Assembly: GCF_010731855.1 (NCBI RefSeq)
Contig: NZ_AP022620.1
Location: forward strand, 1,364,001 to 1,428,000
Source of the DNA: Mycolicibacterium anyangense
GTDB taxonomy: Bacteria > Actinomycetota > Actinomycetes > Mycobacteriales > Mycobacteriaceae
Direction: 5' to 3'
Length of the DNA: 64,000 nt
The notes beneath the pieces were generated by a model. That model searched no databases, was not told the DNA's origin, and was given only the letters and a program-made list of their open reading frames with translations. Positions 1-64,000 of this stretch are shown one piece after another. Position 1 is the stretch's first letter. The number at the start of each line of letters is the position of its first letter. Both the position numbers and the translations under genes were made by a program.

Positions 1-259
1 TGGCGCGCTCCGCCGCGGCGAGAATATCGGCGATATCGAAGTGGGTGATGTAGCGCTTGTCCACGCCGCCGGTGACGACGACCGCCCCGACCGTGTCGTC
101 ATCATCCACGGCGCGGGTGAGTGCATCGAAGTCACGGTGCATCTGTGCGGTCATGTAGTTGAACGGCGGAGACACCACACGGGCGGTCAGTACCCGCTCA
201 TGCTGTTCGATAACGAGCGTCTGGAGCTGTAGATCGCGAGCACATTGCCGCTCGGACAT
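1..259 (-). CDS. enoyl-CoA hydratase/isomerase family protein (N-terminal part, cut by window edge)
   Basis: The reverse strand from the ATG at 257-259 reads 86 codons without a stop and runs off the left edge. The visible part resembles the first crotonase-fold domain: a beta strand (VLTARVVSPPFNYM), a helix, then AVVVTGGVDKRYITHFDI, which corresponds to the oxyanion-hole loop that in crotonases usually reads G.G..FcaG.Dl. The GGVDKRYITHFD version lacks the usual alanine-glycine pair, so the exact reaction cannot be given. Family members hydrate or isomerise acyl-CoA thioesters in the cytoplasm. It is transcribed away from the DUF664 remnant on its right. Family call is fairly sure; substrate is unknown. 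Confidence 0.6.
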   Translation of the reverse strand, partial: MSERQCARDLQLQTLVIEQHERVLTARVVSPPFNYMTAQMHRDFDALTRAVDDDDTVGAVVVTGGVDKRYITHFDIADILAAAERA

Positions 260-380
260 GGCTTGCCCTTCCGTCAGATCTCGGTCAGCTAGGCACGATA
301 GCGCGTGACTGACGAATTTCTCATATCTGATGATACCTGCAGAATGCCCACAAGGTGTGTGTGTGGCAGCAGGCCGAATT

Positions 381-390
381 GTCACGTGAC
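381..390. promoter_or_regulatory. 10-bp perfect palindrome between divergent reading frames
   Basis: GTCACGTGAC is a perfect dyad in the 165-bp gap between the leftward crotonase gene and the rightward DUF664 remnant. It shares its half-site (GTCAC/GTGAC) with the two palindromes further right at 793-803 and 982-992. It could be an operator for a dimeric regulator; no regulator gene is nearby to name. Confidence 0.3.
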
Positions 391-424
391 ATAAATCCGT
401 GTCGGGGCGCCATGGCAGCATCGC

Positions 425-775
425 ATGAATGACCCACTGGCCGGAGAGGACGTCGCCGCGATCTACGAAGCATCGAACCATCCCGAAGGGCACGACGGCG
501 GATTCGAACTCGCGCCAGATTCGACCATGAGTACAGCGCTCGAGGTGTGGCAGACCGAGATTCGCCGCGCCCGATCCAACTGTGCGCAACACACGCTTGA
601 CCAGTCGACCGAGTTCATGGGCGGCGAGGTGAGCCTGCGCAGGATTTACACCCACATGGCCACCGAGTATGCGCGGCATTGCGGCCACGCGGACTTGATC
701 CGCGAGCGGATCGATGGCACATCCGGCGTCGAGCCGGCGAAAGGCGTTGGGATGGAGCACTATTCACCCATCTAG
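425..775 (+). pseudogene. DUF664/DinB-family (mycothiol transferase-like) remnant, N-terminus missing
   Basis: The 116-residue frame matches only the C-terminal half of the DUF664/DinB-like four-helix proteins common in actinomycetes. The signature is SLRRIYTHMATEYARHCGHADLIRE (residues about 70-93), which contains the last family helix with its metal-site histidine pattern (EYARHxGHADL). Full-length members are about 160-180 residues and begin with a helix carrying another metal-ligand histidine; that part is absent, and no good ribosome binding site precedes the ATG. The simplest reading is a 5'-truncated gene that has decayed. A short functional version cannot be excluded. Confidence 0.5.
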
Positions 776-789
776 CGGCACCAGGCCAT

Positions 790-806
790 TACGTCACTGT
801 GACGTA
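790..806. repeat. palindrome copy 1 (TACGTCAC-T-GTGACGTA)
   Basis: A 17-bp dyad, perfect around a central T. The core GTCACTGTGAC recurs at 982-992, start-to-start distance 189 bp. Looks like an operator for a dimeric DNA-binding protein. Confidence 0.5.
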
Positions 807-978
807 TATGCCAGTGCCGGCGGAGGCATCGGGGAAGGGGTGGCCACCACAACGGTGGAGCTCCGCCGCAGCAGCTGGGTGCGCAACGACTGGCACGCGC
901 GCTCCGCCGCCCGGACATTGCCGACTCGGCGGAGGCCGCTGAACGCCAGCTCCCGAGTGCACCCCAGGCGCACGTCGA

Positions 979-995
979 TACGTCACTGTGACGAA
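979..995. repeat. palindrome copy 2 (TACGTCAC-T-GTGACGAA)
   Basis: Shares 15 of 17 positions with the copy at 790-806; the dyad is perfect over 13 bp (981-993) and broken at the outer edge. Same orientation as copy 1. Confidence 0.5.
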
Positions 996-1359
996 TCAAG
1001 TAGTCGCAAGCGGCGGCGGAGAGTAAGCGACCACCGAAGCGGTCTTGCCGCCGATGGCCCGAGTGACGACTTGTCGCCATCGCCTCTGCATACAGCGTCC
1101 CGCAGCGCCCTCGGTGCGATCTGTGCGCAGACGCTGCAGCGCGTACTGGCTAGACCGAACGGCAGGTGGTTGCGCCGGCAGGATAGTCAGATATGCCCAG
1201 TTGAACGGCTTTCGCCGCGTACGGCCAGGTCGTACGTTTTGCCGATAAGCCACATTATGTCAAGTAAAGCACGCTGTATTGCACTGCGGCTCAACAGTTC
1301 TCGCCTATCGCGCAAGACCGAGGAATGCCATCATCGCGCGGTTGTGAGCTTGTCGCCTT

Positions 1360-2277
1360 TCACACGGGAAAAGCGACCCCGGTCAGTTCCTCGGATACCT
1401 GCCACATCTTCGCCTGAAGCTGTTGGTCGTGGGACCGCCGACTCGACGCAACCACAACCGGAGCTCCTCGCCGCTGCCCTAGCCCGCCTGGACCGTAGTA
1501 TTGCCCCCCTTGGGCAGCGGGGTCGGTCGCGGCACGCAGCAACGGCAGAGCTCCCTTGTCACCAGGCTGGAGCAGGATCGGAGATGCGGCATTGATCGCC
1601 CACCGCAACCATCGCGGAAAGTCCCGCGTCAGTTCAGTCTCCGCCAATCCAGGGTGCGCCGCGAGCGCGCTGGTCTGTTGACCTGCCGCGACGAGCCGGC
1701 GCTGCAATTCGTAGGTGAACAGAAGGTTTGAAAGCTTCGACCTCCCGTAAGCAGCGACACGGTCGTACTTGCGAGATAACTGCAAATCATCGAAGTCGAT
1801 CACTGATCGCTGAGTGTGCGCCAGGCTACTCACAGTGACAATTCTGGAATGCGCCTGCTGTAGCAGGCTGTTGATTATCAAGCCGGTGAAGGCGAAGTGA
1901 CCGAGATGATTGGTGCCGAAATGCAGCTCGAATCCGTCGTCGGTCGTGGAGAAGGGTGTCCACATCACTCCGGCGTTGTTGATGAGCAGGTCGACGCACG
2001 GGTACTCGGCCCTCACCTGCTCGGCGGCTTCGCGGACGGACTGTAACGAGCTGAGATCGAGTCGCAGCAGCGAAATGTCTGCTTGCGGACAGCTGCGAAG
2101 AATCTCCGTGGCAGCGGTACGCCCCTTGTCAAGGTTACGCACGGCCATCACGACGCGGGCTCCTCTGCCTGCCAGCACTGCAGCGGTCTGGTAGCCCAGC
2201 CCGGTGTTCGCGCCGGTGATCAGTGCGACACGACCTCGTTGGTCGGGGACGTCGGTGACGGTCCATGTTGCGCTCAT
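1360..2277 (-). CDS. short-chain dehydrogenase/reductase (retinol/protochlorophyllide-reductase-like SDR)
   Basis: A 305-residue classical/extended SDR. The NADP(H) loop is TGANTGLG near residue 22, followed by the NNAGVM motif, a catalytic Ser in VSSLAH, and the YGRSK version of YxxxK. The sequence resembles the WWOX/retinol-dehydrogenase-like SDRs that act on aldehydes or ketones. The start is the ATG at 2275-2277: it overlaps the stop of the carboxylic acid reductase gene as ATGA, so the two are translationally coupled. A longer frame upstream merely antisenses or overlaps the reductase. The likely role is to reduce the aldehyde released by the upstream enzyme to an alcohol; that pairing is inferred from the coupling, not shown by the sequence. 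Confidence 0.85.
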   Translation of the reverse strand: MSATWTVTDVPDQRGRVALITGANTGLGYQTAAVLAGRGARVVMAVRNLDKGRTAATEILRSCPQADISLLRLDLSSLQSVREAAEQVRAEYPCVDLLINNAGVMWTPFSTTDDGFELHFGTNHLGHFAFTGLIINSLLQQAHSRIVTVSSLAHTQRSVIDFDDLQLSRKYDRVAAYGRSKLSNLLFTYELQRRLVAAGQQTSALAAHPGLAETELTRDFPRWLRWAINAASPILLQPGDKGALPLLRAATDPAAQGGQYYGPGGLGQRRGAPVVVASSRRSHDQQLQAKMWQVSEELTGVAFPV

Positions 2278-5200
2278 AAGAAGGCGCTCTCGGTAGACAC
2301 GGGAATCAGACCCAGGAGTTCTAAGTCGTTGACGTACTTGACGATTGTCTGCGATTGCAGGTGTGGAATGTCGCCATTGACGCCGATACCGGCTTCCCGG
2401 ACCGCTGCCTCGAACCGATCCGCGGCCACGACGCCCGCAAGACTCGGAGGTTGCGGGCTTCGCCACCCGTGCAGGAGAGGTAGCAGCGAGGCTTGCCGCT
2501 GATCTTCGGACAAGGCACGCAACGCCGTTTCGAATCGCAGCAACCAGTCGTCGTAGTCCTGGATACGAGTGATCGGATACCCGGCATCGTCAAGCCAGTC
2601 GACAAACTGATCCAGGCCAATGCCGTCATCATGGGGATTGGACACATGATACGTCCGATAGCCATTAGCGGAGGTCGACAGATAGCCGATCGACTCAGCG
2701 ATGAAGTCGACATTCAAGCCGTCGTAGTGGGCCCTTTGGCGGGTGGCGTCGGGGCCGAGCTCGTAGAAGGAATAGGGAGCGAGACCAGTGAGGACAAGGC
2801 TCAGGATCATGCGGGTGAACATGTCGGGAAGGTTGAGCTGCCCGGTATAGCGCGGCTCGGCCATGATCATGTCGCACCGGAAGACCGTCACCGGCAGTCC
2901 GTAGGTATCGAATGCGTTGCGCAGCAAAACCTCTCCGGCCCATTTGCTGGAGGAATAGCCGTTGGCATAGTTGTCGGCGATCTTCCGCGTAGCACTGACC
3001 TCACGGATATCGGCGTCCTCGGTGAGGCTCGGCAAGCCGGATTCAGTGACAACACCGTCGCCGACACCGATGGTCGACACATAGGCAAACCGCTTGAGTT
3101 TGGAGCTAAGCGCGAAGCGGACCAGTTCTGCGGTGCCGACGACGTTGGGCGCGAACAGCTCCCGATACGGCAACACATGATTGACCATGGCGGCCGGATG
3201 AACGATGAGGTCGACGCTTTCTGCGAGGCGATGCCAGGTGTCGGCGTGCAGCCCGAGCTGCATGTCGGACAACTCCGATGCCAGGACCTGCAGCCGACCC
3301 TCCGCCAGTTCGCGGTAGCGCTCCAACAGCATTGTGTCCCCGCTGTCAAAGACGTCATCCAGCCGCGCTCGCGCCGAAACGTCATCCTTGGCACGCACGA
3401 GACAGATGAGCCGGCCGCCGCTGGCACTGAGCCGTTCGAGCCAGCACAGCGCCAGGTAGCGTCCCAGAAAGCCGGTCGCACCTGTCAGGAGCACCGTCGT
3501 CGGCTCGCCGACCGGTTGCGACAAGGAGTGTGCTTTGGTCAGCGTTTCGGTATCAACAAACCGATCCAACAGGAGATCTCCGGCGTGGACTTCCGTACAG
3601 TCCGCGCCGTGGATCGATGCGAAGGTCACGCGGTCCGATGACGCCGAGGCCTGCTGACGTCCGATGAACTCCGCCAGTGCCTGCAGGTCGTTCGCGGGGC
3701 TCACGATAGCGCTGACCGGAACGTCGACCTGAAAAGCATCACTGAGGAAGGTGGAAAAGGCCACCGCCGAAAGAGAGTCCCCGCCGAGATCGAGGAAGCG
3801 CGCATCAGCCTTGACGTCGGCACCAGCGGCTCCCACCAATGCAGTAGCGGCATGGGTGATCGTCTCGAGTATCGGCTTGTCGGCCGCGCTCAGCTTGAGC
3901 CGATTGAGCTCACTGACCTGGCGATCCGCCAGATCGGAGTAGAGACGCTCGAGCCGATCGCCGTATTTTTCCCGCAACGCGGGGCGAGCCAGTTTGCCGA
4001 TGCCGGTGAGAAGCCCGTTGGCCGCGGTGAAAGGCACGTTCTCGACGATGACTTCACGTGGTATTTCGTAGGGCTGCAGTTCATTTGACCGTGCCACCGT
4101 GTGTAAAGACTCGATGATCATCGCCTTGAGAACATCGGCTGAGTACCGCCCCGATGCGTCATCGGTCGGCACGACCACCGCAAGCAGAAATGACCGCGCA
4201 CTATTGCCGTAGATGTAGATCTGTTCGATGAGCGGGCTGGAGGCAAAACATGCCTCCACCGTCGCGATGGCGACGAACTCCCCCTGGGACAGCTTCAGCA
4301 CGTTGTTGCGACGATCGACGTAGCGCAGGTGGTCGGGCCCCAGTTCGGCCATGATGTCACCGCTGCGGTAAAAGCCGTCGGCGTCGAATACCTCAGCGGT
4401 CAGCTCGGGTCTGTTGTAGTAGCCGCCAAACAGCTGTTCGGTCTTGACCAACAGCTCGCCGCGGGGATACGGACGGTCCGTGGAGAAGTATCCCAATTCG
4501 GGCACGTCAACAAGTTTGTACTCGATGACGGGTGGTCGGCGAACGTGTCCGTCAGCCAGCACAATTCCTTGCTCAGTGGCTCCGTATCCCTCGACGATGG
4601 GCATATCGAGGTAGGACTCAGCCCAGGCTTTCATCTCCGAGGACGTGGGCGCCGATCCCGTCAATGCTGCGTAGAACCGACCGCCCAGGAGGCGATCTCG
4701 CTGTTCCTTCCTCACCACCGCTTCGACATCGGCGCGGTCGACGTCACTGCTGAGTAATCTGTCTACCTCGGCATTGAATTCCGCGTACAGCATGTCCCAG
4801 ATCCGCGGGACGAAGTTGAGCATGGTTGGGCGAACCAGCGCGAGATCGTCGAGCATGGTCGACAAGCTGCTGTCTGCAACGAAATACGCGGTGCCGCCGT
4901 TCGCGAGCGCCCCATAGAGAGTCGCCCGGCCATAGCCGTGGCTCATCGGCATGAAGTTGAGGGTGATGGACGGGAGCGAAACGCTCCGCCCCTCGCGTGA
5001 CGGATTGAATGATCGCGGGCGCCACCAGTTGGCCAACAAGCGTTCCGGGTAGATGGCGCCCTTCGGGGTTCCGGTGCTACCCGAGGTGTAGATGAGCAGA
5101 CATGTCCGGTCGTCGTCCTTGTCGCCCGGTCCCGATACCAGCGGGAGTTCGGCGCCGCTGCGCTCCACGGCGGCCAACGAGATGATCTGCTGCGATGACT

Positions 5201-5834
5201 GCTCAGCACGCTGCTGCGCAGCGAAGAACACCTCGCTCTGTTCATCGACCTCGGGTCGGTAGTCGAACACCACCAGCGCGGCGAAATCAGCCGGGGCTGA
5301 GGCGGTCAGCTGGACGGCTTCGGCCAGGTCCCCGATGCTGGCTGCCAGGAGCCTCGGCTTGATCTCGTCGACAATGGGCGCCATCACCGAGACTGGCACA
5401 CCGCTTGGCAGGGGAACAGCCACCGCACCGAGTTGATGGATCGCCAAGTCGATCACCAGGTAATCGGTGCTGGTGAAACCCAGGCATGCGACCCTGTCGC
5501 CAGGCCGGACACCCAGGTCCGCCAACCCGGCTGCGGTGTGGCGTAAGCGCGCCGACAGTTCGCGATAGGTAATCGTGTCGAACTGCCGAAGTAGCTCCAA
5601 CGAAGTGCGACCTGTCACGGGGTCAGTACGGAGGTTGGTCGCCCGTTGACCAAGCGCGGGGCGATCGGCATACCCCTCCATGACGATGCCGAACATGTCT
5701 ACCAGCGACAACCCGGGCGCTTCCAATGCTTCGGCAATCGCATCATCGGGGGCGGCGGCGGCGAACTGCGGGTCGGTGGCCATGAGGTGGCCGATGCGTT
5801 GCTGAAGACGCTCCACGTAGCCGTCGATCGTCAT
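2274..5834 (-). CDS. car: carboxylic acid reductase (ATP/NADPH-dependent), FadD9-like
   Basis: A 1186-residue multidomain enzyme that activates a carboxylic acid as acyl-AMP, loads it on a phosphopantetheine arm and reduces it to the aldehyde with NADPH. Adenylation domain: P-loop YTSGSTGTPKG at residues 249-259, GYGATEQG near 416, YRSGD near 489. Carrier domain: LGGDSL with the phosphopantetheine serine at about 687. Reductase domain: NADP loop TGATGFLG at about 784-791 and YSSSKWAGE further on. Length and order match Nocardia/mycobacterial CAR and M. tuberculosis FadD9 (about 1170 residues). It needs a phosphopantetheinyl transferase encoded elsewhere. It forms a two-gene unit with the SDR that overlaps its stop codon. 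Confidence 0.95.
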   Translation of the reverse strand: MTIDGYVERLQQRIGHLMATDPQFAAAAPDDAIAEALEAPGLSLVDMFGIVMEGYADRPALGQRATNLRTDPVTGRTSLELLRQFDTITYRELSARLRHTAAGLADLGVRPGDRVACLGFTSTDYLVIDLAIHQLGAVAVPLPSGVPVSVMAPIVDEIKPRLLAASIGDLAEAVQLTASAPADFAALVVFDYRPEVDEQSEVFFAAQQRAEQSSQQIISLAAVERSGAELPLVSGPGDKDDDRTCLLIYTSGSTGTPKGAIYPERLLANWWRPRSFNPSREGRSVSLPSITLNFMPMSHGYGRATLYGALANGGTAYFVADSSLSTMLDDLALVRPTMLNFVPRIWDMLYAEFNAEVDRLLSSDVDRADVEAVVRKEQRDRLLGGRFYAALTGSAPTSSEMKAWAESYLDMPIVEGYGATEQGIVLADGHVRRPPVIEYKLVDVPELGYFSTDRPYPRGELLVKTEQLFGGYYNRPELTAEVFDADGFYRSGDIMAELGPDHLRYVDRRNNVLKLSQGEFVAIATVEACFASSPLIEQIYIYGNSARSFLLAVVVPTDDASGRYSADVLKAMIIESLHTVARSNELQPYEIPREVIVENVPFTAANGLLTGIGKLARPALREKYGDRLERLYSDLADRQVSELNRLKLSAADKPILETITHAATALVGAAGADVKADARFLDLGGDSLSAVAFSTFLSDAFQVDVPVSAIVSPANDLQALAEFIGRQQASASSDRVTFASIHGADCTEVHAGDLLLDRFVDTETLTKAHSLSQPVGEPTTVLLTGATGFLGRYLALCWLERLSASGGRLICLVRAKDDVSARARLDDVFDSGDTMLLERYRELAEGRLQVLASELSDMQLGLHADTWHRLAESVDLIVHPAAMVNHVLPYRELFAPNVVGTAELVRFALSSKLKRFAYVSTIGVGDGVVTESGLPSLTEDADIREVSATRKIADNYANGYSSSKWAGEVLLRNAFDTYGLPVTVFRCDMIMAEPRYTGQLNLPDMFTRMILSLVLTGLAPYSFYELGPDATRQRAHYDGLNVDFIAESIGYLSTSANGYRTYHVSNPHDDGIGLDQFVDWLDDAGYPITRIQDYDDWLLRFETALRALSEDQRQASLLPLLHGWRSPQPPSLAGVVAADRFEAAVREAGIGVNGDIPHLQSQTIVKYVNDLELLGLIPVSTESAFL

Positions 5835-5937
5835 ATTGCGGGTAACTCCCCTCGTGAATGGACACAGCCTCGACTATGAAACTGGATAGGCAGAAGACTC
5901 CGGAAAGCCCAGCCGAGAAGGGCGTTTGTTCACAATA

Positions 5938-5966
5938 TGCGTAGCATGTTGCCCTGTTTATACGCA
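5938..5966. promoter_or_regulatory. possible operator upstream of the carboxylic acid reductase gene
   Basis: TGCGTA at 5938-5943 and TACGCA at 5961-5966 form a 6-bp inverted repeat with a 17-bp AT-richer spacer, about 105-130 bp upstream of the reductase start. The surrounding DNA is the least GC-rich in the area, as expected for a promoter. No promoter hexamers were assigned with confidence. Confidence 0.25.
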
Positions 5967-6031
5967 ATACCAGGGGAAAGTATCCAGAATTTCGGAGCTT
6001 GCGAACCCGACGGGCGAAACCTTCCGCGGCA

Positions 6032-6352
6032 GTGATCGCTCAGCGGGTCACGATTCGATGTAGCGGTGCGCCACCGGCGTCCCGGCGGGATGACGATCGC
6101 AATGCGCTCCATGCTATCCGTGCGTCCACGCCATCAACGGTCAGCAGCACGGCAGCCAAGAACCGCCTCAACGCGCTGCTCGCCGAAGTTGAACGCAGTG
6201 GCGTTGCAATCACCATCACCAGTCACGGCCGGCCCGTCCCGCGCCTTGAGCCGGTACAACCCGTACGGCGAACCTTCGGTTAGCTACCAGGCCTCACTGT
6301 GGCGGACAACTTCGACGCCCCTCTGCCGGAGTCGGAACTAGAGCAGTGGGAG
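6032..6352 (+). pseudogene. Phd/YefM-type antitoxin gene, broken by an in-frame amber codon
   Basis: The translation STAAKNRLNALLAEVERSG followed by ITITSHGRPVPRLEPV (from about 6146) is the DNA-binding N-terminal half of a Phd/VapB-type antitoxin. Reading in the same frame, TAG at 6281-6283 falls where relatives have Gln (RRTFG-stop-LPGLTV), one base from CAG, and the frame then continues with the typical toxin-binding tail VADNFDAPLPESELEQWE to 6352. The normal stop before the toxin is also gone, so antitoxin tail and toxin are now one frame. No good start codon lies at the expected N-terminus; the GTG at 6032 is the first usable one. Inactive in all likelihood. Confidence 0.7.
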
Positions 6353-6676
6353 GTGGCGGGCAAATTGAGGAAGACCCTGCTGGATACCCATGCTCTAATC
6401 TGGCTTGCCTCCTCACCGGACAAGATCAACGATGAAGCGGTCGAACAGTTTTCGGACCCTGCCACCAGGGTATGGGTCTCGACGGCGTGAGCGTGGGAGA
6501 TTGGCGTCAAGACCCGACTCCGGCGTCTCGACGGCGACCCGCTGCTGGGTGCCTGGTCGGAAGTCCTTGCAGACATGAGCATGATCGTGGTGCAGGCGCT
6601 CCGGCGATCCCTCACCATCGGCACGAGGGATAAGCACGTCCTTGCCGCCGCGCTGTCCCCCACTCTCGAGATCTAG
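6353..6676 (+). pseudogene. VapC-like PIN-domain toxin, broken by a nonsense codon and an internal deletion
   Basis: LLDTHALIWLASSPDK (first PIN aspartate) begins near 6377 and continues to VWVSTA, where TGA at 6488-6490 interrupts the expected SA-S-AWEI motif. After the stop the same frame resumes with AWEIGVKTRLRRLDGDP and ends at TAG 6674-6676. The segment that should follow (LPWEHRDPFDRMI.AQA, containing the conserved RDPFDR aspartate) is missing: MSM joins directly to IVVQALRRSLTIGTRD. So roughly 20-25 codons have been lost in frame. Together with the damaged antitoxin just upstream this is a dead toxin-antitoxin locus. Confidence 0.75.
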
Positions 6677-6703
6677 CAAGCGCACCATGGTGGACACTAG
6701 GGC

Positions 6704-7255
6704 GTGGCTCTTTCTGCAACAGTGTTCAAAGTCGAACTTGGCGTCTCCGACGTCGATCACGGCTACTACGCCGATCACACATTGACCGTGGCGCGCCATC
6801 CCAGCGAGACCGATGAGCGAATGGTGGTGCGGCTATTGGCGTTTGGGTTGCGCGCCCACCGGCTCAGCGAAGTCGACGGCGACTTGGCGTTCGGTGCCGG
6901 CCTGTCCACCCCTGGCGTGCCGGACTTGCGGCTCGCGGACTACACGGATCGCATCGTGGAGTGGATCGTTGTTGGCCAGCCCGATGAACGAGTCTTGGGC
7001 AAAGCGGCCAGTCGGGCCGACCAGATTCTGCTGTTCCCATTCGCCGCCGGCGTGGCCACCTGGTGGAGCACCGTGGGTCCCAAAGTTGCGAAGCTGCCGA
7101 ATCTGTCCGTGCTGCAGATACCGCACACACCGGTGCAGCAACTCGCCCAGACCGTCGATCGACGGGTCTCGGCGCAGGTCATGGTGATGGAAGGTCAGGT
7201 GACGATGACCGTGGGCGGTATCGACGTCACCTTCACACCCGAACGCCTGATGTAG
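6704..7255 (+). CDS. YaeQ family protein
   Basis: 183 residues starting at GTG. The N-terminus (ALSATVFKVELGVSDVDHGYYADHTLTVARHPSETDERM) and the middle motif DYTDRIVEWIVVGQPDE are those of the YaeQ family, compact alpha/beta proteins with a restriction-endonuclease-like fold and unknown cellular role (E. coli YaeQ was once linked to RfaH compensation). The conserved residues of the PD-(D/E)XK-like core (HP.E...RM, then D..I..W..VG.P) are present and the length is standard. It lies directly downstream of the dead toxin gene and converges with the PPOX gene. Family is sure; function is not known. Confidence 0.9.
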   Translation: MALSATVFKVELGVSDVDHGYYADHTLTVARHPSETDERMVVRLLAFGLRAHRLSEVDGDLAFGAGLSTPGVPDLRLADYTDRIVEWIVVGQPDERVLGKAASRADQILLFPFAAGVATWWSTVGPKVAKLPNLSVLQIPHTPVQQLAQTVDRRVSAQVMVMEGQVTMTVGGIDVTFTPERLM

Positions 7256-7283
7256 ACCTCAGAGCCTGGAGTGGTACCTCGAA

Positions 7284-7718
7284 TCAGGACTCCTTGGAAT
7301 AGTCGACGCTGAGCCAGTGCTCGGGTCGCATTCGGAACAACAGCGATTCAGCGCCAGGATTGTCCTTGGCGAACGACTCCACAAACGCTTGACCGCCCTG
7401 CTCGCCGAGATAGCGGACGGCGATCGCCTTCTGGGTCGCTTCATCGGCCGTCTCGATCGAGGTCACCGACCCCTCGGCGGTGACGTAGCGGTACGGATAG
7501 GTCTCATCCTGAACAGTGATGGAGAACCGCCCGGCCGCGGTGATGAGGCGAGCTTTGAGCGACCCCGCCAAGCTGGAGACGACAACCTCGCCGCCGGGCT
7601 CGTAGGCGTACCAGATCGGTACCGTCAGCGGCGCGCGCTCCGGGCGTTCGACGCCAATGACGCCAACGTGCAGAGCAGCCAGATAAGTTTCGCGTTCCGT
7701 GCTGGTCATCTTCGACAT
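7284..7718 (-). CDS. pyridoxamine 5'-phosphate oxidase/F420-type flavin-binding family protein
   Basis: 144 residues with the split beta-barrel pattern of the PPOX/FDOR-B group: VERPERAPLTVPIWYAYEPGGEVVV, then SLKARLITAAGRFSITVQDE and YRYVTAEGSV. Mycobacteria encode many of these; they bind FMN, F420 or haem-like ligands and carry out varied redox steps. The sequence alone does not settle the cofactor. Start is ATG followed by SKMTSTERE. It converges with the YaeQ gene and is divergent from the SDR at 7805, with about 85 bp between. Confidence 0.8.
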   Translation of the reverse strand: MSKMTSTERETYLAALHVGVIGVERPERAPLTVPIWYAYEPGGEVVVSSLAGSLKARLITAAGRFSITVQDETYPYRYVTAEGSVTSIETADEATQKAIAVRYLGEQGGQAFVESFAKDNPGAESLLFRMRPEHWLSVDYSKES

Positions 7719-7804
7719 AACCTGACCAACCCCGTGTCCCCCGTCACGATTCCCGGTATCGGGGTGTTGGCACGCTTGCCAGGGGGCTCTGCTTAGCTGT
7801 CCCG

Positions 7805-8581
7805 ATGGACATCAACGGAGCAAGCGCAATCGTCACCGGTGGGGCCTCGGGTATCGGTGCTGCCACCTCACGTCAGTTGGCCGACCGAGGCGCCCGCGTC
7901 GTCGTCGCCGACCTGCAGGCCGACAAAGGCGAGGCTCTCGCCAAGGAGATCGGCGGCGTGTTCGTCAGCGTCGACGTCACCGACACCGCACAGATCACCG
8001 ACGCCGTCAACACGGCGACCGATCTCGGGCCGCTGCGAGTGCTGGTGAACTCAGCGGGCATCGGATGGGCCCAACGCACCATCGGCAAAGACGGCGAATT
8101 CGCCTCCGCCCACAACCTCGACGCGTACAAGAAGGTGCTCGCCATCAACCTGGTCGGTACGTTCGACTGCATCCGGTTGGCCGCCACCGCGATGAGCCGC
8201 AACGAGTACACCGACACCGGCGAGCGCGGCGCCATCGTCAACATGACCAGCGTCGCTGCCTTCGACGGCCAGATCGGCCAGGCGGCCTACTCCTCGTCCA
8301 AGGGCGGCGTCGTCGGCCTGACCCTGCCGGTCGCGCGTGACCTGTCGGCCGCGGGCATCCGCGTCAACACCGTGGCCCCCGGGCTGATCGACACGCCGAT
8401 CTACGGCGAGGGCGAGGCCTCCGAGGAGTTCAAGGCCAAGCTCGGCCAATCAGTGCTGTTCCCGCACCGTCTGGGCAAGCCCGAGGAGCTGGCGTCGATG
8501 GTGCTCGAGCTGCTCACCAACTCCTACATGAATGCCGAGGTGGTCCGCGTCGACGGCGGAATCCGGATGCCACCGAAGTAG
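7805..8581 (+). CDS. SDR family 3-hydroxyacyl-CoA dehydrogenase-like (HSD10-type)
   Basis: 258 residues. The cofactor loop is TGGASGIG (residues 11-18), NSAGIG replaces the NNAG motif, the catalytic serine lies in VNMTSVAAFDGQ, and YSSSKGG supplies Tyr and Lys. The layout, including the TIGKDGEFASAHNLD insertion and GLIDTPIYGEG, is that of type-2 3-hydroxyacyl-CoA dehydrogenases related to human HSD17B10 and mycobacterial Rv1144. The expected role is NAD-dependent oxidation of 3-hydroxyacyl-CoA in beta-oxidation of (branched) fatty acids or sterol side chains. It stands alone here, converging with the diguanylate cyclase gene. Confidence 0.85.
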   Translation: MDINGASAIVTGGASGIGAATSRQLADRGARVVVADLQADKGEALAKEIGGVFVSVDVTDTAQITDAVNTATDLGPLRVLVNSAGIGWAQRTIGKDGEFASAHNLDAYKKVLAINLVGTFDCIRLAATAMSRNEYTDTGERGAIVNMTSVAAFDGQIGQAAYSSSKGGVVGLTLPVARDLSAAGIRVNTVAPGLIDTPIYGEGEASEEFKAKLGQSVLFPHRLGKPEELASMVLELLTNSYMNAEVVRVDGGIRMPPK

Positions 8582-8607
8582 CAGCCGACGCGGGCACTTG
8601 CTCGTCG

Positions 8608-9687
8608 TCAGAGCTGTCCGTTGTTGCGGAACCGATTTCCGCCGGCGCGCTTGGCCTCATACATCGCGCCGTCGGCCGCCCGGATCAGGTCGTCGATCAG
8701 CTGCAGGTTGGGCGCAGCCGCGTCACCGTCCAGCGCTGCGCTGGCGGTACCGACACTCGCGGTGACCGGTGCCGGGATGTCGGCGATGGCCTGGCGCAAC
8801 TGCTCGGCGAGGATCTCCGGTGCGGGGTGGCGGGCGACATCGGCGATCAGGAACTCTTCTCCCCCGGCCCGGCCGATCACCGCAGAGCGACCGCACGTCT
8901 TCTCCAGTGCGGCGCTGACCCCGATCAGCGCGGCGTCGCCGGCGGCGTGACCATGGGTGTCGTTGAGCTGCTTGAAGTTATCGAGGTCGATCATCGTGAT
9001 CATCAGATGGGCACCGGTGCCCTGATGGCGCATCATCAGCTCGTAGACCGAGTAGTGGAAAGACCGGCGATTGTGAAGCCCCGTCAGCGGGTCACGGCCT
9101 GAGCTACGCAGGTCGACACGCAAGGTGCGGACCAGCGACTCGATGCCGAACGGCAGGCCTATATTCAGCGCCGCCACGATCGCGACCCCGGCGGCCGCCA
9201 AGAAAACATCACCCGTTGCGGAGACCACCCGAGCGGCCAGCACCGCGGCACAGATCGCGGCCACCCCAGCGTTGAGAACCGCTTCTCGCCAGGTGTGGAA
9301 GTAGGCGACGAAACCGCCGATCACCGAGAAGGTCGTGCAACCCATCAACCCCACATAGGGATTGGAGAACGACAGGCACGCAGCGGCGATCGTCGCGGTT
9401 GAAGTCAGCGAGAACACCATCGACTGGCGCCGAGTCGGCCAGTGCACGAGGAAGGGAAGCGCCGCGCCCGTCGCCAATCCGGCCGCCACGAAGCAGGTGA
9501 TGGTCCCCAGAGCGTTGCCGGGCCCCTCGGGGCTGAAGGTCGTCAACACCGTCGACCCCGCCAGCAGAACGGTGGCGATGAAGATCATCACCCGCCATAG
9601 CCGCTGCAGACCGCGGTCGTACAGATAAGCGCTGATCCAGTCGTATTGGTCGGCCTCGCGACCCGGCACACGCCCCCACCGAGCCAA
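8608..9687 (-). CDS. membrane-bound GGDEF diguanylate cyclase
   Basis: 359 residues from a TTG start (GTG six codons later is an alternative). The first ~200 residues hold about six hydrophobic segments (for example IFIATVLLAGSTVL, ITCFVAAGLATGAAL, FSLTSTATIAAACL, VLNAGVAAICAAVLA). A GGDEF domain follows: DPLTGLHNRRSF, then FKQLNDTHGHAAGDAAL, and the active-site loop GRAGGEEF. GGEEF is a catalytically competent variant, so synthesis of cyclic di-GMP from two GTP is expected. The position five residues before the loop reads RSAV, not RxxD, so the usual product-inhibition site seems absent. No EAL domain is attached. The N-terminal membrane part may sense an unknown signal. Confidence 0.88.
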   Translation of the reverse strand: MARWGRVPGREADQYDWISAYLYDRGLQRLWRVMIFIATVLLAGSTVLTTFSPEGPGNALGTITCFVAAGLATGAALPFLVHWPTRRQSMVFSLTSTATIAAACLSFSNPYVGLMGCTTFSVIGGFVAYFHTWREAVLNAGVAAICAAVLAARVVSATGDVFLAAAGVAIVAALNIGLPFGIESLVRTLRVDLRSSGRDPLTGLHNRRSFHYSVYELMMRHQGTGAHLMITMIDLDNFKQLNDTHGHAAGDAALIGVSAALEKTCGRSAVIGRAGGEEFLIADVARHPAPEILAEQLRQAIADIPAPVTASVGTASAALDGDAAAPNLQLIDDLIRAADGAMYEAKRAGGNRFRNNGQL

Positions 9688-9771
9688 TCGCCACTCCCAA
9701 ACTCTGCTCGGGAACTCCCCCTATAGATGCCAGCCCAATACTGCCAGCGCCCTGCCACGGGCGCGCGGGGC

Positions 9772-9801
9772 GGTGGGCCCAAGCCTCAGGCTGGGCCCAC
9801 C
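9772..9801 (-). terminator. hairpin after the encapsulin-desulfurase operon
   Basis: GGTGGGCCCAAGCC at 9772-9785 pairs with GGCTGGGCCCACC at 9789-9801 around a TCA loop with one bulged A. It begins 16 bp downstream of the desulfurase stop codon. There is no clear U-run, as is common for mycobacterial terminators. Confidence 0.5.
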
Positions 9802-9816
9802 ACGACCACCACAGCG

Positions 9817-11652
9817 TTAGCCGGTGTTGGATCCGCCTTCGGCGATGCGTCGGACGGCGTCGATGAAGACGTCGATTTCGTCGTAGGTGTTGTAGAAGGC
9901 GAACGACGGCCGGACGGTGGTTTCCACGCCCATGCGGCGCAGGATCGGTTGGGCGCAGTGATGTCCGGCGCGCACGGCGATGCCTTCGGCGTTGAGGGCT
10001 TTACCGACTTCGAGGGATTCGTGGCCGGCGAGCACGAAGGACAGCACGCTGGCCTTCTGTTCGGCGGTCCCGATCAGGCGCACCCCGGGGATGGCGGCCA
10101 GCCGCGGGGTGGCGTAGTCCAGCAGGGCGTGTTCGTAGGCGGCGATCCGGTCGATGCCGACCTTCTCGACGTAGCGGATCGCTTCGCCCAACCCGACGGC
10201 ATCAGCGATGTTTCCGGTGCCGGCCTCGAACTTGTTGGGCAGGCCCTGATACAGCGAGCGTTCGATGGTGACATCGGCGATCATGTTGCCCCCGCCCTGC
10301 CACGGCGGCGTCTCGGCCAGCACCTCTTCGGTGCCGTAGAGCACGCCGATCCCGGTGGGCCCGAAGATCTTGTGCCCGGAGAACACCAGGAAGTCGGCCC
10401 CGGTCTGGGAGACGTCGATCGGGATGTGCGGGATGGACTGGGCGCCGTCGATGAGCACGCGGGCGCCGTAGCGGTGGCCGAGTTCGACGATCGTGTCCAC
10501 CGGGGTGACGGTGCCCAGGGCGTTGGAGACCTGGGTGGCCGAGACCAGCTTGGTTCGCGGACCCAGCAGGTCCTCGAACTCACCGAGCAGCAGATTGCCG
10601 GCATCGTCGACCGGGGCGACCCGCAGGACCGCACCGGTCTGCTGGCAGATCATCTGCCAGGGAACGATATTGGCGTGATGTTCGAGGTGGGTGATCACGA
10701 TCTCATCACCAGCCTTGAGGTGCTTGGCGCCCCAGGCTTTGGCCACCAGATTGATGGCCTCGGTGGTGCCGCGCACGAAGATGATCTGCTCGGCCTTGGG
10801 TGCCCCGATGAAGCGGCGCACGGTGTCGCGGGCTTCTTCGTAGGCGTCGGTGGCCCGGGCGGCCAACTCGTGGGCGGCGCGGTGGATGTTGGAGTTCTCG
10901 TGGGCGTAGAAGTAGGCCAGCCGGTCGATGACCGCCTGCGGCTTCTGGGTGGTCGCGGCATTGTCGAACCAGATCAACGGTTTGCCGTTGACCGTCTCGG
11001 CCAGGATCGGAAAATCAGCCCGGATCGCGTGGACATCGAAGACCTCATGACGATCCGGCAACTGCGGCACCGGCTCGGCCAACACCGACACCGGCGAGGT
11101 GAAGTAGTAACTTCCCTCATCACCACCGGGTGTCGCGACCGCGGGGGCCGACAGAAAACCGAGATCCGGTATCCCCGCAACGCCGGTCGGCCAACTGGGT
11201 GCCGAACCACGCGGCGCCACCGGCGCGCTGGGCGCTGCGCCGGCGAGCACACCCGGCACCGTCGGCACGATGCCCTCGGGCACTGCGAACTCGTCGAAAT
11301 GCGGCGGGGTGCTTAGATCCGGTGCACTACCGCGCGGCGCCACCGGCACCGCACCCGGCGGAATCGGTTCGGGGCCAGGCGAACTCGGGGGCGGCAACGC
11401 CACACCCGGTGCCTCCAGGAACACCGCGGGCGGGCCGAACGGCTGCGCACCTGCCGCCCCACTCGCGTAGGAAGCCGCCGCAGTGGTGTCCGGCACCGAA
11501 CCCCGTGGTGCCGGTGGCACGGCCTGTGGGGGTGAATCATTTCCGGGCCGGAAACTGCCCGCCAGCAATTGCGTTGCCAGAGCGGCCAATTCAGCCTCGC
11601 TGATCGGGAGGTCGCCTTCGGCGTCTACCGACCGATACTCACTTGTACTCAT
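9817..11652 (-). CDS. family 2A encapsulin cargo: SufS-type cysteine desulfurase with long disordered N-terminus
   Basis: 611 residues. Residues about 205-611 are a group II (SufS/CsdA-like) cysteine desulfurase: FDNAATTQKP at 229-238, THLEHHAN at 321-328, the PLP-binding lysine in FSGHKIFGP (K428), and the catalytic cysteine in RAGHHCAQP (C566). It removes sulfur from cysteine as an enzyme-bound persulfide. The first ~200 residues are Pro/Ala/Gly-rich and probably disordered, with a short helix-prone start (ISEAELAALATQLLAG, 17-32) and three APRGS motifs at 48-52, 105-109 and 146-150. Such an extension is the known mark of cargo for SrpI/MMP-I-type encapsulins and directs packing into the shell. 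Its ATG lies inside the 3' end of the shell gene (14-bp overlap), implying coupled translation. Confidence 0.93.
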   Translation of the reverse strand: MSTSEYRSVDAEGDLPISEAELAALATQLLAGSFRPGNDSPPQAVPPAPRGSVPDTTAAASYASGAAGAQPFGPPAVFLEAPGVALPPPSSPGPEPIPPGAVPVAPRGSAPDLSTPPHFDEFAVPEGIVPTVPGVLAGAAPSAPVAPRGSAPSWPTGVAGIPDLGFLSAPAVATPGGDEGSYYFTSPVSVLAEPVPQLPDRHEVFDVHAIRADFPILAETVNGKPLIWFDNAATTQKPQAVIDRLAYFYAHENSNIHRAAHELAARATDAYEEARDTVRRFIGAPKAEQIIFVRGTTEAINLVAKAWGAKHLKAGDEIVITHLEHHANIVPWQMICQQTGAVLRVAPVDDAGNLLLGEFEDLLGPRTKLVSATQVSNALGTVTPVDTIVELGHRYGARVLIDGAQSIPHIPIDVSQTGADFLVFSGHKIFGPTGIGVLYGTEEVLAETPPWQGGGNMIADVTIERSLYQGLPNKFEAGTGNIADAVGLGEAIRYVEKVGIDRIAAYEHALLDYATPRLAAIPGVRLIGTAEQKASVLSFVLAGHESLEVGKALNAEGIAVRAGHHCAQPILRRMGVETTVRPSFAFYNTYDEIDVFIDAVRRIAEGGSNTG

Positions 11653-12565
11653 GGTACTGATCCACCGCAACGCCATCGAGCACCGCCAACGCATCATCGG
11701 TCAGCACCGCCAACGACGAATACAACGACACCAGATACGACGCGATCCCCGACCGATCAATCCCGGTGAACCGCACCGACAACCCCGGCGCCTGCTCACC
11801 GACCAGACCCGGCTGGAACAACCCGACCACACCCTGGCGCTCCTCACCGGTACGCACCAGGATGAACTTCGTCTTACCCTTCTCCACCGGCACCTTGTCA
11901 CTCGGGATGATCGGGATACCGCGCCAGGTGATGAACTGCGCACCAAAGAGATTGACCACCACCGGCGGCACCCCACGCCAGGTCGCCTCCCGACCGAACG
12001 CCGCCACCCCCAACGGATGAGTCAAGAAGAACGCCGGCGTCTTCCACACCTTGGTCAACAAACCATCCAGATCATCCGGCGTCGGCGCGCCCTTGAGCGT
12101 CTTGATCGTCTGCTCCGGAGTGACCTGCGACAGCAACCCATACTCGGGGTTGTTGATCAGCTCGGACTCCTGGCGTTCCTTGATCGTCTCGATCGTCAAC
12201 CGCAACTGCTGGGTGATCTGGTCATGCGGGCTGGAATACAGATCCGAGACCCGGGTATGCACGTCGAGCAGCGTGGAAATCGTGCGCAGCGTGATCTCAC
12301 GCGGGCTGGTCTGATAGTCGACATACGTCTGCGGCAGCGGATCCTCGATATTCTCCCCGCCGACCTCGGCGTGGATCGCCACCCGATCCGGGTTCACCAC
12401 CCGGTTCACCCGGTAGATACCAGCCTCCACCGGCACCCAGCTCAACAGATGCAACAAAAACCGCGGAGTAATCGTCTCCAACTGCGGGACCGTCTTGGTC
12501 GCATTCGCCAACTGCCGCGCAGCAAGCGCGCCAAGTGCCTGAGATTCATTCTGTGCCGACGTCAT
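11639..12565 (-). CDS. family 2A encapsulin nanocompartment shell protein (MMP-I/SrpI-like)
   Basis: 308 residues starting at the ATG at 12563-12565, preceded by a good GAGGAAG ribosome binding site. The sequence (QLANATKTVPQLETITPRFL, then LPWVP-like LSWVPVEAGIYRVNRV, KVWKTPAFFLTHPLGVAAFGREAT, and the C-terminal ILVRTGEERQGVVGLFQPGL) is that of M. leprae major membrane protein I and cyanobacterial SrpI. These are HK97-fold proteins that self-assemble into an icosahedral protein shell around a cysteine desulfurase. They lack the cyclic-nucleotide-binding insert of family 2B. The next gene is precisely that desulfurase, overlapping by 14 bp. The proposed role is a sulfur-storage or redox-stress compartment; the chemistry inside is inferred from family knowledge. 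Confidence 0.95.
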   Translation of the reverse strand: MTSAQNESQALGALAARQLANATKTVPQLETITPRFLLHLLSWVPVEAGIYRVNRVVNPDRVAIHAEVGGENIEDPLPQTYVDYQTSPREITLRTISTLLDVHTRVSDLYSSPHDQITQQLRLTIETIKERQESELINNPEYGLLSQVTPEQTIKTLKGAPTPDDLDGLLTKVWKTPAFFLTHPLGVAAFGREATWRGVPPVVVNLFGAQFITWRGIPIIPSDKVPVEKGKTKFILVRTGEERQGVVGLFQPGLVGEQAPGLSVRFTGIDRSGIASYLVSLYSSLAVLTDDALAVLDGVAVDQYHEYK

Positions 12566-12720
12566 GATGATCTTCCTCTGCTCTGGTCGGGTGCTGGACC
12601 GGTCCGCCACCGAGATACTTCCGCCGGCAACTGATCGTCGAGGCAATCCTATGAGTCAATTGTTGAAATATGCTTCGAAAGATTCGCCAATTTCGGGTGC
12701 ACAGTGAGAAAATCATCGCT
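12566..12720. promoter_or_regulatory. divergent control region between encapsulin operon and Lrp gene
   Basis: 155 bp separate the two divergent starts. The half near the Lrp gene is AT-richer (TTGTTGAAATATGCTTCGAAAG from about 12661), typical of Lrp/AsnC sites. The 11-mer TCGAAAGATTC occurs at 12676-12686 and again at 12735-12745, just inside the Lrp coding region, so the regulator may bind both and control itself and the operon. Confidence 0.45.
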
Positions 12721-13176
12721 ATGGACCGAATAGATCGAAAGATTCTTTCACACTTGCAGGATGACGGCCGGATGAGTGTCACCGATCTAGCATCGGAAGT
12801 GGGCCTGAGCCTGTCGTCGTGTCATCGCCGGGTGAAAGACCTGGAGCAGTCCGGCGCCATCGAGAGCTACCGGGCGGTGATCTCGCCGGAGGCACTCGGT
12901 CTCAACTTCGAAGCACTGGTATTCGTCACGATGGTGCGCACCGACCAGCAGACCATCGCAGCGTTCGAGCGAGATGTCGCAGCCAACCCACATATCGTCA
13001 CCGCCCAAAGACTCTTCGGTGAGCCCGACTTCACCTTGCGTGTGCTCGCTCGTGACCTCGTGGAATATCAGGACATCTACGACAACGAACTCGGGGCGCT
13101 ACCGGGTGTCCAGCGGTTGACGTCGACACTGGTGATGAAGCGGATCGGTGCGGATCGGACCGTGCCGATCTCCTGA
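12721..13176 (+). CDS. Lrp/AsnC family transcriptional regulator
   Basis: 151 residues from ATG (DRIDRKILSHLQDDGRMSV). Residues 1-60 form the winged helix-turn-helix with LASEVGLSLSSCHRRVKDLE as the recognition region; residues 65-145 are the RAM ligand-binding domain with LGLNFEALVFVTM and ITAQRLFGEPDFTLRVL-type motif (VTAQRLFGEPDFTLRV). Members form octamer-like assemblies and respond to amino acids. A longer frame begins at 12670, but the ATG at 12721 gives the standard family N-terminus. Being divergent from the encapsulin operon, it is a good candidate for its regulator, perhaps sensing cysteine or another sulfur amino acid (inference). Confidence 0.9.
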   Translation: MDRIDRKILSHLQDDGRMSVTDLASEVGLSLSSCHRRVKDLEQSGAIESYRAVISPEALGLNFEALVFVTMVRTDQQTIAAFERDVAANPHIVTAQRLFGEPDFTLRVLARDLVEYQDIYDNELGALPGVQRLTSTLVMKRIGADRTVPIS

Positions 13177-13197
13177 TCATTGCCGCCAGCAGGCCAC

Positions 13198-13803
13198 TCA
13201 GGACACGTCGGTGGCCAGCCGCGCGTGAACGTGCATGTCGTGCCAGCCATCGGCGTGCAGTGCTGAGGACCGCGCAACACCCTCGGCAATGAAGCCCGCT
13301 TTGACGGCCACCCGGCAGGACGCATGGTTGGCCGTGGAGTGGTCCAGCCAAATGCGATGGAAGCCAGCCTCTTCGAAAGCCCACCGGCACAACGCCCGCG
13401 CTGCCTGTGTGCATATGCCTCTCCCCCTCGCGGCCGGCACCATCCAGTACGCCAGCCCTGCCGACCCGTCGTGAAGATCCACGGAGTTCAACGACATTCG
13501 GCCCAATACAGCATCGGACTGGCGCTCTGCTACCGCCCAATTGAGCTCGGACTCAGCAGCCCAGCCGCGCTGACGATCGGTGATCCACTCAACGGCCTCC
13601 TCCAACGAATCCGCACGCCGCACATGCCAACGTTGGATATCGGGATCGGTAAACGCCGCCAGGACGGCGGCCGCGTCTCCGAGCCGCCACGGGCGCAACA
13701 CCACAGCAGGGCGCACCACTATCTCAGGCTGACCAGATCCAGCGAACCATCCCGCAGCCATGGCGGGAGCGATCAAACGCGGCACGTTCACATCATGGCT
13801 CAC
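13198..13803 (-). CDS. GNAT family N-acetyltransferase (RimJ/RimL-like)
   Basis: 201 residues from GTG; an internal ATG at 13761 is an alternative start. It has the GNAT pattern: VVLRPWRLGDAAAVLAAFTDPDIQRWH, then AGLAYWMVPAARGRGICTQAARALCRWAFEEAG, which contains the acetyl-CoA-binding R/Q-G-x-G signature as ARGRGI, and the C-terminal NHASCRVAVKAGFIAEG. This arrangement is the RimJ/RimL subgroup, which acetylates N-terminal amines of proteins or small amines. Substrate cannot be deduced. It converges with the Lrp gene, 21 bp apart. Confidence 0.88.
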   Translation of the reverse strand: MSHDVNVPRLIAPAMAAGWFAGSGQPEIVVRPAVVLRPWRLGDAAAVLAAFTDPDIQRWHVRRADSLEEAVEWITDRQRGWAAESELNWAVAERQSDAVLGRMSLNSVDLHDGSAGLAYWMVPAARGRGICTQAARALCRWAFEEAGFHRIWLDHSTANHASCRVAVKAGFIAEGVARSSALHADGWHDMHVHARLATDVS

Positions 13804-13885
13804 CGCACGGCAAGGCTCAGCGGGTTTTTCGGCGCAGGTCCCATCGGCCGACCGACCGTTCGGACCGGCGCCGTAGGCTCACCAC

Positions 13886-14098
13886 GTGCACCACGTGACG
13901 CTGCTCGCCAGCCCCGCCTCGACGGCAGCTCTCACGGTAGGGCTGGCGACCTATGCAGCGTTGATCTTCGCCGGCATCGCAGTGGCGATCTACGACGTCC
14001 GCAGGCACCGGCGCGGCCGAGCGATCGCCGGCGCAGTGCTGGTTGGAGTCCTGACCGTCATCGGTCTGGTTATCGCGATCCTCAGCAGTGTGGTGTGA
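13886..14098 (+). CDS. small membrane protein
   Basis: 70 residues from a GTG start with two predicted membrane helices (AALTVGLATYAALIFAGIAVAI and AIAGAVLVGVLTVIGLVIAIL) joined by a basic loop (YDVRRHRRGR), a hairpin topology with the loop in the cytoplasm. No family was recognised. It sits divergently from the acetyltransferase gene and ahead of the LLM gene. The coding pattern and topology support a real gene; function unknown. Confidence 0.55.
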   Translation: MHHVTLLASPASTAALTVGLATYAALIFAGIAVAIYDVRRHRRGRAIAGAVLVGVLTVIGLVIAILSSVV

Positions 14099-14212
14099 CC
14101 GCCCGCTGAACTGCGAAACGCCCGGCACGGGCGGTTCGGCCCGATGCGGGAATATTCCCCGCCGCCGCTGAACTTGGTCCAGAAGTCGCCCGTCCCCCGC
14201 TCAGGAGCATCC

Positions 14213-15022
14213 ATGACCCGTCCCGTCCGCGTCGCCGTTCAGATCCAGCCCGGCGGAACGCCCGACTACCGCTCCTGGCGCAACGCCGTCCTGGCCGCCG
14301 ACGACCTCGGCGTCGACGTCATCTTTGGCTACGACCACTTTCACCGCCCGGCGATGGAAGCAATCGTCGACGGCAAGCCCGTCATGTTCGATGACCAACC
14401 CGATGTGTCCAACTTTGAGGGGTGGACGGCTCTCGCGTCCTGGGGCGAGATCACGTCGCACGCCGAGATCGGCCTCCTGGTCACCGGAGTCGGCTACCGC
14501 AACCCCGACCTGCTCGCCGACATGGCACGCACCGTCGACCACATCAGCGGCGGCCGACTCATACTCGGCCTCGGCGCAGGGTGGTACGAAAAGGATTACA
14601 CCACATACGGTTACGACTTCGGCACGTTCAGCTCCCGCTTCGACCTCTTCGACGAGAGCCTGATCCGTATCGAGAATCGCCTCGCTGCGCTGATTCCCCC
14701 TCCTGTTCGCAAGCTGCCGATCCTCATCGGCGGCACCGGTCCGAAGCGCTCGTTGCCCGCGGTCGCCCGCCATGCCGACATCTGGCACGCGTTCCAAGAT
14801 CTCGACGAGTTCCGCAGATCCAGTGAACGCGTCGACGAGCTGGCGGCGACGTTCGGCCGCAACGGAGCCGATATCGAACGCTCCACGCTGTGGAAGGACG
14901 CGTCGAGCGCCGATACCTTCCGTGAAGCCGGCGTGACGCTATTCCAGACCGAACTCACCTCCGACGACGGCTACGACCTCGGATCCCTCAAGCAGGTACT
15001 CGCGTGGCGGGACAACGGCTGA
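14213..15022 (+). CDS. LLM class F420-dependent oxidoreductase
   Basis: 269 residues with the bacterial luciferase-like monooxygenase barrel. The order is VRVAVQIQPGGTPDYRSWRNAV, VIFGYDHFHRP, TSHAEIGLLVTGVGYRNPDLLADMARTVDHISGGRLILGLGAGWYEKDYTTYG, and LPILIGGTGPKRSLPAVARHADIWH. The HISGGRLILGLGAGW motif is typical of the mycobacterial F420-dependent group (Fgd/Mer-like), so the cofactor is probably F420 rather than FMN. The ATG at 14213 follows a CAGGAG ribosome binding site; an upstream in-frame extension to 14144 has no family match. Substrate unknown. Confidence 0.88.
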   Translation: MTRPVRVAVQIQPGGTPDYRSWRNAVLAADDLGVDVIFGYDHFHRPAMEAIVDGKPVMFDDQPDVSNFEGWTALASWGEITSHAEIGLLVTGVGYRNPDLLADMARTVDHISGGRLILGLGAGWYEKDYTTYGYDFGTFSSRFDLFDESLIRIENRLAALIPPPVRKLPILIGGTGPKRSLPAVARHADIWHAFQDLDEFRRSSERVDELAATFGRNGADIERSTLWKDASSADTFREAGVTLFQTELTSDDGYDLGSLKQVLAWRDNG

Positions 15023-15023
15023 T

Positions 15024-15683
15024 TCATCGGGTAGTCACTCCCGCGGCATCGGGGTTGAGAAGGTAAAGCCCTGCGACCGTTCGATCGTCGCGGAAGGTGA
15101 TCCGAGCGACGAACTCACCGGCCTCAAAACGCAAGGGGGTGTTGGTGACGGTGAAGGCTCCGGCGCGCACAACATCTGTGTCGCCGTGGCCTTCGTAGGC
15201 ACCCACCACCCCCGCGAGCTGAGCCCAGGTCTGATCCAATTCCTGCTCGGAGAGCCCAGCGAGCATCGTGTCATCGAAGTGAGCCCTGACCTCCGCCCAG
15301 CGAGAACGTGTCAGGTCGTCGATGATCGCCCTGGCCAGATCTGCGGCGCCCGGTAGTGGGGTGGTGCTCATGGCTTCTCCTGTTCGGGGATGAATGGGCT
15401 TGCCGTACCGCTGAAATGCGGCCTGGCGAGATACGCCGAGAATGTCGCCGATCTCCTGCCACGTCCGGCCAGCTCCTCGCGCATGCTGCACCGTCTCGGC
15501 CAGCAGCACGTCAGCGTGATCCCGGATCTCCTGCGCCGCCCGCACCAACGCGAGCGGATCGAGCTCGCCGTCCCCGCCGGGTTCAGCGAGGATCTGACGC
15601 ACCCGCAGGTGAAGGTGCTGCACAGTCACCACGAACGAACCGACCACAGCTCGAGATTGCGCCGGGCTACCCGCGGCTGTCAA
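15024..15683 (-). CDS. HTH-containing DUF3887 protein
   Basis: 219 residues in two parts. Residues about 35-100 hold a helix-turn-helix resembling those of sigma factors or plasmid regulators: GRTWQEIGDILGVSRQAAFQRYGKP. Residues 110-215 match DUF3887, a small NTF2-like domain (AIIDDLTRSRWAEVRAHFDDTMLAGLSEQELDQTW, then VARITFRDDRTVAGLYLLNP). DUF3887 domains bind unknown small ligands, so the protein could be a one-component regulator. It converges with the LLM gene, two bases apart. The combination is recurrent in mycobacteria as far as recalled; its role is unknown. Confidence 0.75.
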   Translation of the reverse strand: MTAAGSPAQSRAVVGSFVVTVQHLHLRVRQILAEPGGDGELDPLALVRAAQEIRDHADVLLAETVQHARGAGRTWQEIGDILGVSRQAAFQRYGKPIHPRTGEAMSTTPLPGAADLARAIIDDLTRSRWAEVRAHFDDTMLAGLSEQELDQTWAQLAGVVGAYEGHGDTDVVRAGAFTVTNTPLRFEAGEFVARITFRDDRTVAGLYLLNPDAAGVTTR

Positions 15684-15706
15684 GGTTTGATTGACAGCCG
15701 CCCCCG

Positions 15707-16165
15707 CTAGGAACCTAGCAAGGACCGCAATGTCAGGTACGCCGCGTGGCCACGGGTGAACGTCGCACTGTCACCACCGTTGTCGGGATGATGCTTGGCG
15801 GCATAGCTGCGCCAGGCCCGTCGCACCTGCTCGATGGAAAGCGGCTCCTGCAAGCCGAGAATCAGCAGCGGATCAGTTGGGGGCGCGGGAAGGCCGCGCG
15901 CCCTGCTCGTCTTAGCCTTCGCAGCGGAAGACGTTGGGCCGGTAGCCTTTTTGGCAGCCGCTTTTTTGGCAGCCTTCTTCGGCGGTGCCTTCTTGGCGGG
16001 TGCCTTCTTGGCAGGCATCTTCTTGGCCGCCTTGGCCGGGCCCTTCTTGGCCGGGCCCTTCTTGGCCGGGGCTTTCTTGGCAGCCGCTTTCTTGGCCGGA
16101 GCCTTCTTAGCCGGCTTCTTGGCTGGGCGTAATGGACCCCCGCCAGACCCCGTCACTTCCTTCAC
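15707..16165 (-). CDS. KAP-rich histone-like protein with C-terminal J-domain
   Basis: 152 residues from GTG. Residues 14-85 are almost only Lys, Ala and Pro in repeated [10 protein letters not shown] units, like the tails of histone H1, mycobacterial HupB and other actinobacterial nucleoid proteins. Residues 99-150 look like a compact J-domain: [34 protein letters not shown], with the diagnostic HPD at 126-128. J-domains stimulate DnaK ATPase. A basic DNA- or RNA-binding tail on a J-domain suggests recruitment of DnaK to nucleic acid or ribosomes (inference). It is oriented with the DUF3887 gene downstream, 23 bp away, possibly one transcript. Confidence 0.8.
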
Positions 16166-16207
16166 CGTCGATATCCTTCCGCTTCTTCACACTCTGGTGC
16201 CGTCCGA

Positions 16208-17503
16208 TCAGGCCGGCACCGGTTCGCCCCGTGCATCGCCAGGCGGATCCAGATCGTGCCGACGCGTCCGCGCCGCCCGCGGGGCGGTTTCCGGGACGGC
16301 GAAGACGAGCAGCACCAGCGCGACTATGGCGATCGCTGTCAGGACGGTCATGGCCGCGTCATACCCTCCGATGACCACGATCGCGCCGGCGAGGGTCGTC
16401 GACAACGCGGCTCCGATTCCCTGGACGGTCGTCGCCGCCCCCAACGCCACGTTGAAACGCCCACTGCCGCGCGTCAGGTCGGCAACCATGATCGGGAAAA
16501 GGGCTCCCTGAAGGCCCGCGCCAACACCGTCGAGAGTCTGGATCGCGATGATCGACGTTGCGCCGCTTGCCAAGACGAACAGCAGCCCGCGGACAGGGAG
16601 CACCAGAAAAGCCAGGACGAACAATGGTTTACGGCCCCATCGGTCGGCGTTGCGACCGACCACGATGGCCATGGGGATCATCACCAGCTGCGCCACGATG
16701 ATCAGCGCCGCCTGGAACAACGCGCCCTCGTGAATGTCGGCCACCGCAAGCTTCTGGCCGGTGATCGGAAGCATCGCCCCGTTGGCGAGTTGCCACAGCA
16801 TCGTCACCAGGGCCAGCATCAGCAAGGCACGGTTGTGCAGCAGGACGGTCAGACCTGAGGGTTGATCGACTCCGTCGGGCTCCGGGGTCAGGCCGCGAGC
16901 GACGTCGTTATCGATGAGTCGGGCCTTGATCGCGAGGGTGCAGGCCACCACGAAGATGCCGCAGGCGCTGGCGATCCAGAAGCCCGCACGCAGGCTGACG
17001 AGGTACCCGGCCAGTCCATAAACGGTTGAGCCGACCACGTTTCCGGCGTGGTTGAAGGCCTGCATTCGCCCGGTCTTGGCCGCAAATGCCCGTGGCCCGA
17101 CCAAACCGAGCGCAATGGCACCGATGACCGGACCCAGTACGACGGCAGCGATGCCGGTCATGAGTTGGGCGGCGGTGACAACAGCGAGGCTCGGAGCCAG
17201 TGTGACGACGAACGTGCCGACCGCCGTCAGGGCAGCCGCCCCCATCAACAGGCCACGTTTGTGGGTGGTCCGGTCGATCAGTGCGCCGGCGGGTGTGTTC
17301 AGCAGTAGGCCGACGACGCCGCCGAGAGTCAGGACCAGCCCGATGCTGGCGGGATTCCACCCTTCCTTGTTGATCAGATAGATGCCGAGGAATGGCCCCA
17401 GTCCAGCCTGGACATCGGCGAGGAAGAAGTTGACCCAATCGAGTGCCGACAGCGACCGCCGCAATTCGCCCGCCGGCGGCGTGGTCGCATTACTTGCACT
17501 CAC
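16208..17503 (-). CDS. MFS transporter
   Basis: 431 residues from the GTG at 17501-17503, which gives the normal short N-terminus; a longer frame up to 17572 has no family match. About twelve hydrophobic segments are visible. The MFS loop-2 motif appears as GALIDRTTHKRGLLM near residue 65, and a second copy in the other half as GRNADRWGRKPLFVL. The opening LSALDWVNFFLADVQAGLGPFLGIYL is typical of a group of actinobacterial MFS carriers annotated as multidrug or sugar exporters. Substrate unknown. It lies upstream of the J-domain gene on the same strand, 42 bp apart. Confidence 0.9.
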   Translation of the reverse strand: MSASNATTPPAGELRRSLSALDWVNFFLADVQAGLGPFLGIYLINKEGWNPASIGLVLTLGGVVGLLLNTPAGALIDRTTHKRGLLMGAAALTAVGTFVVTLAPSLAVVTAAQLMTGIAAVVLGPVIGAIALGLVGPRAFAAKTGRMQAFNHAGNVVGSTVYGLAGYLVSLRAGFWIASACGIFVVACTLAIKARLIDNDVARGLTPEPDGVDQPSGLTVLLHNRALLMLALVTMLWQLANGAMLPITGQKLAVADIHEGALFQAALIIVAQLVMIPMAIVVGRNADRWGRKPLFVLAFLVLPVRGLLFVLASGATSIIAIQTLDGVGAGLQGALFPIMVADLTRGSGRFNVALGAATTVQGIGAALSTTLAGAIVVIGGYDAAMTVLTAIAIVALVLLVFAVPETAPRAARTRRHDLDPPGDARGEPVPA

Positions 17504-17694
17504 CGTTGATCTGTCCCCAATAGCTTCTGATCGCAAACGCTTGGGCAGCCGGGCACAGCAGGCCGACAGCAATTACTCAGGCGTTGTATGAGGCCTGTCC
17601 CGATCGCCTCGATGGGCGCCGGGGGCGAGGACAAGGCGGCGACGACGTACTCCACCGTCGGCCGGTTGACTCGGGCGTCGGGCAAGATGAGCCC

Positions 17695-17928
17695 ATGCAA
17701 AAGATCCTGGCCCGCTCCACCGTCGCCATCGTTGCGACGTCTCTGTCTGCCGCGGCGTCACTCCTTGGCGCCGGGATCGGTTCGGCCGATCCTCTGAACT
17801 GCCCCGACGGACAGTTCTGGGATCCGATCACCAACACCTGCCAGACGCCGCGCCCTGCGGAGAACTGTGCGCCCGGTGATTACTGGAACCCGCTGTCCAA
17901 TGTCTGTCGTCCCTTGGGGCAGCTCTAG
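17695..17928 (+). CDS. small secreted Cys-rich protein with duplicated motif
   Basis: 77 residues. A signal peptide (KILARSTVAIVATSLSAAAS, cleavage after about GSA-D) is followed by a mature part of about 44 residues containing two copies of C-x2-G-x-[FY]-W-[DN]-P-[IL]-[TS]-N-x-C: CPDGQFWDPITNTC and CAPGDYWNPLSNVC. Four cysteines in this spacing suggest two small disulfide-linked knots resembling chitin/carbohydrate-binding motifs. Comparable short proteins are seen in mycobacteria without known role. The ATG at 17695 gives the signal peptide; upstream in-frame codons do not. Confidence 0.75.
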   Translation: MQKILARSTVAIVATSLSAAASLLGAGIGSADPLNCPDGQFWDPITNTCQTPRPAENCAPGDYWNPLSNVCRPLGQL

Positions 17929-17954
17929 CCCTGGCCGAACAGGCGAGCAGAGAA

Positions 17955-18407
17955 TTAGAGCGGGCCGCCGACCTGAATGCCCAGATTGACTTGGTCGATC
18001 GCCTGTCGCGTCAGATCCAGCGCGGCTACTCGGTGGCCACCCTTGTTCTCTTCGGCCGCTTGCAGCTCTCCCACCGCCAGTTGCAAGTACGCGTCGGCAT
18101 TGTTCATCGCGGGCCCGACCGGCGGAGCCGGCGGAACGAAGAAGCCGTCAGGGGGGCCGCCGGCGAACGCGATACCCGAGTTGACCTGATCGATGGCCTG
18201 TTGCGCCAAATCGATGGCCGCCACCCGATGACCACCCTTGTCGTCCTGGGCGGCTTGTAGCGCATTCACCGCTTGCTGCAGGTCGTTCCTAGCGCTGTAC
18301 ATGTCAGGCTGGTCTGCGTGGGCCGTGCCCACACCGACGGTCGCCAGCGTCAGCGCCGTCAGACTCGCGGCGAAGGTGAATCGACGTGTTGTACCCGACA
18401 TTGCCAT
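17955..18407 (-). CDS. exported protein with two tandem alpha-helical repeats
   Basis: 150 residues. Signal peptide after MAMSGTTRR (FTFAASLTALTLATVGVGTAHA), cleaved before DQPDMY. The mature part is an internal duplication: DLQQAVNALQAAQDDKGGHRVAAIDLAQQAIDQVNSGI and YLQLAVGELQAAEENKGGHRVAALDLTRQAIDQVNLGI, separated by a Pro-rich linker. The shared KGGHRVAAxDL core is highly conserved, which suggests a functional site (a histidine next to basic residues). The unit resembles small periplasmic helical-hairpin proteins in mycobacteria of unknown role. It converges with the Cys-rich protein gene and is divergent from the DUF1905-PIN gene. Confidence 0.75.
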   Translation of the reverse strand: MAMSGTTRRFTFAASLTALTLATVGVGTAHADQPDMYSARNDLQQAVNALQAAQDDKGGHRVAAIDLAQQAIDQVNSGIAFAGGPPDGFFVPPAPPVGPAMNNADAYLQLAVGELQAAEENKGGHRVAALDLTRQAIDQVNLGIQVGGPL

Positions 18408-18533
18408 GACTCCTCCCGAGGGTATTACTGGAGGCATTCTCGCACGAGCAAACATGGAACATTCGACGTTTCACCTGCTGTATCGCCCCGCACTGACCGA
18501 TGTCGGGCGAATTCGCAGCCGTATTGTGTAGCC

Positions 18534-19253
18534 ATGCAATGGGAATTCGACGCCGAGGTGTTCGAATGGCGCGGTCCCGCCCCCTACTTCTTCGTGTCCA
18601 CTCCCGCGGATGTCGATGACTTTCTGCATGCTCACGTCGGCGAACTGACCTACGGTTGGGGCGGTATTCCCGCCCTGGTGCGCATCGGGGGCACCGAGGT
18701 CACCACCTCGTTGATCCCCAAAGACGGGATCTACCTCGTGCCGCTGAAGGCCGCACTTCGTCGTTCCGAAGCAATCGACAACGGCGATCGGGTCCGGGTG
18801 CGGCTGAACGTCGGGCAGTCCGATCCCGAAGTGGCGGAAAAGGATTCGATGACGACATTCGTCATCGACGCACCAACAGCTATCGAACTGGCCACCAGTG
18901 GCGCGACCATCCCCGCGCACCAATGCCTCACGGCCCCCACATTGCTTCGCTCCCAGGTGCTCGCGCTGGTCTACGAGTCGGTACGCAGGGGCGAGATCGA
19001 TCAGCGGGCAGGGCGCACGATCCTCGACGCCATCCGGGGGCTGCGGATACGGTTCCTCGGCGACCGGTCGCTCGAGGACCACGCCTGGCGGCTTGCCTTC
19101 GACCTGAAGTGGCCGGATATCCACCAGGCCCACTACATCGCCCTGACACAGCTTCAGGCCGACGCACTCATGACCGTTGACCGAGAGTTCGCGGCCGCGG
19201 CCAGAGATGTGGTCAGGACAGTCTGCCCGCCACCGCATCTCGGAGGGCCTTGA
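18534..19253 (+). CDS. DUF1905 domain fused to a PIN-like domain
   Basis: 239 residues. Residues 1-92 are DUF1905, a small beta-barrel (MQWEFDAEVFEWRGPAPYFFV, then GWGGIPALVRIGGTEVTTSLIPKDGIYLVPLKAALRR). Residues about 107-225 look like a VapC-type PIN domain: TTFVIDAPTAIEL with the first acidic residue D112, LTAPTLLRSQVLALVYESVRRGE, LRIRFLGDRSLEDHAWRLA, and ALTQLQADALMTVDREFA with D216. The position that is normally Asp in (Y)DAEYVAL is Gln (IHQAHYIAL, Q198), so the nuclease site may be weakened. No antitoxin gene is adjacent. The start ATG at 18534 gives the standard DUF1905 N-terminus. A combined function is unknown. Confidence 0.75.
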   Translation: MQWEFDAEVFEWRGPAPYFFVSTPADVDDFLHAHVGELTYGWGGIPALVRIGGTEVTTSLIPKDGIYLVPLKAALRRSEAIDNGDRVRVRLNVGQSDPEVAEKDSMTTFVIDAPTAIELATSGATIPAHQCLTAPTLLRSQVLALVYESVRRGEIDQRAGRTILDAIRGLRIRFLGDRSLEDHAWRLAFDLKWPDIHQAHYIALTQLQADALMTVDREFAAAARDVVRTVCPPPHLGGP

Positions 19254-19352
19254 CCGGGACTGTAGTCACGGCTCGAACTCTTCTTGGCCAGAATTCGAAC
19301 ACGGCCAGTGTGGATGCACGAATCCCAGCAGTCACATCGTTAACATCACGCC

Positions 19353-20153
19353 GTGGACGATGAGCCGGCGTACCGCATGCCAGGGCGCTCACGCGCGGTG
19401 ACCCGGCGTGACGCGCTGCGCTACGCGACCGTCTTGGCCGGGCTGGGCGCTGCCTCGCTGGGTTCCGGCACACCCCGCGCGGCGGCCGCGGCGCCGACAC
19501 TCATCGACTTTGCCGCCAAGCAGATCCCTGCCGAGGACATCCGCGCCGCCGGTCACGCCGGCGTCGTCAACTACGTATCGCTGTCGCGCCCTGGCTCCTC
19601 ATTCGGTGCCAAACCGATCACCCGCCCCTACGCACAGTCTCTCGCCGCGGCAGGCCTGGCGATCGTCAGCAACTACCAGTACGGCAAGCCGGGCGGCACG
19701 GCACCCTCGGACTTCACCCGTGGCTATGCCGGCGGTATTGCCGACGCGCGCACCGCCTGGCAACTGCACACCGCGGCCGGTGGCGGCCAGAGCGCCCCCG
19801 TCTTCTTCACCATCGACGAGGACATCGACCGCAACACGTGGAACAACGTTGCGCTGCAATGGTTCCGCGGGATCAACTCGGTGCTCGGCGTGCAGCGCAC
19901 CGGAGTCTACGGCGGCATCGACGTCTGTGAATGGGCCGCGGCCGACGGCGTGATCGGACGATCGAGCACGCCAGGCCGGTGGTGGGCATGGCAGACCAAG
20001 GCATGGTCGGGAAATCGGGTGCACCCGGGGGCTGTTCTGTACCAACGGATCGTCAGCACCGCGTCGAATCCCGGGCCGCTGGTAGGTGGGCTGGAGGTCG
20101 ACGTCAACGACGCCCTGGCCGGCGACGTCGGCCAGTGGAATCTGCACCCCTGA
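19353..20153 (+). CDS. Tat-exported DUF1906 glycoside hydrolase-like protein (Rv2525c-like)
   Basis: 266 residues from GTG. The N-terminus has a twin-arginine signal (TRRDALRYATVLAGLGAASLGSG). The mature part is DUF1906: LIDFAAKQIPAEDIRAAGHAGVVNYVS, NYQYGKP, APVFFTIDEDID, TGVYGGIDVCEWA, WWAWQTKAW and EVDVNDALAGDVG. This is the TIM-barrel family that includes M. tuberculosis Rv2525c, a Tat substrate on the cell surface with a fold like lysozyme-type GH25 hydrolases. Acidic residues in FFTIDEDID and EVDVND are candidate active-site residues. A role in cell-wall modification is inferred from the family. Confidence 0.9.
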   Translation: MDDEPAYRMPGRSRAVTRRDALRYATVLAGLGAASLGSGTPRAAAAAPTLIDFAAKQIPAEDIRAAGHAGVVNYVSLSRPGSSFGAKPITRPYAQSLAAAGLAIVSNYQYGKPGGTAPSDFTRGYAGGIADARTAWQLHTAAGGGQSAPVFFTIDEDIDRNTWNNVALQWFRGINSVLGVQRTGVYGGIDVCEWAAADGVIGRSSTPGRWWAWQTKAWSGNRVHPGAVLYQRIVSTASNPGPLVGGLEVDVNDALAGDVGQWNLHP

Positions 20154-20198
20154 GCATCTGCGGGGTTACTGCACTCCCCTTGCACCTCACACCGTGTC

Positions 20199-21029
20199 AT
20201 GAACAATCGTGGTGGCATGTATTCCATCGGTGCGTTCGCAAAGCTCGGCGGCGTCAGTGTCCGCATGCTGCGGCACTATGACCGCGTCGGCGTTCTGGTG
20301 CCCGCCGAGGTTGCGCCTGCGACGGGTCGACGCAGCTATCACGCCACTCAGCTGCCGCAGCTGAATCAGCTCGTCGCCCTCAAACATCTCGGATTCACCC
20401 TGGACCAGATCAGAGGCCTACTGGCCGAAAGCGTCGACCCGGCAAAATTGCGCTCAATGCTGCGCGATCGTGCGGCCGAATTGGAAACCCGAGTCCTGCG
20501 CGACGCGCAGACTCTCGACCGGTTACGCGCCCGATTACGGTTGATCGAGATCGAGGCGATGGCCGCGATCAGCGGCGTGGAGATCAAACAACTTGCCCCA
20601 CAACGGGTCGCGGCGTTGATGCAGTCAGTGTCGTCGGCCGATGACGTGGACGAGTTCGACGTAGAGTCGCTTTTTGAGCACGTCATTGCCGTGATGGACG
20701 CGGCCGGTCTTGACCGCGCTGCGCCGGTGTCTTGGCGCGACGATGATCCCCCAACGCTGCGTCTGTATGCGGGTTATCTCCTGCCTAGTGGAGATGTCCC
20801 CGGTCTTGTTGTGCAAGTCCTTCCGGCAGCCACAGTCGCCTCGGTGGTTCGCCGCGGCGCGGTGGCCGACATGTATGAAGCCCATCAGACAATTTCGCAC
20901 TGGGCACACGTTCACGGCCGGATCGCCAGCGTCGAACGCGGCAGGTGGCGAGAGCTGTACCTGGAGACCAACGACGCCGACTACTCAGACTGGCTCGTCG
21001 AGGTGCAGCTCGAGCTCGACGAGCCCTGA
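20199..21029 (+). CDS. MerR family regulator with GyrI-like effector domain
   Basis: 276 residues; ATG at 20199, or ATG at 20217 (MYSIGAFAK), which is the canonical MerR start. Residues 7-75 form the winged helix (YSIGAFAKLGGVSVRMLRHYDRVGVL, then RSYHATQLPQLNQLVALKHLGFTLDQI). A coiled coil for dimerisation (residues about 85-125) follows, and residues about 130-276 are a GyrI/AraC effector-binding-like domain. Such regulators (BmrR/TipA style) bind hydrophobic drugs or metabolites and untwist promoters with a long spacer. No adjacent transporter suggests its ligand; the DCC-domain gene is 54 bp downstream on the same strand. Confidence 0.88.
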   Translation: MNNRGGMYSIGAFAKLGGVSVRMLRHYDRVGVLVPAEVAPATGRRSYHATQLPQLNQLVALKHLGFTLDQIRGLLAESVDPAKLRSMLRDRAAELETRVLRDAQTLDRLRARLRLIEIEAMAAISGVEIKQLAPQRVAALMQSVSSADDVDEFDVESLFEHVIAVMDAAGLDRAAPVSWRDDDPPTLRLYAGYLLPSGDVPGLVVQVLPAATVASVVRRGAVADMYEAHQTISHWAHVHGRIASVERGRWRELYLETNDADYSDWLVEVQLELDEP

Positions 21030-21083
21030 CCTGGGGTGTGCGATCATGAGAACAGCGAGACGTCCAAGGGATCCGAGGTCTAC

Positions 21084-21527
21084 ATGAGGCCGGCACCGAA
21101 CTCACCATCTGCACCCGTACTGCTCTATGACGGCGTGTGCGGTGTCTGCAACCGTGCGGTTCGCGCGATTCTGCGCCACGATCGCATCGGCACGATGCGA
21201 TTCGCCGCTCTGGACAGCGACTTCGCCCGCGAGATACTGGCACGCCACCCTGAGGCGGCTGGTCTGGATTCGGCCGTCTACGTCTGCAACGCCGGCGAAC
21301 CCGACGAGGCCGTCTATGTCAAATCTGCTGCGCTATTGGAGATTGCCCGTTATCTCGGCGGCTGGTGGAAGGTGACGCTGGCGGCATTCGCGATCCCGCC
21401 CGCGGTCCGAGACTGGGCCTACACGCGATTCGCCGCGGCGCGCTACCGCATCGGCGGGCGCTACGACACCTGCCCGGTGCCCACCGACGATGTCCGTAGC
21501 CGATTTCTCGACGCGACCTACGGCTGA
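21084..21527 (+). CDS. DCC family thiol-disulfide oxidoreductase-like protein (DUF393)
   Basis: 147 residues. The diagnostic motif LLYDGVCGVCNRAV (DxxCxxC) lies near residues 13-26, followed by the thioredoxin-like body (IGTMRFAALDSDFAREIL) and the family pattern VYVKSAALLEIARYLGG and AYTRFAAARYRIGGRYDTCP. DCC proteins are predicted redox proteins with a CxxC site; substrates are unknown. The ATG at 21084 is chosen because earlier in-frame codons (GTG at 21036) overlap the intergenic sequence and have no match. It may be co-transcribed with the MerR gene. Confidence 0.85.
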   Translation: MRPAPNSPSAPVLLYDGVCGVCNRAVRAILRHDRIGTMRFAALDSDFAREILARHPEAAGLDSAVYVCNAGEPDEAVYVKSAALLEIARYLGGWWKVTLAAFAIPPAVRDWAYTRFAAARYRIGGRYDTCPVPTDDVRSRFLDATYG

Positions 21528-21612
21528 GCGACAGCCGACTCTGCGGCCGATTCGCATACCCTCTAGATTCTTGTCGTTCCATGTCTGCAGCCTGTGAGGA
21601 TCATCGAGGACC

Positions 21613-23130
21613 TTGGCTTACCTCAGCACCACGCCAACTCGTCGTGCACCGCGGTGGATCGGCGCATTTCTCGCTGCCATGGCGCTGGTAGCCGGCACCA
21701 CCGCCTGTGGAGACAGCAGCGCTCCGAGCGCCGACAAGCTGCAGTGGTGCCCCAAGGTGACCGGCCATGTCACGGACTGCGGCGTCGTCTCGCGACCGCT
21801 GGTTGAGGGCGCCCCGCAGCTGGGGACCGTCGACATCGGCTACGCCCTGATCCGCCACAGCCGGGAGAATTCCCCGGCCGCGGGAACCGTCATGCCCAAT
21901 CCCGGCGGCCCGGGAGCCCCGACCATCTCGTACGGGACCGACGTAGCGGCCCTGAACGATGCCGTCCTCAAGGACTACGACGTGCTGCTCATCGACGCTC
22001 GCGGCACCGGCGTCTCGACTCCCTTGGACTGCGGTATCGACGAGCGAGCGTTCGAAATCGGAACTCGGGACTACCAACGATCGTCGGCGGTGCGGTGCGC
22101 CGACAAGCTCGGGCCCAAGGCTGCCGGATACACCTCGGCGGCAACCGCTGACGACTTCGACGCGGTTCGCGCCCACCTCGGCATCGACAAGGTCATCCCC
22201 TACGGGTCCTCATACGGCACCTACCTCATGACCGTCTACGGGCAGCGTCACCCTGAGCACGTGCAGTCCATCGTGCTGGCCGGGGCATACCCGCTACATT
22301 TCGACCCCCTGCAGCGGCCCAATGCCGACGCCGTCGATCTGACGCTGCGCCGAATCTGTGAACGCAGCCACTCCTGCGACCCCGATGTCGCGGTACGCGA
22401 CTTACGCACGGTGACAGCGCAATTGCGTGCCACACCTATCACCGTCGACAAGATCATGGTGACGGAAGGCGAATTCGGCAATCTCGTTTTCGAAGGGGCC
22501 ACCAGCGATGTCGGCAGCGATCCCGACGAATTGACGCCCCTGGGCCGACTGCCGGCCGCACTGCACGCCGCCGCGCATGGCGATGACGCTGCCCTGCGAC
22601 GGGTGATCGCCGACATCGCCGCACCCGACCCGGACTCCGAGGATGACGATGACCTCTATGTCGCGGTCGCCTGTAACGACTACCTGACACTGTGGTCCGC
22701 CGATGCCGACATCGCGACCCGTGAGGCCCAGTACCACCACGCACTGAACGCCACCGGCGAACTCGGTTCCTTCAGCGCGGAAGGCTTCGCGGACGCCCAG
22801 CATGACGGTGGTGACATCTGCATCCGGTGGCCGAAGGACGCCCATCACCAGCGTCCCGATCAAGCCAGCACCCCGTTCCCCTCGGCCCCCGTACTGGTGC
22901 TGTCCGGTGACCTGGATGCCATCACCCCCGACGCCAATGGCCTGCTCGCGAGCCGGCAGTTCCCGCACAGCACCTACCTCGAGGTCCCCAATCTCGGTCA
23001 CACCCCTGACAACGAACCGAGCGGTTGCGTTGCGGGCATCATCGAGGCATTCCTGCGGACCGGAGCGCCGCCGTCGTCGACCCACTGCCTCGACGACATT
23101 CCACCCATCAAGGTGGAGCCGGTTCGCTAG
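21613..23130 (+). CDS. lipoprotein alpha/beta hydrolase with TAP-like C-terminal domain
   Basis: 505 residues from TTG. The N-terminal 33 residues are a lipoprotein signal with lipobox VAGTTAC. The body is an alpha/beta hydrolase: oxyanion region NPGGPG, DVLLIDARGTG, nucleophile elbow YGSSYGTYL, acid SGDLDAITP and histidine NLGHTPDN. The last ~90 residues form the TAP-like domain of tripeptidyl aminopeptidase-type enzymes, as in Streptomyces TAP and the mycobacterial CaeA/Hip1 pair. It probably acts on peptides or esters in the cell envelope. It converges with the MOSC gene, overlapping by four bases. Confidence 0.85.
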   Translation: MAYLSTTPTRRAPRWIGAFLAAMALVAGTTACGDSSAPSADKLQWCPKVTGHVTDCGVVSRPLVEGAPQLGTVDIGYALIRHSRENSPAAGTVMPNPGGPGAPTISYGTDVAALNDAVLKDYDVLLIDARGTGVSTPLDCGIDERAFEIGTRDYQRSSAVRCADKLGPKAAGYTSAATADDFDAVRAHLGIDKVIPYGSSYGTYLMTVYGQRHPEHVQSIVLAGAYPLHFDPLQRPNADAVDLTLRRICERSHSCDPDVAVRDLRTVTAQLRATPITVDKIMVTEGEFGNLVFEGATSDVGSDPDELTPLGRLPAALHAAAHGDDAALRRVIADIAAPDPDSEDDDDLYVAVACNDYLTLWSADADIATREAQYHHALNATGELGSFSAEGFADAQHDGGDICIRWPKDAHHQRPDQASTPFPSAPVLVLSGDLDAITPDANGLLASRQFPHSTYLEVPNLGHTPDNEPSGCVAGIIEAFLRTGAPPSSTHCLDDIPPIKVEPVR

Positions 23131-23852
23131 TTCACGCCCAAGACTGCTGGATCTGCCACTGACACTCGCCCGGGCTGTACCACCGACGCATACACGCGGG
23201 TCACCTCGTTGCGGCGATGCGCGGGCTTGATGCGTCCGCCGGCGAACCACTGGGTGAAGTTCTTGCAGGGCGTCGTATAGCCCCAGACCTGACAGATGCT
23301 GTCACCGAGGCGGATCAGCGATCCCGGACCCACGCTGTCCCAAGGAAATCCGGTGATCGTGACGTTCTCACCGCCCCGCGCCGGCGCGAGGTCATGGCCC
23401 TCGGCGGCAAATGCGTCGATCACTTCGCTACTCCACAGACACAACGCCTGCCATGGCGCGCCGTGATGTTTGCGATTCGACTGACGATCACCGGCCACCC
23501 CCGACCAAGTGATCTCCGCCTGATCCAGCGACGCCTTGGGTACACCACCACCCGAGGCGGCCAGGTGAGCAACGTGGCCGGTCACCGACGGGCCCAGCGC
23601 ACCGGAGGCTCGCAGGGCCGCGGCGGCCGCCTCCCACCCTTCCCACACCGCTGTCAGCTTCTCCGCCTGGGACGAACCGTCGTGGGCGATCACGTCGAGC
23701 GCGGTGTCGCGGTGGACTTCGATGCGTTCGGTGAAAGCGGGCACCGTCGAGCGGGCCACCAGGCCGTCGAACAGCGTGCCGGCCTTGGCCAGGGTGCGAC
23801 GGACGTCACCGTCGCTGAACGAGTACGGCCCGATCTGGATGTGCACAGTCAC
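23127..23852 (-). CDS. MOSC domain-containing protein with N-terminal extra domain
   Basis: About 241 residues from the GTG at 23850-23852, which follows AAAAGG at good spacing; a GTG at 23880-23882 lies inside a hairpin stem and is less likely. Residues about 95-215 form a MOSC domain: GHVAHLAASGGGVPKASLDQAEITWSGVAGDRQSNRKHHG, RGGENVTITGF, IRLGDSICQVWGYTTPCKNF. The cysteine in TPCKNF fits the sulfur-carrying residue of MOSC proteins, which handle molybdenum cofactor sulfur. The first ~90 residues (HIQIGPYSFSDGDVRRTLAKA) are an extra small alpha/beta domain not identified with certainty. It may detoxify or transfer sulfur; substrate unknown. Confidence 0.85.
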   Translation of the reverse strand: MTVHIQIGPYSFSDGDVRRTLAKAGTLFDGLVARSTVPAFTERIEVHRDTALDVIAHDGSSQAEKLTAVWEGWEAAAAALRASGALGPSVTGHVAHLAASGGGVPKASLDQAEITWSGVAGDRQSNRKHHGAPWQALCLWSSEVIDAFAAEGHDLAPARGGENVTITGFPWDSVGPGSLIRLGDSICQVWGYTTPCKNFTQWFAGGRIKPAHRRNEVTRVYASVVQPGRVSVADPAVLGVN

Positions 23853-23875
23853 CAGGTCTACCTTTTCGCGGCGAA

Positions 23876-23925
23876 TGGCCACCTACGACACGCCTGAACT
23901 GGACAGGACGCGCCGTAGGTGGCCA
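23876..23925 (-). terminator. 12-bp perfect stem hairpin after the pepD-like gene
   Basis: TGGCCACCTACG (23876-23887) and CGTAGGTGGCCA (23914-23925) form a perfect stem with a 26-nt loop that can partly pair further. It lies 20 bp past the protease stop and ends just before the MOSC ribosome binding site. It has no U-run, so it may instead be an attenuator for the MOSC gene. Confidence 0.5.
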
Positions 23926-23945
23926 CTCGAAGGTGGGGTGAACGG

Positions 23946-25409
23946 TTATGACTGCTGCTGCTGTCCCAGGGTGACCTGGGCGGTGTGCGACGAACCCGAA
24001 GGGTCCTGGTAGGTCAGCGCCACGTTGTCACCGGGAGCCTTGGAACTGATCGCGGCAACCAGGGCTTCCGGACCGTCGATCACCTGGTCGTCGACCTTGG
24101 TGATCACGGAGCCCTTTTCCAGCCCGGCCGCAGCGGCCGCGCTGCCCTGGACCACGCCGGCGATTGCCGCGCCATGGCCGCTGTCGTCGGCGCTGAGCTT
24201 CACCCCCAGCGAGGCCCGCTGGACCGTGCCCGTGGACACCAGCTCGTCGGCGATGCGCTTGGCCTGATCCACCGGGATGGCGAATCCCAGACCGATCGAA
24301 CCCGCCTGTGCGCCAGGCGAATCCTGGCCGCCGCCCATGGAGGCAATCGCGGAGTTGATGCCGATCAGGTTGCCGCTCATGTCGACCAGGGCACCACCGG
24401 AATTACCGGGGTTGATGGCGGCATCGGTCTGGATGGCACTCATCACCGAATGCTGACCGGTCTGCTCGTCACCGGTAGCCACCGGCCGGTTCAGGGCACT
24501 GATGATGCCCGTCGTCACCGTGCCCTGCAGCCCCAGCGGCGAGCCGATCGCCACCACGTTCTGGCCAACCTTGAGGTCTTTGGAGGAACCGATGCTGATG
24601 GGCGTCAAGTTGTCCAGGCCCTGCACCCGCACCACCGCGATGTCATCGGCCGGATCGGTGCCCACCACGGAGAACGGCGCCGTCCGCCCGTCGGACAGAG
24701 TGACCGTCGCCTTCAGGCCGGCGTTGGACGGGCCGTCGGACGGGTCCTGGGAATCCGGACCGTACGGGCTGCCCTGGGGCATCTGTCCACCTGGGAACAA
24801 GCCCCTCAGCAGGCCCGGGATCTGGCGCTCGGCAGCACCCTGAGCGCCGCTGTTGCCCGCGGCGGCAGCCACCACATGGTTGTTCGTCAGGATCAGCCCA
24901 TCGGAGCTCAGGATGATGCCCGAGCCTTCCTCACGCGACTGGCCACTGTCGATCTGGATCTTCACCACGCTGGGCAGGACCTTGGCTGAGACCTCCTCGA
25001 CCGAACCCGGGGCGGTCACCGCGGTCTGCTGGCCTTGGGCCGGGGCGGATTTGCCGACCGCAACCGGGGCCACCGGCGCAGGAGGCGTCGGGTTTCCGTT
25101 GTGGTCCACCAATGCGACCGCGGTGGCGGCGCCGACGGCCATGGCCACGACGGCGGTACCGGTCACCAGGACTCCAGCGCGCGGTCCGCGCCTTTGCCCC
25201 TTCGACGGCTTGGCGGCGTTTCGGGTGCTGTCAGCCATGCCGGGCCGCTGACCGTAGTGCTGGTGATAGCCAGGCGAGCCGAACGAGGGCCCGTAGGGCT
25301 GATAGTACCCAGCCGCATTCCACGGCTGCGAGTTGTGTTGTTCAACAGAGTCTTTGGGTTGGCCATAGTGATCGCTACCCGGTGACGGGTATGTATAGCG
25401 GTCGCTCAT
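23946..25409 (-). CDS. HtrA-type serine protease with PDZ domain (PepD-like)
   Basis: 487 residues. A cytoplasmic Tyr/Gly/Gln-rich region (residues 1-75) precedes one membrane helix (VLVTGTAVVAMAVGAATAVAL), so the protease faces outward. The chymotrypsin-fold domain has its triad in ILTNNHVV, DPADDIAVV and NPGNSGGAL. A PDZ domain follows (ASLGVKLSADDSGHGAAIAGV ... GDNVALTYQDPSG). The layout matches M. tuberculosis PepD (Rv0983) and its HtrA relatives, which degrade or refold envelope proteins under stress. Unlike the mprA-mprB-pepD arrangement, no two-component genes are adjacent here, so this may be a paralogue. Confidence 0.92.
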   Translation of the reverse strand: MSDRYTYPSPGSDHYGQPKDSVEQHNSQPWNAAGYYQPYGPSFGSPGYHQHYGQRPGMADSTRNAAKPSKGQRRGPRAGVLVTGTAVVAMAVGAATAVALVDHNGNPTPPAPVAPVAVGKSAPAQGQQTAVTAPGSVEEVSAKVLPSVVKIQIDSGQSREEGSGIILSSDGLILTNNHVVAAAAGNSGAQGAAERQIPGLLRGLFPGGQMPQGSPYGPDSQDPSDGPSNAGLKATVTLSDGRTAPFSVVGTDPADDIAVVRVQGLDNLTPISIGSSKDLKVGQNVVAIGSPLGLQGTVTTGIISALNRPVATGDEQTGQHSVMSAIQTDAAINPGNSGGALVDMSGNLIGINSAIASMGGGQDSPGAQAGSIGLGFAIPVDQAKRIADELVSTGTVQRASLGVKLSADDSGHGAAIAGVVQGSAAAAAGLEKGSVITKVDDQVIDGPEALVAAISSKAPGDNVALTYQDPSGSSHTAQVTLGQQQQS

Positions 25410-25690
25410 CGCGTTCGTTTCTGCTTCCTCGAGACGTGGACAGTTGCGCCTTGGCGCTTGTTGTCACAACAATGACCGTGCCGACTGAGTCGTTGCTGAG
25501 AATGAGTTCGGTTCCGTCGAAGACTTTTTCGGCCTGCGCACCGAACACAGCCGCCACCCAAGGCTCAGACTGTGGCCTCACACAGCCTGTCCACCAGCAG
25601 AATTCGGGTGCCGGACCCGGCTGCGGAGCTACCGAGACGGCAGCACAACGCCCGGGTCACAGTATGGTCTCGGCCAACCCGGATCGGGGT

Positions 25691-26449
25691 TCAGCTGGCT
25701 GCGCCGACTTCGCCGGCGGTCTGCACCACAGGTGCCGCCACGACGGGGGCTCCCAGCTTCGCTGCGACGAAGTCAGCTGCCTGGTCAGCCATTCCGTTGG
25801 CCTTGTAGGAGCTGTGCGCCGCGCGATCCAGCCCACCCGGGTAGCACACCGGGTCGCCGGCGGCGCACAGCTGGATGGTCTTGCCCGCATAGAGGTCACC
25901 GATCGCGATGGGCGGGGCGCTGCGGTCAGCCAATCCCAGGAACCAGCTGTCCGGGGTACCGAACAGAGCGACGGCCGCCACATGGGAAGCCACCGAAGCC
26001 GGCATGGGTCCAGAGATGCTGGCCGGCAGGGTGTACCCCGCGGGGACCGCACTAGCGGTGGTGTAGCCGGCGACAGCGGCGCCCTGGGAGTAGCCGCCCA
26101 GCACGATCTTGGTCGACGGACACTGCGCACTGATCGCCTGAATCCGGTTCGCCGCATCAGCAACACCATCGGCGGCCTGTCCGAAGTCCAGTGACGCCGG
26201 GTAGTTCACACCGTAGGCCTCCACCGTCTTGCCGGGCAGCCGAGCGCTCAGTGCGTCGACGAACGCCTGACCGGTGGCCCCGACGCCGGGGGCCTCAAAG
26301 GTTCCCCGAGCGAACACCACCTCGACCGAGGGGCACGATTCGCCGGCGGCGCTGGCCGTCGCTGCAGGTCCGGCGATGACTGCAGCCGCCGCGACGGTAG
26401 CGAACAGCGCCGATTGGGTGATCTTGCGAGCCAGTGGCGATGCAGTCAT
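25691..26449 (-). CDS. cutinase family esterase (secreted)
   Basis: 252 residues with a signal peptide (QSALFATVAAAAVIAGPAATASAAG). The mature enzyme is a cutinase/CULP alpha/beta hydrolase: CPSVEVVFARGTFEAPGVG, nucleophile in GGYSQGAAV (Ser about 121), and the acid/base pair in CAAGDPVCYPGGLDRAAHSSYKANGM. Cysteine pairs typical of cutinases are present. Mycobacterial members hydrolyse polyesters, short esters or phospholipids outside the cell. It is followed leftward by the pepD-like gene after 281 bp without a gene. Confidence 0.92.
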   Translation of the reverse strand: MTASPLARKITQSALFATVAAAAVIAGPAATASAAGESCPSVEVVFARGTFEAPGVGATGQAFVDALSARLPGKTVEAYGVNYPASLDFGQAADGVADAANRIQAISAQCPSTKIVLGGYSQGAAVAGYTTASAVPAGYTLPASISGPMPASVASHVAAVALFGTPDSWFLGLADRSAPPIAIGDLYAGKTIQLCAAGDPVCYPGGLDRAAHSSYKANGMADQAADFVAAKLGAPVVAAPVVQTAGEVGAAS

Positions 26450-26547
26450 GAGATGAACCCCGTCCTCGTCTTCGTTGGCGACTGCCCCCTACAAGTCGCC
26501 AGGCGGGACGGTAGATTCCGCGAGTCGGGGGTGATCTATCCCACCGA

Positions 26548-28005
26548 TCAGGCGGGAATCCACTGCACCGAGTCGACGAGCATCTTGGCCGGGAACCGGG
26601 TCGAACCGTTCGGCGCCCCGGCCCAGGGTCCACCCACGGCCAAGTTCAGGATCGCGAACATCGGCCGGTTGTACACCCACGTCGAACCCGGGGCCAGCGA
26701 CGCCGGGGTCAACGTTCCCAACGTGGTGCCGTCGACGCCGAAGGTGATCTCGTCCACCAGATGCCGGACCCAGAAGCTGTGGTAGCCCGTAGAAAGGTCG
26801 GGCAGGTTCGACACGATCTGGGCCTGCTGCGTGGCCGTGGTGCCGGCAATCGGTCCGTGCAGCGTCGAGTACACCGTGGTGGTCGTGCTCGGCAGTTCGA
26901 GCACGTCGATCTCACCCGACTGCGGCCAGGCGGTGGTGTCCTCATCGGCGCCCTTGAGCCAGAAGGCGGGCCACAACCCTTGCCCCTTGGGCACTTTGAT
27001 GCTGGCGATGATCGTTCCGTAACCCATGCTGAGTTTGTTCTTGGACTCGATCCAGCCCGAGGAGTAGGTCCGGCCGCTCTTGGTGGCCGAGATGACGAGG
27101 TGTCCCTGCCCGTCGAGTGCGACATTGTTGGTGGAGTAGTTCTCGAGGCCGGGATCCCATCCGGTTCCGGTCTTCACCGTCCACAGGGCGCTGTTGGGCG
27201 CCGATCCGGCGCTCCCGGCGAAATCGTCACCCACAGCGCCGTTGATGGTGGAGATGCTGTCGATGTAGAGATTGCGCTGCGAACTCGGCGAGGGGTCGTA
27301 ATTGTTCGAATAGGTGACGCTGAGCGTATGGGTTCCGGCCGCAATCGCGCCGGCAAAGGTGTAGTTCGACCATGACGTCGCGCCGACCATGATCGTGGTG
27401 ACTGCCACGCCGTCGATGGCCAGCGACAGGTTGGGCGGTCCCGAACTCAGCGAAGCCTTGGCGCGGATCACCAATCCGTTAGAGGCTGCCAAAGCGACTG
27501 TCGCCGAGGCGGTTCCGTTATCCGTCAGAGCCAGTGCCGAGCCTCCCGACGCGGTCGAATCGGAGATCACCGTAGCCGAGGCAGTCGGCGAAACGGTCAT
27601 GGTCTCAGCCTCGACCGTGGTCACTGTCGTCGAGGTGGTGGCCTGGGTGGCGGCGCCACCTCGAGGTGCCGCCGTCGCGGTGGCTTTCTGGCGACCCGTA
27701 TTGGGCGCCACTGCGGCCCCGGCGGCGGCAGCCGCGGTGGGCGATGCCACGGCGGCAACGGCGGAGGCCGCGCCCGTCGCCTTCTGTGCAGGCTGCGATA
27801 CCTCGCGCCGGACCGCTGCCGCCTTGGTCCGTGCAGACCGCGCCGGGCCGGCCGTGCTGGCAGCGTGTGACGGTCCCGCCGAAGACCCGGGTGAATCCCC
27901 GGTATCCGCACCAGCCACTGCGCAGCCCAATCCTGTCGCGATTGCCGATCCGATGCCCAGCGCGATGGCCAGCGCCCCGATTCGACCCACAACAATCGAA
28001 CTCAT
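26548..28005 (-). CDS. secreted glycoside hydrolase family 16 protein with carbohydrate-binding-like module
   Basis: 485 residues. Signal or anchor at the start (IGALAIALGIGSAIATGLGCAVAGADTGD), then an Ala/Pro/Thr-rich linker to about residue 130. Residues about 140-253 look like a beta-sandwich carbohydrate-binding module of the xylan-binding type (SLAIDGVAVTTIMVGATSWSNYTFAG, NLYIDSIS). Residues 258-485 are GH16: GWIESKNKLSMGYGTIIASIKVP, LWPAFWLKG, and the catalytic motif GEIDVLE (residues 364-370, ExDxxE). GH16 enzymes cut beta-1,3/1,4-glucans, galactans or similar. Algal, plant or fungal polysaccharide is the likely target. Confidence 0.92.
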   Translation of the reverse strand: MSSIVVGRIGALAIALGIGSAIATGLGCAVAGADTGDSPGSSAGPSHAASTAGPARSARTKAAAVRREVSQPAQKATGAASAVAAVASPTAAAAAGAAVAPNTGRQKATATAAPRGGAATQATTSTTVTTVEAETMTVSPTASATVISDSTASGGSALALTDNGTASATVALAASNGLVIRAKASLSSGPPNLSLAIDGVAVTTIMVGATSWSNYTFAGAIAAGTHTLSVTYSNNYDPSPSSQRNLYIDSISTINGAVGDDFAGSAGSAPNSALWTVKTGTGWDPGLENYSTNNVALDGQGHLVISATKSGRTYSSGWIESKNKLSMGYGTIIASIKVPKGQGLWPAFWLKGADEDTTAWPQSGEIDVLELPSTTTTVYSTLHGPIAGTTATQQAQIVSNLPDLSTGYHSFWVRHLVDEITFGVDGTTLGTLTPASLAPGSTWVYNRPMFAILNLAVGGPWAGAPNGSTRFPAKMLVDSVQWIPA

Positions 28006-28122
28006 CGTGTACTCCCCCCGTTCGGCAGACCGCCGCGAGGGGCGGAATCAGCCGCCTGATCACTGTAAACCGCGACGATGTCGGGGCCGTGAAGTTTCGG
28101 CGAAACCGCCGGGTTCAGCCGA

Positions 28123-28614
28123 TCAGTCCGGGGGAAGCGCAAGTGCCAGCCGGGTGACGAGCTCGAGTTGCCCGAGATCGGACAGCACCCGCTCAGCCAG
28201 CAGACCCTGGCTGCGGGTCAGCGACAGCCAGAGATGGTCGGATTCAGTGGCCAGCGCGCCGGCTTCCTGGGCCAGCAACGAGGCGCTGACCAGCAACAGG
28301 CGCGCATGCGGGCTGAACGGCAGGTGCACGAAGCGCGGCGAAGCCCGTTGACGGACTCCGGAGACCTGCTCGATGCGCTCGCGAATCACCGGCAGGCTCG
28401 CCCCCTGGTCAAGCAACGCGCGGGTGATCCGGTGCGAGGTGTCAGCCACCAAGCCCAGGAGCAGATGCGCTGAGCCGACGAAGTTGCTGGCGTACGAATA
28501 GGCTTCGTCATGCGCGGTCCGCACCGCGGCTCGTGCCGACTCCCCCAGCGTGGCGAGAGCGCGCGCGAGCATCTCGGCGCTGACCGGGGTATCAGAGTGT
28601 GGCGCACTGACCAT
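28123..28614 (-). CDS. stand-alone Clp N-terminal repeat protein (ClpC2-like)
   Basis: 163 residues consisting of two Clp_N-type helical repeats: LARALATLGESARAAVRTAHDEAYSYASNFVGSAHLLLGLV, then HARLLLVSASLLAQEAGALATESDHLWLSLTRS. In ClpC the same fold binds adaptors and substrates, but no AAA+ module is present here. Mycobacteria have another such protein, ClpC2, which is longer and binds ClpC-targeting toxins or phospho-arginine. The present protein could be a decoy or adaptor (inference). It lies upstream of the GH16 gene, same strand, and downstream of a TetR gene. Confidence 0.8.
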   Translation of the reverse strand: MVSAPHSDTPVSAEMLARALATLGESARAAVRTAHDEAYSYASNFVGSAHLLLGLVADTSHRITRALLDQGASLPVIRERIEQVSGVRQRASPRFVHLPFSPHARLLLVSASLLAQEAGALATESDHLWLSLTRSQGLLAERVLSDLGQLELVTRLALALPPD

Positions 28615-28672
28615 AGTTTGCTGATTCTACAATACGTAGATATTGCAGGGTTCCTAATCAAGGAATTTGACG

Positions 28673-29296
28673 CTACTCCGGAGGTCGTTTGATTTGCCCC
28701 CGCTCAAGCAGGTTGTTGACCGACTCCTCCCATCGCCGCAGCTGAGTCAGTGTGGTCAGCGGCTCGGGCAGATGACGGTCGAGATGGCGACGCATGATGA
28801 CCGTGCCCATCGTCAGAATGATGGGGTTGAGGGCGGCCCAGACCAGATCGAGGTTGTCGGCGGTGGCGCCGATCGCGTCCAGTTGGCGCCAATGACCCAT
28901 CACGATAGCCGCCGTCGCGTCGAAGAATGCCCTGCCGGCGGGAGCGTCCTCGACAAGCAGCCTAGCCAGGTAGTCGACGGCCGAAAGATGGTCGGAGAGT
29001 AGGTAGATCACGCGCCTTCCAAGTTCGAGGACCGCCTCGGTCGGATCATCCGGGAGCGGTTGTGACATCCCGGCACCGATCACCGTCAGCGCGTACGTGT
29101 CCACCGCCTCGATGAGACTGTCCTTCGAGCCGAAGTGGTGTTGCACCAGTCCGACGGATACGCCGGCCGTCTGCGCGACCATCTGCAGCGTCGAACCCGA
29201 GGCGCCATGTTTGGCGAACACATCCAGGGCAGCCTCGACGATGCGTTCCTGCTTCGACAATCCGAAGCTGTCCTCCGCGACCACGACTCTGTCCAT
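28673..29296 (-). CDS. TetR family transcriptional regulator
   Basis: 207 residues. The N-terminal helix-turn-helix is classical: QERIVEAALDVFAKHGASGSTLQMVAQTAGVSVGLVQHHFGSKDSLIEAVDTYA. The C-terminal ~150 residues are the variable ligand-binding helices with AAIVMGHWRQLDAIGATADNLDLVWAAL. Its target is likely itself or the Clp N-domain gene 59 bp downstream on the same strand, or the beta-helix gene upstream; none of these is proven. Confidence 0.92.
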   Translation of the reverse strand: MDRVVVAEDSFGLSKQERIVEAALDVFAKHGASGSTLQMVAQTAGVSVGLVQHHFGSKDSLIEAVDTYALTVIGAGMSQPLPDDPTEAVLELGRRVIYLLSDHLSAVDYLARLLVEDAPAGRAFFDATAAIVMGHWRQLDAIGATADNLDLVWAALNPIILTMGTVIMRRHLDRHLPEPLTTLTQLRRWEESVNNLLERGQIKRPPE

Positions 29297-29390
29297 TCCT
29301 CTGCTGCACTATCCCCACCCATGAAGATAAGTGCTGAAGCGGCCGCATCACGCCGCAACGCCGGGACAGTGAGGAAACGGCCCGCCTGGG

Positions 29391-31001
29391 CTAGACGACC
29401 TTAATCGGCAGGCCGTTCAGCGTCCACCCCGTGGCGGTGTAGCTGCCGGCGGGCACGTTGTACAGCCCAAGCGGATAGAGGTTGGTGTTCTTGAGGGCGA
29501 TATTGAGCAAGTTGATACCGCTCACGCTGCCGGCGTCGACGATGATGCCCAGGTTGCGCCCTGCGGTGCTGGTGGTGCTCGCGACCGTCAGGCCGTTGAT
29601 GGTGACGCCGCTGATGCCGGCTCCGGCGTTACCCGAATAGATGAGCACGGCGCCGTGAATCACCGTGGTGCTGGTGTTCGCACCGGTAACGGTGCCGCCG
29701 TTGATGGTGACGTTGTTGACCGAGCGGGTGTACCAGGGCGCGCCCTCGTCGGCGATGTAGATCCCGGCGGCCGAGGACGACGACACCTTGATGTTGTTGA
29801 CGGTGACGTTGTAGCCACCGACCACCGACAGTCCGCGACCCCAGGTGGTCCCGGCGACCGTCGAGGAATTGATGACGATGTCGTGCGACGGCGACGGATC
29901 AGCCCCGTAGGACACGATCGCAATGCCGTCATCACCGGTCATCTTGGTGGTGACATTGGTCAGCTGGCCGAACGAAGATCCGTTGGTGATGTGCACGCCG
30001 TCGGCACGGGTGTTCTGCACGGTGACGTTGCTGAGGTTGAAACCGCTTGCTCCGTAGACGAACACGCCCGCAGCGGCAGAACCGGTGATGGTGACGTTAC
30101 TCACCGTCACGTTGTTGCCTTCGATGTTGAGGCTGTTCTGGTTCAGGTCGGAGTAGCGGGTGCCGGTGAGTGGGGCGCTGAGGTTGAGGTTGGTCAGCGT
30201 CACTCCGTTGCCGGTGATCGACAGCGCGGACGTGATGTCGTTGGTGGCCTGCAGAGTGGCACCGTTGCCGTTGATCGTGACGTTGGGGACGCTGATGGTC
30301 AGCACGCCGCTGTGGCTGTAGGTGGTGTTCGCGTTCAGGGTCAGGGTCTGGCCGGGCTTGAGGTTGTCGAACAGAGCTTGCAGTGAGGCGGTGCTGTCGG
30401 TCGAGGAGGCCGACGATGTCTTGGGCTTCCCGAAACCTCCGGTGCTGCGGCTGAAAGTCGCCGTGGTGGCGGTGACTTTCGTCGCGCTGGCCGCCGCCGG
30501 TGCCGCACCTGCCGCCGGCGCTGCCGAGCCGACCGCAGCCACCAGACCGATGGCCAGGACGGCAGGCGACGACCCAGTGGACGCTGCGGCCGCCGACGCC
30601 TGCTGAGGGGCGGGCGGAGACGAAACCGCCACCGGCACAGTCGCAATGCTGGACTGCCGCGGAGCCGCAGGGAGAGCCTGGGCCAACGAGCGTCGGACGG
30701 CTTTGGGAAGGCTCGAGGCAGCCTGTGTGGTTGAACTGCTCACCGCGCGGGCCGACGCCGCGGACGAACTCGCCCCGGACTTGGCACTCCCGCTGTCACC
30801 CGACGACGTGGAATTGCTTGTGTTGCGACCAGTGTCCGCATGCGCCACGCCGCACCCGGTCGCCAGCAAGGCGCTGGCACCCAGCGCGAAGACGCTAGCA
30901 GCCAAGGCCGTGTACACCTCGGCAGATCGGGGAAGCCCTTGCTTATCAAGGTTTGTGCGCACTTTCGCGCCGACCGCACTGACCGAGCCCAACTTCCCCA
31001 T
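29391..31001 (-). CDS. secreted right-handed parallel beta-helix protein
   Basis: 536 residues from the ATG at 30999-31001, which follows a GGGGGAAG ribosome binding site. N-terminal export segment (VYTALAASVFALGASALLATGCGVAHADTG) and a Ser/Ala/Pro linker to about residue 180. Residues about 190-510 form a pectate-lyase-like right-handed beta helix with repeated ladder motifs (VTINGNGATLQ, VTLTNLNLS, VTVSNVTITG, VTINGGTV). Such proteins are polysaccharide lyases or hydrolases, or surface adhesins. No unambiguous catalytic triad was identified. Its N-terminal organisation (GCGVAHADTG, then low-complexity linker) parallels the nearby GH16 protein. Confidence 0.88.
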   Translation of the reverse strand: MGKLGSVSAVGAKVRTNLDKQGLPRSAEVYTALAASVFALGASALLATGCGVAHADTGRNTSNSTSSGDSGSAKSGASSSAASARAVSSSTTQAASSLPKAVRRSLAQALPAAPRQSSIATVPVAVSSPPAPQQASAAAASTGSSPAVLAIGLVAAVGSAAPAAGAAPAAASATKVTATTATFSRSTGGFGKPKTSSASSTDSTASLQALFDNLKPGQTLTLNANTTYSHSGVLTISVPNVTINGNGATLQATNDITSALSITGNGVTLTNLNLSAPLTGTRYSDLNQNSLNIEGNNVTVSNVTITGSAAAGVFVYGASGFNLSNVTVQNTRADGVHITNGSSFGQLTNVTTKMTGDDGIAIVSYGADPSPSHDIVINSSTVAGTTWGRGLSVVGGYNVTVNNIKVSSSSAAGIYIADEGAPWYTRSVNNVTINGGTVTGANTSTTVIHGAVLIYSGNAGAGISGVTINGLTVASTTSTAGRNLGIIVDAGSVSGINLLNIALKNTNLYPLGLYNVPAGSYTATGWTLNGLPIKVV

Positions 31002-31399
31002 TGCGCTTCCCCCTGATGTGCAGTTATTTGAGGCATCAAACGCTAACGCGCGAAACATAACTCAGGCCCGAGACCGACGCAGCGTGAATTGGTGAAAAAA
31101 ATCTGAACCCGCGATGTCCGCCCGAGGCGCCTGCCGGGCGCTCGAAGCCGTTGCTCATCAAGTGATTTCACGAAACAGTCACACTGCGGGTTGTGCGGGC
31201 GAAAGCCGATATTGACGCGTGCGTCGGCGCTCTTATTTGCCGGCTCCACGCAATTCCGGAAAACACGCAGAACAGGCACCTGTCGACGCCCGCCGAATCT
31301 ATTCGCTGGAATTGCACATGTGTGCACGAATGCCCCGGCTTCGCCGAGCCGCGCAGCGGGTTAGCCCGGCGAGCCACGTCCGGCAGAGGTGGCTGTAGC
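31002..31399. other. 398-bp divergent intergenic region
   Basis: No gene was recognised between the divergent beta-helix and FKBP genes. It includes an AT-rich patch (GGTGAAAAAAATCTG, about 31091-31105) and must contain both promoters. A rightward in-frame extension of the FKBP gene (from 31193) reads without family match and lacks a signal peptide, so it is not taken as coding. Confidence 0.5.
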
Positions 31400-32062
31400 G
31401 TGACGATCGTGAACTTCTCTCGTGGGTCTTCTTCTGTCGCGCTCGCCGCCTGCGCCGTGGCGCTGGGCATGACGCTCGCCGCCTGTGGCTCCGATTCGAG
31501 CACTGCGTCGTCCTCGTCATCCTCGACCTCCACACCGACGTCGTCGTCGATCGCCGACGCGCTGTCGTCTTCTTCGGTGGCCGAGGCCCCGCCGGTGTCC
31601 GCCGCGGGGTGCCCGTCGGCCGCGCCGACCAGCACTCCCGCCCCCGAGTGGACGCTGTCGGGCGCCACCGGCAGCGTCGCGGTCACCGGGTCCACCGACA
31701 CCACGGCGCCCTATATCAAGGTGGACGCACCGTTCAACGTCACCGAGACCCAGGTCCATACCCTCACCCCCGGCAACGGCCCGGTAGTCGCCCCGACGGC
31801 GACGGTGTCGGTCTGCTACATGGGCGTCAACGGGCGCGACGGGTCGGTGTTCGACAGTGCCTACGAGCGTGGCGAACCCGCGGATTTCCCACTCGACGGC
31901 GTGGTCAAGGGCTTCCAGAAGGCGATCGCGGGCCAGAAGGTGGGCTCCACGGTGGCGGTCGCGATGACATCGGCGGACGGCTACCCCGACGGCGAGCCGC
32001 GGGCCGGGATCGCCCCCGGCGACACCCTCATCTTCGCGATCAAGATTCTGCGGGCCTCATAA
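31400..32062 (+). CDS. FKBP-type peptidyl-prolyl isomerase lipoprotein
   Basis: 220 residues from GTG (a second GTG is three codons on). Lipoprotein signal ALAACAVALGMTLAAC with the lipidated cysteine near residue 29, then a Ser/Thr-rich linker. Residues about 110-220 form an FKBP domain: VSVCYMGVNGRDGSVFDSAYERGEPADFPLDGVVKGFQKAIAGQKVGSTVAVAM and GDTLIFAIKIL. The pattern (FDS, GVVKGF.A..G.KVGS) is typical of extracytoplasmic FKBPs that help fold secreted proteins. It lies 61 bp upstream of the toxin-antitoxin pair but is separated from it by an obvious control region. Confidence 0.92.
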   Translation: MTIVNFSRGSSSVALAACAVALGMTLAACGSDSSTASSSSSSTSTPTSSSIADALSSSSVAEAPPVSAAGCPSAAPTSTPAPEWTLSGATGSVAVTGSTDTTAPYIKVDAPFNVTETQVHTLTPGNGPVVAPTATVSVCYMGVNGRDGSVFDSAYERGEPADFPLDGVVKGFQKAIAGQKVGSTVAVAMTSADGYPDGEPRAGIAPGDTLIFAIKILRAS

Positions 32063-32075
32063 CCGGCCCGCTCCC

Positions 32076-32112
32076 TGTAGCAGACTGCTACACTGCGTTA
32101 CAGACTGCTACA
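32076..32112 (+). promoter_or_regulatory. two tandem operators in front of the ParD-like/zeta toxin operon
   Basis: 32076-32092 is the perfect 17-bp dyad TGTAGCAG-A-CTGCTACA. 32096-32112 is a second copy, CGTTACAG-A-CTGCTACA, with three mismatches in its left half. Start-to-start distance is 20 bp, about two helical turns, so two dimers would sit on one DNA face. They lie just upstream of a GGAGGG ribosome binding site and the antitoxin ATG. This is the classic arrangement for antitoxin autoregulation. Confidence 0.8.
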
Positions 32113-32123
32113 CGGAGGGTGTC

Positions 32124-32513
32124 ATGGCTGACGTCGCTGATCGCGTGATTCGGATGGCGGCCGACCTGGTGGACAGCGCAGCGGCCGAAGGCGCACGCCA
32201 GAGCCGCTCGGCCAAGCAGCAACTGGACCACTGGGCGAGGGTCGGGCGGGCGGTGTCCAGCCAACACTCCGCCTCCCGGCGCCGCGTCGAGGCAGCCCTG
32301 TCGGGTGATCTCGACCTGTCCGACCTCACCGTAGAAGAAGGCGTGGTGTTCAACTCGGAGATCTCGGCCGCGATCGAGGAGAACCTGACCCGTACCCACT
32401 ATGGTCATGTCCTCGCAGCCGGCGGCGTGACGACCGTGGCGCTCGACGACGCTGGCGACATCGTCGAATACCACCCGGACGGGACCTCGGTGGTGCTGTC
32501 TCAGGACAGCTGA
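32124..32513 (+). CDS. ParD-like antitoxin
   Basis: 129 residues. The N-terminus DVADRVIRMAADLVDSAAAEGARQSRSAKQQLDHWARVGRA fits the ParD_like DUF family, a ribbon-helix-helix type domain (SRSAKQQLDHWARVG) that binds operator DNA. The C-terminal half (about 60-129) contains DLSDLTVEEGVVFNSEISAAIEENL, a likely toxin-binding helix, and ends in a short beta segment. It is preceded by two operators and followed 16 bp later by a zeta-type toxin gene, the order expected for a type II toxin-antitoxin pair. Assignment as antitoxin is by family and context. Confidence 0.8.
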   Translation: MADVADRVIRMAADLVDSAAAEGARQSRSAKQQLDHWARVGRAVSSQHSASRRRVEAALSGDLDLSDLTVEEGVVFNSEISAAIEENLTRTHYGHVLAAGGVTTVALDDAGDIVEYHPDGTSVVLSQDS

Positions 32514-32529
32514 TCGCCACCATGCCTCG

Positions 32530-33105
32530 ATGAAGCGGCTCGACCTCGTGGTCGGCCCCAATGGTGCCGGCAAGTCCACGTTCATCGCCCTGACGCTCGG
32601 GCCGCTGTTGCCCGGCAGCGTCGTCGTCAACGCCGACGACATCGCCAAACAGCGGTGGCCGCAGGATCCTGCGGCGCACTCCTACGACGCTGCCAAGGTT
32701 GCCGCCGCGACCCGATCGGCACTGATCGCCCGCGGCCGGTCCTTCATCGCCGAGACCGTGTTCTCCCACCCGTCCAAACTCGACCTGCTCACCGAGGCCC
32801 AATCGGCCGGCTACATCGTGGTGGTGCACGTCGTCCTGGTTCCGGAGGACTTGGCAGTCCAGCGGGTGGCCCACCGCGTCCAGGCCGGCGGCCATCACGT
32901 GCCGGAGGACAAGATCCGCCAACGCCACCGTCGCCTGGTGGGTCTGGTCACCGCCGCAGCGATCCGCGCCGACACCGCGACCGTCTACGACAACAGCCGC
33001 CTCGCCGGGCCACGCGTCATCGCCCAACTGGCCGGTGGGGATCTCATCGGGGCGCCGCGCTGGCCATCATGGACGCCGCAGGCCCTGGCTGCCCGCTGGC
33101 CCTAA
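32530..33105 (+). CDS. zeta toxin family kinase-like protein
   Basis: 191 residues. Walker A GPNGAGKST at residues 9-17 follows the first strand (KRLDLVV), then VVNADDI with the catalytic-type aspartate, and ETVFSHPSKLDLL with a conserved Glu-Thr. The middle RRLVGL and the C-terminal VYDNSRLAGPRVIA are typical. Zeta toxins phosphorylate UDP-N-acetylglucosamine or other sugars to block wall synthesis; this short chromosomal version may have another small-molecule target. It is the distal gene of an operon with the ParD-like antitoxin; the pairing of a zeta-like kinase with a ParD-like partner, instead of epsilon, is a known chromosomal variation. Confidence 0.85.
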   Translation: MKRLDLVVGPNGAGKSTFIALTLGPLLPGSVVVNADDIAKQRWPQDPAAHSYDAAKVAAATRSALIARGRSFIAETVFSHPSKLDLLTEAQSAGYIVVVHVVLVPEDLAVQRVAHRVQAGGHHVPEDKIRQRHRRLVGLVTAAAIRADTATVYDNSRLAGPRVIAQLAGGDLIGAPRWPSWTPQALAARWP

Positions 33106-33134
33106 TCGAAAAGCGCTGGGCGCGAACAGGATTG

Positions 33135-33797
33135 CTACGGGGTGGGCGCAGGCACCGCAGTCGTGGTGGGCGCGGCCGGCGACCCCGACCCGGAGTTGTA
33201 TTCGTAGCCGGGTGGCGGCGGACCGCTGGTGGAGTAGTAGCCGGGCGGTAGTGCGGGCCGGCCGGTCGCCGGCCCGCCACCCTGGTTGGCGCTGACCGGC
33301 GTCTCCGAGCCGGGCGCGTTGATCGAGACGTAGCCCGGCGGCAGCGCCGGTGCCGGCCCGGCACCGGGCGGCGGCGTCACCGCTCCGCCTCCGCCGACCT
33401 CGTCGGGCGAGTAGTACGGGTGCTGCGCCTGATGCCACAAGTCCTTGAGCGTGCCGAGCACCCCGTTACCCGACCCGTAGGTCGGGTTCGCGATCTCGGG
33501 AACATCCTGCCGGAACACCGGAGCGGCCGGCGCGCCCGGTGCCGGCGGGGCACCCGGTGCCTGCGCAACGGGCGGCGCGCCCGCGTCGGCCGGGGCGACA
33601 GCAGGCTGGTTCGGTGTCATCGACGCCCCGTCGCCGGGCACCGGGGCCGGCGGCGGGGGCGCCGCCACGGTGGTCACCGGAGCCGGAGCGGGATCGGCAG
33701 GATCAGCGACCGCCGGGGGCGCCGCCGTCAGCGCCGCGACCAGCACGATGGCTCCGGCCAGGGGAAAAGTCAGGGTGCGGTGCCGATCGGTCATCAA
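33135..33797 (-). CDS. proline-rich secreted protein
   Basis: 220 residues with signal peptide FPLAGAIVLVAALTAAPPAVA, cleaved before DPAD. The mature chain is very rich in Pro, Ala and Gly, including repeated PPGY motifs (LPPGYVSI, LPPGYYST, PPPGYEYN) spaced through the C-terminal half and a more ordered central segment FRQDVPEIANPTYGSGNGVLGTLKDLWHQAQHPYY. Several mycobacterial exported proteins have this style. No catalytic motif is visible. It converges with the zeta toxin gene (29 bp). Confidence 0.8.
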   Translation of the reverse strand: MMTDRHRTLTFPLAGAIVLVAALTAAPPAVADPADPAPAPVTTVAAPPPPAPVPGDGASMTPNQPAVAPADAGAPPVAQAPGAPPAPGAPAAPVFRQDVPEIANPTYGSGNGVLGTLKDLWHQAQHPYYSPDEVGGGGAVTPPPGAGPAPALPPGYVSINAPGSETPVSANQGGGPATGRPALPPGYYSTSGPPPPGYEYNSGSGSPAAPTTTAVPAPTP

Positions 33798-33930
33798 TCC
33801 GGCGGTCCTCTCTGTTGCGCTCGCCGGGACTGCGGTCGGGGCACGAAGTCAGCGAACTCTACCGGCATCGTCGCACACATCGGCCGTGCTGTTACGCCTG
33901 GCGGATCCCGACCGTGTGCTGAGATGGTGC

Positions 33931-34845
33931 GTGCCCAACCGGATCCAACGCCTGTTCGGCGTCACCTACCCCGTCGTGCAGGCCCCGATGACCTACATCG
34001 CCCGCGCGGAACTGGCGGCAGCGGTCTCCGAGGCCGGTGGCCTCGGCGTCATCGAGACGCTCACCGAGGAGGGCCGCACCGACCTGGCCCGGGTGCGCGC
34101 GCTGACCGACCGCCCGGTGGCGGCCAATCTCATGATTCAGGGCTGGAAACGCGATCCGTCGATCGTGGACGTACTGGCCGCCGCGGGCGTCCGGCACGTG
34201 TTCACCTCTGCCGGTGACCCACGATTGTTCACCGACCGGCTGCACGACGCCGGTATCACCGTGGTCCATGTCGTCGGCTCGTTGAGCGGCGCCCGCAAGG
34301 CGGCCGACGCCGGGGTGGACGCCCTGGTTGTCGAAGGTATCGAGGGTGGCGGTTTCAAGTCCGCCCTGGCGGCCTCGACGATGGTGCTGCTCCCCTTGGT
34401 CGCCGAACACGTCGACCTGCCTCTGATCGCCGCCGGCGGTATCTGTGATGCACGTTCGGCCGCCGCCGCGGTGGTCCTCGGGGCCGAGGGCGTCCAGATG
34501 GGCACCCGGATGCTGGCCAGTCGGGAGGCCCGCGTGCACGCGAACTTCAAGGACGCGATCGTGGCCGCCGATGATGCCGGGACCGTACTGCTCGACATCC
34601 CCGGCAACCCGACCATGCGCGTGCTGCGTACGGGCCTGGCCGCACGTATTGCCGAGCACGACGGCACTCCCCTGCTCGGCAGGATCACCGACCTCTACTT
34701 CAGCGGCAACCTGGAGGCCAGCGTGGCCAACACCGGCCAGGTGTCCTCCCGCATCGCCGCGATCCAGCCGGTGGCCGACATCATCCACACCACCTGGACC
34801 CAGGCGCATGCGATGCTGAACGCGGCGGCAGAGCGGCTCACCTGA
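33931..34845 (+). CDS. nitronate monooxygenase / 2-nitropropane dioxygenase-like protein
   Basis: 304 residues from GTG. The (beta/alpha)8 flavoprotein pattern is clear: VTYPVVQAPMTYIARAELAAAVSEAGGLGVI, VAANLMIQGW, VRHVFTSAGDPR, ALVVEGIEGGGFKS (FMN phosphate loop), PLIAAGGICDARSAAAAVVLGAEGVQMGTRMLASREA. Members oxidise alkyl nitronates or act as enoyl reductase-like FMN enzymes (FabK group). The frame is open further upstream but lacks family sequence. It is followed after 14 bp by an alpha/beta hydrolase gene in the same direction, so they form a run with the next SDR and crotonase. Confidence 0.9.
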   Translation: MPNRIQRLFGVTYPVVQAPMTYIARAELAAAVSEAGGLGVIETLTEEGRTDLARVRALTDRPVAANLMIQGWKRDPSIVDVLAAAGVRHVFTSAGDPRLFTDRLHDAGITVVHVVGSLSGARKAADAGVDALVVEGIEGGGFKSALAASTMVLLPLVAEHVDLPLIAAGGICDARSAAAAVVLGAEGVQMGTRMLASREARVHANFKDAIVAADDAGTVLLDIPGNPTMRVLRTGLAARIAEHDGTPLLGRITDLYFSGNLEASVANTGQVSSRIAAIQPVADIIHTTWTQAHAMLNAAAERLT

Positions 34846-34859
34846 CCGGTGGAGGCATC

Positions 34860-35750
34860 ATGGGCGCGGCAGTGGGCTATGCCAAGAACTCGGTGACGTC
34901 GCGGGACGGCACCACGATCGGCTTCCGGCAATGGGGCCGCGGCCCGGCGGTGGTGATTCTGCACGGCGGCGCGCTGGCCTCTCAGCACTACATGAAGCTG
35001 GGTGCTGCCCTGGCGGACCGCTTCACCGTCTGCATCCCGGACCGCCGCGGCCGCGGGATGAGCGGACCGTACGGTCGCGACTACTGCATCGAGCGCGAGG
35101 ACGAGGACCTGGCGGCGATCGTCGAGGCGACCGGAGCCAGCCGCGTGTTCGGCGCCGCCAACGGCGGACTGTTCGCCCTGCACGCCTCGGCAGTGATCCC
35201 CCACATCGCCAAGGTCGCCGTCTTCGAGCCGGTGATCTTCGTCGGCCAGCACGGCTCCGCCGAGTTCCGCGATGAGATCGCCGACGCCGAAGCGATCGTC
35301 GCCCGGGGCGACTTGGCGGCGGCAATGTCCAGCTTAGCCCGCAATGCCACTCAAGATCCTCGGACACAACAGGTTTCGTTGACATACCGGGTGCTGGGCC
35401 GCCTGTTCACCACGCCGCTCGCGTGCCGGGTTCTGCTCCGACTGGATGCCCTGGCCGCCCACGGCGACACCGTAGCCCTGCGCGATCTGGTGCCCGCGCT
35501 CATCCCGGAACTTCGGGTGGTCGCGGCCAGCGAGGGCACCATCGGCTACTACCGCAATGTCACCGCCGAATGCCTGCTGATGTGCGGAACCGGGGCGCCC
35601 GCGCTGTTCACCGGGACCCGCGACGCCCTGCTCGGAGTGCTCCCGCACGCCCGCGTCGTCGACCTCCCCGGCGCCAACCACGGTGCGGCGCAGGACCAGG
35701 GCGGCAACCCCACTGTGATCGCCGAACAACTGAGACAGTTCTTCGACTGA
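34860..35750 (+). CDS. alpha/beta-hydrolase fold protein with non-canonical nucleophile
   Basis: 296 residues with the typical order: [11 protein letters not shown] (oxyanion region), [17 protein letters not shown], and C-terminal [10 protein letters not shown] (catalytic-type His). The nucleophile elbow, normally GxSxG, reads GAANG at 98-102, so Ala100 stands where Ser would be. Unless another residue replaces it the protein cannot work as a normal esterase and may act as a binding protein or a lyase. The start ATG at 34860 is preceded by GGTGGAGG. It is the second gene in a rightward run (nitronate monooxygenase, this gene, SDR, crotonase). Confidence 0.85.
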
Positions 35751-35808
35751 TCACGACGTGTCTGGCATGTTGGACCCGGGCCGCCCCGGCCCGGGAGAGG
35801 ATCCGACG

Positions 35809-36606
35809 TTGAGCACACCACAAGGCTTACAGGGCAAGGGCATTCTGGTCACCGGTGCTGCCTCGGGCATCGGGTTGGCGACCGCGCAGCGGTTGCTCGC
35901 CGCCGGCGCCGTCGTGATCGGCGTGGACCTCGCCCCGGACGCACCGCCCAGGATCGGCGGGTACCGCCAAGCCGATGTGCTCGATGCCGATGCCATCGCC
36001 ACCGCGGTCGCCGACGTGGTCGCGGCCGCGGGACGGCTCGACGGTGTGGTGCACTCGGCCGGTGTGGCCGGCGGCGGCCCCGTGCACCTGATCCCGGACG
36101 AGGAGTGGGACCGTGTGCTCGGCATCAACCTCAAGGGCACCTTCGTGGTGAACCGGGCTGCGCTGGCACAGATGACCCAGCAGGACCGCGCCGGGGGTGA
36201 GCGCGGTTCGATCGTCAACCTGGCCAGTATCGAGGGCTTGGAGGGCACCGCCGGTGGCAGCTCCTACAACGCATCCAAGGGTGGGGTCGTCCTGCTCACC
36301 AAGAACATCGCAATCGACTACGGCCCCAGCGGAATCCGTGCCAATGCCATCTGCCCCGGATTCATCGAGACACCCCTGCTCGAATCGGTGATCGGCCTTC
36401 CGGGGCTGGAGCACTCCCGGGAGGCGCTACGCCACGAGCACAAGTTGCGGCGCTTCGGCAGGCCTGACGAAGTGGCGGCGGTGGCCACCTTCCTGGTATC
36501 CCCCGACGCCAGCTTCGTCAGCGGGCAGGCCATCGCCGTTGACGGCGGCTACACCGCGGGCCGCGACCACGGGGTTACCGAGATGATGGGGCTGGGCGAG
36601 CAGTGA
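35809..36606 (+). CDS. SDR family oxidoreductase
   Basis: 265 residues from the TTG at 35809, preceded by GGAGAGG; GTG at 35758 and ATG at 35767 are possible earlier starts that would add Pro/Gly-rich residues without homology. Motifs: TGAASGIG near residue 15, HSAG instead of NNAG, catalytic Ser in [18 protein letters not shown] for Tyr/Lys, and [10 protein letters not shown]. The classical SDR length fits. It is probably part of the acyl-type operon that ends in the crotonase. Substrate unknown. Confidence 0.85.
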
Positions 36607-36646
36607 CCTCCGGTTGATCCGGGTCCGGCGAAACTACAGTGCAGCA

Positions 36647-37420
36647 ATGAGCCTCGTCACCTACGAACTGCGGGATCACGTCGCGACCATCACGATGAAC
36701 CGGCCCGAGGCCCGCAACGCGATCAACGGAGCGATGCGAACCGCGCTCAATGACGCCTGGGACCGCTTCCGCGGGGACGAAGACGCCTGGGTCGCGATTC
36801 TGACCGCCAACGGCGACGTCTTCTGCGCGGGTAGCGACCTCAAGGACGGCGCAGGGTCGGTCGGCACCTTCGCCGGCACTTTCTGGGAGAAGCCGACGAT
36901 CAACTCCTTCGAGTCGGGGATGGAACTCTACAAGCCGACGATCGCCGCCGTGCACGGGCCGTGTGTCGGTTACGGGCTGACCGGTGTGCTGTTCTGCGAC
37001 TTCGTGATTGCCTCCACCGATGCGACGTTCAGCTACCCCGAGGTGCGGCTGGGTGTCCCGACCATCGTCGGGGCGATCCGGCTGCCGGGCCGGGTCGGCT
37101 GGGCCAACGCCATGGAACTGTTGCTCACCGGCCGGCCCATCGACGCCGAGCGGGCCAAGGAGATCGGACTGGTGTGGCGGCTGGTCGAGCCCACCGACCT
37201 GCTGGCCGAGGCGACCGCCTGGGCGCGGACCCTCACCGAGGCCGCACCGCTGGCTCAGCGCGCCACCAAGGAGGTGGCATGGCGCACCGCCGATATGGGC
37301 TGGATCGAATCGGTGCGCTTCGGTGAGGTGATGCGCAAGGTCGCCGGCGCCACCGAGGACGTTGCCGAAGGTTTGGCCGCCCGGCGCGACAAGCGTCCAC
37401 CCCAGTGGAAAGCGCGCTGA
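36647..37420 (+). CDS. enoyl-CoA hydratase/isomerase family protein
   Basis: 257 residues from ATG (SLVTYELRDHVATITMNRPEARNAING). Crotonase landmarks: NGDVFCAGSDLKDG (oxyanion-hole loop), KPTIAAVHGPCVGYGLTGVLFCDFVIAS, ATFSYPEVRLGVPT (contains the usual glutamate region), and GRPIDAERAKEIGLVWRLV. The family hydrates or isomerises acyl-CoA. It lies 40 bp downstream of the SDR gene, suggesting a shared beta-oxidation-like route. It converges with a small secreted protein gene. Confidence 0.9.
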   Translation: MSLVTYELRDHVATITMNRPEARNAINGAMRTALNDAWDRFRGDEDAWVAILTANGDVFCAGSDLKDGAGSVGTFAGTFWEKPTINSFESGMELYKPTIAAVHGPCVGYGLTGVLFCDFVIASTDATFSYPEVRLGVPTIVGAIRLPGRVGWANAMELLLTGRPIDAERAKEIGLVWRLVEPTDLLAEATAWARTLTEAAPLAQRATKEVAWRTADMGWIESVRFGEVMRKVAGATEDVAEGLAARRDKRPPQWKAR

Positions 37421-37427
37421 GGCCTGT

Positions 37428-37709
37428 TCAGTTGCAGGGCGCGTCGCCAGGTGTGTAGTACGGCACCCCCTGGGGCGTGTAGCACGGCGGCTGTCCGGCG
37501 GCTGCCTGCGCCGCGGCGTCGTCGGCCGTCGCAGCACCGGCCACAGCGGCTCCGGTGGCGACATCACCGGCAACATTGGTGCATCCGCCGACCGAGACGT
37601 GCCGGCCTCCCACGTCACCACACACATCGGCCCCCGCGACCGGCGCCATGGCGATCAGAGCGGCACCCACCGCCATGGCGGCCAGCACGACAGCTGAAAG
37701 CTTCTTCAT
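37428..37709 (-). CDS. small secreted Ala-rich protein with cysteines
   Basis: 93 residues from ATG. The signal peptide is KKLSAVVLAAMAVGAALIAMAPVAGA, cleaved before DVCGDVGG. The mature chain contains four cysteines (DVCGD, GGCTN, PPCYT, APCN) that may form two disulfides, and a run of Ala/Asp in between. The end GVPYYTPGDAPCN resembles other small mycobacterial exported proteins of unknown role. Longer frames upstream are not supported. No family recognised. Confidence 0.7.
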   Translation of the reverse strand: MKKLSAVVLAAMAVGAALIAMAPVAGADVCGDVGGRHVSVGGCTNVAGDVATGAAVAGAATADDAAAQAAAGQPPCYTPQGVPYYTPGDAPCN

Positions 37710-37809
37710 CTCGATCGTCCTCCTGATCTCCCCGGATTCCTCCCGACCCCATCCGATTATGTTCGCGTTCGGGCACCGTGTGGGGCGATTGGTTAGTGTC
37801 TGCGGTGCG

Positions 37810-38889
37810 ATGCGTAGTCGACGATGGGTGGTGGCCCTGAGCGCCTCAGTGGTAGCGGCGGCCGCCATGACGGGCGCGCCGGAGCCGGCGCATGCGGACA
37901 CCGGCTCGCGGGTGGCCGTGAGCAACGGTGTCCTCACCCTCGACGGGCGCCCCTGGTGGCCGGTGGGCTTCGACGCCTATGAACTCGGTACGAACTGGGC
38001 GGTGAATTCCGGCTGCGGAGCGCAGGTAGACCTCGACCGCTATTTCGCTTCCCTGCCGCCGAATTCGCTGACCCGCTTCAACGCCTATGCCCCGCTGGCA
38101 CGCAACCGGCGCACCGCCGCCACAGACTTCACCGCACTGGATGCCGTCTTCGCCGCCGCGGAACGTCATCGGCAGCTGCTCGTCGTCACACTGGCCTCTG
38201 GTGAAGACGCCTGCGACGATGGGGATTTCAAGGACCGTAACTGGTATGCGGGCGATTGGGCGTCATCCTCCTACGCCGGCTGGCTCGACACGGCGGTCGG
38301 CCGCTGGGGACACTCCAGCGCCCTGGCCGGTTGGGAGCTGGTCGGTGAACCGGAGGCCAGCGTGTGCGGTGACCAGCAGTGCCAATGGCGGCAACGGTCC
38401 TGCCCGGCTGATGCGGCGTCGGTGCTGCGCGGGTTCTTCGACACCGCCGGGCGGCGGTTGCGGGCGCTGGATCCCGACACTCCGATCTGGGCAGGGCTGG
38501 CCGGTGGCGGGCAGTGCGGCTCGGCCGGTGACGACTACCTCACGGTCGCCCAGTCCCCCGGCGTGGACGTGCTCGATCTGCACGATTACGGTCCACCCGG
38601 CGTGCCGCTGCCGGGCACCGCGACCGACGGCGTGCAGCGCCGGCTGGACCAGGCCTGGATCGCGCGAAAACCCTTGGTGGTCGCCGAGATGGGTCAGGCC
38701 GCCGGGTCGTGCCGTGCGCTGTCAGAACGGGCCGAGGATCTGGCGCGCAAGGCCGGCGCGCAACGACGGGCCGGATCAGCCGGAGTGCTCTTCTGGGCCT
38801 TCGTCCCCGATCCCCGGCTTGACCAGTGCACGCTGGACATCGGGCCTGACGATCCACTCTTCGGTGTCGCCAAATCCCTTGCTGGATAA
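37810..38889 (+). CDS. exported glycoside hydrolase family 5-like protein
   Basis: 359 residues. Signal peptide WVVALSASVVAAAAMTGAPEPAHA, then a TIM-barrel resembling GH5/cellulase-type enzymes: VSNGVLTLDGRPWWPVGFDAYEL, then GWELVGEPEAS with a candidate acid/base Glu180, LDLHDYG, and VVAEMGQAAGS with candidate nucleophile Glu293. The presence of both glutamates with a GEP motif (usually NEP) supports activity. Mannanase- or glucanase-like secreted enzymes in mycobacteria act on external polysaccharides. It starts within 100 bp of the small secreted protein gene, divergently. Confidence 0.8.
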   Translation: MRSRRWVVALSASVVAAAAMTGAPEPAHADTGSRVAVSNGVLTLDGRPWWPVGFDAYELGTNWAVNSGCGAQVDLDRYFASLPPNSLTRFNAYAPLARNRRTAATDFTALDAVFAAAERHRQLLVVTLASGEDACDDGDFKDRNWYAGDWASSSYAGWLDTAVGRWGHSSALAGWELVGEPEASVCGDQQCQWRQRSCPADAASVLRGFFDTAGRRLRALDPDTPIWAGLAGGGQCGSAGDDYLTVAQSPGVDVLDLHDYGPPGVPLPGTATDGVQRRLDQAWIARKPLVVAEMGQAAGSCRALSERAEDLARKAGAQRRAGSAGVLFWAFVPDPRLDQCTLDIGPDDPLFGVAKSLAG

Positions 38890-38892
38890 CGA

Positions 38893-39105
38893 CTACCGGC
38901 CGCGAAGCTGCAGGGCGTGCGAGCGGCAGAACCCGCCACGAACAGTAGGCAGCCAGCCGAAATCCACCAAAAGCTCGTTGAGGGTGTGCTTGGCGATCGC
39001 AGGGCTGGGCCGGCACACCAGAACGGACACGTCGATGGCCGCGGAGCACCGGTCACATTCGACGTGGTAATCCCAGATCGCTGCCTTGGCGACAATCTCC
39101 AACAT
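38893..39105 (-). CDS. small four-cysteine protein, possible zinc-binding
   Basis: 70 residues (LEIVAKAAIWDYHVECDRCSAAIDVSVL ... GFCRSHALQLRGR). The CDRC pair plus two further cysteines (VLVCRPS, GGFCRSH) could bind one zinc. The layout resembles short unnamed zinc-ribbon proteins in mycobacteria. It lies between the GH5-like and FAAL genes, and its coding strand is the same as that of FAAL. No family is assigned; real gene likely. Confidence 0.55.
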   Translation of the reverse strand: MLEIVAKAAIWDYHVECDRCSAAIDVSVLVCRPSPAIAKHTLNELLVDFGWLPTVRGGFCRSHALQLRGR

Positions 39106-39202
39106 GGTCCGCTGACGCTAACAGCGGATGGCCTCGCCCGCACGCCGAGAGGCCAGGCTTCCCTACAAGCGGCCCTTGGCTTTTGGAAACCCGGCCGCCG
39201 GC

Positions 39203-41044
39203 TCAGCGCAGCGGGAAATGGCCGTCGAGATATGCGGCGCGACACGCTCGCCGGGCCAGCTTGCCACTGGTGGTTCGCGGGATCGTCCCGGCGGGCACCA
39301 GCACGACCCGCGGATCGGTGACACCGTAGCGCTGCTGCACCGCCGCACCGACCGCGGCGAGCGCGGCCTGCGGGTCGGCCCTACCGGTTCCGGCGGCCCG
39401 CTCGGCCACGATCACCAGCTGGCCGTCGGAAGCTGCTGCGCCGCCGGCGGACACCGCGAACGCGGTGACATATCCTCGGCGGACCACCGGGGAGGCATCG
39501 GCAACAGTGGCTTCGATGTCCTGCGGGTAGAAGGTGTGCCCGTCCACCATGACCATGTCCGCGAGGCGACCGGTGACATAGAGCTCGCCGTCGAGGTAGA
39601 ACCCCAGATCGCCGGTGCGGAGCCAACCGGCCTGCAGCGGTGCGCCATCGGCGTGGCTGCCGACAGGTAGCCGGGCGTCCAGGTGTGCGCCGAACGTCTC
39701 GCGGGTCTCTTCGGGTCGTCCCCAGTAGCCGCGGCCGAGATTCTGCCCATACAGCCAGATCTCACCGACACGCCCGTCGGGCAGCTCGTCACCGGTGTCG
39801 GGGTCCACCATCACCGCCCACAGGCTGCGGGCCACCTGACCGCACGAAACATGCTGCACCGCTGCGAGATCGTCCGGGGTGACCGCGACGACGCGACCCG
39901 CCGCCAGCGCGCCGCCGTCCAGCGTCAGCACTGTGGGAGTGTCGGTGGGCGCAATCGTCGCGACGAACAAGGTGGCTTCGGCAATGCCGTAGGACGGCTT
40001 GAACGCTGTGGGCGCCAGACCGTGCGGAGCGAATGCCGTGCTGAACGCGGTGATCGCCGCCGGGCTCACCGGTTCGGATCCGATGATCAGGGCCACATTG
40101 CTCAGGTCGATGGCCGATCCGGGATCGGGCCGGCCGCGCTGCGCCGCCCACTCGTAGGCGAAGTTCGGCGCGGCGGTGACCACATGCCCGGTCGCCGAGC
40201 CGTCCGACAATGCCTGGATCCAGCGCTGCGGGCGGCGCACGAACGCCGCCGGCGACAGCAGGGTGGAGTGGCCGCCGTACACCGTCGGGAAGCCGATCAT
40301 CGACAGCCCCATGTCGTGGTAGAGCGGTAACCAGCTGACGCCGTGGGTATTTCGGTCCAGTAGGTCGATCGACAGGATCATCTGAATCAGGTTGGTCCCG
40401 ACGGCGCGGTGGGTGATCTCGACACCGACCGGTGCGCGGGTGGATCCCGAGGTGTACTGCAGGTGCGAGATGTCGTCGACGTCGATCGCCGTGGGGGCGA
40501 ACGCAGCACCGGCTGAGTCGGGAATGGTATCGAGTTCGAGCACTGTGGGTCGTCGAGTCGAGGGCAGGTGATCGAGGAACCCCTCCACCGCGGCACGTGC
40601 CGCTGACGTGGTCAGGACGACGCTCGGCCGGGAATCGGCCAGTGCGGTGTCCAGCCGCTCGGCGTGCCCGGGCAGTTCGGGGGCGAACAGCGGCACCGCA
40701 ATGGTGCCGGCCTTGATCGCGGCAAAGAATCCGGCCACGTAGTCCAGGCCCTGCGGGGCCAGGATCGCCACCCGGTCACCACGATCGGCGGCTGACTGGA
40801 CGGCGGCGCCGATGGCCCGCAACCGGCTCCCCAGCTGGGCCCAGGTCAGCTCGGAGACGTGTCCGAGGGGATCACGACCATAGTCGAGGTACCGATAGGC
40901 AACGGAGTCACCGACATTCGCAATGTTGCGGTCGATCAGGGAGATGAGCGTGACTCCGGGAGGCAGCACCACACCCCCGGCGCCGTCCAGACAATCCTCG
41001 ATGCGCAGCAGGCCGTCCGGCACTGCGCTGTGCCCCCGATCCAT
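39203..41044 (-). CDS. fatty acyl-AMP ligase (FAAL), FadD-type
   Basis: 613 residues. The adenylation core reads LQYTSGSTRAPVGVEITH (P-loop), SWLPLYHDMGLSMIGFP, YGIAEATLFVA and LRTGDLGFYLDGELYVTGR; the C-terminal catalytic lysine is in PRTTSGKLARRACR. The SWLPLYHDMGL motif and the overall length are typical of the FAAL group (FadD32/FadD28-like), which activate long-chain fatty acids as acyl-AMP and hand them to a polyketide synthase or acyl carrier protein instead of CoA. No polyketide synthase is in view. It is divergent from an SDR gene at 41168. Confidence 0.9.
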   Translation of the reverse strand: MDRGHSAVPDGLLRIEDCLDGAGGVVLPPGVTLISLIDRNIANVGDSVAYRYLDYGRDPLGHVSELTWAQLGSRLRAIGAAVQSAADRGDRVAILAPQGLDYVAGFFAAIKAGTIAVPLFAPELPGHAERLDTALADSRPSVVLTTSAARAAVEGFLDHLPSTRRPTVLELDTIPDSAGAAFAPTAIDVDDISHLQYTSGSTRAPVGVEITHRAVGTNLIQMILSIDLLDRNTHGVSWLPLYHDMGLSMIGFPTVYGGHSTLLSPAAFVRRPQRWIQALSDGSATGHVVTAAPNFAYEWAAQRGRPDPGSAIDLSNVALIIGSEPVSPAAITAFSTAFAPHGLAPTAFKPSYGIAEATLFVATIAPTDTPTVLTLDGGALAAGRVVAVTPDDLAAVQHVSCGQVARSLWAVMVDPDTGDELPDGRVGEIWLYGQNLGRGYWGRPEETRETFGAHLDARLPVGSHADGAPLQAGWLRTGDLGFYLDGELYVTGRLADMVMVDGHTFYPQDIEATVADASPVVRRGYVTAFAVSAGGAAASDGQLVIVAERAAGTGRADPQAALAAVGAAVQQRYGVTDPRVVLVPAGTIPRTTSGKLARRACRAAYLDGHFPLR

Positions 41045-41167
41045 GACCGAAGTCTATGCAGCACAAGCCCCCGCTCCGAGGATCCTGAGGCATCATCGCT
41101 CGCTGTCGTGGATGCGATGTTCATCACTGCGCCCCGAGCCGGGACGGGTGCGCTAGGTTTGCGCCCC

Positions 41168-42004
41168 GTGGACACATTCGAGGGCCGTCGTGCAGTCATC
41201 ACCGGTGGGGCCAGCGGCATCGGCCTGGCCACCGCCCGCGAGTTCGCCCGGCGCGGGGCCCACGTGGTGCTCGGGGACATCGCCGGCCCGGCGCTGGACG
41301 ACGCCGTCTCGGCGTTGCGCGCCGAGGGCCACGTGGCGCACGGCGTGATCTGCGACGTGACCCGGCTGGAGGACGTCGAGCAGCTGGCCGACGAGACCGA
41401 GCGTCTCATCGGTCCGGCGGACATCGTCTTCAACAACGCCGGTGTGGCGCTGGCCGGTCCGATCTCCGAGATGTCGCACGCCGATTGGCGCTGGCTGATC
41501 GACATCGACCTGTGGGGCCCGATCCACGGAGTCGAAGTCTTCGTACCCCGGTTGCAGCGCCTCGGCGGCGGGCACATCCTGTTCACCGCATCGTTCGCCG
41601 GACTGGTCGCCAATGTCGGCCTGGGACCGTACTGCGTGGCCAAATACGGTGTCGTCGCACTGGCCGAGGTGTTGTCGCGGGAGCTCAAGCCCGACGGCAT
41701 CGGGGTCTCGGTGCTGTGCCCGATGCTGGTGGGCACCAATCTGGAGAACAACTCACAACGCAGCCGGGCCGGGCTTGGGGCCGACGTGGCCGCCGATGAT
41801 CACACCGATCCGCCATTCGTCGGGCACGTCACCGACGACGTCGTCCTCGATGTCGACGAGGTGGCGCGGCTCACGGTTGATGCCGTTGCGTCCAACAGGC
41901 TGTATGTTGTGCCGCACAGCAATGCGCGGGGCTCGATCCGGCGCCGGTTCGAACGCATCGATCGCACCTTCGACGACCAAGCCGCCGAGGGTTGGGCGCA
42001 TTGA
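41168..42004 (+). CDS. SDR family oxidoreductase
   Basis: 278 residues from GTG ([22 protein letters not shown]). Motifs: TGGASGIG, NNAGVALAGP, Ser in ILFTASFAGL, YCVAKYG for the YxxxK step, and CPMLVGTNL. The C-terminal extension (RRRFERIDRTFDDQAAEG) is characteristic of a mycobacterial SDR group. It starts 123 bp from the FAAL start in the opposite direction, so the two may share a control region. Substrate unknown. Confidence 0.88.
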   Translation: MDTFEGRRAVITGGASGIGLATAREFARRGAHVVLGDIAGPALDDAVSALRAEGHVAHGVICDVTRLEDVEQLADETERLIGPADIVFNNAGVALAGPISEMSHADWRWLIDIDLWGPIHGVEVFVPRLQRLGGGHILFTASFAGLVANVGLGPYCVAKYGVVALAEVLSRELKPDGIGVSVLCPMLVGTNLENNSQRSRAGLGADVAADDHTDPPFVGHVTDDVVLDVDEVARLTVDAVASNRLYVVPHSNARGSIRRRFERIDRTFDDQAAEGWAH

Positions 42005-42107
42005 TCGGACGTCCGGTGTTTAGCCGGTGGCCGGTTCGGGAACAAACCCGCTTTCAACCACGTTGTCGCGTCGGTTGAACTAGAGAACGTAACGGGAAGG
42101 CACGGAT

Positions 42108-42398
42108 ATGACGGTTGACTACGACGCCCCCCGCCGCACGCAGGCTGAGCCTGAGGACGAATCGCTGGAGGAGCTCGCGGGCCGGCGTAACGACGCGGCG
42201 ACCGCGGTCATCGACGTGGATGAAGCCGATGCGGTCGACTCCTTCGAACTGCCCGGCGCCGACCTCTCCGACGAGGAACTCACGGTCCGGGTCATCCCGA
42301 AGCAGGCCGACGAATTCACCTGCACCAGCTGCTTTCTGGTGCACCACCGCAGCCGGCTGGCCGACGCCGCACAGCTGATCTGCACCGACTGCGCCTAA
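42108..42398 (+). CDS. DUF4193 zinc-ribbon-like protein
   Basis: 96 residues. The acidic N-terminus (TVDYDAPRRTQAEPEDESLEELAGRRND) and the C-terminal zinc ribbon (FTCTSCFLVHHRSRLADAA, LICTDCA, two CxxC pairs) are exactly the DUF4193 pattern, a small actinobacterial protein close to RNA polymerase-related genes in many genomes. It probably binds one zinc. Function is unknown; family is sure. A terminator-type hairpin follows 46 bp after the stop. Confidence 0.93.
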   Translation: MTVDYDAPRRTQAEPEDESLEELAGRRNDAATAVIDVDEADAVDSFELPGADLSDEELTVRVIPKQADEFTCTSCFLVHHRSRLADAAQLICTDCA

Positions 42399-42443
42399 CT
42401 GGTGGGCCCACTGGGCCACAACGAGCAGGCGCTCAGCATGATC

Positions 42444-42492
42444 AAAGGGCGCGCCCCGCACCGACACATGGCCGGTGCGGGGCGCGCCCTTT
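42444..42492. terminator. perfect 20-bp bidirectional hairpin
   Basis: The left arm AAAGGGCGCGCCCCGCACCG (42444-42463) is the exact reverse complement of the right arm (42473-42492), with a 9-nt loop. The A and T runs at the outside ends provide U-tracts on either strand, so it can terminate both the rightward DUF4193 gene and the leftward ripD-like gene. Confidence 0.85.
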
Positions 42493-42511
42493 CGCGCGCC
42501 CGCCAGTCGGG

Positions 42512-43003
42512 TCAGGCGATGATGCGAACCAGATACGGCGCCAGATCCGCGGTACGGACCGGCGACACGGCCACCGCGGTATCGGTCACTTCGAGCATCT
42601 GACCGTTGCCCAGGAACATCGCCACGCTCTGTGTGCCGTCCGGGCCGTAGAAGATCAGATCGCCCGGAAGCGCCTGATCTGCGGTCACGTGCTGGCCGAC
42701 CTTGTACATGTCGCCGGAGGACCGGGGCAGCTTCGCTCCGACGCCGGCGTAGACGTACTGGATCAGGCCCGAGGAATCGAAGCCCACAGTCGTCGCACCC
42801 GTCCCCTTGCCGAGGGTGGGTCCGGTGATGTCGCCGCCGGCCCAGGAGTAGGGCACACCGCGCTGCGCGAGGCCGCGGTCGATGACGATCTTGACGTACT
42901 GGTCGCGGCTCACCGGGGCGGCTCCGGCACTCGCCGACACCAAACCGGGGATCGCCAGCACTACCGCCAGGCTGATCGCGATGGCATAGAGGCGCTTCAT
43001 CAT
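42512..43003 (-). CDS. ripD: RipD-like secreted NlpC/P60-fold protein lacking catalytic residues
   Basis: 163 residues with a signal peptide (LYAIAISLAVVLAIPGLVSASA). The NlpC/P60 core is intact in order (QRGVPYSWAGGDITGPTLG, VGFDSSGLIQYVYAGVGAKLPRSSGDMY, GDLIFYGPDGTQSVAMFLGNGQML). The catalytic cysteine of the GFDCSGL motif is Ser77 and the histidine of HVA.YLGN is Ser126. M. tuberculosis RipD is the known member with this type of substitution; it binds peptidoglycan but does not cut it. The start is the first ATG of an ATG-ATG pair with GGAGAGAAAAG upstream. Gene symbol assigned by resemblance. Confidence 0.88.
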   Translation of the reverse strand: MMKRLYAIAISLAVVLAIPGLVSASAGAAPVSRDQYVKIVIDRGLAQRGVPYSWAGGDITGPTLGKGTGATTVGFDSSGLIQYVYAGVGAKLPRSSGDMYKVGQHVTADQALPGDLIFYGPDGTQSVAMFLGNGQMLEVTDTAVAVSPVRTADLAPYLVRIIA

Positions 43004-43409
43004 CTTTTCTCTCCATCTCCTCCGGGCCCGGTGGCCGTGTGCTCCGGCCCCGCGCCCACTTCTCGTCCCCCGTGACGGAAACCCGGAGCAAAGCCCGCGG
43101 TATTCACAAAAGTCACTTCTGTAACTTCTACAGCAAACAGATCTGCGGGGGCCAGCCGGATTTTTCGCTGACCAGGCGTTTTGCCCAAACCGTGATGCAA
43201 CGGTGTCCCAAGCGCGCTCCAACGGTGGCCGAACGGTTGCGACCCCACCCGGCGCGTCGGCTGTGCCGGCGACCCGTGGCATGGTGGGACCCCGGCCGCG
43301 GCCACGCTCGAGCACTCGCCAGCAACGGCTGGGGCTCGCCTGCGGTACCGGCCACGACCGGGCCCGGGAAAACCCGGCGCCGGCCTCTGGCGGATCCGCG
43401 GACCGCGCC
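43004..43409. other. 406-bp region upstream of ripD-like gene
   Basis: No gene was recognised. About 115 bp upstream of the ripD-like start it contains CTGTA-ACTTC-TACAG (43119-43133) and a direct ACTTCT repeat in the same place, a candidate operator. Mycobacterial wall-hydrolase genes are often controlled by MtrA at GTCACA/GTAACG-type repeats; resemblance here is loose. No riboswitch consensus could be recognised. Confidence 0.4.
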
Positions 43410-43988
43410 CTAATCGGGCGGCGTCATCCTGGCCGGCAGAATGCGCGACGCCAATGCTGCGGCCGCCATGAGCACAGCCGGGATCACCCAATAGCAGACG
43501 AAGGACAGCGGTGTCTTGGTGTCCAGGATCGTCGCATCGCCCTGCACGATCGGGGGGACCGCCGAGGAGATCGTCATCCCGGCGAAGGCCGCGACCCAGA
43601 TCCAGGTCAGCGTCGTGGTGATCCGGCGGAACGGTTCACTGGCGAGCACCTCGTCGGGCCTGTCCGCCGCCGCGAACTCGCGGACGAACGGTCTGCCGAT
43701 GAGCACGCCGCCCAGTGCCACCACGAAGATGCCGAGGTTGCTCAACGGCTGGATCCAGCGCTCCATGAAGGCCTGACTGAGCGTGACCGTGAGGAGCGTC
43801 AGAACCGTGAACGTCGCCACCGCTCCGATCTCGAAGGTGATGCCGGGGGCCTTGCGAATCCGGCCCAGGACCAATCCCGCGACGGCCACGGCAAGAGCCA
43901 CCAGGACGGCGGTGTCGAACGGGACATTGCCGACCAGCACCCAGTACACGATCCACGGCGCGAACCCGACCAGAATCCCCACGACCAT
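43410..43988 (-). CDS. multi-pass membrane protein
   Basis: 192 residues from ATG (VVGILVGFAPWIVYWVLVGNVPFDTAVLVALAVAVAGLVLG). About six hydrophobic segments: GAVATFTVLTLLTVTL, LGIFVVALGGVLIGRPFV, TLTWIWVAAFAGMTISS, FVCYWVIPAVLMAAAALA. It resembles intracellular septation A/YciB-like or unnamed actinobacterial membrane proteins, but no family is certain. Frames upstream into the neighbouring gene are not supported. It is divergent from the formate/nitrite-type channel gene, 40 bp apart, which suggests a shared control region. Confidence 0.7.
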   Translation of the reverse strand: MVVGILVGFAPWIVYWVLVGNVPFDTAVLVALAVAVAGLVLGRIRKAPGITFEIGAVATFTVLTLLTVTLSQAFMERWIQPLSNLGIFVVALGGVLIGRPFVREFAAADRPDEVLASEPFRRITTTLTWIWVAAFAGMTISSAVPPIVQGDATILDTKTPLSFVCYWVIPAVLMAAAALASRILPARMTPPD

Positions 43989-44028
43989 CGAGTGTATGGC
44001 GCCGGGGACCGGCGGGTATGTGCTCGGC

Positions 44029-44862
44029 GTGACCGAAACCAGCCAGCGTGAGCTCGGCGACTCCGACAGCCCCATCGAGGACGAACTCGAGGAGGCCTTC
44101 ACCCGGATGGTCGACGAGGGCAGCCAACGCCTGCACCGCAGCTGGCGCGAAGTCCTGGTGACCGGATTCTTCGGCGGCACCGAGGTGGCGATGGGTGTGC
44201 TGGCCTACCTCTCGGTGTTGGCCCAGACAGACAACCCACTGCTGGCGGGGCTGGCGTTCTCGATCGGTTTCCTCGCGCTCTTGCTCGGACGCAGCGAGCT
44301 GTTCACCGAGGGCTTCCTGGTGCCGGTCACCACGGTCGCGGCCAAGCGGGCCGGCTTCGGCCAGCTGCTCAAGCTGTGGGGCGGAACCCTGGCGGCCAAC
44401 CTGGTCGGTGGCTGGGTGATCATGGCGCTGATCATCACCGCGCTACCAAAGCTGGCCGATCAAACCATCGAATCGGCCAGCCACTACGCGACGGCACCGT
44501 TGTCGCTGCAGACCGGCGCGCTGGCGGTGCTCGGCGGCATGGTGATCACGTTGATGACGCGGATGCAGCACGGCACCGACTCGGTACCCGGCAAGATCGC
44601 CGCCGCGGTGGCCGGGGCATTTCTGCTGGCCGGTCTGCAGCTGTTCCACTCGATCCTGGACTCGCTGTTGATCTTCGGCGCGCTGATCACCGGCGACGCC
44701 CCGTTCGGCTACCTCGACTGGTTGGGCTGGTTCGGGTACACGGTGATCGGCAACGTGGTGGGCGGGCTGGTGCTGGTGACGCTGCTGAGGCTGTTGCGCA
44801 GCAAGGAGCGGATCAAGGACGAGCGCCGCGAGATGGAAAGCGCTACCACCCGGCCTGACTGA
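44029..44862 (+). CDS. formate/nitrite transporter (FNT) family channel
   Basis: 277 residues from GTG (TETSQRELGDSDSPIEDELEEAF); GTG at 44020 is an alternative. The first ~60 residues are acidic and cytoplasmic, then about six helices: VLVTGFFGGTEVAMGVLAYLSVL, LLAGLAFSIGFLALLLGRSELFTEGFLVPV (the FNT loop region), LKLWGGTLAANLVGGWVIMALI, GALAVLGGMVITLMTRMQHG, and FGYTVIGNVVGGLVLVTLLR. The GRSELFTE and GNVVGG motifs match FNT channels that carry formate, nitrite or hydrosulfide. The direction or substrate cannot be set. Its end overlaps the PucR gene end by 20 bp. Confidence 0.88.
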   Translation: MTETSQRELGDSDSPIEDELEEAFTRMVDEGSQRLHRSWREVLVTGFFGGTEVAMGVLAYLSVLAQTDNPLLAGLAFSIGFLALLLGRSELFTEGFLVPVTTVAAKRAGFGQLLKLWGGTLAANLVGGWVIMALIITALPKLADQTIESASHYATAPLSLQTGALAVLGGMVITLMTRMQHGTDSVPGKIAAAVAGAFLLAGLQLFHSILDSLLIFGALITGDAPFGYLDWLGWFGYTVIGNVVGGLVLVTLLRLLRSKERIKDERREMESATTRPD

Positions 44863-46432
44863 GGATCAGCATCGCCACATGAAGCGACGTCCGCGATTCG
44901 GCGTCGTCGAGATCGAGGCCGATGATGCGCTCCAGTGCGTCCAGCCGGGAGTACAGCGTGGGGCGCGACATGTGCACGGTGCGGGCCAATTCGGCCTTGT
45001 TGCCGCCGGCCTGCAGAAAGCTGCGCAACAGCTCGAAAGCGTCGTCGCCGTGGACCGCACGGTGCGCCAGCAGGCCGGCCAGCTCGGTCTCGGCAAAAGC
45101 CTGCACCCGCGGATCGGACCGGATCAGCGAGATCAGACCGCGCAGCCGGACATCGGCGGACCGGTGAAACGGCTTGTCATGCAACGGCATCGACATCGCA
45201 ACCTCCGCCACGTGGCCGGCTTCGGCGAGCCCGCCGACGGCGTCGATCAGACGACTGGACTCCGGTCCGACCCCGATGACGCAGTCACTGACACCGTCCA
45301 GGCGCAAGACCGCACGCCGGATCTCCGAACACACCTGGGTCAGTGCGGAATCCGATGAACGTCCGCCTGCCCGTTGCGGTGCCAGCACGAGGTCGATCTG
45401 ACCGTCGTCTCGGGTGGCGGCGAGTCCGGTGTGACCGCCCGCGCGCACCGCGTGCATGATCGCGTCCAGGGTGCGCACCCGGCGTTGCTGGACCACCACC
45501 TGATCGGCTGCCGCCGTCTCCCGCAACCGAGCCGCCAGCGGCACGTAGGTCAGTGCAGGCCGCAAGCCGAGTGCATGCGCCCGCGCCGTGGCCTCGGCCT
45601 CGTCGACGATGCGCCCCCGGCGCAGATCGTCCACCAGCCCGCTCTGCGCCCGCAGCTCTAGCGACGTGCGGTTCTGTTCGACCATGCGGTGCAGGGCCAG
45701 CGCCTGTGCCGCCCGCTCCAGTGTCGTCACCGTACGGGCGTCGGCCTTCACGATCGCGGGGGCGATCAGCCTGCCCCACACCTCGCGGTACGGCCCGACC
45801 GGCCGCGCGGTCCAGGTGTCCTCGGACGCCAGCCGCGACCGGCGTTCCCAGCCTGCGAGCAGCTCCGTGGTCGGCACCTCCCAGGCGGCGAACGAGAGCA
45901 CCTGACGGTTGAGATCTTCCAGAACCACCGGCGTCTGGAGCATCTCGGCCGTCGACTCCACGATCTGGTCGATGGAGGCTCGGCGCATGCTCAGCGCGGT
46001 GAACGCCTCGTGGACCCGCTGGGCGTAGGCGACCTCGGCGTACTGGTCGGCGACGATGCGGCGGTGCACCTCCTCGGTGACGTCGATGAAGCGCACCGGC
46101 CGGTGCAGCACGGCCACCGGCAGACCTGCGTCGATACCCGATGTGCGCACCGACGGCGGAACCTCCCCGATGTGCAGCCCCAACTCGACCACCACACCGA
46201 CGGCGCCCGCCGCGGCCAACCCGGGCAGGTAGCCGTCGCGGGTGGCCGGGTCGGCCAGCGCCGGTCCGGTGGTGAGCACCAGTTCGCCGCCGGTCAGCAA
46301 GCCGGACAGATCAGCCAGATCGCTGACGTGCACCCAGCGGACAGGTTTGTCGAGGTCGCCCGCGCAGACCAGCTCGGGCTCACCGGCCCGTAACGCCGGC
46401 AGGTCCAGGATCTCGCGGACGGTAGGCTCCAT
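44843..46432 (-). CDS. PucR family transcriptional regulator
   Basis: 529 residues. N-terminal PucR domain (VREILDLPALRAGEPELVCAGDLDKPVRWVHVSDLADLSGLLTGGELVLTTG), a central GGDEF-like CdaR region, and a C-terminal HTH_30 domain: LLRSFLQAGGNKAELARTVHMSRPTLYSRLDALERIIGLDLDDAESRTSLHVAM. This is the CdaR/PucR architecture; members activate catabolic genes for purines, allantoin or amines. It is divergent from mmsA and the aminotransferase, 110 bp apart, so it very likely controls them. Confidence 0.93.
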   Translation of the reverse strand: MEPTVREILDLPALRAGEPELVCAGDLDKPVRWVHVSDLADLSGLLTGGELVLTTGPALADPATRDGYLPGLAAAGAVGVVVELGLHIGEVPPSVRTSGIDAGLPVAVLHRPVRFIDVTEEVHRRIVADQYAEVAYAQRVHEAFTALSMRRASIDQIVESTAEMLQTPVVLEDLNRQVLSFAAWEVPTTELLAGWERRSRLASEDTWTARPVGPYREVWGRLIAPAIVKADARTVTTLERAAQALALHRMVEQNRTSLELRAQSGLVDDLRRGRIVDEAEATARAHALGLRPALTYVPLAARLRETAAADQVVVQQRRVRTLDAIMHAVRAGGHTGLAATRDDGQIDLVLAPQRAGGRSSDSALTQVCSEIRRAVLRLDGVSDCVIGVGPESSRLIDAVGGLAEAGHVAEVAMSMPLHDKPFHRSADVRLRGLISLIRSDPRVQAFAETELAGLLAHRAVHGDDAFELLRSFLQAGGNKAELARTVHMSRPTLYSRLDALERIIGLDLDDAESRTSLHVAMLILSQAGW

Positions 46433-46542
46433 TGACAGAGTGTAAAAGAATCAGCCAGATATCTGACATTTCGTCGGAGGTGGCCGATCCCGACAGCACC
46501 CAGAATCGAGGTCAGGACATCTTCTGAACGAACAGGACTCCC
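46433..46542. promoter_or_regulatory. divergent control region between pucR and mmsA
   Basis: TTGACA at 46433-46438 with AGATAT about 18 bp downstream (46457-46462) forms a plausible promoter for mmsA. The perfect 10-bp dyad CAGATATCTG (46456-46465) overlaps it and may be the PucR site. Confidence 0.45.
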
Positions 46543-48060
46543 GTGACTCTCACCGCGCCCAATACCCGCGTCCGTACCATCGCCCACTGGTCCGACGGCA
46601 AGCTGTTCGCCGGTAACAGCGACCGCACCGCGCCCGTCACGAACCCCGCCACCGGTCAGGTCACCGGCCAGGTCGCCCTGGCCGACGTCGCCGACGCCCG
46701 CGCTGTCATCGAAGCGGCCCGCGCCGCCTTCCCGGCCTGGCGCGACACCTCGATCGCCAAGCGCACCTCGATCCTGTTCAACTTCCGCGAGCTGCTCAAC
46801 GCCCGCAAGCAGGAGCTGGCCGAACTCATCACCGCCGAGCACGGCAAGGTGCTCTCCGATGCGCTCGGTGAGGTCAGCCGTGGCCAGGAGGTCGTCGAAT
46901 TCGCTTGCGGCATAGCGCATCTGCTCAAGGGTGGGATGACCGAGAACGCCTCGACCAACGTCGACGTGGCCTCGATCCGTCAGCCGCTGGGACCGGTGGC
47001 CGTCATCTCGCCGTTCAACTTCCCCGCGATGGTGCCGATGTGGTTCTTCCCCATCGCGATCGCCGCCGGCAACACCGTGGTGCTCAAGCCCTCCGAAAAG
47101 GACCCGTCAGCCTCGCTGTGGATCGCCAACCTGTGGGCCGAGGCGGGCCTGCCCGCCGGCGTGTTCAACGTGCTGCAGGGCGACAAGGTCGCCGTCGATG
47201 AGCTGCTGACCAACCCCGCGATCAAGGCGGTGTCCTTCGTCGGTTCCACCCCGATCGCCCAGTACGTCTACTCGACCGGCACCATGCACGGCAAGCGGGT
47301 CCAGGCCCTCGGCGGTGCCAAGAACCACGCGCTGATCCTGCCCGACGCCGACCTGGACCTGGCCGCCGACGCCATGGTCAACGCCGGTTTCGGCTCGGCG
47401 GGTGAGCGCTGCATGGCCATCTCGGCGGCCGTCGCTGTCGGCCCGATCGCCGACGAACTCGTCGCCAAGATCGTCGAACGCACCAAGACCCTCAAGACCG
47501 GCGACGGCACCCGCGACTCCGACATGGGACCGCTGGTCACCAAGGCGCACCGTGATCGGGTGGCCTCCTACATCGACGCCGGCGAAGCCGACGGCGCCAC
47601 CATCGTGGTCGACGGCCGCCAAGTCTCGGCGGACGGCGGCGAGGACGGTTTCTGGCTGGGCCCGACCCTGATCGACCATGTCACCCCCGAGATGAGCGTC
47701 TACACCGACGAGATCTTCGGCCCGGTGCTCTCGGTGGTCCGGGTGGACACCTACGACGAGGCCCTCGAACTGATCAATGCCAACCCCTACGGCAACGGCA
47801 CCGCGATCTTCACCAACGACGGTGGCGCGGCCCGCCGGTTCCAGAACGAGGTCGAGGTCGGCATGGTCGGCATCAACGTCCCGATCCCGGTGCCGACGGC
47901 CTACTACAGTTTCGGTGGGTGGAAGTCGTCGCTGTTCGGCGACACCCACGCGCACGGAACCGAGGGTGTGCACTTCTTCACCCGTGGCAAGGTGGTCACC
48001 AGCCGGTGGCTCGACCCCAGCCACGGCGGCATCAATCTCGGCTTCCCCCAGAACAACTGA
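46543..48060 (+). CDS. mmsA: CoA-acylating methylmalonate/malonate semialdehyde dehydrogenase
   Basis: 505 residues from GTG, an ALDH-superfamily enzyme with the MmsA signatures: FNFPAMVPMWFFPIAIAAGNTVVLKPSEKDP, VSFVGSTPIAQYVY, catalytic cysteine in FGSAGERCMAIS (C290), and PVPTAYYSFGGWKSSLFGD. It oxidises methylmalonate or malonate semialdehyde to propionyl-CoA or acetyl-CoA with NAD and CoA. With the following aminotransferase it would complete beta-alanine, valine or GABA-type amine breakdown. It is the first gene of the PucR-controlled rightward unit. Confidence 0.95.
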   Translation: MTLTAPNTRVRTIAHWSDGKLFAGNSDRTAPVTNPATGQVTGQVALADVADARAVIEAARAAFPAWRDTSIAKRTSILFNFRELLNARKQELAELITAEHGKVLSDALGEVSRGQEVVEFACGIAHLLKGGMTENASTNVDVASIRQPLGPVAVISPFNFPAMVPMWFFPIAIAAGNTVVLKPSEKDPSASLWIANLWAEAGLPAGVFNVLQGDKVAVDELLTNPAIKAVSFVGSTPIAQYVYSTGTMHGKRVQALGGAKNHALILPDADLDLAADAMVNAGFGSAGERCMAISAAVAVGPIADELVAKIVERTKTLKTGDGTRDSDMGPLVTKAHRDRVASYIDAGEADGATIVVDGRQVSADGGEDGFWLGPTLIDHVTPEMSVYTDEIFGPVLSVVRVDTYDEALELINANPYGNGTAIFTNDGGAARRFQNEVEVGMVGINVPIPVPTAYYSFGGWKSSLFGDTHAHGTEGVHFFTRGKVVTSRWLDPSHGGINLGFPQNN

Positions 48061-48084
48061 GCCCGAAAGAGGCAACGCACAGCT

Positions 48085-49470
48085 ATGACTGCAACGACTT
48101 CGCACCTGCTGCCCAACGGCCTGGACACCGAGAGCGCCCGCGCCGAGGCGTCGCGCGCCTACGAGCTGGATCGCCGACACGTCTTCCACTCCTGGTCGGC
48201 GCAGGCACAGATCAAGCCGATGACGATCGTCGCCTCGGAGGGTTCCTACGTCTGGGACGGTGACGGCAACAAGCTGCTGGACTTCTCCGGCCAGCTGGTG
48301 TTCACCAATATCGGCCACCAGCACCCGAAGGTCGTCGCCGCGATCGCCGAGCAGGCCGCCAAGCTGTGCACGATCGCCCCTCAGCACGCCAACGCCGCCC
48401 GGTCCGAAGCCGCCCGGCTGATCGCCGAGCGCACCCCGGGTGACCTGAACCGGGTGTTCTTCACCAACGGCGGCGCCGACGCCGTCGAGCACGCGGTGCG
48501 GATGGCCCGGCTGCACACCGGCCGGCGCAAGGTGCTCTCCCGGTACCGCTCGTACCACGGTGGCACCGACACCGCGATCAACCTCACCGGTGACCCACGG
48601 CGCTACCCGAACGACTACGCCAGCGCCGGTGTCATCCACTTCAACGGCCCGTTCCTGTACCGCTCGTCGTTCTACGCCGAGAACGAGCAGCAGGAATCCG
48701 AGCGCGCGCTGGAGTACCTGGAGCGGCTGATCGCTCACGAGGGTGCGTCCTCGATCGCCGCGATCATCCTCGAGTCGGTGCCCGGCACCGCGGGCATCAT
48801 GGTGCCCCCGCCCGGGTACATGGCCGGGGTGCGGGAGATCTGCAACCGCCACGGCATCGTCATGATCGCCGACGAGGTGATGGCCGGCTTCGGACGGACC
48901 GGAAAGTGGTTCGCCATCGATCATTTCGATGTCGTGCCCGACCTCATGACGTTCGCCAAGGGCGTCACCTCCGGCTATGTCCCGCTCGGTGGCGTAGCCA
49001 TCAACGATGCGATCTACAACACCTTCGCCGATCGCGCCTACCCCGGCGGCCTGACCTACTCCGGTCATCCGCTGGCCTGTGCGGCCGCCGTCGCGACCCT
49101 CAACGCGATGGAGGACGAAGGCATGGTGGCCAACGCCGCCAGGATCGGTGAGTCGGTGCTCGGCCCGGGCCTGCACGACCTGGCCGCCCGGCACCCCTCC
49201 GTGGGCGAGGTCCGCGGCCTCGGGGTGTTCTGGGCGATCGAACTGGTGGCCAACCAGGCCACCCGCGAGCCGCTGGCCCCCTACGGCGGATCCAGCGACG
49301 CGATGAACGCCGTGATCGCCGCGTGCAAGGCCGATGGGCTGCTGCCGTTCGCCAACTTCAACCGGATCCACGCCGTTCCGTCGTGCAACGTCACCGACGC
49401 CGAGGTGGCCGAGGGGCTGGCGATCCTGGACAAGGCGCTCGACGTTGCCGACACCTACGTGACCGGCTGA
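48085..49470 (+). CDS. class III aminotransferase (omega-amino acid:pyruvate/beta-alanine type)
   Basis: 461 residues. PLP-dependent fold-type I landmarks: WDGDGNKLLDFSGQLVFTNIGHQHPKVVAAI, VFFTNGGADAVEHAVRMAR, IIADEV-type MIADEVMAGFGRTGKWF, and the PLP lysine in DLMTFAKGVTSG (K292). Members of this subgroup move the amino group of omega-amino acids or beta-alanine to pyruvate. It starts 25 bp after mmsA, and the product malonate semialdehyde is the substrate of MmsA. Beta-alanine is the best guess for the natural donor, by inference. Confidence 0.9.
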   Translation: MTATTSHLLPNGLDTESARAEASRAYELDRRHVFHSWSAQAQIKPMTIVASEGSYVWDGDGNKLLDFSGQLVFTNIGHQHPKVVAAIAEQAAKLCTIAPQHANAARSEAARLIAERTPGDLNRVFFTNGGADAVEHAVRMARLHTGRRKVLSRYRSYHGGTDTAINLTGDPRRYPNDYASAGVIHFNGPFLYRSSFYAENEQQESERALEYLERLIAHEGASSIAAIILESVPGTAGIMVPPPGYMAGVREICNRHGIVMIADEVMAGFGRTGKWFAIDHFDVVPDLMTFAKGVTSGYVPLGGVAINDAIYNTFADRAYPGGLTYSGHPLACAAAVATLNAMEDEGMVANAARIGESVLGPGLHDLAARHPSVGEVRGLGVFWAIELVANQATREPLAPYGGSSDAMNAVIAACKADGLLPFANFNRIHAVPSCNVTDAEVAEGLAILDKALDVADTYVTG

Positions 49471-49485
49471 GCCGTACCGCAGCCC

Positions 49486-49830
49486 CTAGTACGGGGACGT
49501 GTGCTGGGTCAGGATGAACATCGCCAAGGCCAGGCACAGCAGGATGTTGACCGCCACCAGGATGGCCCCGAAGACGACCAGGCCGTGAACGCAGCGTCGG
49601 CCCGCCCGACCGCGTTTGGACCGGCGCTGTTCGTCGAGCATCTTGGTGGCGGCCAGCGCGAAACTGACGTCGATGAGTTCGTCGTCGGTGGCTGACCCGC
49701 CCTGAGCGATCTGCTGGAGCCGCTCCGGCGCGATGCCGACACCGACACCGGCAAAGTCGCGGCTCATCCGTTTGAGCTGACGCGGGCTCGATCGATAGGT
49801 CGGCAGCCGCGGATCGGACCAGTCGGTCAT
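49486..49830 (-). CDS. DUF-type protein with one C-terminal membrane helix
   Basis: 114 residues. A soluble N-terminal part (RQLKRMSRDFAGVGVGIAPERLQQIAQGGSATDDELIDVSFALAATKMLDEQRRSKRGRAGRR) is followed by one membrane segment (VFGAILVAVNILLCLALAMFIL). The basic stretch before the helix places the N-terminus inside. No family was recognised. It converges with the aminotransferase gene, 15 bp away, and is downstream of the adenylation-type gene on the same strand. Confidence 0.7.
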   Translation of the reverse strand: MTDWSDPRLPTYRSSPRQLKRMSRDFAGVGVGIAPERLQQIAQGGSATDDELIDVSFALAATKMLDEQRRSKRGRAGRRCVHGLVVFGAILVAVNILLCLALAMFILTQHTSPY

Positions 49831-49890
49831 AGCTTTCTGACTGTAGTGCGGGGCCCACAGCGGCGCGCGGGAAATGCCGCCGTGGGTCGC

Positions 49891-52551
49891 TCAGTCGGCG
49901 CGGCCGATCCCGGCAAGCTGGCGATCCAGCCATGCCGCAAGCTGCCCGACGCCCGGAATGAGCATCACGGCAACGTGGCCCAGCTCGACGATCGTTCGTT
50001 GGACCATCGGGATCGGGGTTGCGAAGAGCGTTGTGCTGGACTGCCACCTGGTAGCCATTTCCCGCGACTGAATCCATACCGCCGGTGCGGCCGGCAGGCG
50101 GATCGAACCGTCCAGGTATTCGTCGTAGGTCATCCGGGACATCTCGACGATGTCGTTTTCGAGCTGCTGAGCAGCGGGTGAACGCACCGCGACGCCGGTG
50201 CTGCGCCGATCTCGCCATCTGCGCCGGATGGCGCCGGCGAGGGCACGCGGATCCGTCGCAACTCTGCGAACCCGTTGCCAGACAGCGGCATTGCGCGGCG
50301 GGCGGTGCGAGTCCAGCGGATGCGGGTCCAGCAGGAGCAGCCCAGCCACCGTCACCCCCTGGTCTTCCAGCCAGCAGGCCAGGTCCGCCGCGATCAGGGC
50401 ACCAAACGAGTACCCGGCGATGACGAACGGCCGGCCCTCGGCGCCGGCCTGCCGTGCCACCGTCAGCGCCGCTGACCGGACCCGGGTGCGCAGGTGTCCT
50501 GCCGGGCCGTGCCGAAGATCCATCAAACTCAGGGCGACCATGTCGCAGGGGCCGTTGACCGCCGCAGCCAGCGGCGCGTAGATCCAGGCGTGGCCGCCAA
50601 TACCCGGCACCATCAGACACACCGGTCCGGACCGATCGGTCCGCAGCGCGACGACCGGTGCGCGTTGTTCGCCGCTTCCGGGTTGCAGGTTGGCCACCAG
50701 TTCGGCGATGGTCGGGCACGCCGCCAACCGGTCCAGCGACATGCTGACACCGAACTGGGTGGCCAGCATCCGGGAGAACTCGATTGCCGTCAGCGAGCTG
50801 CCGCCCAGATCGGTGAAACGGTCCAGCCGGCCGGGGCGGGTGATGTTCAGCAGCAATTGCCAGGTGTCGGCAACCCAGTTCTCCACCCATCCCACCGGCG
50901 GACCACCCAGACCGGGAGCGACGATCTCACGCGGCTGCCCGGCATCCGGTCCGCCAGTGGCGCAATCAAGTTCTCGCAACACCGATTTCAGCACTTTGCC
51001 ACTGGCGTTGCGGGGAAGCTCCTCGACGAACGCCACCGACTGCGGGATCTTGTAATCCGCGAGATGTCCGCGCGCCCAGGCGATGACGGCGGTCGGGTCG
51101 AGCGTCGCGGTGGGCTGGGTGACGACAAAGGCGCGGCCGACCTCGCCGAGCACCGGGTGGGGCACGCCGACGACGGCAACCTGCGCGACACCGGGCAGCC
51201 GGGCCAGAACCTGCTCCACCTCGGCGGGATAGACCTTGAACCCGCTGCAGATGTACATGTCCTTGAGGCGGTCGGTGATCCGAAGGTTGCCGGCCGCGTC
51301 GACGACGCCGACATCACCGGTGTGCAACCAGCCCTCGGCGTCGATGGCCTCGGCGGTGGCCGCCGGGTCGTCGAGGTAGCCGAGCATCACGTTGGGACCG
51401 CGCAGCAGCACCTCCCCGACACCGTCGGGTGAGTCGCCGCAGTCGATGCGCAATTCGAAGTCGGCGATCGGCCGCCCACAGGTGGTGGCCACGGTGACGG
51501 CGTCGTCGCCGTACTGGCAGGCCGTGCCGAAACTGTTGGCCTCGGTCAACCCGTAACCGGTGAGCACGACGTCGACCTCGAGGTCCTGCTGCAGCCGCTC
51601 GACGAGGGCGACCGGCACCGTCGACGAGCCGGTGAACGCGAACCGCAGCGAGCTCAGGTCGTAGGCCGCTCTGGCCGGGTGATCCAGGATCGTCTGGAAG
51701 ACCGTCGGTGGCCCGGTGACGAACGTGATGCGTTGCTCGGCGATCGTCGCCATCGCCAGCTCGGGATCGAAACGCAGTTGCGGCACCAGGGTGGCTCCGC
51801 TGACCAGGCCGGCCAGCATCCCGGCCTTGTAACCGAAGCAGTGGAAGAACGGGTTGATGCACAGATAGCGATCCGTGCTGGTGAGTCCGCATGCGGCGGC
51901 GCCGGCGGCCGAGGCCGTCAACGACTGCCGGTGGGCGCAGAGCACTCCCTTGCTGCGCCCGGTCGTGCCGGACGTGAACAGGATGTCGGCCACGTCGTCG
52001 GGTCCGACAGCCGCCGCGCGGCTATCGACGTCGGCGCCGGACGCCGCCGGCCCGGACAGGAAGTGATCCCAGCTGCCGGGGCCCGAGTCGGGGCCGTCGA
52101 GCGGGATACGAACGACGTGACGCAATGCGGGAAGGGCGCCACGGTCGGGTTCGGTCAGCCGATCGGCGCCGGGCAGCCCGCTCGCCGCGATCAACAACGT
52201 CGCCGCGGTGCGGTCCAGGATGTCGCCGGCCTCCTCGGCGGTGTAGCGGACGCTCAGCGGCACCAGCACGCCGCCGGCGTAATGGATCGCCAACGAGGCG
52301 ACGACCCAGTGCCAGGTGTTCGGCGCCCAGATCGCAACCCGGTCCCCCGGTTCGATACCGAGCCCGAGCATGGCTGCGGCCGCGCGGCGCACCTCGTCAC
52401 GCAACTGGGCATAGCTGAAGCTCCGGTCCGGGGCGATCACCGCCGGGTGGTCGGCGAAGTCGATCGACATCCGGTCCACCAATGCGGGCGTGGTGGTCAG
52501 CTGGGCAGGATCCGGGCGGTATCCGCCGTGCTCGTTCGTCGCTGCCGACAC
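49891..52551 (-). CDS. adenylation-carrier-thioesterase tridomain protein (NRPS-like, no condensation or reductase)
   Basis: 886 residues. Residues 1-530 are an acyl-CoA synthetase/NRPS-type adenylation domain: P-loop LFTSGTTGRSKG (191-202), YGLTEAN (333), WLHTGD (408), and the catalytic lysine in RNASGKVLK (K519). Residues about 555-625 are a carrier domain with LGGSSL (phosphopantetheine Ser586). Residues about 635-886 are a thioesterase/hydrolase with AGYSFGAL (Ser715). Such A-T-TE units activate one carboxylic acid and release it as a dimer, lactone or ester. The acid is likely fatty or aryl, since the A domain is acyl-CoA-synthetase-like. An acyl-CoA dehydrogenase gene lies upstream on the same strand. 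Confidence 0.9.
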   Translation of the reverse strand: MSAATNEHGGYRPDPAQLTTTPALVDRMSIDFADHPAVIAPDRSFSYAQLRDEVRRAAAAMLGLGIEPGDRVAIWAPNTWHWVVASLAIHYAGGVLVPLSVRYTAEEAGDILDRTAATLLIAASGLPGADRLTEPDRGALPALRHVVRIPLDGPDSGPGSWDHFLSGPAASGADVDSRAAAVGPDDVADILFTSGTTGRSKGVLCAHRQSLTASAAGAAACGLTSTDRYLCINPFFHCFGYKAGMLAGLVSGATLVPQLRFDPELAMATIAEQRITFVTGPPTVFQTILDHPARAAYDLSSLRFAFTGSSTVPVALVERLQQDLEVDVVLTGYGLTEANSFGTACQYGDDAVTVATTCGRPIADFELRIDCGDSPDGVGEVLLRGPNVMLGYLDDPAATAEAIDAEGWLHTGDVGVVDAAGNLRITDRLKDMYICSGFKVYPAEVEQVLARLPGVAQVAVVGVPHPVLGEVGRAFVVTQPTATLDPTAVIAWARGHLADYKIPQSVAFVEELPRNASGKVLKSVLRELDCATGGPDAGQPREIVAPGLGGPPVGWVENWVADTWQLLLNITRPGRLDRFTDLGGSSLTAIEFSRMLATQFGVSMSLDRLAACPTIAELVANLQPGSGEQRAPVVALRTDRSGPVCLMVPGIGGHAWIYAPLAAAVNGPCDMVALSLMDLRHGPAGHLRTRVRSAALTVARQAGAEGRPFVIAGYSFGALIAADLACWLEDQGVTVAGLLLLDPHPLDSHRPPRNAAVWQRVRRVATDPRALAGAIRRRWRDRRSTGVAVRSPAAQQLENDIVEMSRMTYDEYLDGSIRLPAAPAVWIQSREMATRWQSSTTLFATPIPMVQRTIVELGHVAVMLIPGVGQLAAWLDRQLAGIGRAD

Positions 52552-52660
52552 TGAAGACCCCCGATTACCGACACGTCACCCCACGCTCTGAGGAAATCTT
52601 ACGGGGACGCCAATTTTGTGCCCTGTCGGCGCGGATCGGTTGGCCGGGGTGGAGCACTCG

Positions 52661-53845
52661 CTACAGCCCGGGCTGATCCTCGAGGATTCCCAGCCAGATC
52701 TGCGCGGCGTCCATCGCGACCTTCTCGCTGATGAACGCATGCTGGGATCCGGTGTAGATGTCACGGAACCCGCGCTCGAGCCGACTGCCCTCCCGGATCG
52801 CCGTGGTGCCGGCAGCCAGGTGCGCCCACTCGGCGCACCCGCGCGCGACGTCGGTGGCGAACACCGCGGCTGCCCGCATATCCGCGCGCAGCATCGGCGT
52901 CAGATCCTGCCCGCCGGCCACGGCGGCCTCCGCGGTGCCGAATGCGTCGAGGATCAGCAATCGCGCCGCCCGCCAGGCGCAGACGTGATGGGCAAGGTTC
53001 TTCTGGAAGGTGGGACGGCTGGCCAGCGACGCCATGTCGCTCATCCGGAACTTGGTGGCCGCCAACGACTGGACGTCGTCGAGCATGCTCTTGGCCACCC
53101 CCAGGGCCCACGCCGCGTGCCCGGCCGCCGTCACCGGCATCAGGCCCATCCGGGTGGCCGGCGAGCTGCCCCGGTTGGGCGTCCTGGAGAACAGCGGGAA
53201 GGTGCGGTGGGTGGGCACGAAGACATCGTCGACGCGGTAGTCGTAGGACCCGGTTCCCTTGAGGCCCTGGACATGCCAACCGTCGGTGAAGACGATCTCC
53301 GCGCGCGGGATGACTGCCACCTGCATCTCGGGAAGGCCGTCGGCCGCCATCCGCGGCTGGCCGTCGTCGAGCGGGAAGAAGCCCGCACAGACGTACTCGG
53401 CGTGGCCGGTCCCCGACCCGAAACTCCACGACCCACTGACCCGGTAGCCACCCTCGACCACCGCGCCCTGCCCGTTGGGGAAGAACTGCCCACCCATGGT
53501 CACGTGGTTGCCGTTGGCGGTGAACACCTCGGCGAAACCCTCGTCGGGCAGGTAGGCGGCCGCGGCGAACGTCGAGGGCAGATTGGCGATGCCGATCCAG
53601 CCGAACGAGCCATCCTGCCAAGCCATCTCGATCCATGTCTCGATCATCTCGGCGAAAGTGGGCTCCACACCCCCGGCCTCGACCGGGTTGAACGCTGTCA
53701 TCAGACCGCTGTCCCACATCTCGTCGACGATCGCGCGGGACATGGTGCGCAGCTGTTCGGACTCGGCGGCTTGCGCCGCCACCAGATCGCGCATCCCCCG
53801 CGCGACGTCGCGTACCTGATCCCCCGCTCCGAGCATCGCGGTCAC
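52661..53845 (-). CDS. acyl-CoA dehydrogenase-family flavoprotein
   Basis: 394 residues from the GTG at 53843-53845, which follows GGAGAAG at good spacing; ATG three codons later is an alternative. The order follows the acyl-CoA dehydrogenase fold: N-terminal helices, a middle beta-domain (NHVTMGGQFFPNGQGAVVEGGYRVSGSWSFGSG, VFTDGWHVQGLKGTGSYDYRVDDVFVP), and C-terminal helices. The VSG.W.F.SG motif and shape are near the HsaA/hydroxylase-type ACAD group, which may be flavin monooxygenases instead of dehydrogenases. It lies just upstream of the A-T-TE gene, 109 bp apart, same strand. Confidence 0.88.
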   Translation of the reverse strand: MTAMLGAGDQVRDVARGMRDLVAAQAAESEQLRTMSRAIVDEMWDSGLMTAFNPVEAGGVEPTFAEMIETWIEMAWQDGSFGWIGIANLPSTFAAAAYLPDEGFAEVFTANGNHVTMGGQFFPNGQGAVVEGGYRVSGSWSFGSGTGHAEYVCAGFFPLDDGQPRMAADGLPEMQVAVIPRAEIVFTDGWHVQGLKGTGSYDYRVDDVFVPTHRTFPLFSRTPNRGSSPATRMGLMPVTAAGHAAWALGVAKSMLDDVQSLAATKFRMSDMASLASRPTFQKNLAHHVCAWRAARLLILDAFGTAEAAVAGGQDLTPMLRADMRAAAVFATDVARGCAEWAHLAAGTTAIREGSRLERGFRDIYTGSQHAFISEKVAMDAAQIWLGILEDQPGL

Positions 53846-53937
53846 TGAACTTCTCCGATCTCGACGCGGTGGGCTGAACGACAGTGAACAACCTTGAAAA
53901 AGTGTATAGACCTGTTCGGCCACCGAGGCAAGGACGA

Positions 53938-54486
53938 CTACCAGCCGACCTCCTCGGCGGTGACCACGCGGGCCGTGCGCCCCGGTGCCGCCTGGTGGCG
54001 CCAATAGAGATTGGTGTGCACGATGATCTGTTCCGAGGGCGGCGCACCCCACTGCGTCGGGTCCTCCGTGGTGTGGGCATCGCTGACCAACGTGACGTCA
54101 TAGCCACGGGTGAAGGCGCCATGGATCGTGCTGCGAACGCAGTAATCGGTCTGCGCACCGGTCACCACCAGATGTCCGACGCCGAGATCGGCGAGCACCG
54201 ACTCCAGGATGGTGTCCTCGAACGAGTCGCCGAAGTGCTTGGCCACCACTGGTTCGGCGTCACCGGGCGCCAGTTCGGTGACGATCTGCCAGGCGTCGCT
54301 GCCGGCGGGCAGGTCGCCGTCGGAATGCTGAATCCAGACGACCGGCACGCCCTCGGTGCGGGCGCGGTCCACCAGCGTGGCGATCGTGGCGACGACTGCG
54401 TCGCGGTCGTGGGCGCGGGCGACCACGTCGTTCTGGACGTCGATGACCAGCAGAGCGGTGTTCGGCCTGCCGTCGAGAGTCGACAT
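53938..54486 (-). CDS. isochorismatase-family cysteine hydrolase
   Basis: 182 residues. The catalytic triad motifs are visible: LLVIDVQNDVV (Asp), VVAKHFGDSF (Lys) and VTGAQTDYCVRSTIHGA (Cys). The family hydrolyses nicotinamide, N-carbamoyl compounds or isochorismate-type substrates. The start ATG gives the common N-terminus. It may be in the same leftward unit as the ACAD and A-T-TE genes (92 bp gap). Substrate unknown. Confidence 0.9.
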   Translation of the reverse strand: MSTLDGRPNTALLVIDVQNDVVARAHDRDAVVATIATLVDRARTEGVPVVWIQHSDGDLPAGSDAWQIVTELAPGDAEPVVAKHFGDSFEDTILESVLADLGVGHLVVTGAQTDYCVRSTIHGAFTRGYDVTLVSDAHTTEDPTQWGAPPSEQIIVHTNLYWRHQAAPGRTARVVTAEEVGW

Positions 54487-54652
54487 CGTGGGAGCCTAGC
54501 TCGCCGCAGCCGCGCCGCAGTCTGCTCGACGCGCGCTACCGCCGCTGATGGGCCATAGTTCACGGGAGCGACTCGCGGTCCTCGCCGTGCCGAAACATGG
54601 CGATGCCACACTGCGGTCGTCCACAACGCTGTCTAGACGCAGGGAGCAGGCC

Positions 54653-57184
<2,532 letters not shown>

Positions 57185-57252
57185 CACCCGGACTCATCGC
57201 CGCACGACACGTCGAGTCGACGGCGGCACACTGCGTCGACGTTTCTGTCACA

Positions 57253-58089
57253 GTGAGTGGTGTGTACGACGAGCACCGCGCGGTGAACCGCAACCTGTGG
57301 GACGAGCGCGCCCCGGCCCACGCCGCATCGCCGGACTATGGGGTGCAGCGGCTGCTCGACGATCCGGACTGGCTCTCCGATGTCGTGCGGTTCGACGCAC
57401 CGCGCCTCGGCCCGATCGCAGGTCTGCGCGGACTGCACCTGCAATGCCATATCGGGACCGACACCGTCTCGCTGGCCCGGCTCGGCGCCCGGATGACGGG
57501 CCTGGACTTCTCCCCCGCCGCACTGGCGATCGCCCGGCAGATCGCCGAATCGGCCGCAACCGACATCGAGTACGTCGAGTCCGATGTCTATGCGGCACCG
57601 GAAGCCCTAGGAGACAACACTTTCGACCTTGTCTACACCGGCATCGGCGCACTGGTGTGGCTACCCGATATCCGGAGATGGGCCGACGTGGTGGCCCAGC
57701 TGCTCTGCCCGGGCGGTCGGCTGTTCCTGCGTGAGGGTCACCCGGTCCTGGGGGCGGTCGATGAGCAGCGCACGGATGCGATCACCCTGGGCTACCCCTA
57801 CTTCGAGCACGCCGACCCGTTGCGGTTCGACGCCTCGCAGACCTACGTCGAGACCGATGTGGTGTTCACCAACGCCGAGTCCCGCGAGTGGAACCACGGG
57901 GTGGGCGAGATCATCACCGCAGTCCTCGATGCCGGATTGCAATTGACCATGTTCGTCGAACATGATTCGGTGCCCTGGAATGCTCTGGACGGGCTGATGC
58001 GTCGCGACGACGACGGCGAATGGCGCCTCGTCGAGCACGGCGACCTACTGCCGTTGAGCTACACCCTGCAGGCGGTCAAACCGGCGTGA
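57253..58089 (+). CDS. class I SAM-dependent methyltransferase
   Basis: 278 residues from GTG. The Rossmann-type methyltransferase motifs are LRGLHLQCHIGTDTVSLARLGARMTGLDFSPAAL (motif I region, with HLQCHIG in place of GxGxG and an acidic LD pair), VESDVY and FDLVYTGIGALVWLPDI. Its relation to the UbiE-like group is clear, but HLQCHIGTDT is a recognisable sub-family version. Substrate unknown. It converges with the Ddn-like gene with a 14-bp overlap of 3' ends. Confidence 0.88.
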   Translation: MSGVYDEHRAVNRNLWDERAPAHAASPDYGVQRLLDDPDWLSDVVRFDAPRLGPIAGLRGLHLQCHIGTDTVSLARLGARMTGLDFSPAALAIARQIAESAATDIEYVESDVYAAPEALGDNTFDLVYTGIGALVWLPDIRRWADVVAQLLCPGGRLFLREGHPVLGAVDEQRTDAITLGYPYFEHADPLRFDASQTYVETDVVFTNAESREWNHGVGEIITAVLDAGLQLTMFVEHDSVPWNALDGLMRRDDDGEWRLVEHGDLLPLSYTLQAVKPA

Positions 58090-58543
58090 GCACGATGATC
58101 GGGATCTCCCGGTCGGTGCGCTGCTGGTACTCGGTGAAGTACGGGTACATCTGTACCAGCCGTCGCCACAGCTGCGGCCGCTGGTCCGCCGGCGCCACCT
58201 CGGCGCGCACCGGGACTTCCCGATCCCGGACTCGCACAACGGCTTCCGGGTGGGCTTGGAGATTCAGCCACCACGTCGGATGGGAATCGCTGCCGGCGTA
58301 GGCCGCCGCGATCACCATGCGGTCGCCGTCCTGCAGGTAGATCAGTGGGACCGTGCGCGGCTTGCCGCTCCTGCGCCCGGTGACGGTCAGGAGCATCGTC
58401 GGGTAGTTCGGGTTCTGCGCCGCGCCTGCGGTCACCCGGTACAGCAGGGTGTGCAGGTCGCTGAAGGTCCGGGTCACCGGGCGCATCCAGCGACGGCTCA
58501 TCAGACCGCCGGCCAGGCTGAACAATCGCGACGTCCCGGCCAT
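58076..58543 (-). CDS. deazaflavin (F420)-dependent nitroreductase family protein (Ddn-like, DUF385)
   Basis: 155 residues. The FDOR-A pattern is seen: TMLLTVTGRRSGKPRTVPLIYLQDGDRMVIAAAYAGSDSHPTWWLNLQAHPEAVVRVRDREVPVRA, then QLWRRLVQMYPYFTEYQQRTDREIPIIVL. These beta-barrel proteins use F420H2 to reduce quinones, aflatoxins or nitroimidazoles. The start ATG gives a normal N-terminus of about 30 residues. It is the last gene of a leftward unit after the ALDH and HpcH-type genes, with an 11-bp spacer. Confidence 0.92.
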   Translation of the reverse strand: MAGTSRLFSLAGGLMSRRWMRPVTRTFSDLHTLLYRVTAGAAQNPNYPTMLLTVTGRRSGKPRTVPLIYLQDGDRMVIAAAYAGSDSHPTWWLNLQAHPEAVVRVRDREVPVRAEVAPADQRPQLWRRLVQMYPYFTEYQQRTDREIPIIVLTPV

Positions 58544-58554
58544 CGCGCACCGCC

Positions 58555-59475
58555 TCAGTAGTGGTAGGTGTCCGACGGTGCCGCGACGTGCACGGCCTGG
58601 TCGTCGAATTCCGAGACCTCGATACCGTAGGCGCGGGCCAGGTCGAGGATCTTGTTGGCACGGGCGATGCGGGGAAGGTCCGAGCCGTTGCGGATCTCGC
58701 CGCCGTCGCGCTCGAATTCGGCGAAGAACTCCTTGGCCCAGGTGATCTCCTCCTGGGACGGAGCCAGGCCCTCGTTGACGGCCGGGCACTGGTCCGGGGT
58801 CAAGCAGATCTTGCCGGTCATGCCGAACTCGGCGGACACCGCGGTGGCCTCGCTGAGCTTGAGTGCGCTCGACCCGACGGTCGGGCCGTCGATGGCACCG
58901 GGCAGGTGTGCAGCCTTGGCGGCGATGGTGAACCGGGAACGGGCATAGGCCAGGGTGGCCGGGTTGTCGCCGAACCCGGTATCGCGGCGGAAGTCACCGA
59001 TCCCGAAGGCCAGCCGGAAGGTGCCCTTGGCAGACGCGATCTCGGTGATCCGCTCGAGCCCTCGCGCGGTCTCGACCAGGGCCACGATGGGTGTGTTCGG
59101 CAACCGCTTGGCGGTCTCGGTGACATGGTCGACCGACTCGACCATCGCCAGCATCACCCCGCCCACCGAAGACGAGGACAGCGCCTCGAGGTCGTCGGCC
59201 CACCACGGCGTGCCGAAACCGTTGACCCGAACCCAGTCGGTGTTGCCGGCGGCCAGCCAGCGCATCACGTTGTCGCGTGCCGAGGTCTTGTCCTTCGGGG
59301 CCACCGCATCCTCGATGTCGAGCACCACGATGTCGGCCCGCGACCGCACCGCCGCCGCGAACTTGTCGCCGTGGGCGCCGTTGACCAGCAGCCAGCTGCG
59401 GGCCAGCACCGGGTCGATACGGAATCCGACGTCGTGGGTGTCGTGTGAATCCCAGCCGCTGCTCTGGTCGTACAT
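58555..59475 (-). CDS. HpcH/HpaI aldolase / citrate lyase beta-subunit-like protein
   Basis: 306 residues from the ATG at 59473-59475. TIM-barrel lyase pattern: ARSWLLVNGAHGDKFAAAVRSRADIVVLDIEDAVAPKDK, VRVNGFGTPWW, VMLAMVESVDHV, PIVALVETARGLERI, and LAFGIGDFRRDTG. The DIEDAV and VETARG motifs are the metal-binding Asp/Glu region of CitE-like enzymes, which cleave or hydrolyse CoA esters such as citramalyl-CoA or malyl-CoA. A longer frame upstream overlaps the ALDH gene antiparallel in register and is not real. It follows the ALDH gene after 83 bp, same strand. Confidence 0.9.
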   Translation of the reverse strand: MYDQSSGWDSHDTHDVGFRIDPVLARSWLLVNGAHGDKFAAAVRSRADIVVLDIEDAVAPKDKTSARDNVMRWLAAGNTDWVRVNGFGTPWWADDLEALSSSSVGGVMLAMVESVDHVTETAKRLPNTPIVALVETARGLERITEIASAKGTFRLAFGIGDFRRDTGFGDNPATLAYARSRFTIAAKAAHLPGAIDGPTVGSSALKLSEATAVSAEFGMTGKICLTPDQCPAVNEGLAPSQEEITWAKEFFAEFERDGGEIRNGSDLPRIARANKILDLARAYGIEVSEFDDQAVHVAAPSDTYHY

Positions 59476-59558
59476 CGTGTTGCCCTGGCGCCTTCCGTAC
59501 CGCAAATGTTCGGTATCCATCCTGGCAGCAGGGGGCGGCGCGGCCGAAGGCAGGTCGC

Positions 59559-60914
59559 TCAGGAGCCCGGCGCCGACCAGTGCACCACCTTCGTGGTGGT
59601 CAGCTCGTCGAGCAGTTCCGGGCCGTACCCGAACCCCCTGCCGCTGGCCCGCCGCGGTTCGGCCGATCCGCCAGGCGCACCCCCGAACACCGCGTTGATC
59701 TTGACCGTCCCGACCGGCAGCGCACGCCATGCCGACTGGGCATGGGCCATGTCGGCGGTGAGCACGGTGGCAGCCAGCCCGTAGCGGTCGTCGGCCGCCT
59801 CCGCCAGCGCAGCTGCGAAGCTCGGCACGATGCGCACCGGGGCGATGGGCCCGAATGTCTCCTCGGTCATCACCAGCATGTCCGACGTGCACTCGGCCAG
59901 GACTGTCGGCGGGTAGAACGTACCGGGGCCGGGCTGCGGCCGGCCGCCGCACAGCAGACGGGCGCCGCTTTTCACCGCATCGGTGACGTGGCGGTGGACG
60001 TGTTCGCGGTGGCGCCCGTCGACCAGCGGGCCGAGGCGCGCGGCCCAGGACTGCGCCTCGGTGATGAGCTCCGCGAGGAACCGGTCGGCTGCCGGGGCCA
60101 CCACGAAGATGCGCTCCACGGAGACACAGATCTGCCCGGCGTTGGCGAAGGCCCCGAGGGCGGCCTGCCCCGCCGCCCACCCGGTATCGACGTCGGCATC
60201 GACGATGAGGGCGTCGTTGCCGCCGTTCTCCAGCAGGGCCGTGGCGCCCCGCTCGGCGCACATCCTGGCAATGGCACGCCCGGTGCCACTGCTGCCGACA
60301 TGGGCGACGACGTCGACGCCGGGGTCACCGGCCAGCCGGGCACCCGTGGTGGCGTCACCGTCGACGATCTCGAGGACACCGGGCGGCAAGGCCGCGGAAA
60401 GCAGCTCGGCGAACCGCCGCCCGGTGCCGGGACAGCGCTCACTTGGCTTGTGCACCATAGTGTTTCCCGTGACCAGCGCGGCCCCGAGCAGGCCGGCCGC
60501 CACGGCGATCGGATCGTTCCACGGGGTCAGCACGGCCACCACTCCGCGCGGCTGCGGAACCATCAGGTCGATGGCATCCCACTGGCCCTGCAGCGCGCGC
60601 CCGCGATGCAGCGGACCCAGCTCGGCGTACTGGCGCAGCGTCGCCACGCCGGCATCAACGCCGCCGAGGGCATCAGCAGCGGTCTTGCCCGTCTCCCGCT
60701 CGTTGAGGGCGGCCAAGTCCCGGGCGGCGGCGTGCACGGCGTCGGCGGCCACTCGCAGGGCGGCGGCACGCTCGGCGGCCGGCGTTGCCGACCACTGCGG
60801 GAACGCGCCGCGGGCGCGCCCGACCGCGGCGGTACAGGCGGTGGCGTCGGCGATTGCGGTGGTGGTGACCAGATCGCCGGTACGGGGATCGGTCACGGTC
60901 AGTGTGGTGGGCAC
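59559..60914 (-). CDS. aldehyde dehydrogenase family protein
   Basis: 451 residues from the GTG at 60912-60914 (PTTLTVTDPRTGDLV); the GTG at 60945-60947 is an alternative. ALDH landmarks: VAVLTPWNDPIAVAAGLLGAALVTGNTMVHKPSE, VAHVGSSGTGRAIA, general-base region TALLENGGNDA, catalytic cysteine in ANAGQICVSVERI, and TEETFGPIAPV. The protein is somewhat shorter than the usual ~490, lacking part of the N-terminal strand. It oxidises an aldehyde with NAD(P). An open frame continues upstream to 62048, antisense to the permease gene, and is not taken as coding. Confidence 0.88.
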   Translation of the reverse strand: MPTTLTVTDPRTGDLVTTTAIADATACTAAVGRARGAFPQWSATPAAERAAALRVAADAVHAAARDLAALNERETGKTAADALGGVDAGVATLRQYAELGPLHRGRALQGQWDAIDLMVPQPRGVVAVLTPWNDPIAVAAGLLGAALVTGNTMVHKPSERCPGTGRRFAELLSAALPPGVLEIVDGDATTGARLAGDPGVDVVAHVGSSGTGRAIARMCAERGATALLENGGNDALIVDADVDTGWAAGQAALGAFANAGQICVSVERIFVVAPAADRFLAELITEAQSWAARLGPLVDGRHREHVHRHVTDAVKSGARLLCGGRPQPGPGTFYPPTVLAECTSDMLVMTEETFGPIAPVRIVPSFAAALAEAADDRYGLAATVLTADMAHAQSAWRALPVGTVKINAVFGGAPGGSAEPRRASGRGFGYGPELLDELTTTKVVHWSAPGS

Positions 60915-61028
60915 GCCTGCGGGTACCCGGGTGCGCGCTGACGACACGTCGGCTCGGCGGGGCCGGCCGGCGAGCGCTAGGTTGATGTGCGGTCGGATGG
61001 CTGTGCGGTCGGATGACAAGGAGCGCCT

Positions 61029-62042
61029 GTGTCCCGCCTGGAGGCGAGCGAACAACCGTCTGAGCTGGCGCGGTTCTCGCCGCGGCGGATCCCGTTGGAG
61101 ATCCGCAAAGCCGCCGCGATCATCGCCATCGCGATCGTCATGGCGTCGTCGTTCGCGCTGGCCTACACCGTGGCGCTGGGGCGGCCATTCCCCCGCAACC
61201 TGCCGGTCGGGGTGGTGGGTTCGGCCGCCGCGACGGCGCCGTTGATCGCCGCGCTGCAGAACCGCCCCAGCGAATTCGCCGTGCACTCGTATCCGTCCCG
61301 CCAGGATGCGATCGCCGCGATCAATCAGCAGCACATCACCGCCGTCATCGACGCCACCGCGGTACCGCCGCAGCTGGTGCTGTCCAGTGCCAGCGATCCC
61401 TCGGGCGCGCGCGCCCTGACCCAGCTGGACCAGACCCAGCCCGGTCAGTTCACCCTGCCGATCCTCGACCTGCACCCGCTGCCACCGTCGGACCCCGCCG
61501 GACTGGCCACCTTCTACCTCGTCATCGCGGCGACGATCCTCGGTTTCATCACGATGTTCCAGCTGCGCGCCAACGTCAAGACGCTGAACCTGCGGCGCTG
61601 GCTGCTGTGTCTGGCGGCGCTGGCCGCGGCCGGCGGCGCCGCCCTGGCGTTGGTGACCGGCCCCGTGCTGCACGCACTGGGCGCGCCGTTCCCCGAGCTG
61701 TGGCTGCTGAGCTCGCTGCAGATCGCGGTGGCGGCGGCGTTCAACTCGACCATGCTGGTGCTGATCCACCGGTGGGCGATCATCCCCACCTGGATCGTGT
61801 TCATCCTGCTGGGCAACACCTCGTCGGGTGGGGCGGTGTCGGCCTCGCTGCTGCCGCAGCCGTTCGCGTTCCTCAATCACGCGCTGCCCAGCGGCGCGAC
61901 GGTGTCGGCGATCCACGCCGCCACGTATTTCCCGGACAATCAGCGCACGCTGCCCATCGTTGTCCTGGTGCTGTGGCTGGTGACGTGCCTGACCGCGCTG
62001 ATCGTGTTCTCCCGCAAACTCGGTCGCTCGCCGGCGGCGTGA
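61029..62042 (+). CDS. ABC-2-type/DUF3533-like membrane protein
   Basis: 337 residues from GTG. One helix near the N-terminus (AAAIIAIAIVMASSFALAYTVALG), an extracytoplasmic domain of about 120 residues, then helices LATFYLVIAATILGFITMF, LLCLAALAAAGGAALALV, LQIAVAAAFNSTMLVLI, IPTWIVFILLGNTSSGGAVSASLLP and LPIVVLVLWLVTCLTALIVF. The TSSGG and LNHALPSGA patterns are typical of ABC-2 or YhgE/Pip-like membrane proteins, which are thought to export lipids or proteins. No ATPase is adjacent. It is divergent from the ALDH gene. Confidence 0.78.
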   Translation: MSRLEASEQPSELARFSPRRIPLEIRKAAAIIAIAIVMASSFALAYTVALGRPFPRNLPVGVVGSAAATAPLIAALQNRPSEFAVHSYPSRQDAIAAINQQHITAVIDATAVPPQLVLSSASDPSGARALTQLDQTQPGQFTLPILDLHPLPPSDPAGLATFYLVIAATILGFITMFQLRANVKTLNLRRWLLCLAALAAAGGAALALVTGPVLHALGAPFPELWLLSSLQIAVAAAFNSTMLVLIHRWAIIPTWIVFILLGNTSSGGAVSASLLPQPFAFLNHALPSGATVSAIHAATYFPDNQRTLPIVVLVLWLVTCLTALIVFSRKLGRSPAA

Positions 62043-62059
62043 CGACATAGTCTGGGGGC

Positions 62060-63043
62060 ATGGTCGAGGCCGGTCGCATCGTGTCCCTGTGGCGGTATCC
62101 GGTGAAGTCGATGGCCGGTGAGCGGATCGCCGCCGCGTCGATCGGCACGCTCGGCCTGCATGCCGACCGGACGTGGGCGGTGCGCGATCTCGAGCACGAC
62201 TGCACCACCGGCGCCAAGAAGTTGCCCGGGCTGCTGTGGTGCACCGCCCGCTACGCCCAGACCCCGCCTGCGGACGCCGGCCCGGGAAACGCGCCGGAGG
62301 TGATCGTCGGGCTGCCCGACGGCCGGGAGTTCTCCAGCTCCGATCCGGGCGTGCACCGGGCGTTGTCGGAGTACGTCGACTCCGACGTCGAATTACGTCC
62401 GCTCCCAGCCATTTCCGACCGCCATGAGTACCGCGCGCCGATGGCCACCAAGAGCGATCTGCGCACGATCTTCGGCCTCGCCGACGACGAGCCGCTGCCC
62501 GATTTGTCGATGTTCCCGGTGCGCAAGCTGGCCGAGATCACCCGCTACGCCACCCCGGTCGGCAGTTATGTCGACGCCTATCCGGTGCATATCCTGACCA
62601 CGCAGAGCCTGGCCTCGATGGCCGCGGTGGCACCAGACTCCGACTTCGACGTCCGCCGGTTCCGGCCGACCATCCTGGTCGAAGCGACCTCGACCGCCGA
62701 GCACCCAGCCTCCGAGCACCCGGAGTGGGACTGGTGCGGCGGCGTGTTGCACGGCCCGCACGCCGACCTGGCCCCGCTGATCCCGACCATCCGGTGTGTG
62801 ATGCCCTCCCATGAGCAGCCCGAACTCAAACAGGATCGGGAGATCACCCGCACCATCGCCGCTCATTCGCGGCGCTGCCTCGGCGCCTACGGGACGGTGG
62901 CCAAGCCGGGCCGGATCGCGCAAGGCGATGTGCTGCAGCTGGAACCACCGCAGCGGGCGGCGGCCGAAACCGGCGCGGTGAAGGTCAAGCGGGCGTTGAT
63001 GCGGGCGGTGTCGGCCGCCATCCCCAGCGGAGGAAGGAACTGA
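62060..63043 (+). CDS. MOSC domain-containing protein (mARC/YcbX-like)
   Basis: 327 residues. The N-terminal beta-barrel part reads VSLWRYPVKSMAGERIAAASIGTLGLHADRTWAVRDLEH, which is the MOSC_N signature YPVKS.xGE. The MOSC core continues with LEVDVRRFRP-like FDVRRFRPTILVEATS and ends with LGAYGTVAKPGRIAQGDVLQLE. Such proteins carry molybdenum cofactor and reduce N-oxygenated compounds, or move sulfur. It starts 17 bp after the ABC-2-type gene and precedes a small membrane protein gene by a single base. Confidence 0.9.
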   Translation: MVEAGRIVSLWRYPVKSMAGERIAAASIGTLGLHADRTWAVRDLEHDCTTGAKKLPGLLWCTARYAQTPPADAGPGNAPEVIVGLPDGREFSSSDPGVHRALSEYVDSDVELRPLPAISDRHEYRAPMATKSDLRTIFGLADDEPLPDLSMFPVRKLAEITRYATPVGSYVDAYPVHILTTQSLASMAAVAPDSDFDVRRFRPTILVEATSTAEHPASEHPEWDWCGGVLHGPHADLAPLIPTIRCVMPSHEQPELKQDREITRTIAAHSRRCLGAYGTVAKPGRIAQGDVLQLEPPQRAAAETGAVKVKRALMRAVSAAIPSGGRN

Positions 63044-63044
63044 C

Positions 63045-63227
63045 ATGCGCCACGTCGCGGGTGCGCTCGGAGTGCTGGTCGCGCTGTTCGGCCTGTTGTT
63101 CACCCTGCAGGGGTTCGGTGCCGTGCAGGGCAGTCCGATGAGCAATACGACGACGTGGTCGGTCCTCGGGCCGATCATCGCGGTGATCGGAATCGGCGTC
63201 GCGATCGCGGCGTGGCGGCGCCGCTAG
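63045..63227 (+). CDS. small two-helix membrane protein
   Basis: 60 residues from ATG (RHVAGALGVLVALFGLLFTLQGFGAVQG, then WSVLGPIIAVIGIGVAIAAWRRR). Two hydrophobic helices with a short loop (GSPMSNTTT) resemble the small unnamed membrane proteins that follow MOSC genes in mycobacteria. The GGAAGGA ribosome binding site lies inside the end of the MOSC gene. No family name. Confidence 0.75.
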   Translation: MRHVAGALGVLVALFGLLFTLQGFGAVQGSPMSNTTTWSVLGPIIAVIGIGVAIAAWRRR

Positions 63228-63229
63228 CC

Positions 63230-64000
63230 TCACAGCAGGTGCTGGACGGCCGCCAACCGCTGTCGCCACCATGTGACGCGGGCGGTGTCGGTCACCTGGA
63301 ATTGCCGCAGCCGCTCGGGGTCCGGCGCCGGCGGCATCGGCGCCACCGGCAGATGGCCGTCTACTGGCCGCAGTGAACGCCCCGCCGAGACCAGATCGCC
63401 CGCCAGTGCAGCGACGGTGGCCAACCCGCAGGCGAACGGCAGCTCCGGCAGCGCTCCGGCCACGGCCAGCCCGCCGGCCAACCCGATGCTGCTGTCCGGG
63501 GGCGAGGACACCAGGCATGGCACACCCCAGCGCTCAGCGGCCCGCAGCGTGCGGCGAACGCCGCCCAGCGGGCCGACGGTGAGCACCGCGATATCCGCGG
63601 CGTCGGTCAGATCGAGGGCGAAGGGATCAGCGGCCTCGCGGAGGGATTCGTCGACGGCGATACGCACCTCGACCCGCTTGCGGACGGCGGCCATCTCCGC
63701 CAGCGTCCCGCAGGGCTGTTCGACGAATTGCAGGCCCCCGGCGGCGCGGTCGAGGGCCGCGATGACCGCGACGGCGGTGTCGACGTCCCACGCTCCCCCG
63801 GCATCGCAGCGGATGGCGGCCGACGGGCCCAGCGCGTCGCGCACCGCTTCCAGCCGTGCGATGTCATCAGCCAGGGAATCCGGCCGGCAGCCGACCCGCA
63901 CGTCGGCACTGGCGCATCCGCTTTCGGCGGCGATGGCCGCGGCCCGCTCCGGACCGACGGCCGGAACCGCCACCGCAACGGGGACCCGCCCGCGAACCGG
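63230..64000 (-). CDS. menC: o-succinylbenzoate synthase, C-terminal part (cut by window edge)
   Basis: Reading leftward from the window edge, the frame covers about 256 codons and ends at 63230. Enolase-superfamily features: IRCDAGGAWDV (metal Asp), LQFVEQPC (metal Glu), IAVDESL (metal Asp), and PCLVSSPPDSSIGLAGGLAVAGALPELPFACGLAT. This arrangement is that of actinobacterial MenC (Rv0553), which dehydrates SHCHC to o-succinylbenzoate in menaquinone synthesis. The N-terminal capping domain lies beyond 64000. It converges with the small membrane protein gene, two bases apart. Confidence 0.88.
   Translation of the reverse strand, partial: PVRGRVPVAVAVPAVGPERAAAIAAESGCASADVRVGCRPDSLADDIARLEAVRDALGPSAAIRCDAGGAWDVDTAVAVIAALDRAAGGLQFVEQPCGTLAEMAAVRKRVEVRIAVDESLREAADPFALDLTDAADIAVLTVGPLGGVRRTLRAAERWGVPCLVSSPPDSSIGLAGGLAVAGALPELPFACGLATVAALAGDLVSAGRSLRPVDGHLPVAPMPPAPDPERLRQFQVTDTARVTWWRQRLAAVQHLL

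Follow-up and report, generated by a model that had tools for sequence, protein, structure and literature searches.

A second family 2A encapsulin operon beside an Lrp/AsnC regulator in Mycolicibacterium anyangense, a rare arrangement with candidate amino-acid control

Analysis of a 64,000-nucleotide stretch of the Mycolicibacterium anyangense genome (the window; genome G000 of our set) revealed the second copy of a family 2A encapsulin operon, shell and cysteine desulfurase, placed behind a divergent Lrp/AsnC gene whose relatives mostly face a LysE-type exporter. In the reading that we favour, to which as a whole we give a probability of roughly 0.6, this narrowly distributed operon is homogenised with the other copy by gene conversion and is switched by the Lrp protein. 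What can be read from the DNA itself is which genes these are, that a second copy exists, that the pair of Lrp and shell is confined to 3 of 396 genus genomes, that the Lrp clade has a LysE context, that the immediate neighbours differ between the three species, and that the trees conflict. The features are collected in Table 1.

Table 1. Features of the encapsulin module and its surroundings, in window coordinates.
Feature	Position	Strand	Details
Terminator-like hairpin 3' of desulfurase	9772..9801	(-)	minimum free energy (MFE), shuffles
Duplicated segment	9815..12572	(-)	copy at G000:C1:3748920-3751677
Cargo cysteine desulfurase	9817..11652	(-)	611 aa; NF041166; ~200-residue low-complexity N-terminus
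Family 2A encapsulin shell (MMP-I/SrpI type)	11639..12565	(-)	308 aa; NCBIfam NF041162
Divergent control region	12566..12720		common to G000, G264 and G207 (M. sphagni)
-10-like hexamer TAGGAT for shell	12646..12651	(-)	pattern only
Weak operator-like match to LysE-Lrp intergenic motif	12663..12687	(+)	58 bp from Lrp ATG
Lrp/AsnC family regulator	12721..13176	(+)	151 aa; PF13404/PF01037; clade mostly divergent from LysE

The pairing of an MMP-I/SrpI-type shell with a cysteine desulfurase, as put forward in the original prediction, was confirmed by the family models. The shell reaches 494.1 bits against encap_f2a (NF041162, cut-off 380) and 394.4 bits against encap_f2b, under the cut-off of 400, and it is without a cNMP domain; it belongs to family 2A and not 2B, and solved structures related to it are 9ksl, 8wol, 8t6r and 6x8m. 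The desulfurase reaches 850.1 bits against f2_encap_cargo1 (NF041166, cut-off 800) and its reading frame overlaps that of the shell by the predicted 14 bp (11639-11652). Its SufS-like domain begins near residue 205, with about 200 N-terminal residues ahead of it, 57% of them Pro, Ala, Ser or Gly; the expected length of a disordered-type N-terminus was thus borne out, the word disordered being based on this composition and on the published family. An adjacent SufS-like cargo with such an extension is one of the traits of family 2A. The desulfurase also contains SGHK (Lys428) and HHCAQP (Cys566), which we take to be its expected catalytic motifs, and look-alikes of the cargo motifs LARLANEFFS and AASPYYFLDG were picked out by eye (LAALATQLLAGSF and GSYYFTSP, respectively); among 40 desulfurases, some with N-termini clipped by the alignment ends, YYF occurs in 29 and the first-motif pattern in 12. 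The hairpin proposed to close the unit is stable, the MFE of 9760-9819 being -40.2 kcal/mol (z -4.5), with 0 of 200 shuffles equally stable. Rfam at the gathering score gave no match in window positions 8000-16000, a composition scan of the window gave no marked break, and GC drops to 0.59-0.60 around 12000-13500.

The closest known systems are the family 2A encapsulin and desulfurase pairs (SrpI/CyD of S. elongatus and the mycobacterial MMP-I): shell and cargo of the window score above both NCBIfam cut-offs, and the gene pair and the N-terminal extension are like those in the excerpt of PMC8049743. What sets the window operon apart from described family 2A systems is that it is a second copy in its genome and has an Lrp gene next to it. 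Serine O-acetyltransferase and rhodanese, given in the excerpt of PMC8346489 as the most enriched accessory genes, were both absent from the seven window proteins scanned.

The other shell-desulfurase pair of the genome, which we call the native copy (shell at G000:C1:3748927-3749850), matches the window over the coding region only, with 98.2% identity, 49 mismatches and no gaps; the two shells differ at 2 residues and the two desulfurases at 9, 8 of which fall in the N-terminal 200 residues. No Lrp gene lies beside the native shell and a TQXA/thioester-domain (TED) gene is found there instead. A recent segmental duplication in this genome only, leaving the operon beside Lrp by chance, would account for such identity and for the grouping of the two copies in all five trees (the three first trees and both AU-tested trees), but we consider it highly improbable, since G264 and G207 share the Lrp-shell junction, the conserved intergenic DNA and a second locus with the TED gene and a shell 5' end. 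Homology that ends at the coding region also argues against it, and is what conversion would leave between copies whose flanks are unrelated. Just the first 107 shell bases of each copy are visible in G207 and G264, where the assemblies break, so that their shells are not comparable.

The cargo trees conflict in the way that gene conversion between copies would produce. In the catalytic-domain tree the two G207 copies group together (100/99) and the union of G207_C36 with the Lrp-linked copy of G264 is rejected (p-AU 9e-41), whereas in the tree of the cargo N-terminus G207_C36 groups with that G264 copy (100/98) and the union of the two G207 copies is rejected (p-AU 0.002). The N-terminus of the window cargo stands apart from the other Lrp-linked ones (p-AU 1.4e-8). 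The AU-tested trees used 17 of the 21 rows of the first trees, and their groups were picked after the first trees had been seen. G207_C36 is probably an Lrp-linked cargo, judged by its likeness to G264's Lrp-linked copy, a judgement that brings some circularity into the N-terminus clade but none into the conflict within G207. The module is absent at the matching site of G318 and GACTGC stands at both of its edges in G264; G318 may just as well have lost the module by deletion, and the short repeats at the edges of the window module (best 10 bp, E 0.08) look like chance. Within 10 kb of the G264 module lie stretches like window 6682-7242, 13868-15022 and 23947-34261, that is, it sits in the same wider region as that of the window, so a single old insertion with rearrangement afterwards is as good an explanation as movement.

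The Lrp protein carries an AsnC-type HTH (PF13404, 64.7 bits) and an AsnC ligand-binding domain (PF01037, 64.0 bits), in keeping with Lrp/AsnC membership, and its gene faces the shell across 155 bp (12566-12720), as predicted. Its relatives are about 60% identical (best 80 of 96 relatives), and 46 plasmid records hold relatives, the best at about 61%. A LysE-type exporter is divergent from Lrp in 74 of 92 relative loci, the LysE identity being by Pfam at one of the 74; two of the 92 loci occur in duplicate (L063/L240 and L061/L163), and the encapsulin-linked ones are L060 and L061/L163. The window Lrp shares clade, layout and motif offset with these divergent Lrp/AsnC-LysE pairs of actinobacteria, but has the shell-desulfurase operon in the exporter's place and a wider gap than their median of 82 bp, and a Streptomyces LysE had no match in the 64-kb window. 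Since its relatives are mostly divergent from an exporter, the operon seems to sit where an exporter would otherwise be.

The three-gene neighbourhood, whose comparison across mycobacteria had been suggested as a check, is largely not conserved: Lrp adjoins the shell in only three of the 396 genus genomes, G000, G264 and G207, and is rejected as a partner conserved among mycobacterial encapsulins. When 43 shell loci were searched with an Lrp HMM (E <= 1e-5), only L060 and L061, the two that are Lrp-linked, gave a match. In an order-wide draw of 298, an Lrp orthologue was found in 15 and a shell in 14, with only G000 on both lists; the hits in this draw do not include G264 or G207. The description of Lrp as the operon's own regulator therefore needs qualifying, because the neighbourhood is rare in the genus and the native copy is without Lrp; what holds is that the junction and the intergenic region are common to three species, so that the arrangement is real, if narrowly distributed.

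For the control region, a motif was trained on 77 LysE-Lrp intergenic sequences, of which 44 remained after filtering at 85% identity. The match in the window ranks 3 of 127,952 positions; its score of 4.0 is far below the training sites (median 34.5), and when the control region was shuffled 3000 times, 111 of the shuffled sequences reached this score somewhere. Its distance from the Lrp ATG is the same in all three species, and the same offset is found in 74 of the 77 LysE loci, counted before filtering. The hexamer has the counterparts TAGGAT in G264 and TAGGGT in G207. We propose that Lrp binds 12663-12687, a stretch that would cover the probable -35 region of the shell promoter and also lies upstream of the Lrp gene itself. 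Lrp may switch shell and desulfurase with an amino acid as its effector, cysteine or another sulfur amino acid being the leading candidates. Lrp proteins can autoregulate, and the candidate site may therefore serve Lrp alone. It is possible, if rather less probable than our main reading, that Lrp has no target besides its own gene and perhaps distant ones, its place beside the operon being an insertion accident and the shell promoter constitutive or unrelated; the rarity of the pairing, the native copy without Lrp and a weak motif equally compatible with autoregulation would all fit, but the 155-bp region retains a mean column identity of 82% across three species while the immediate outer neighbours of the module differ, which speaks for the genes being kept together. 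In the preferred reading, the Lrp, shell and desulfurase genes would be kept as a unit and gene conversion would homogenise both operon copies, so that both may make one interchangeable shell while the control regions stay distinct.

In the genus, the conserved divergent partner of the shell is the TQXA/TED protein, found in every one of the 133 shell genomes and adjoining the shell at 134 of 135 shell places (counted without the window's own place and two fragment rows, G292:C191 and G100:C11:117714). An upstream ORF with at least 3 consecutive Cys codons precedes the native TED gene in 37 of 39 loci inspected (the subset fetched of the 135 places, two identical places of G325 included), against a background of 14-15 of 1000 random window stretches; a short upstream ORF with consecutive Cys codons is one trait of a poly-cysteine uORF attenuator. 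These leaders resemble the poly-cysteine leaderless uORF attenuators of mycobacteria (Canestrari et al. 2020, as cited in the excerpts of PMC9031893 and PMC9094748), whereas the Lrp-shell region is without such an ORF in all three species. Excerpts of two further papers describe a ribosome-protected uORF ahead of the TQXA gene MAB_0219 (PMC4974804) and list MAB_0218c, the adjacent number, as 'Major membrane protein' (PMC7481331). The poly-Cys leader is sequence evidence that cysteine may control the native locus, but says nothing of the kind for the window copy or its Lrp. The native copy is paired instead with a TQXA gene that carries this leader, and the genome thus appears to have two loci for one compartment, each with its own wiring.

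YbaO (DecR/CyuR) of E. coli is an Lrp-family protein, and the window Lrp might be a cysteine sensor of this kind, turning on the compartment to degrade excess cysteine, although we regard this as unlikely. YbaO is activated by imported cysteine (excerpt of PMC7373191), a desulfurase in the exporter's place would keep the 'excess amino acid' logic drawn from the LysE contexts, and the native locus has its poly-Cys leader, but the nearest solved relatives of the window Lrp are other AsnC/Lrp proteins and, in the excerpt of PMC8049743, sulfate starvation raises the S. elongatus compartment, the reverse of what an excess response would do; the same excerpt reports no growth defect in knock-outs of that compartment. 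A more speculative proposal, which we hold to be doubtful, is that the mycobacterial encapsulin desulfurase serves cysteine homeostasis under two separate wirings, at the native locus with a cytosolic thioester-domain-like partner lacking the usual Cys under poly-cysteine attenuation, and in the Lrp module with a captured exporter regulator, while gene conversion would keep one shared shell and control would remain separate.

Taken together, these data bear on the trigger and purpose of family 2A compartments. Two near-identical copies with different control regions, one beside an amino-acid-type regulator and the other beside a gene with a poly-cysteine leader, offer a direct way to test when the compartment is built in mycobacteria, and the TQXA protein, a near-obligate partner, joins the candidate components as a new one.

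Gene calls, domain searches and folding agreed with the original prediction on the position of the genes and their 14-bp overlap, and on that of the 155-bp gap and the hairpin. The shell scored 494.1 bits against the NCBIfam family 2A model (cut-off 380) and just below the family 2B cut-off, and the desulfurase passed the dedicated cargo model with 850.1 bits (cut-off 800). Solved relatives of the shell include 9ksl, 8wol and 8t6r, named major membrane protein I, and 6x8m (SrpI), and residues 193-607 of the desulfurase are matched by the solved desulfurase 8kg1. The cargo N-terminus carries three spaced PRG repeats (APRGS-type), a number also seen in 29 of 40 desulfurases from mycobacteria, whereas the others have fewer; some N-termini in this set of 40 are cut. 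The repeats are a possible candidate for a shell-binding motif.

Features of the Lrp-linked modules and of the native locus
Feature	Coordinates	Strand	Remark
Desulfurase, window	9817-11652	-	
Family 2A encapsulin shell, window	11639-12565	-	
Lrp/AsnC, window	12721-13176	+	
TQXA/thioester-domain gene, native locus of window genome	L059:8362-9681	-	divergent from shell
Poly-cysteine short ORF, native locus	L059:9682-9926	TED strand	ends RCCCC; upstream of TQXA gene
Window module neighbours			GGDEF gene, GNAT gene
G264 module neighbours			NlpC/P60 gene, acyl-CoA dehydrogenase gene
G207 module neighbour			unnamed ORF

The window genome holds another shell and desulfurase pair, the native copy (C1:3748920-3751677), which aligns gap-free with window 9815-12572 at 98.2% with 49 mismatches, and on neither side does homology go beyond the coding region. 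The two shells differ by 2 residues and the desulfurases by 9, of which 8 lie in the N-terminal 200. This copy is without Lrp and is neighboured by an aminotransferase, a divergent TQXA/thioester-domain gene, WhiB and GCS2 and, as judged by eye, an APC-type transporter gene, in a gene order common to the genus genome G318 and largely also to G307.

The TQXA protein (TIGR03934, 56.3 bits; PF08341, 34.2 bits) was found in 138 of the 396 genus genomes, namely all 133 with a counted shell together with G207 (M. sphagni), G264, G094, G113 and G128, and its gene is adjacent to and divergent from the shell at 134 of 135 shell places, the exception being G416, where shell and TQXA gene lie at contig ends. 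Two shell places are listed for each of G325 and G357, both beside TQXA genes; in the cargo trees the G325 pair shows no difference, perhaps through duplication in the assembly. Alignment of 39 TQXA sequences revealed that the T-Q-A of TQAAIW and the serine of AYSLD are invariant, and this serine presumably occupies the position expected for the thioester cysteine. Inspection of the native product by eye gave no obvious signal peptide. Judged from this comparison of genomes, the TQXA gene is a real conserved, nearly obligate partner of the encapsulins of the genus.

Between shell and TQXA gene, on the TQXA strand, 37 of 39 loci contain a short ORF in which three or more Cys codons follow one another. 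Such ORFs occur on the shell strand at 2 of 39 loci and in none of the three Lrp-shell regions; among stretches drawn at random from the window, 1000 of each length, 14 of those of 340 nt and 15 of those of 490 nt have one. In mycobacteria, leaderless ORFs of the poly-cysteine type are known to act as attenuators that respond to cysteine (Canestrari 2020, cited in PMC9031893 and PMC9094748). According to two further papers, M. abscessus has a ribosome-protected uORF ahead of the TQXA gene MAB_0219 (PMC4974804), and the product of MAB_0218c is listed as a major membrane protein (PMC7481331); we infer that these two genes are the TQXA-shell pair described here.

An orthologue of the Lrp (E <= 1e-30) was found in 9 of the 396 genomes and adjoins the shell in just three of them: G264, G207 and that of the window. 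The original prediction had read the locus correctly and well; the divergent regulator does not stand as a general feature of encapsulins and, on this distribution, is lineage-specific. The Lrp of G264 and that of G207 are each 93% identical to the window Lrp, and the Lrp-shell intergenic region is alignable across all three. G264 and G207 are left out of the 133, since in each assembly both shell copies are interrupted and the first 107 bases alone are visible, as would be expected for an unresolved repeat. In G264 a 100-N gap makes one of the breaks; at the other, in the native shell (L128:8322), unrelated sequence follows base 107 directly, with no run of N between, through either an assembly error or a rearrangement. 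A further G264 stretch (L068:9184-9725; G264:C1:3285184-3285725) resembles the shell 5' end and intergenic region (73%) and the Lrp C-terminal part (80%), and is possibly a degenerate second Lrp-shell remnant.

Relatives of the Lrp at about 60% identity, among the best 80 of 96, come mainly from Streptomyces and in a few cases from other actinobacteria. A LysE-family gene is divergent from Lrp within 600 bp in 74 of the 92 loci examined, a count that leaves out the LysE of L062, L063/L240, L065 and L183, aligned from residue 20 onward only; PF01810 was found in the one LysE-family gene tested. A search of the 64-kb window found no LysE match, which together with the 74 loci suggests that the encapsulin operon stands, with respect to this Lrp, in the place of the exporter. 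In G195 (L067:8942-9427), the effector-binding part of the Lrp, which is 88% identical to residues 78-150 of the window protein, appears by eye to form an in-frame fusion with an AraC-like HTH segment.

A motif derived from 44 LysE-Lrp intergenic regions has its third-best match of 127,952 window positions at 12663, exactly 58 bp ahead of the Lrp ATG, the offset seen in 74 of 77 LysE loci and also in G264 and G207. The score of 4.0 is far under the training median of 34.5; for the three species, shuffled regions reached the score anywhere in 111, 213 and 109 of 3000 cases and at the 58-bp offset in 1, 1 and 0 of 3000. The match is suggestive of a putative Lrp operator. The hexamer TAGGAT (12646-12651, shell strand) is kept across species, as TAGGGT in G207, and, given this as a -10-like element, the match would overlie the -35 region of the shell promoter.

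The immediate outer neighbours of the module are not alike in the three species. Since the G264 module lies within the same wider region as the window module, movement of the module is no more likely than a single ancient insertion followed by shuffling. Together with an SfnB/DszC-like acyl-CoA dehydrogenase gene, the G264 module makes up 4.07 kb absent from the corresponding G318 site, with GACTGC at either edge, and the difference may be a gain or a loss. This dehydrogenase (L060:9866-11239), directly after Lrp, scored 244.2 bits against the SfnB model, under the cut-off of 430.9, and is possibly a sulfur-acquisition enzyme.

In the tree of desulfurase catalytic domains, copies cluster by genome (two G207 copies, 95.2%, support 100/99), whereas in the N-terminal tree G207_C36 clusters with the Lrp-linked G264 copy (support 100/98); it is from this same likeness that C36 is taken as the Lrp-linked G207 copy. 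AU tests, on groups picked after earlier trees were seen, rejected, for each data set, the grouping favoured by the other (p 9e-41 for the catalytic part and 0.002 for the N-terminus). The conflict between the trees fits gene conversion that would have acted on the catalytic part and spared the N-terminus in G207, and on the entire operon in the window genome. A grouping of the window N-terminus with those of G207_C36 and the Lrp-linked G264 copy was rejected (p-AU 1.4e-8), which we explain by conversion.

No pairing of encapsulin with Lrp, AsnC or 'thioester domain' was reported in the literature searched, mostly main texts of open-access papers, and neither of the two principal papers on family 2 encapsulins uses the terms Lrp or AsnC in its main text. 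The wider result appears, from the sequences compared, to be an encapsulin system that is wired twice and whose nearly obligate partner gene stands behind a poly-cysteine leader.
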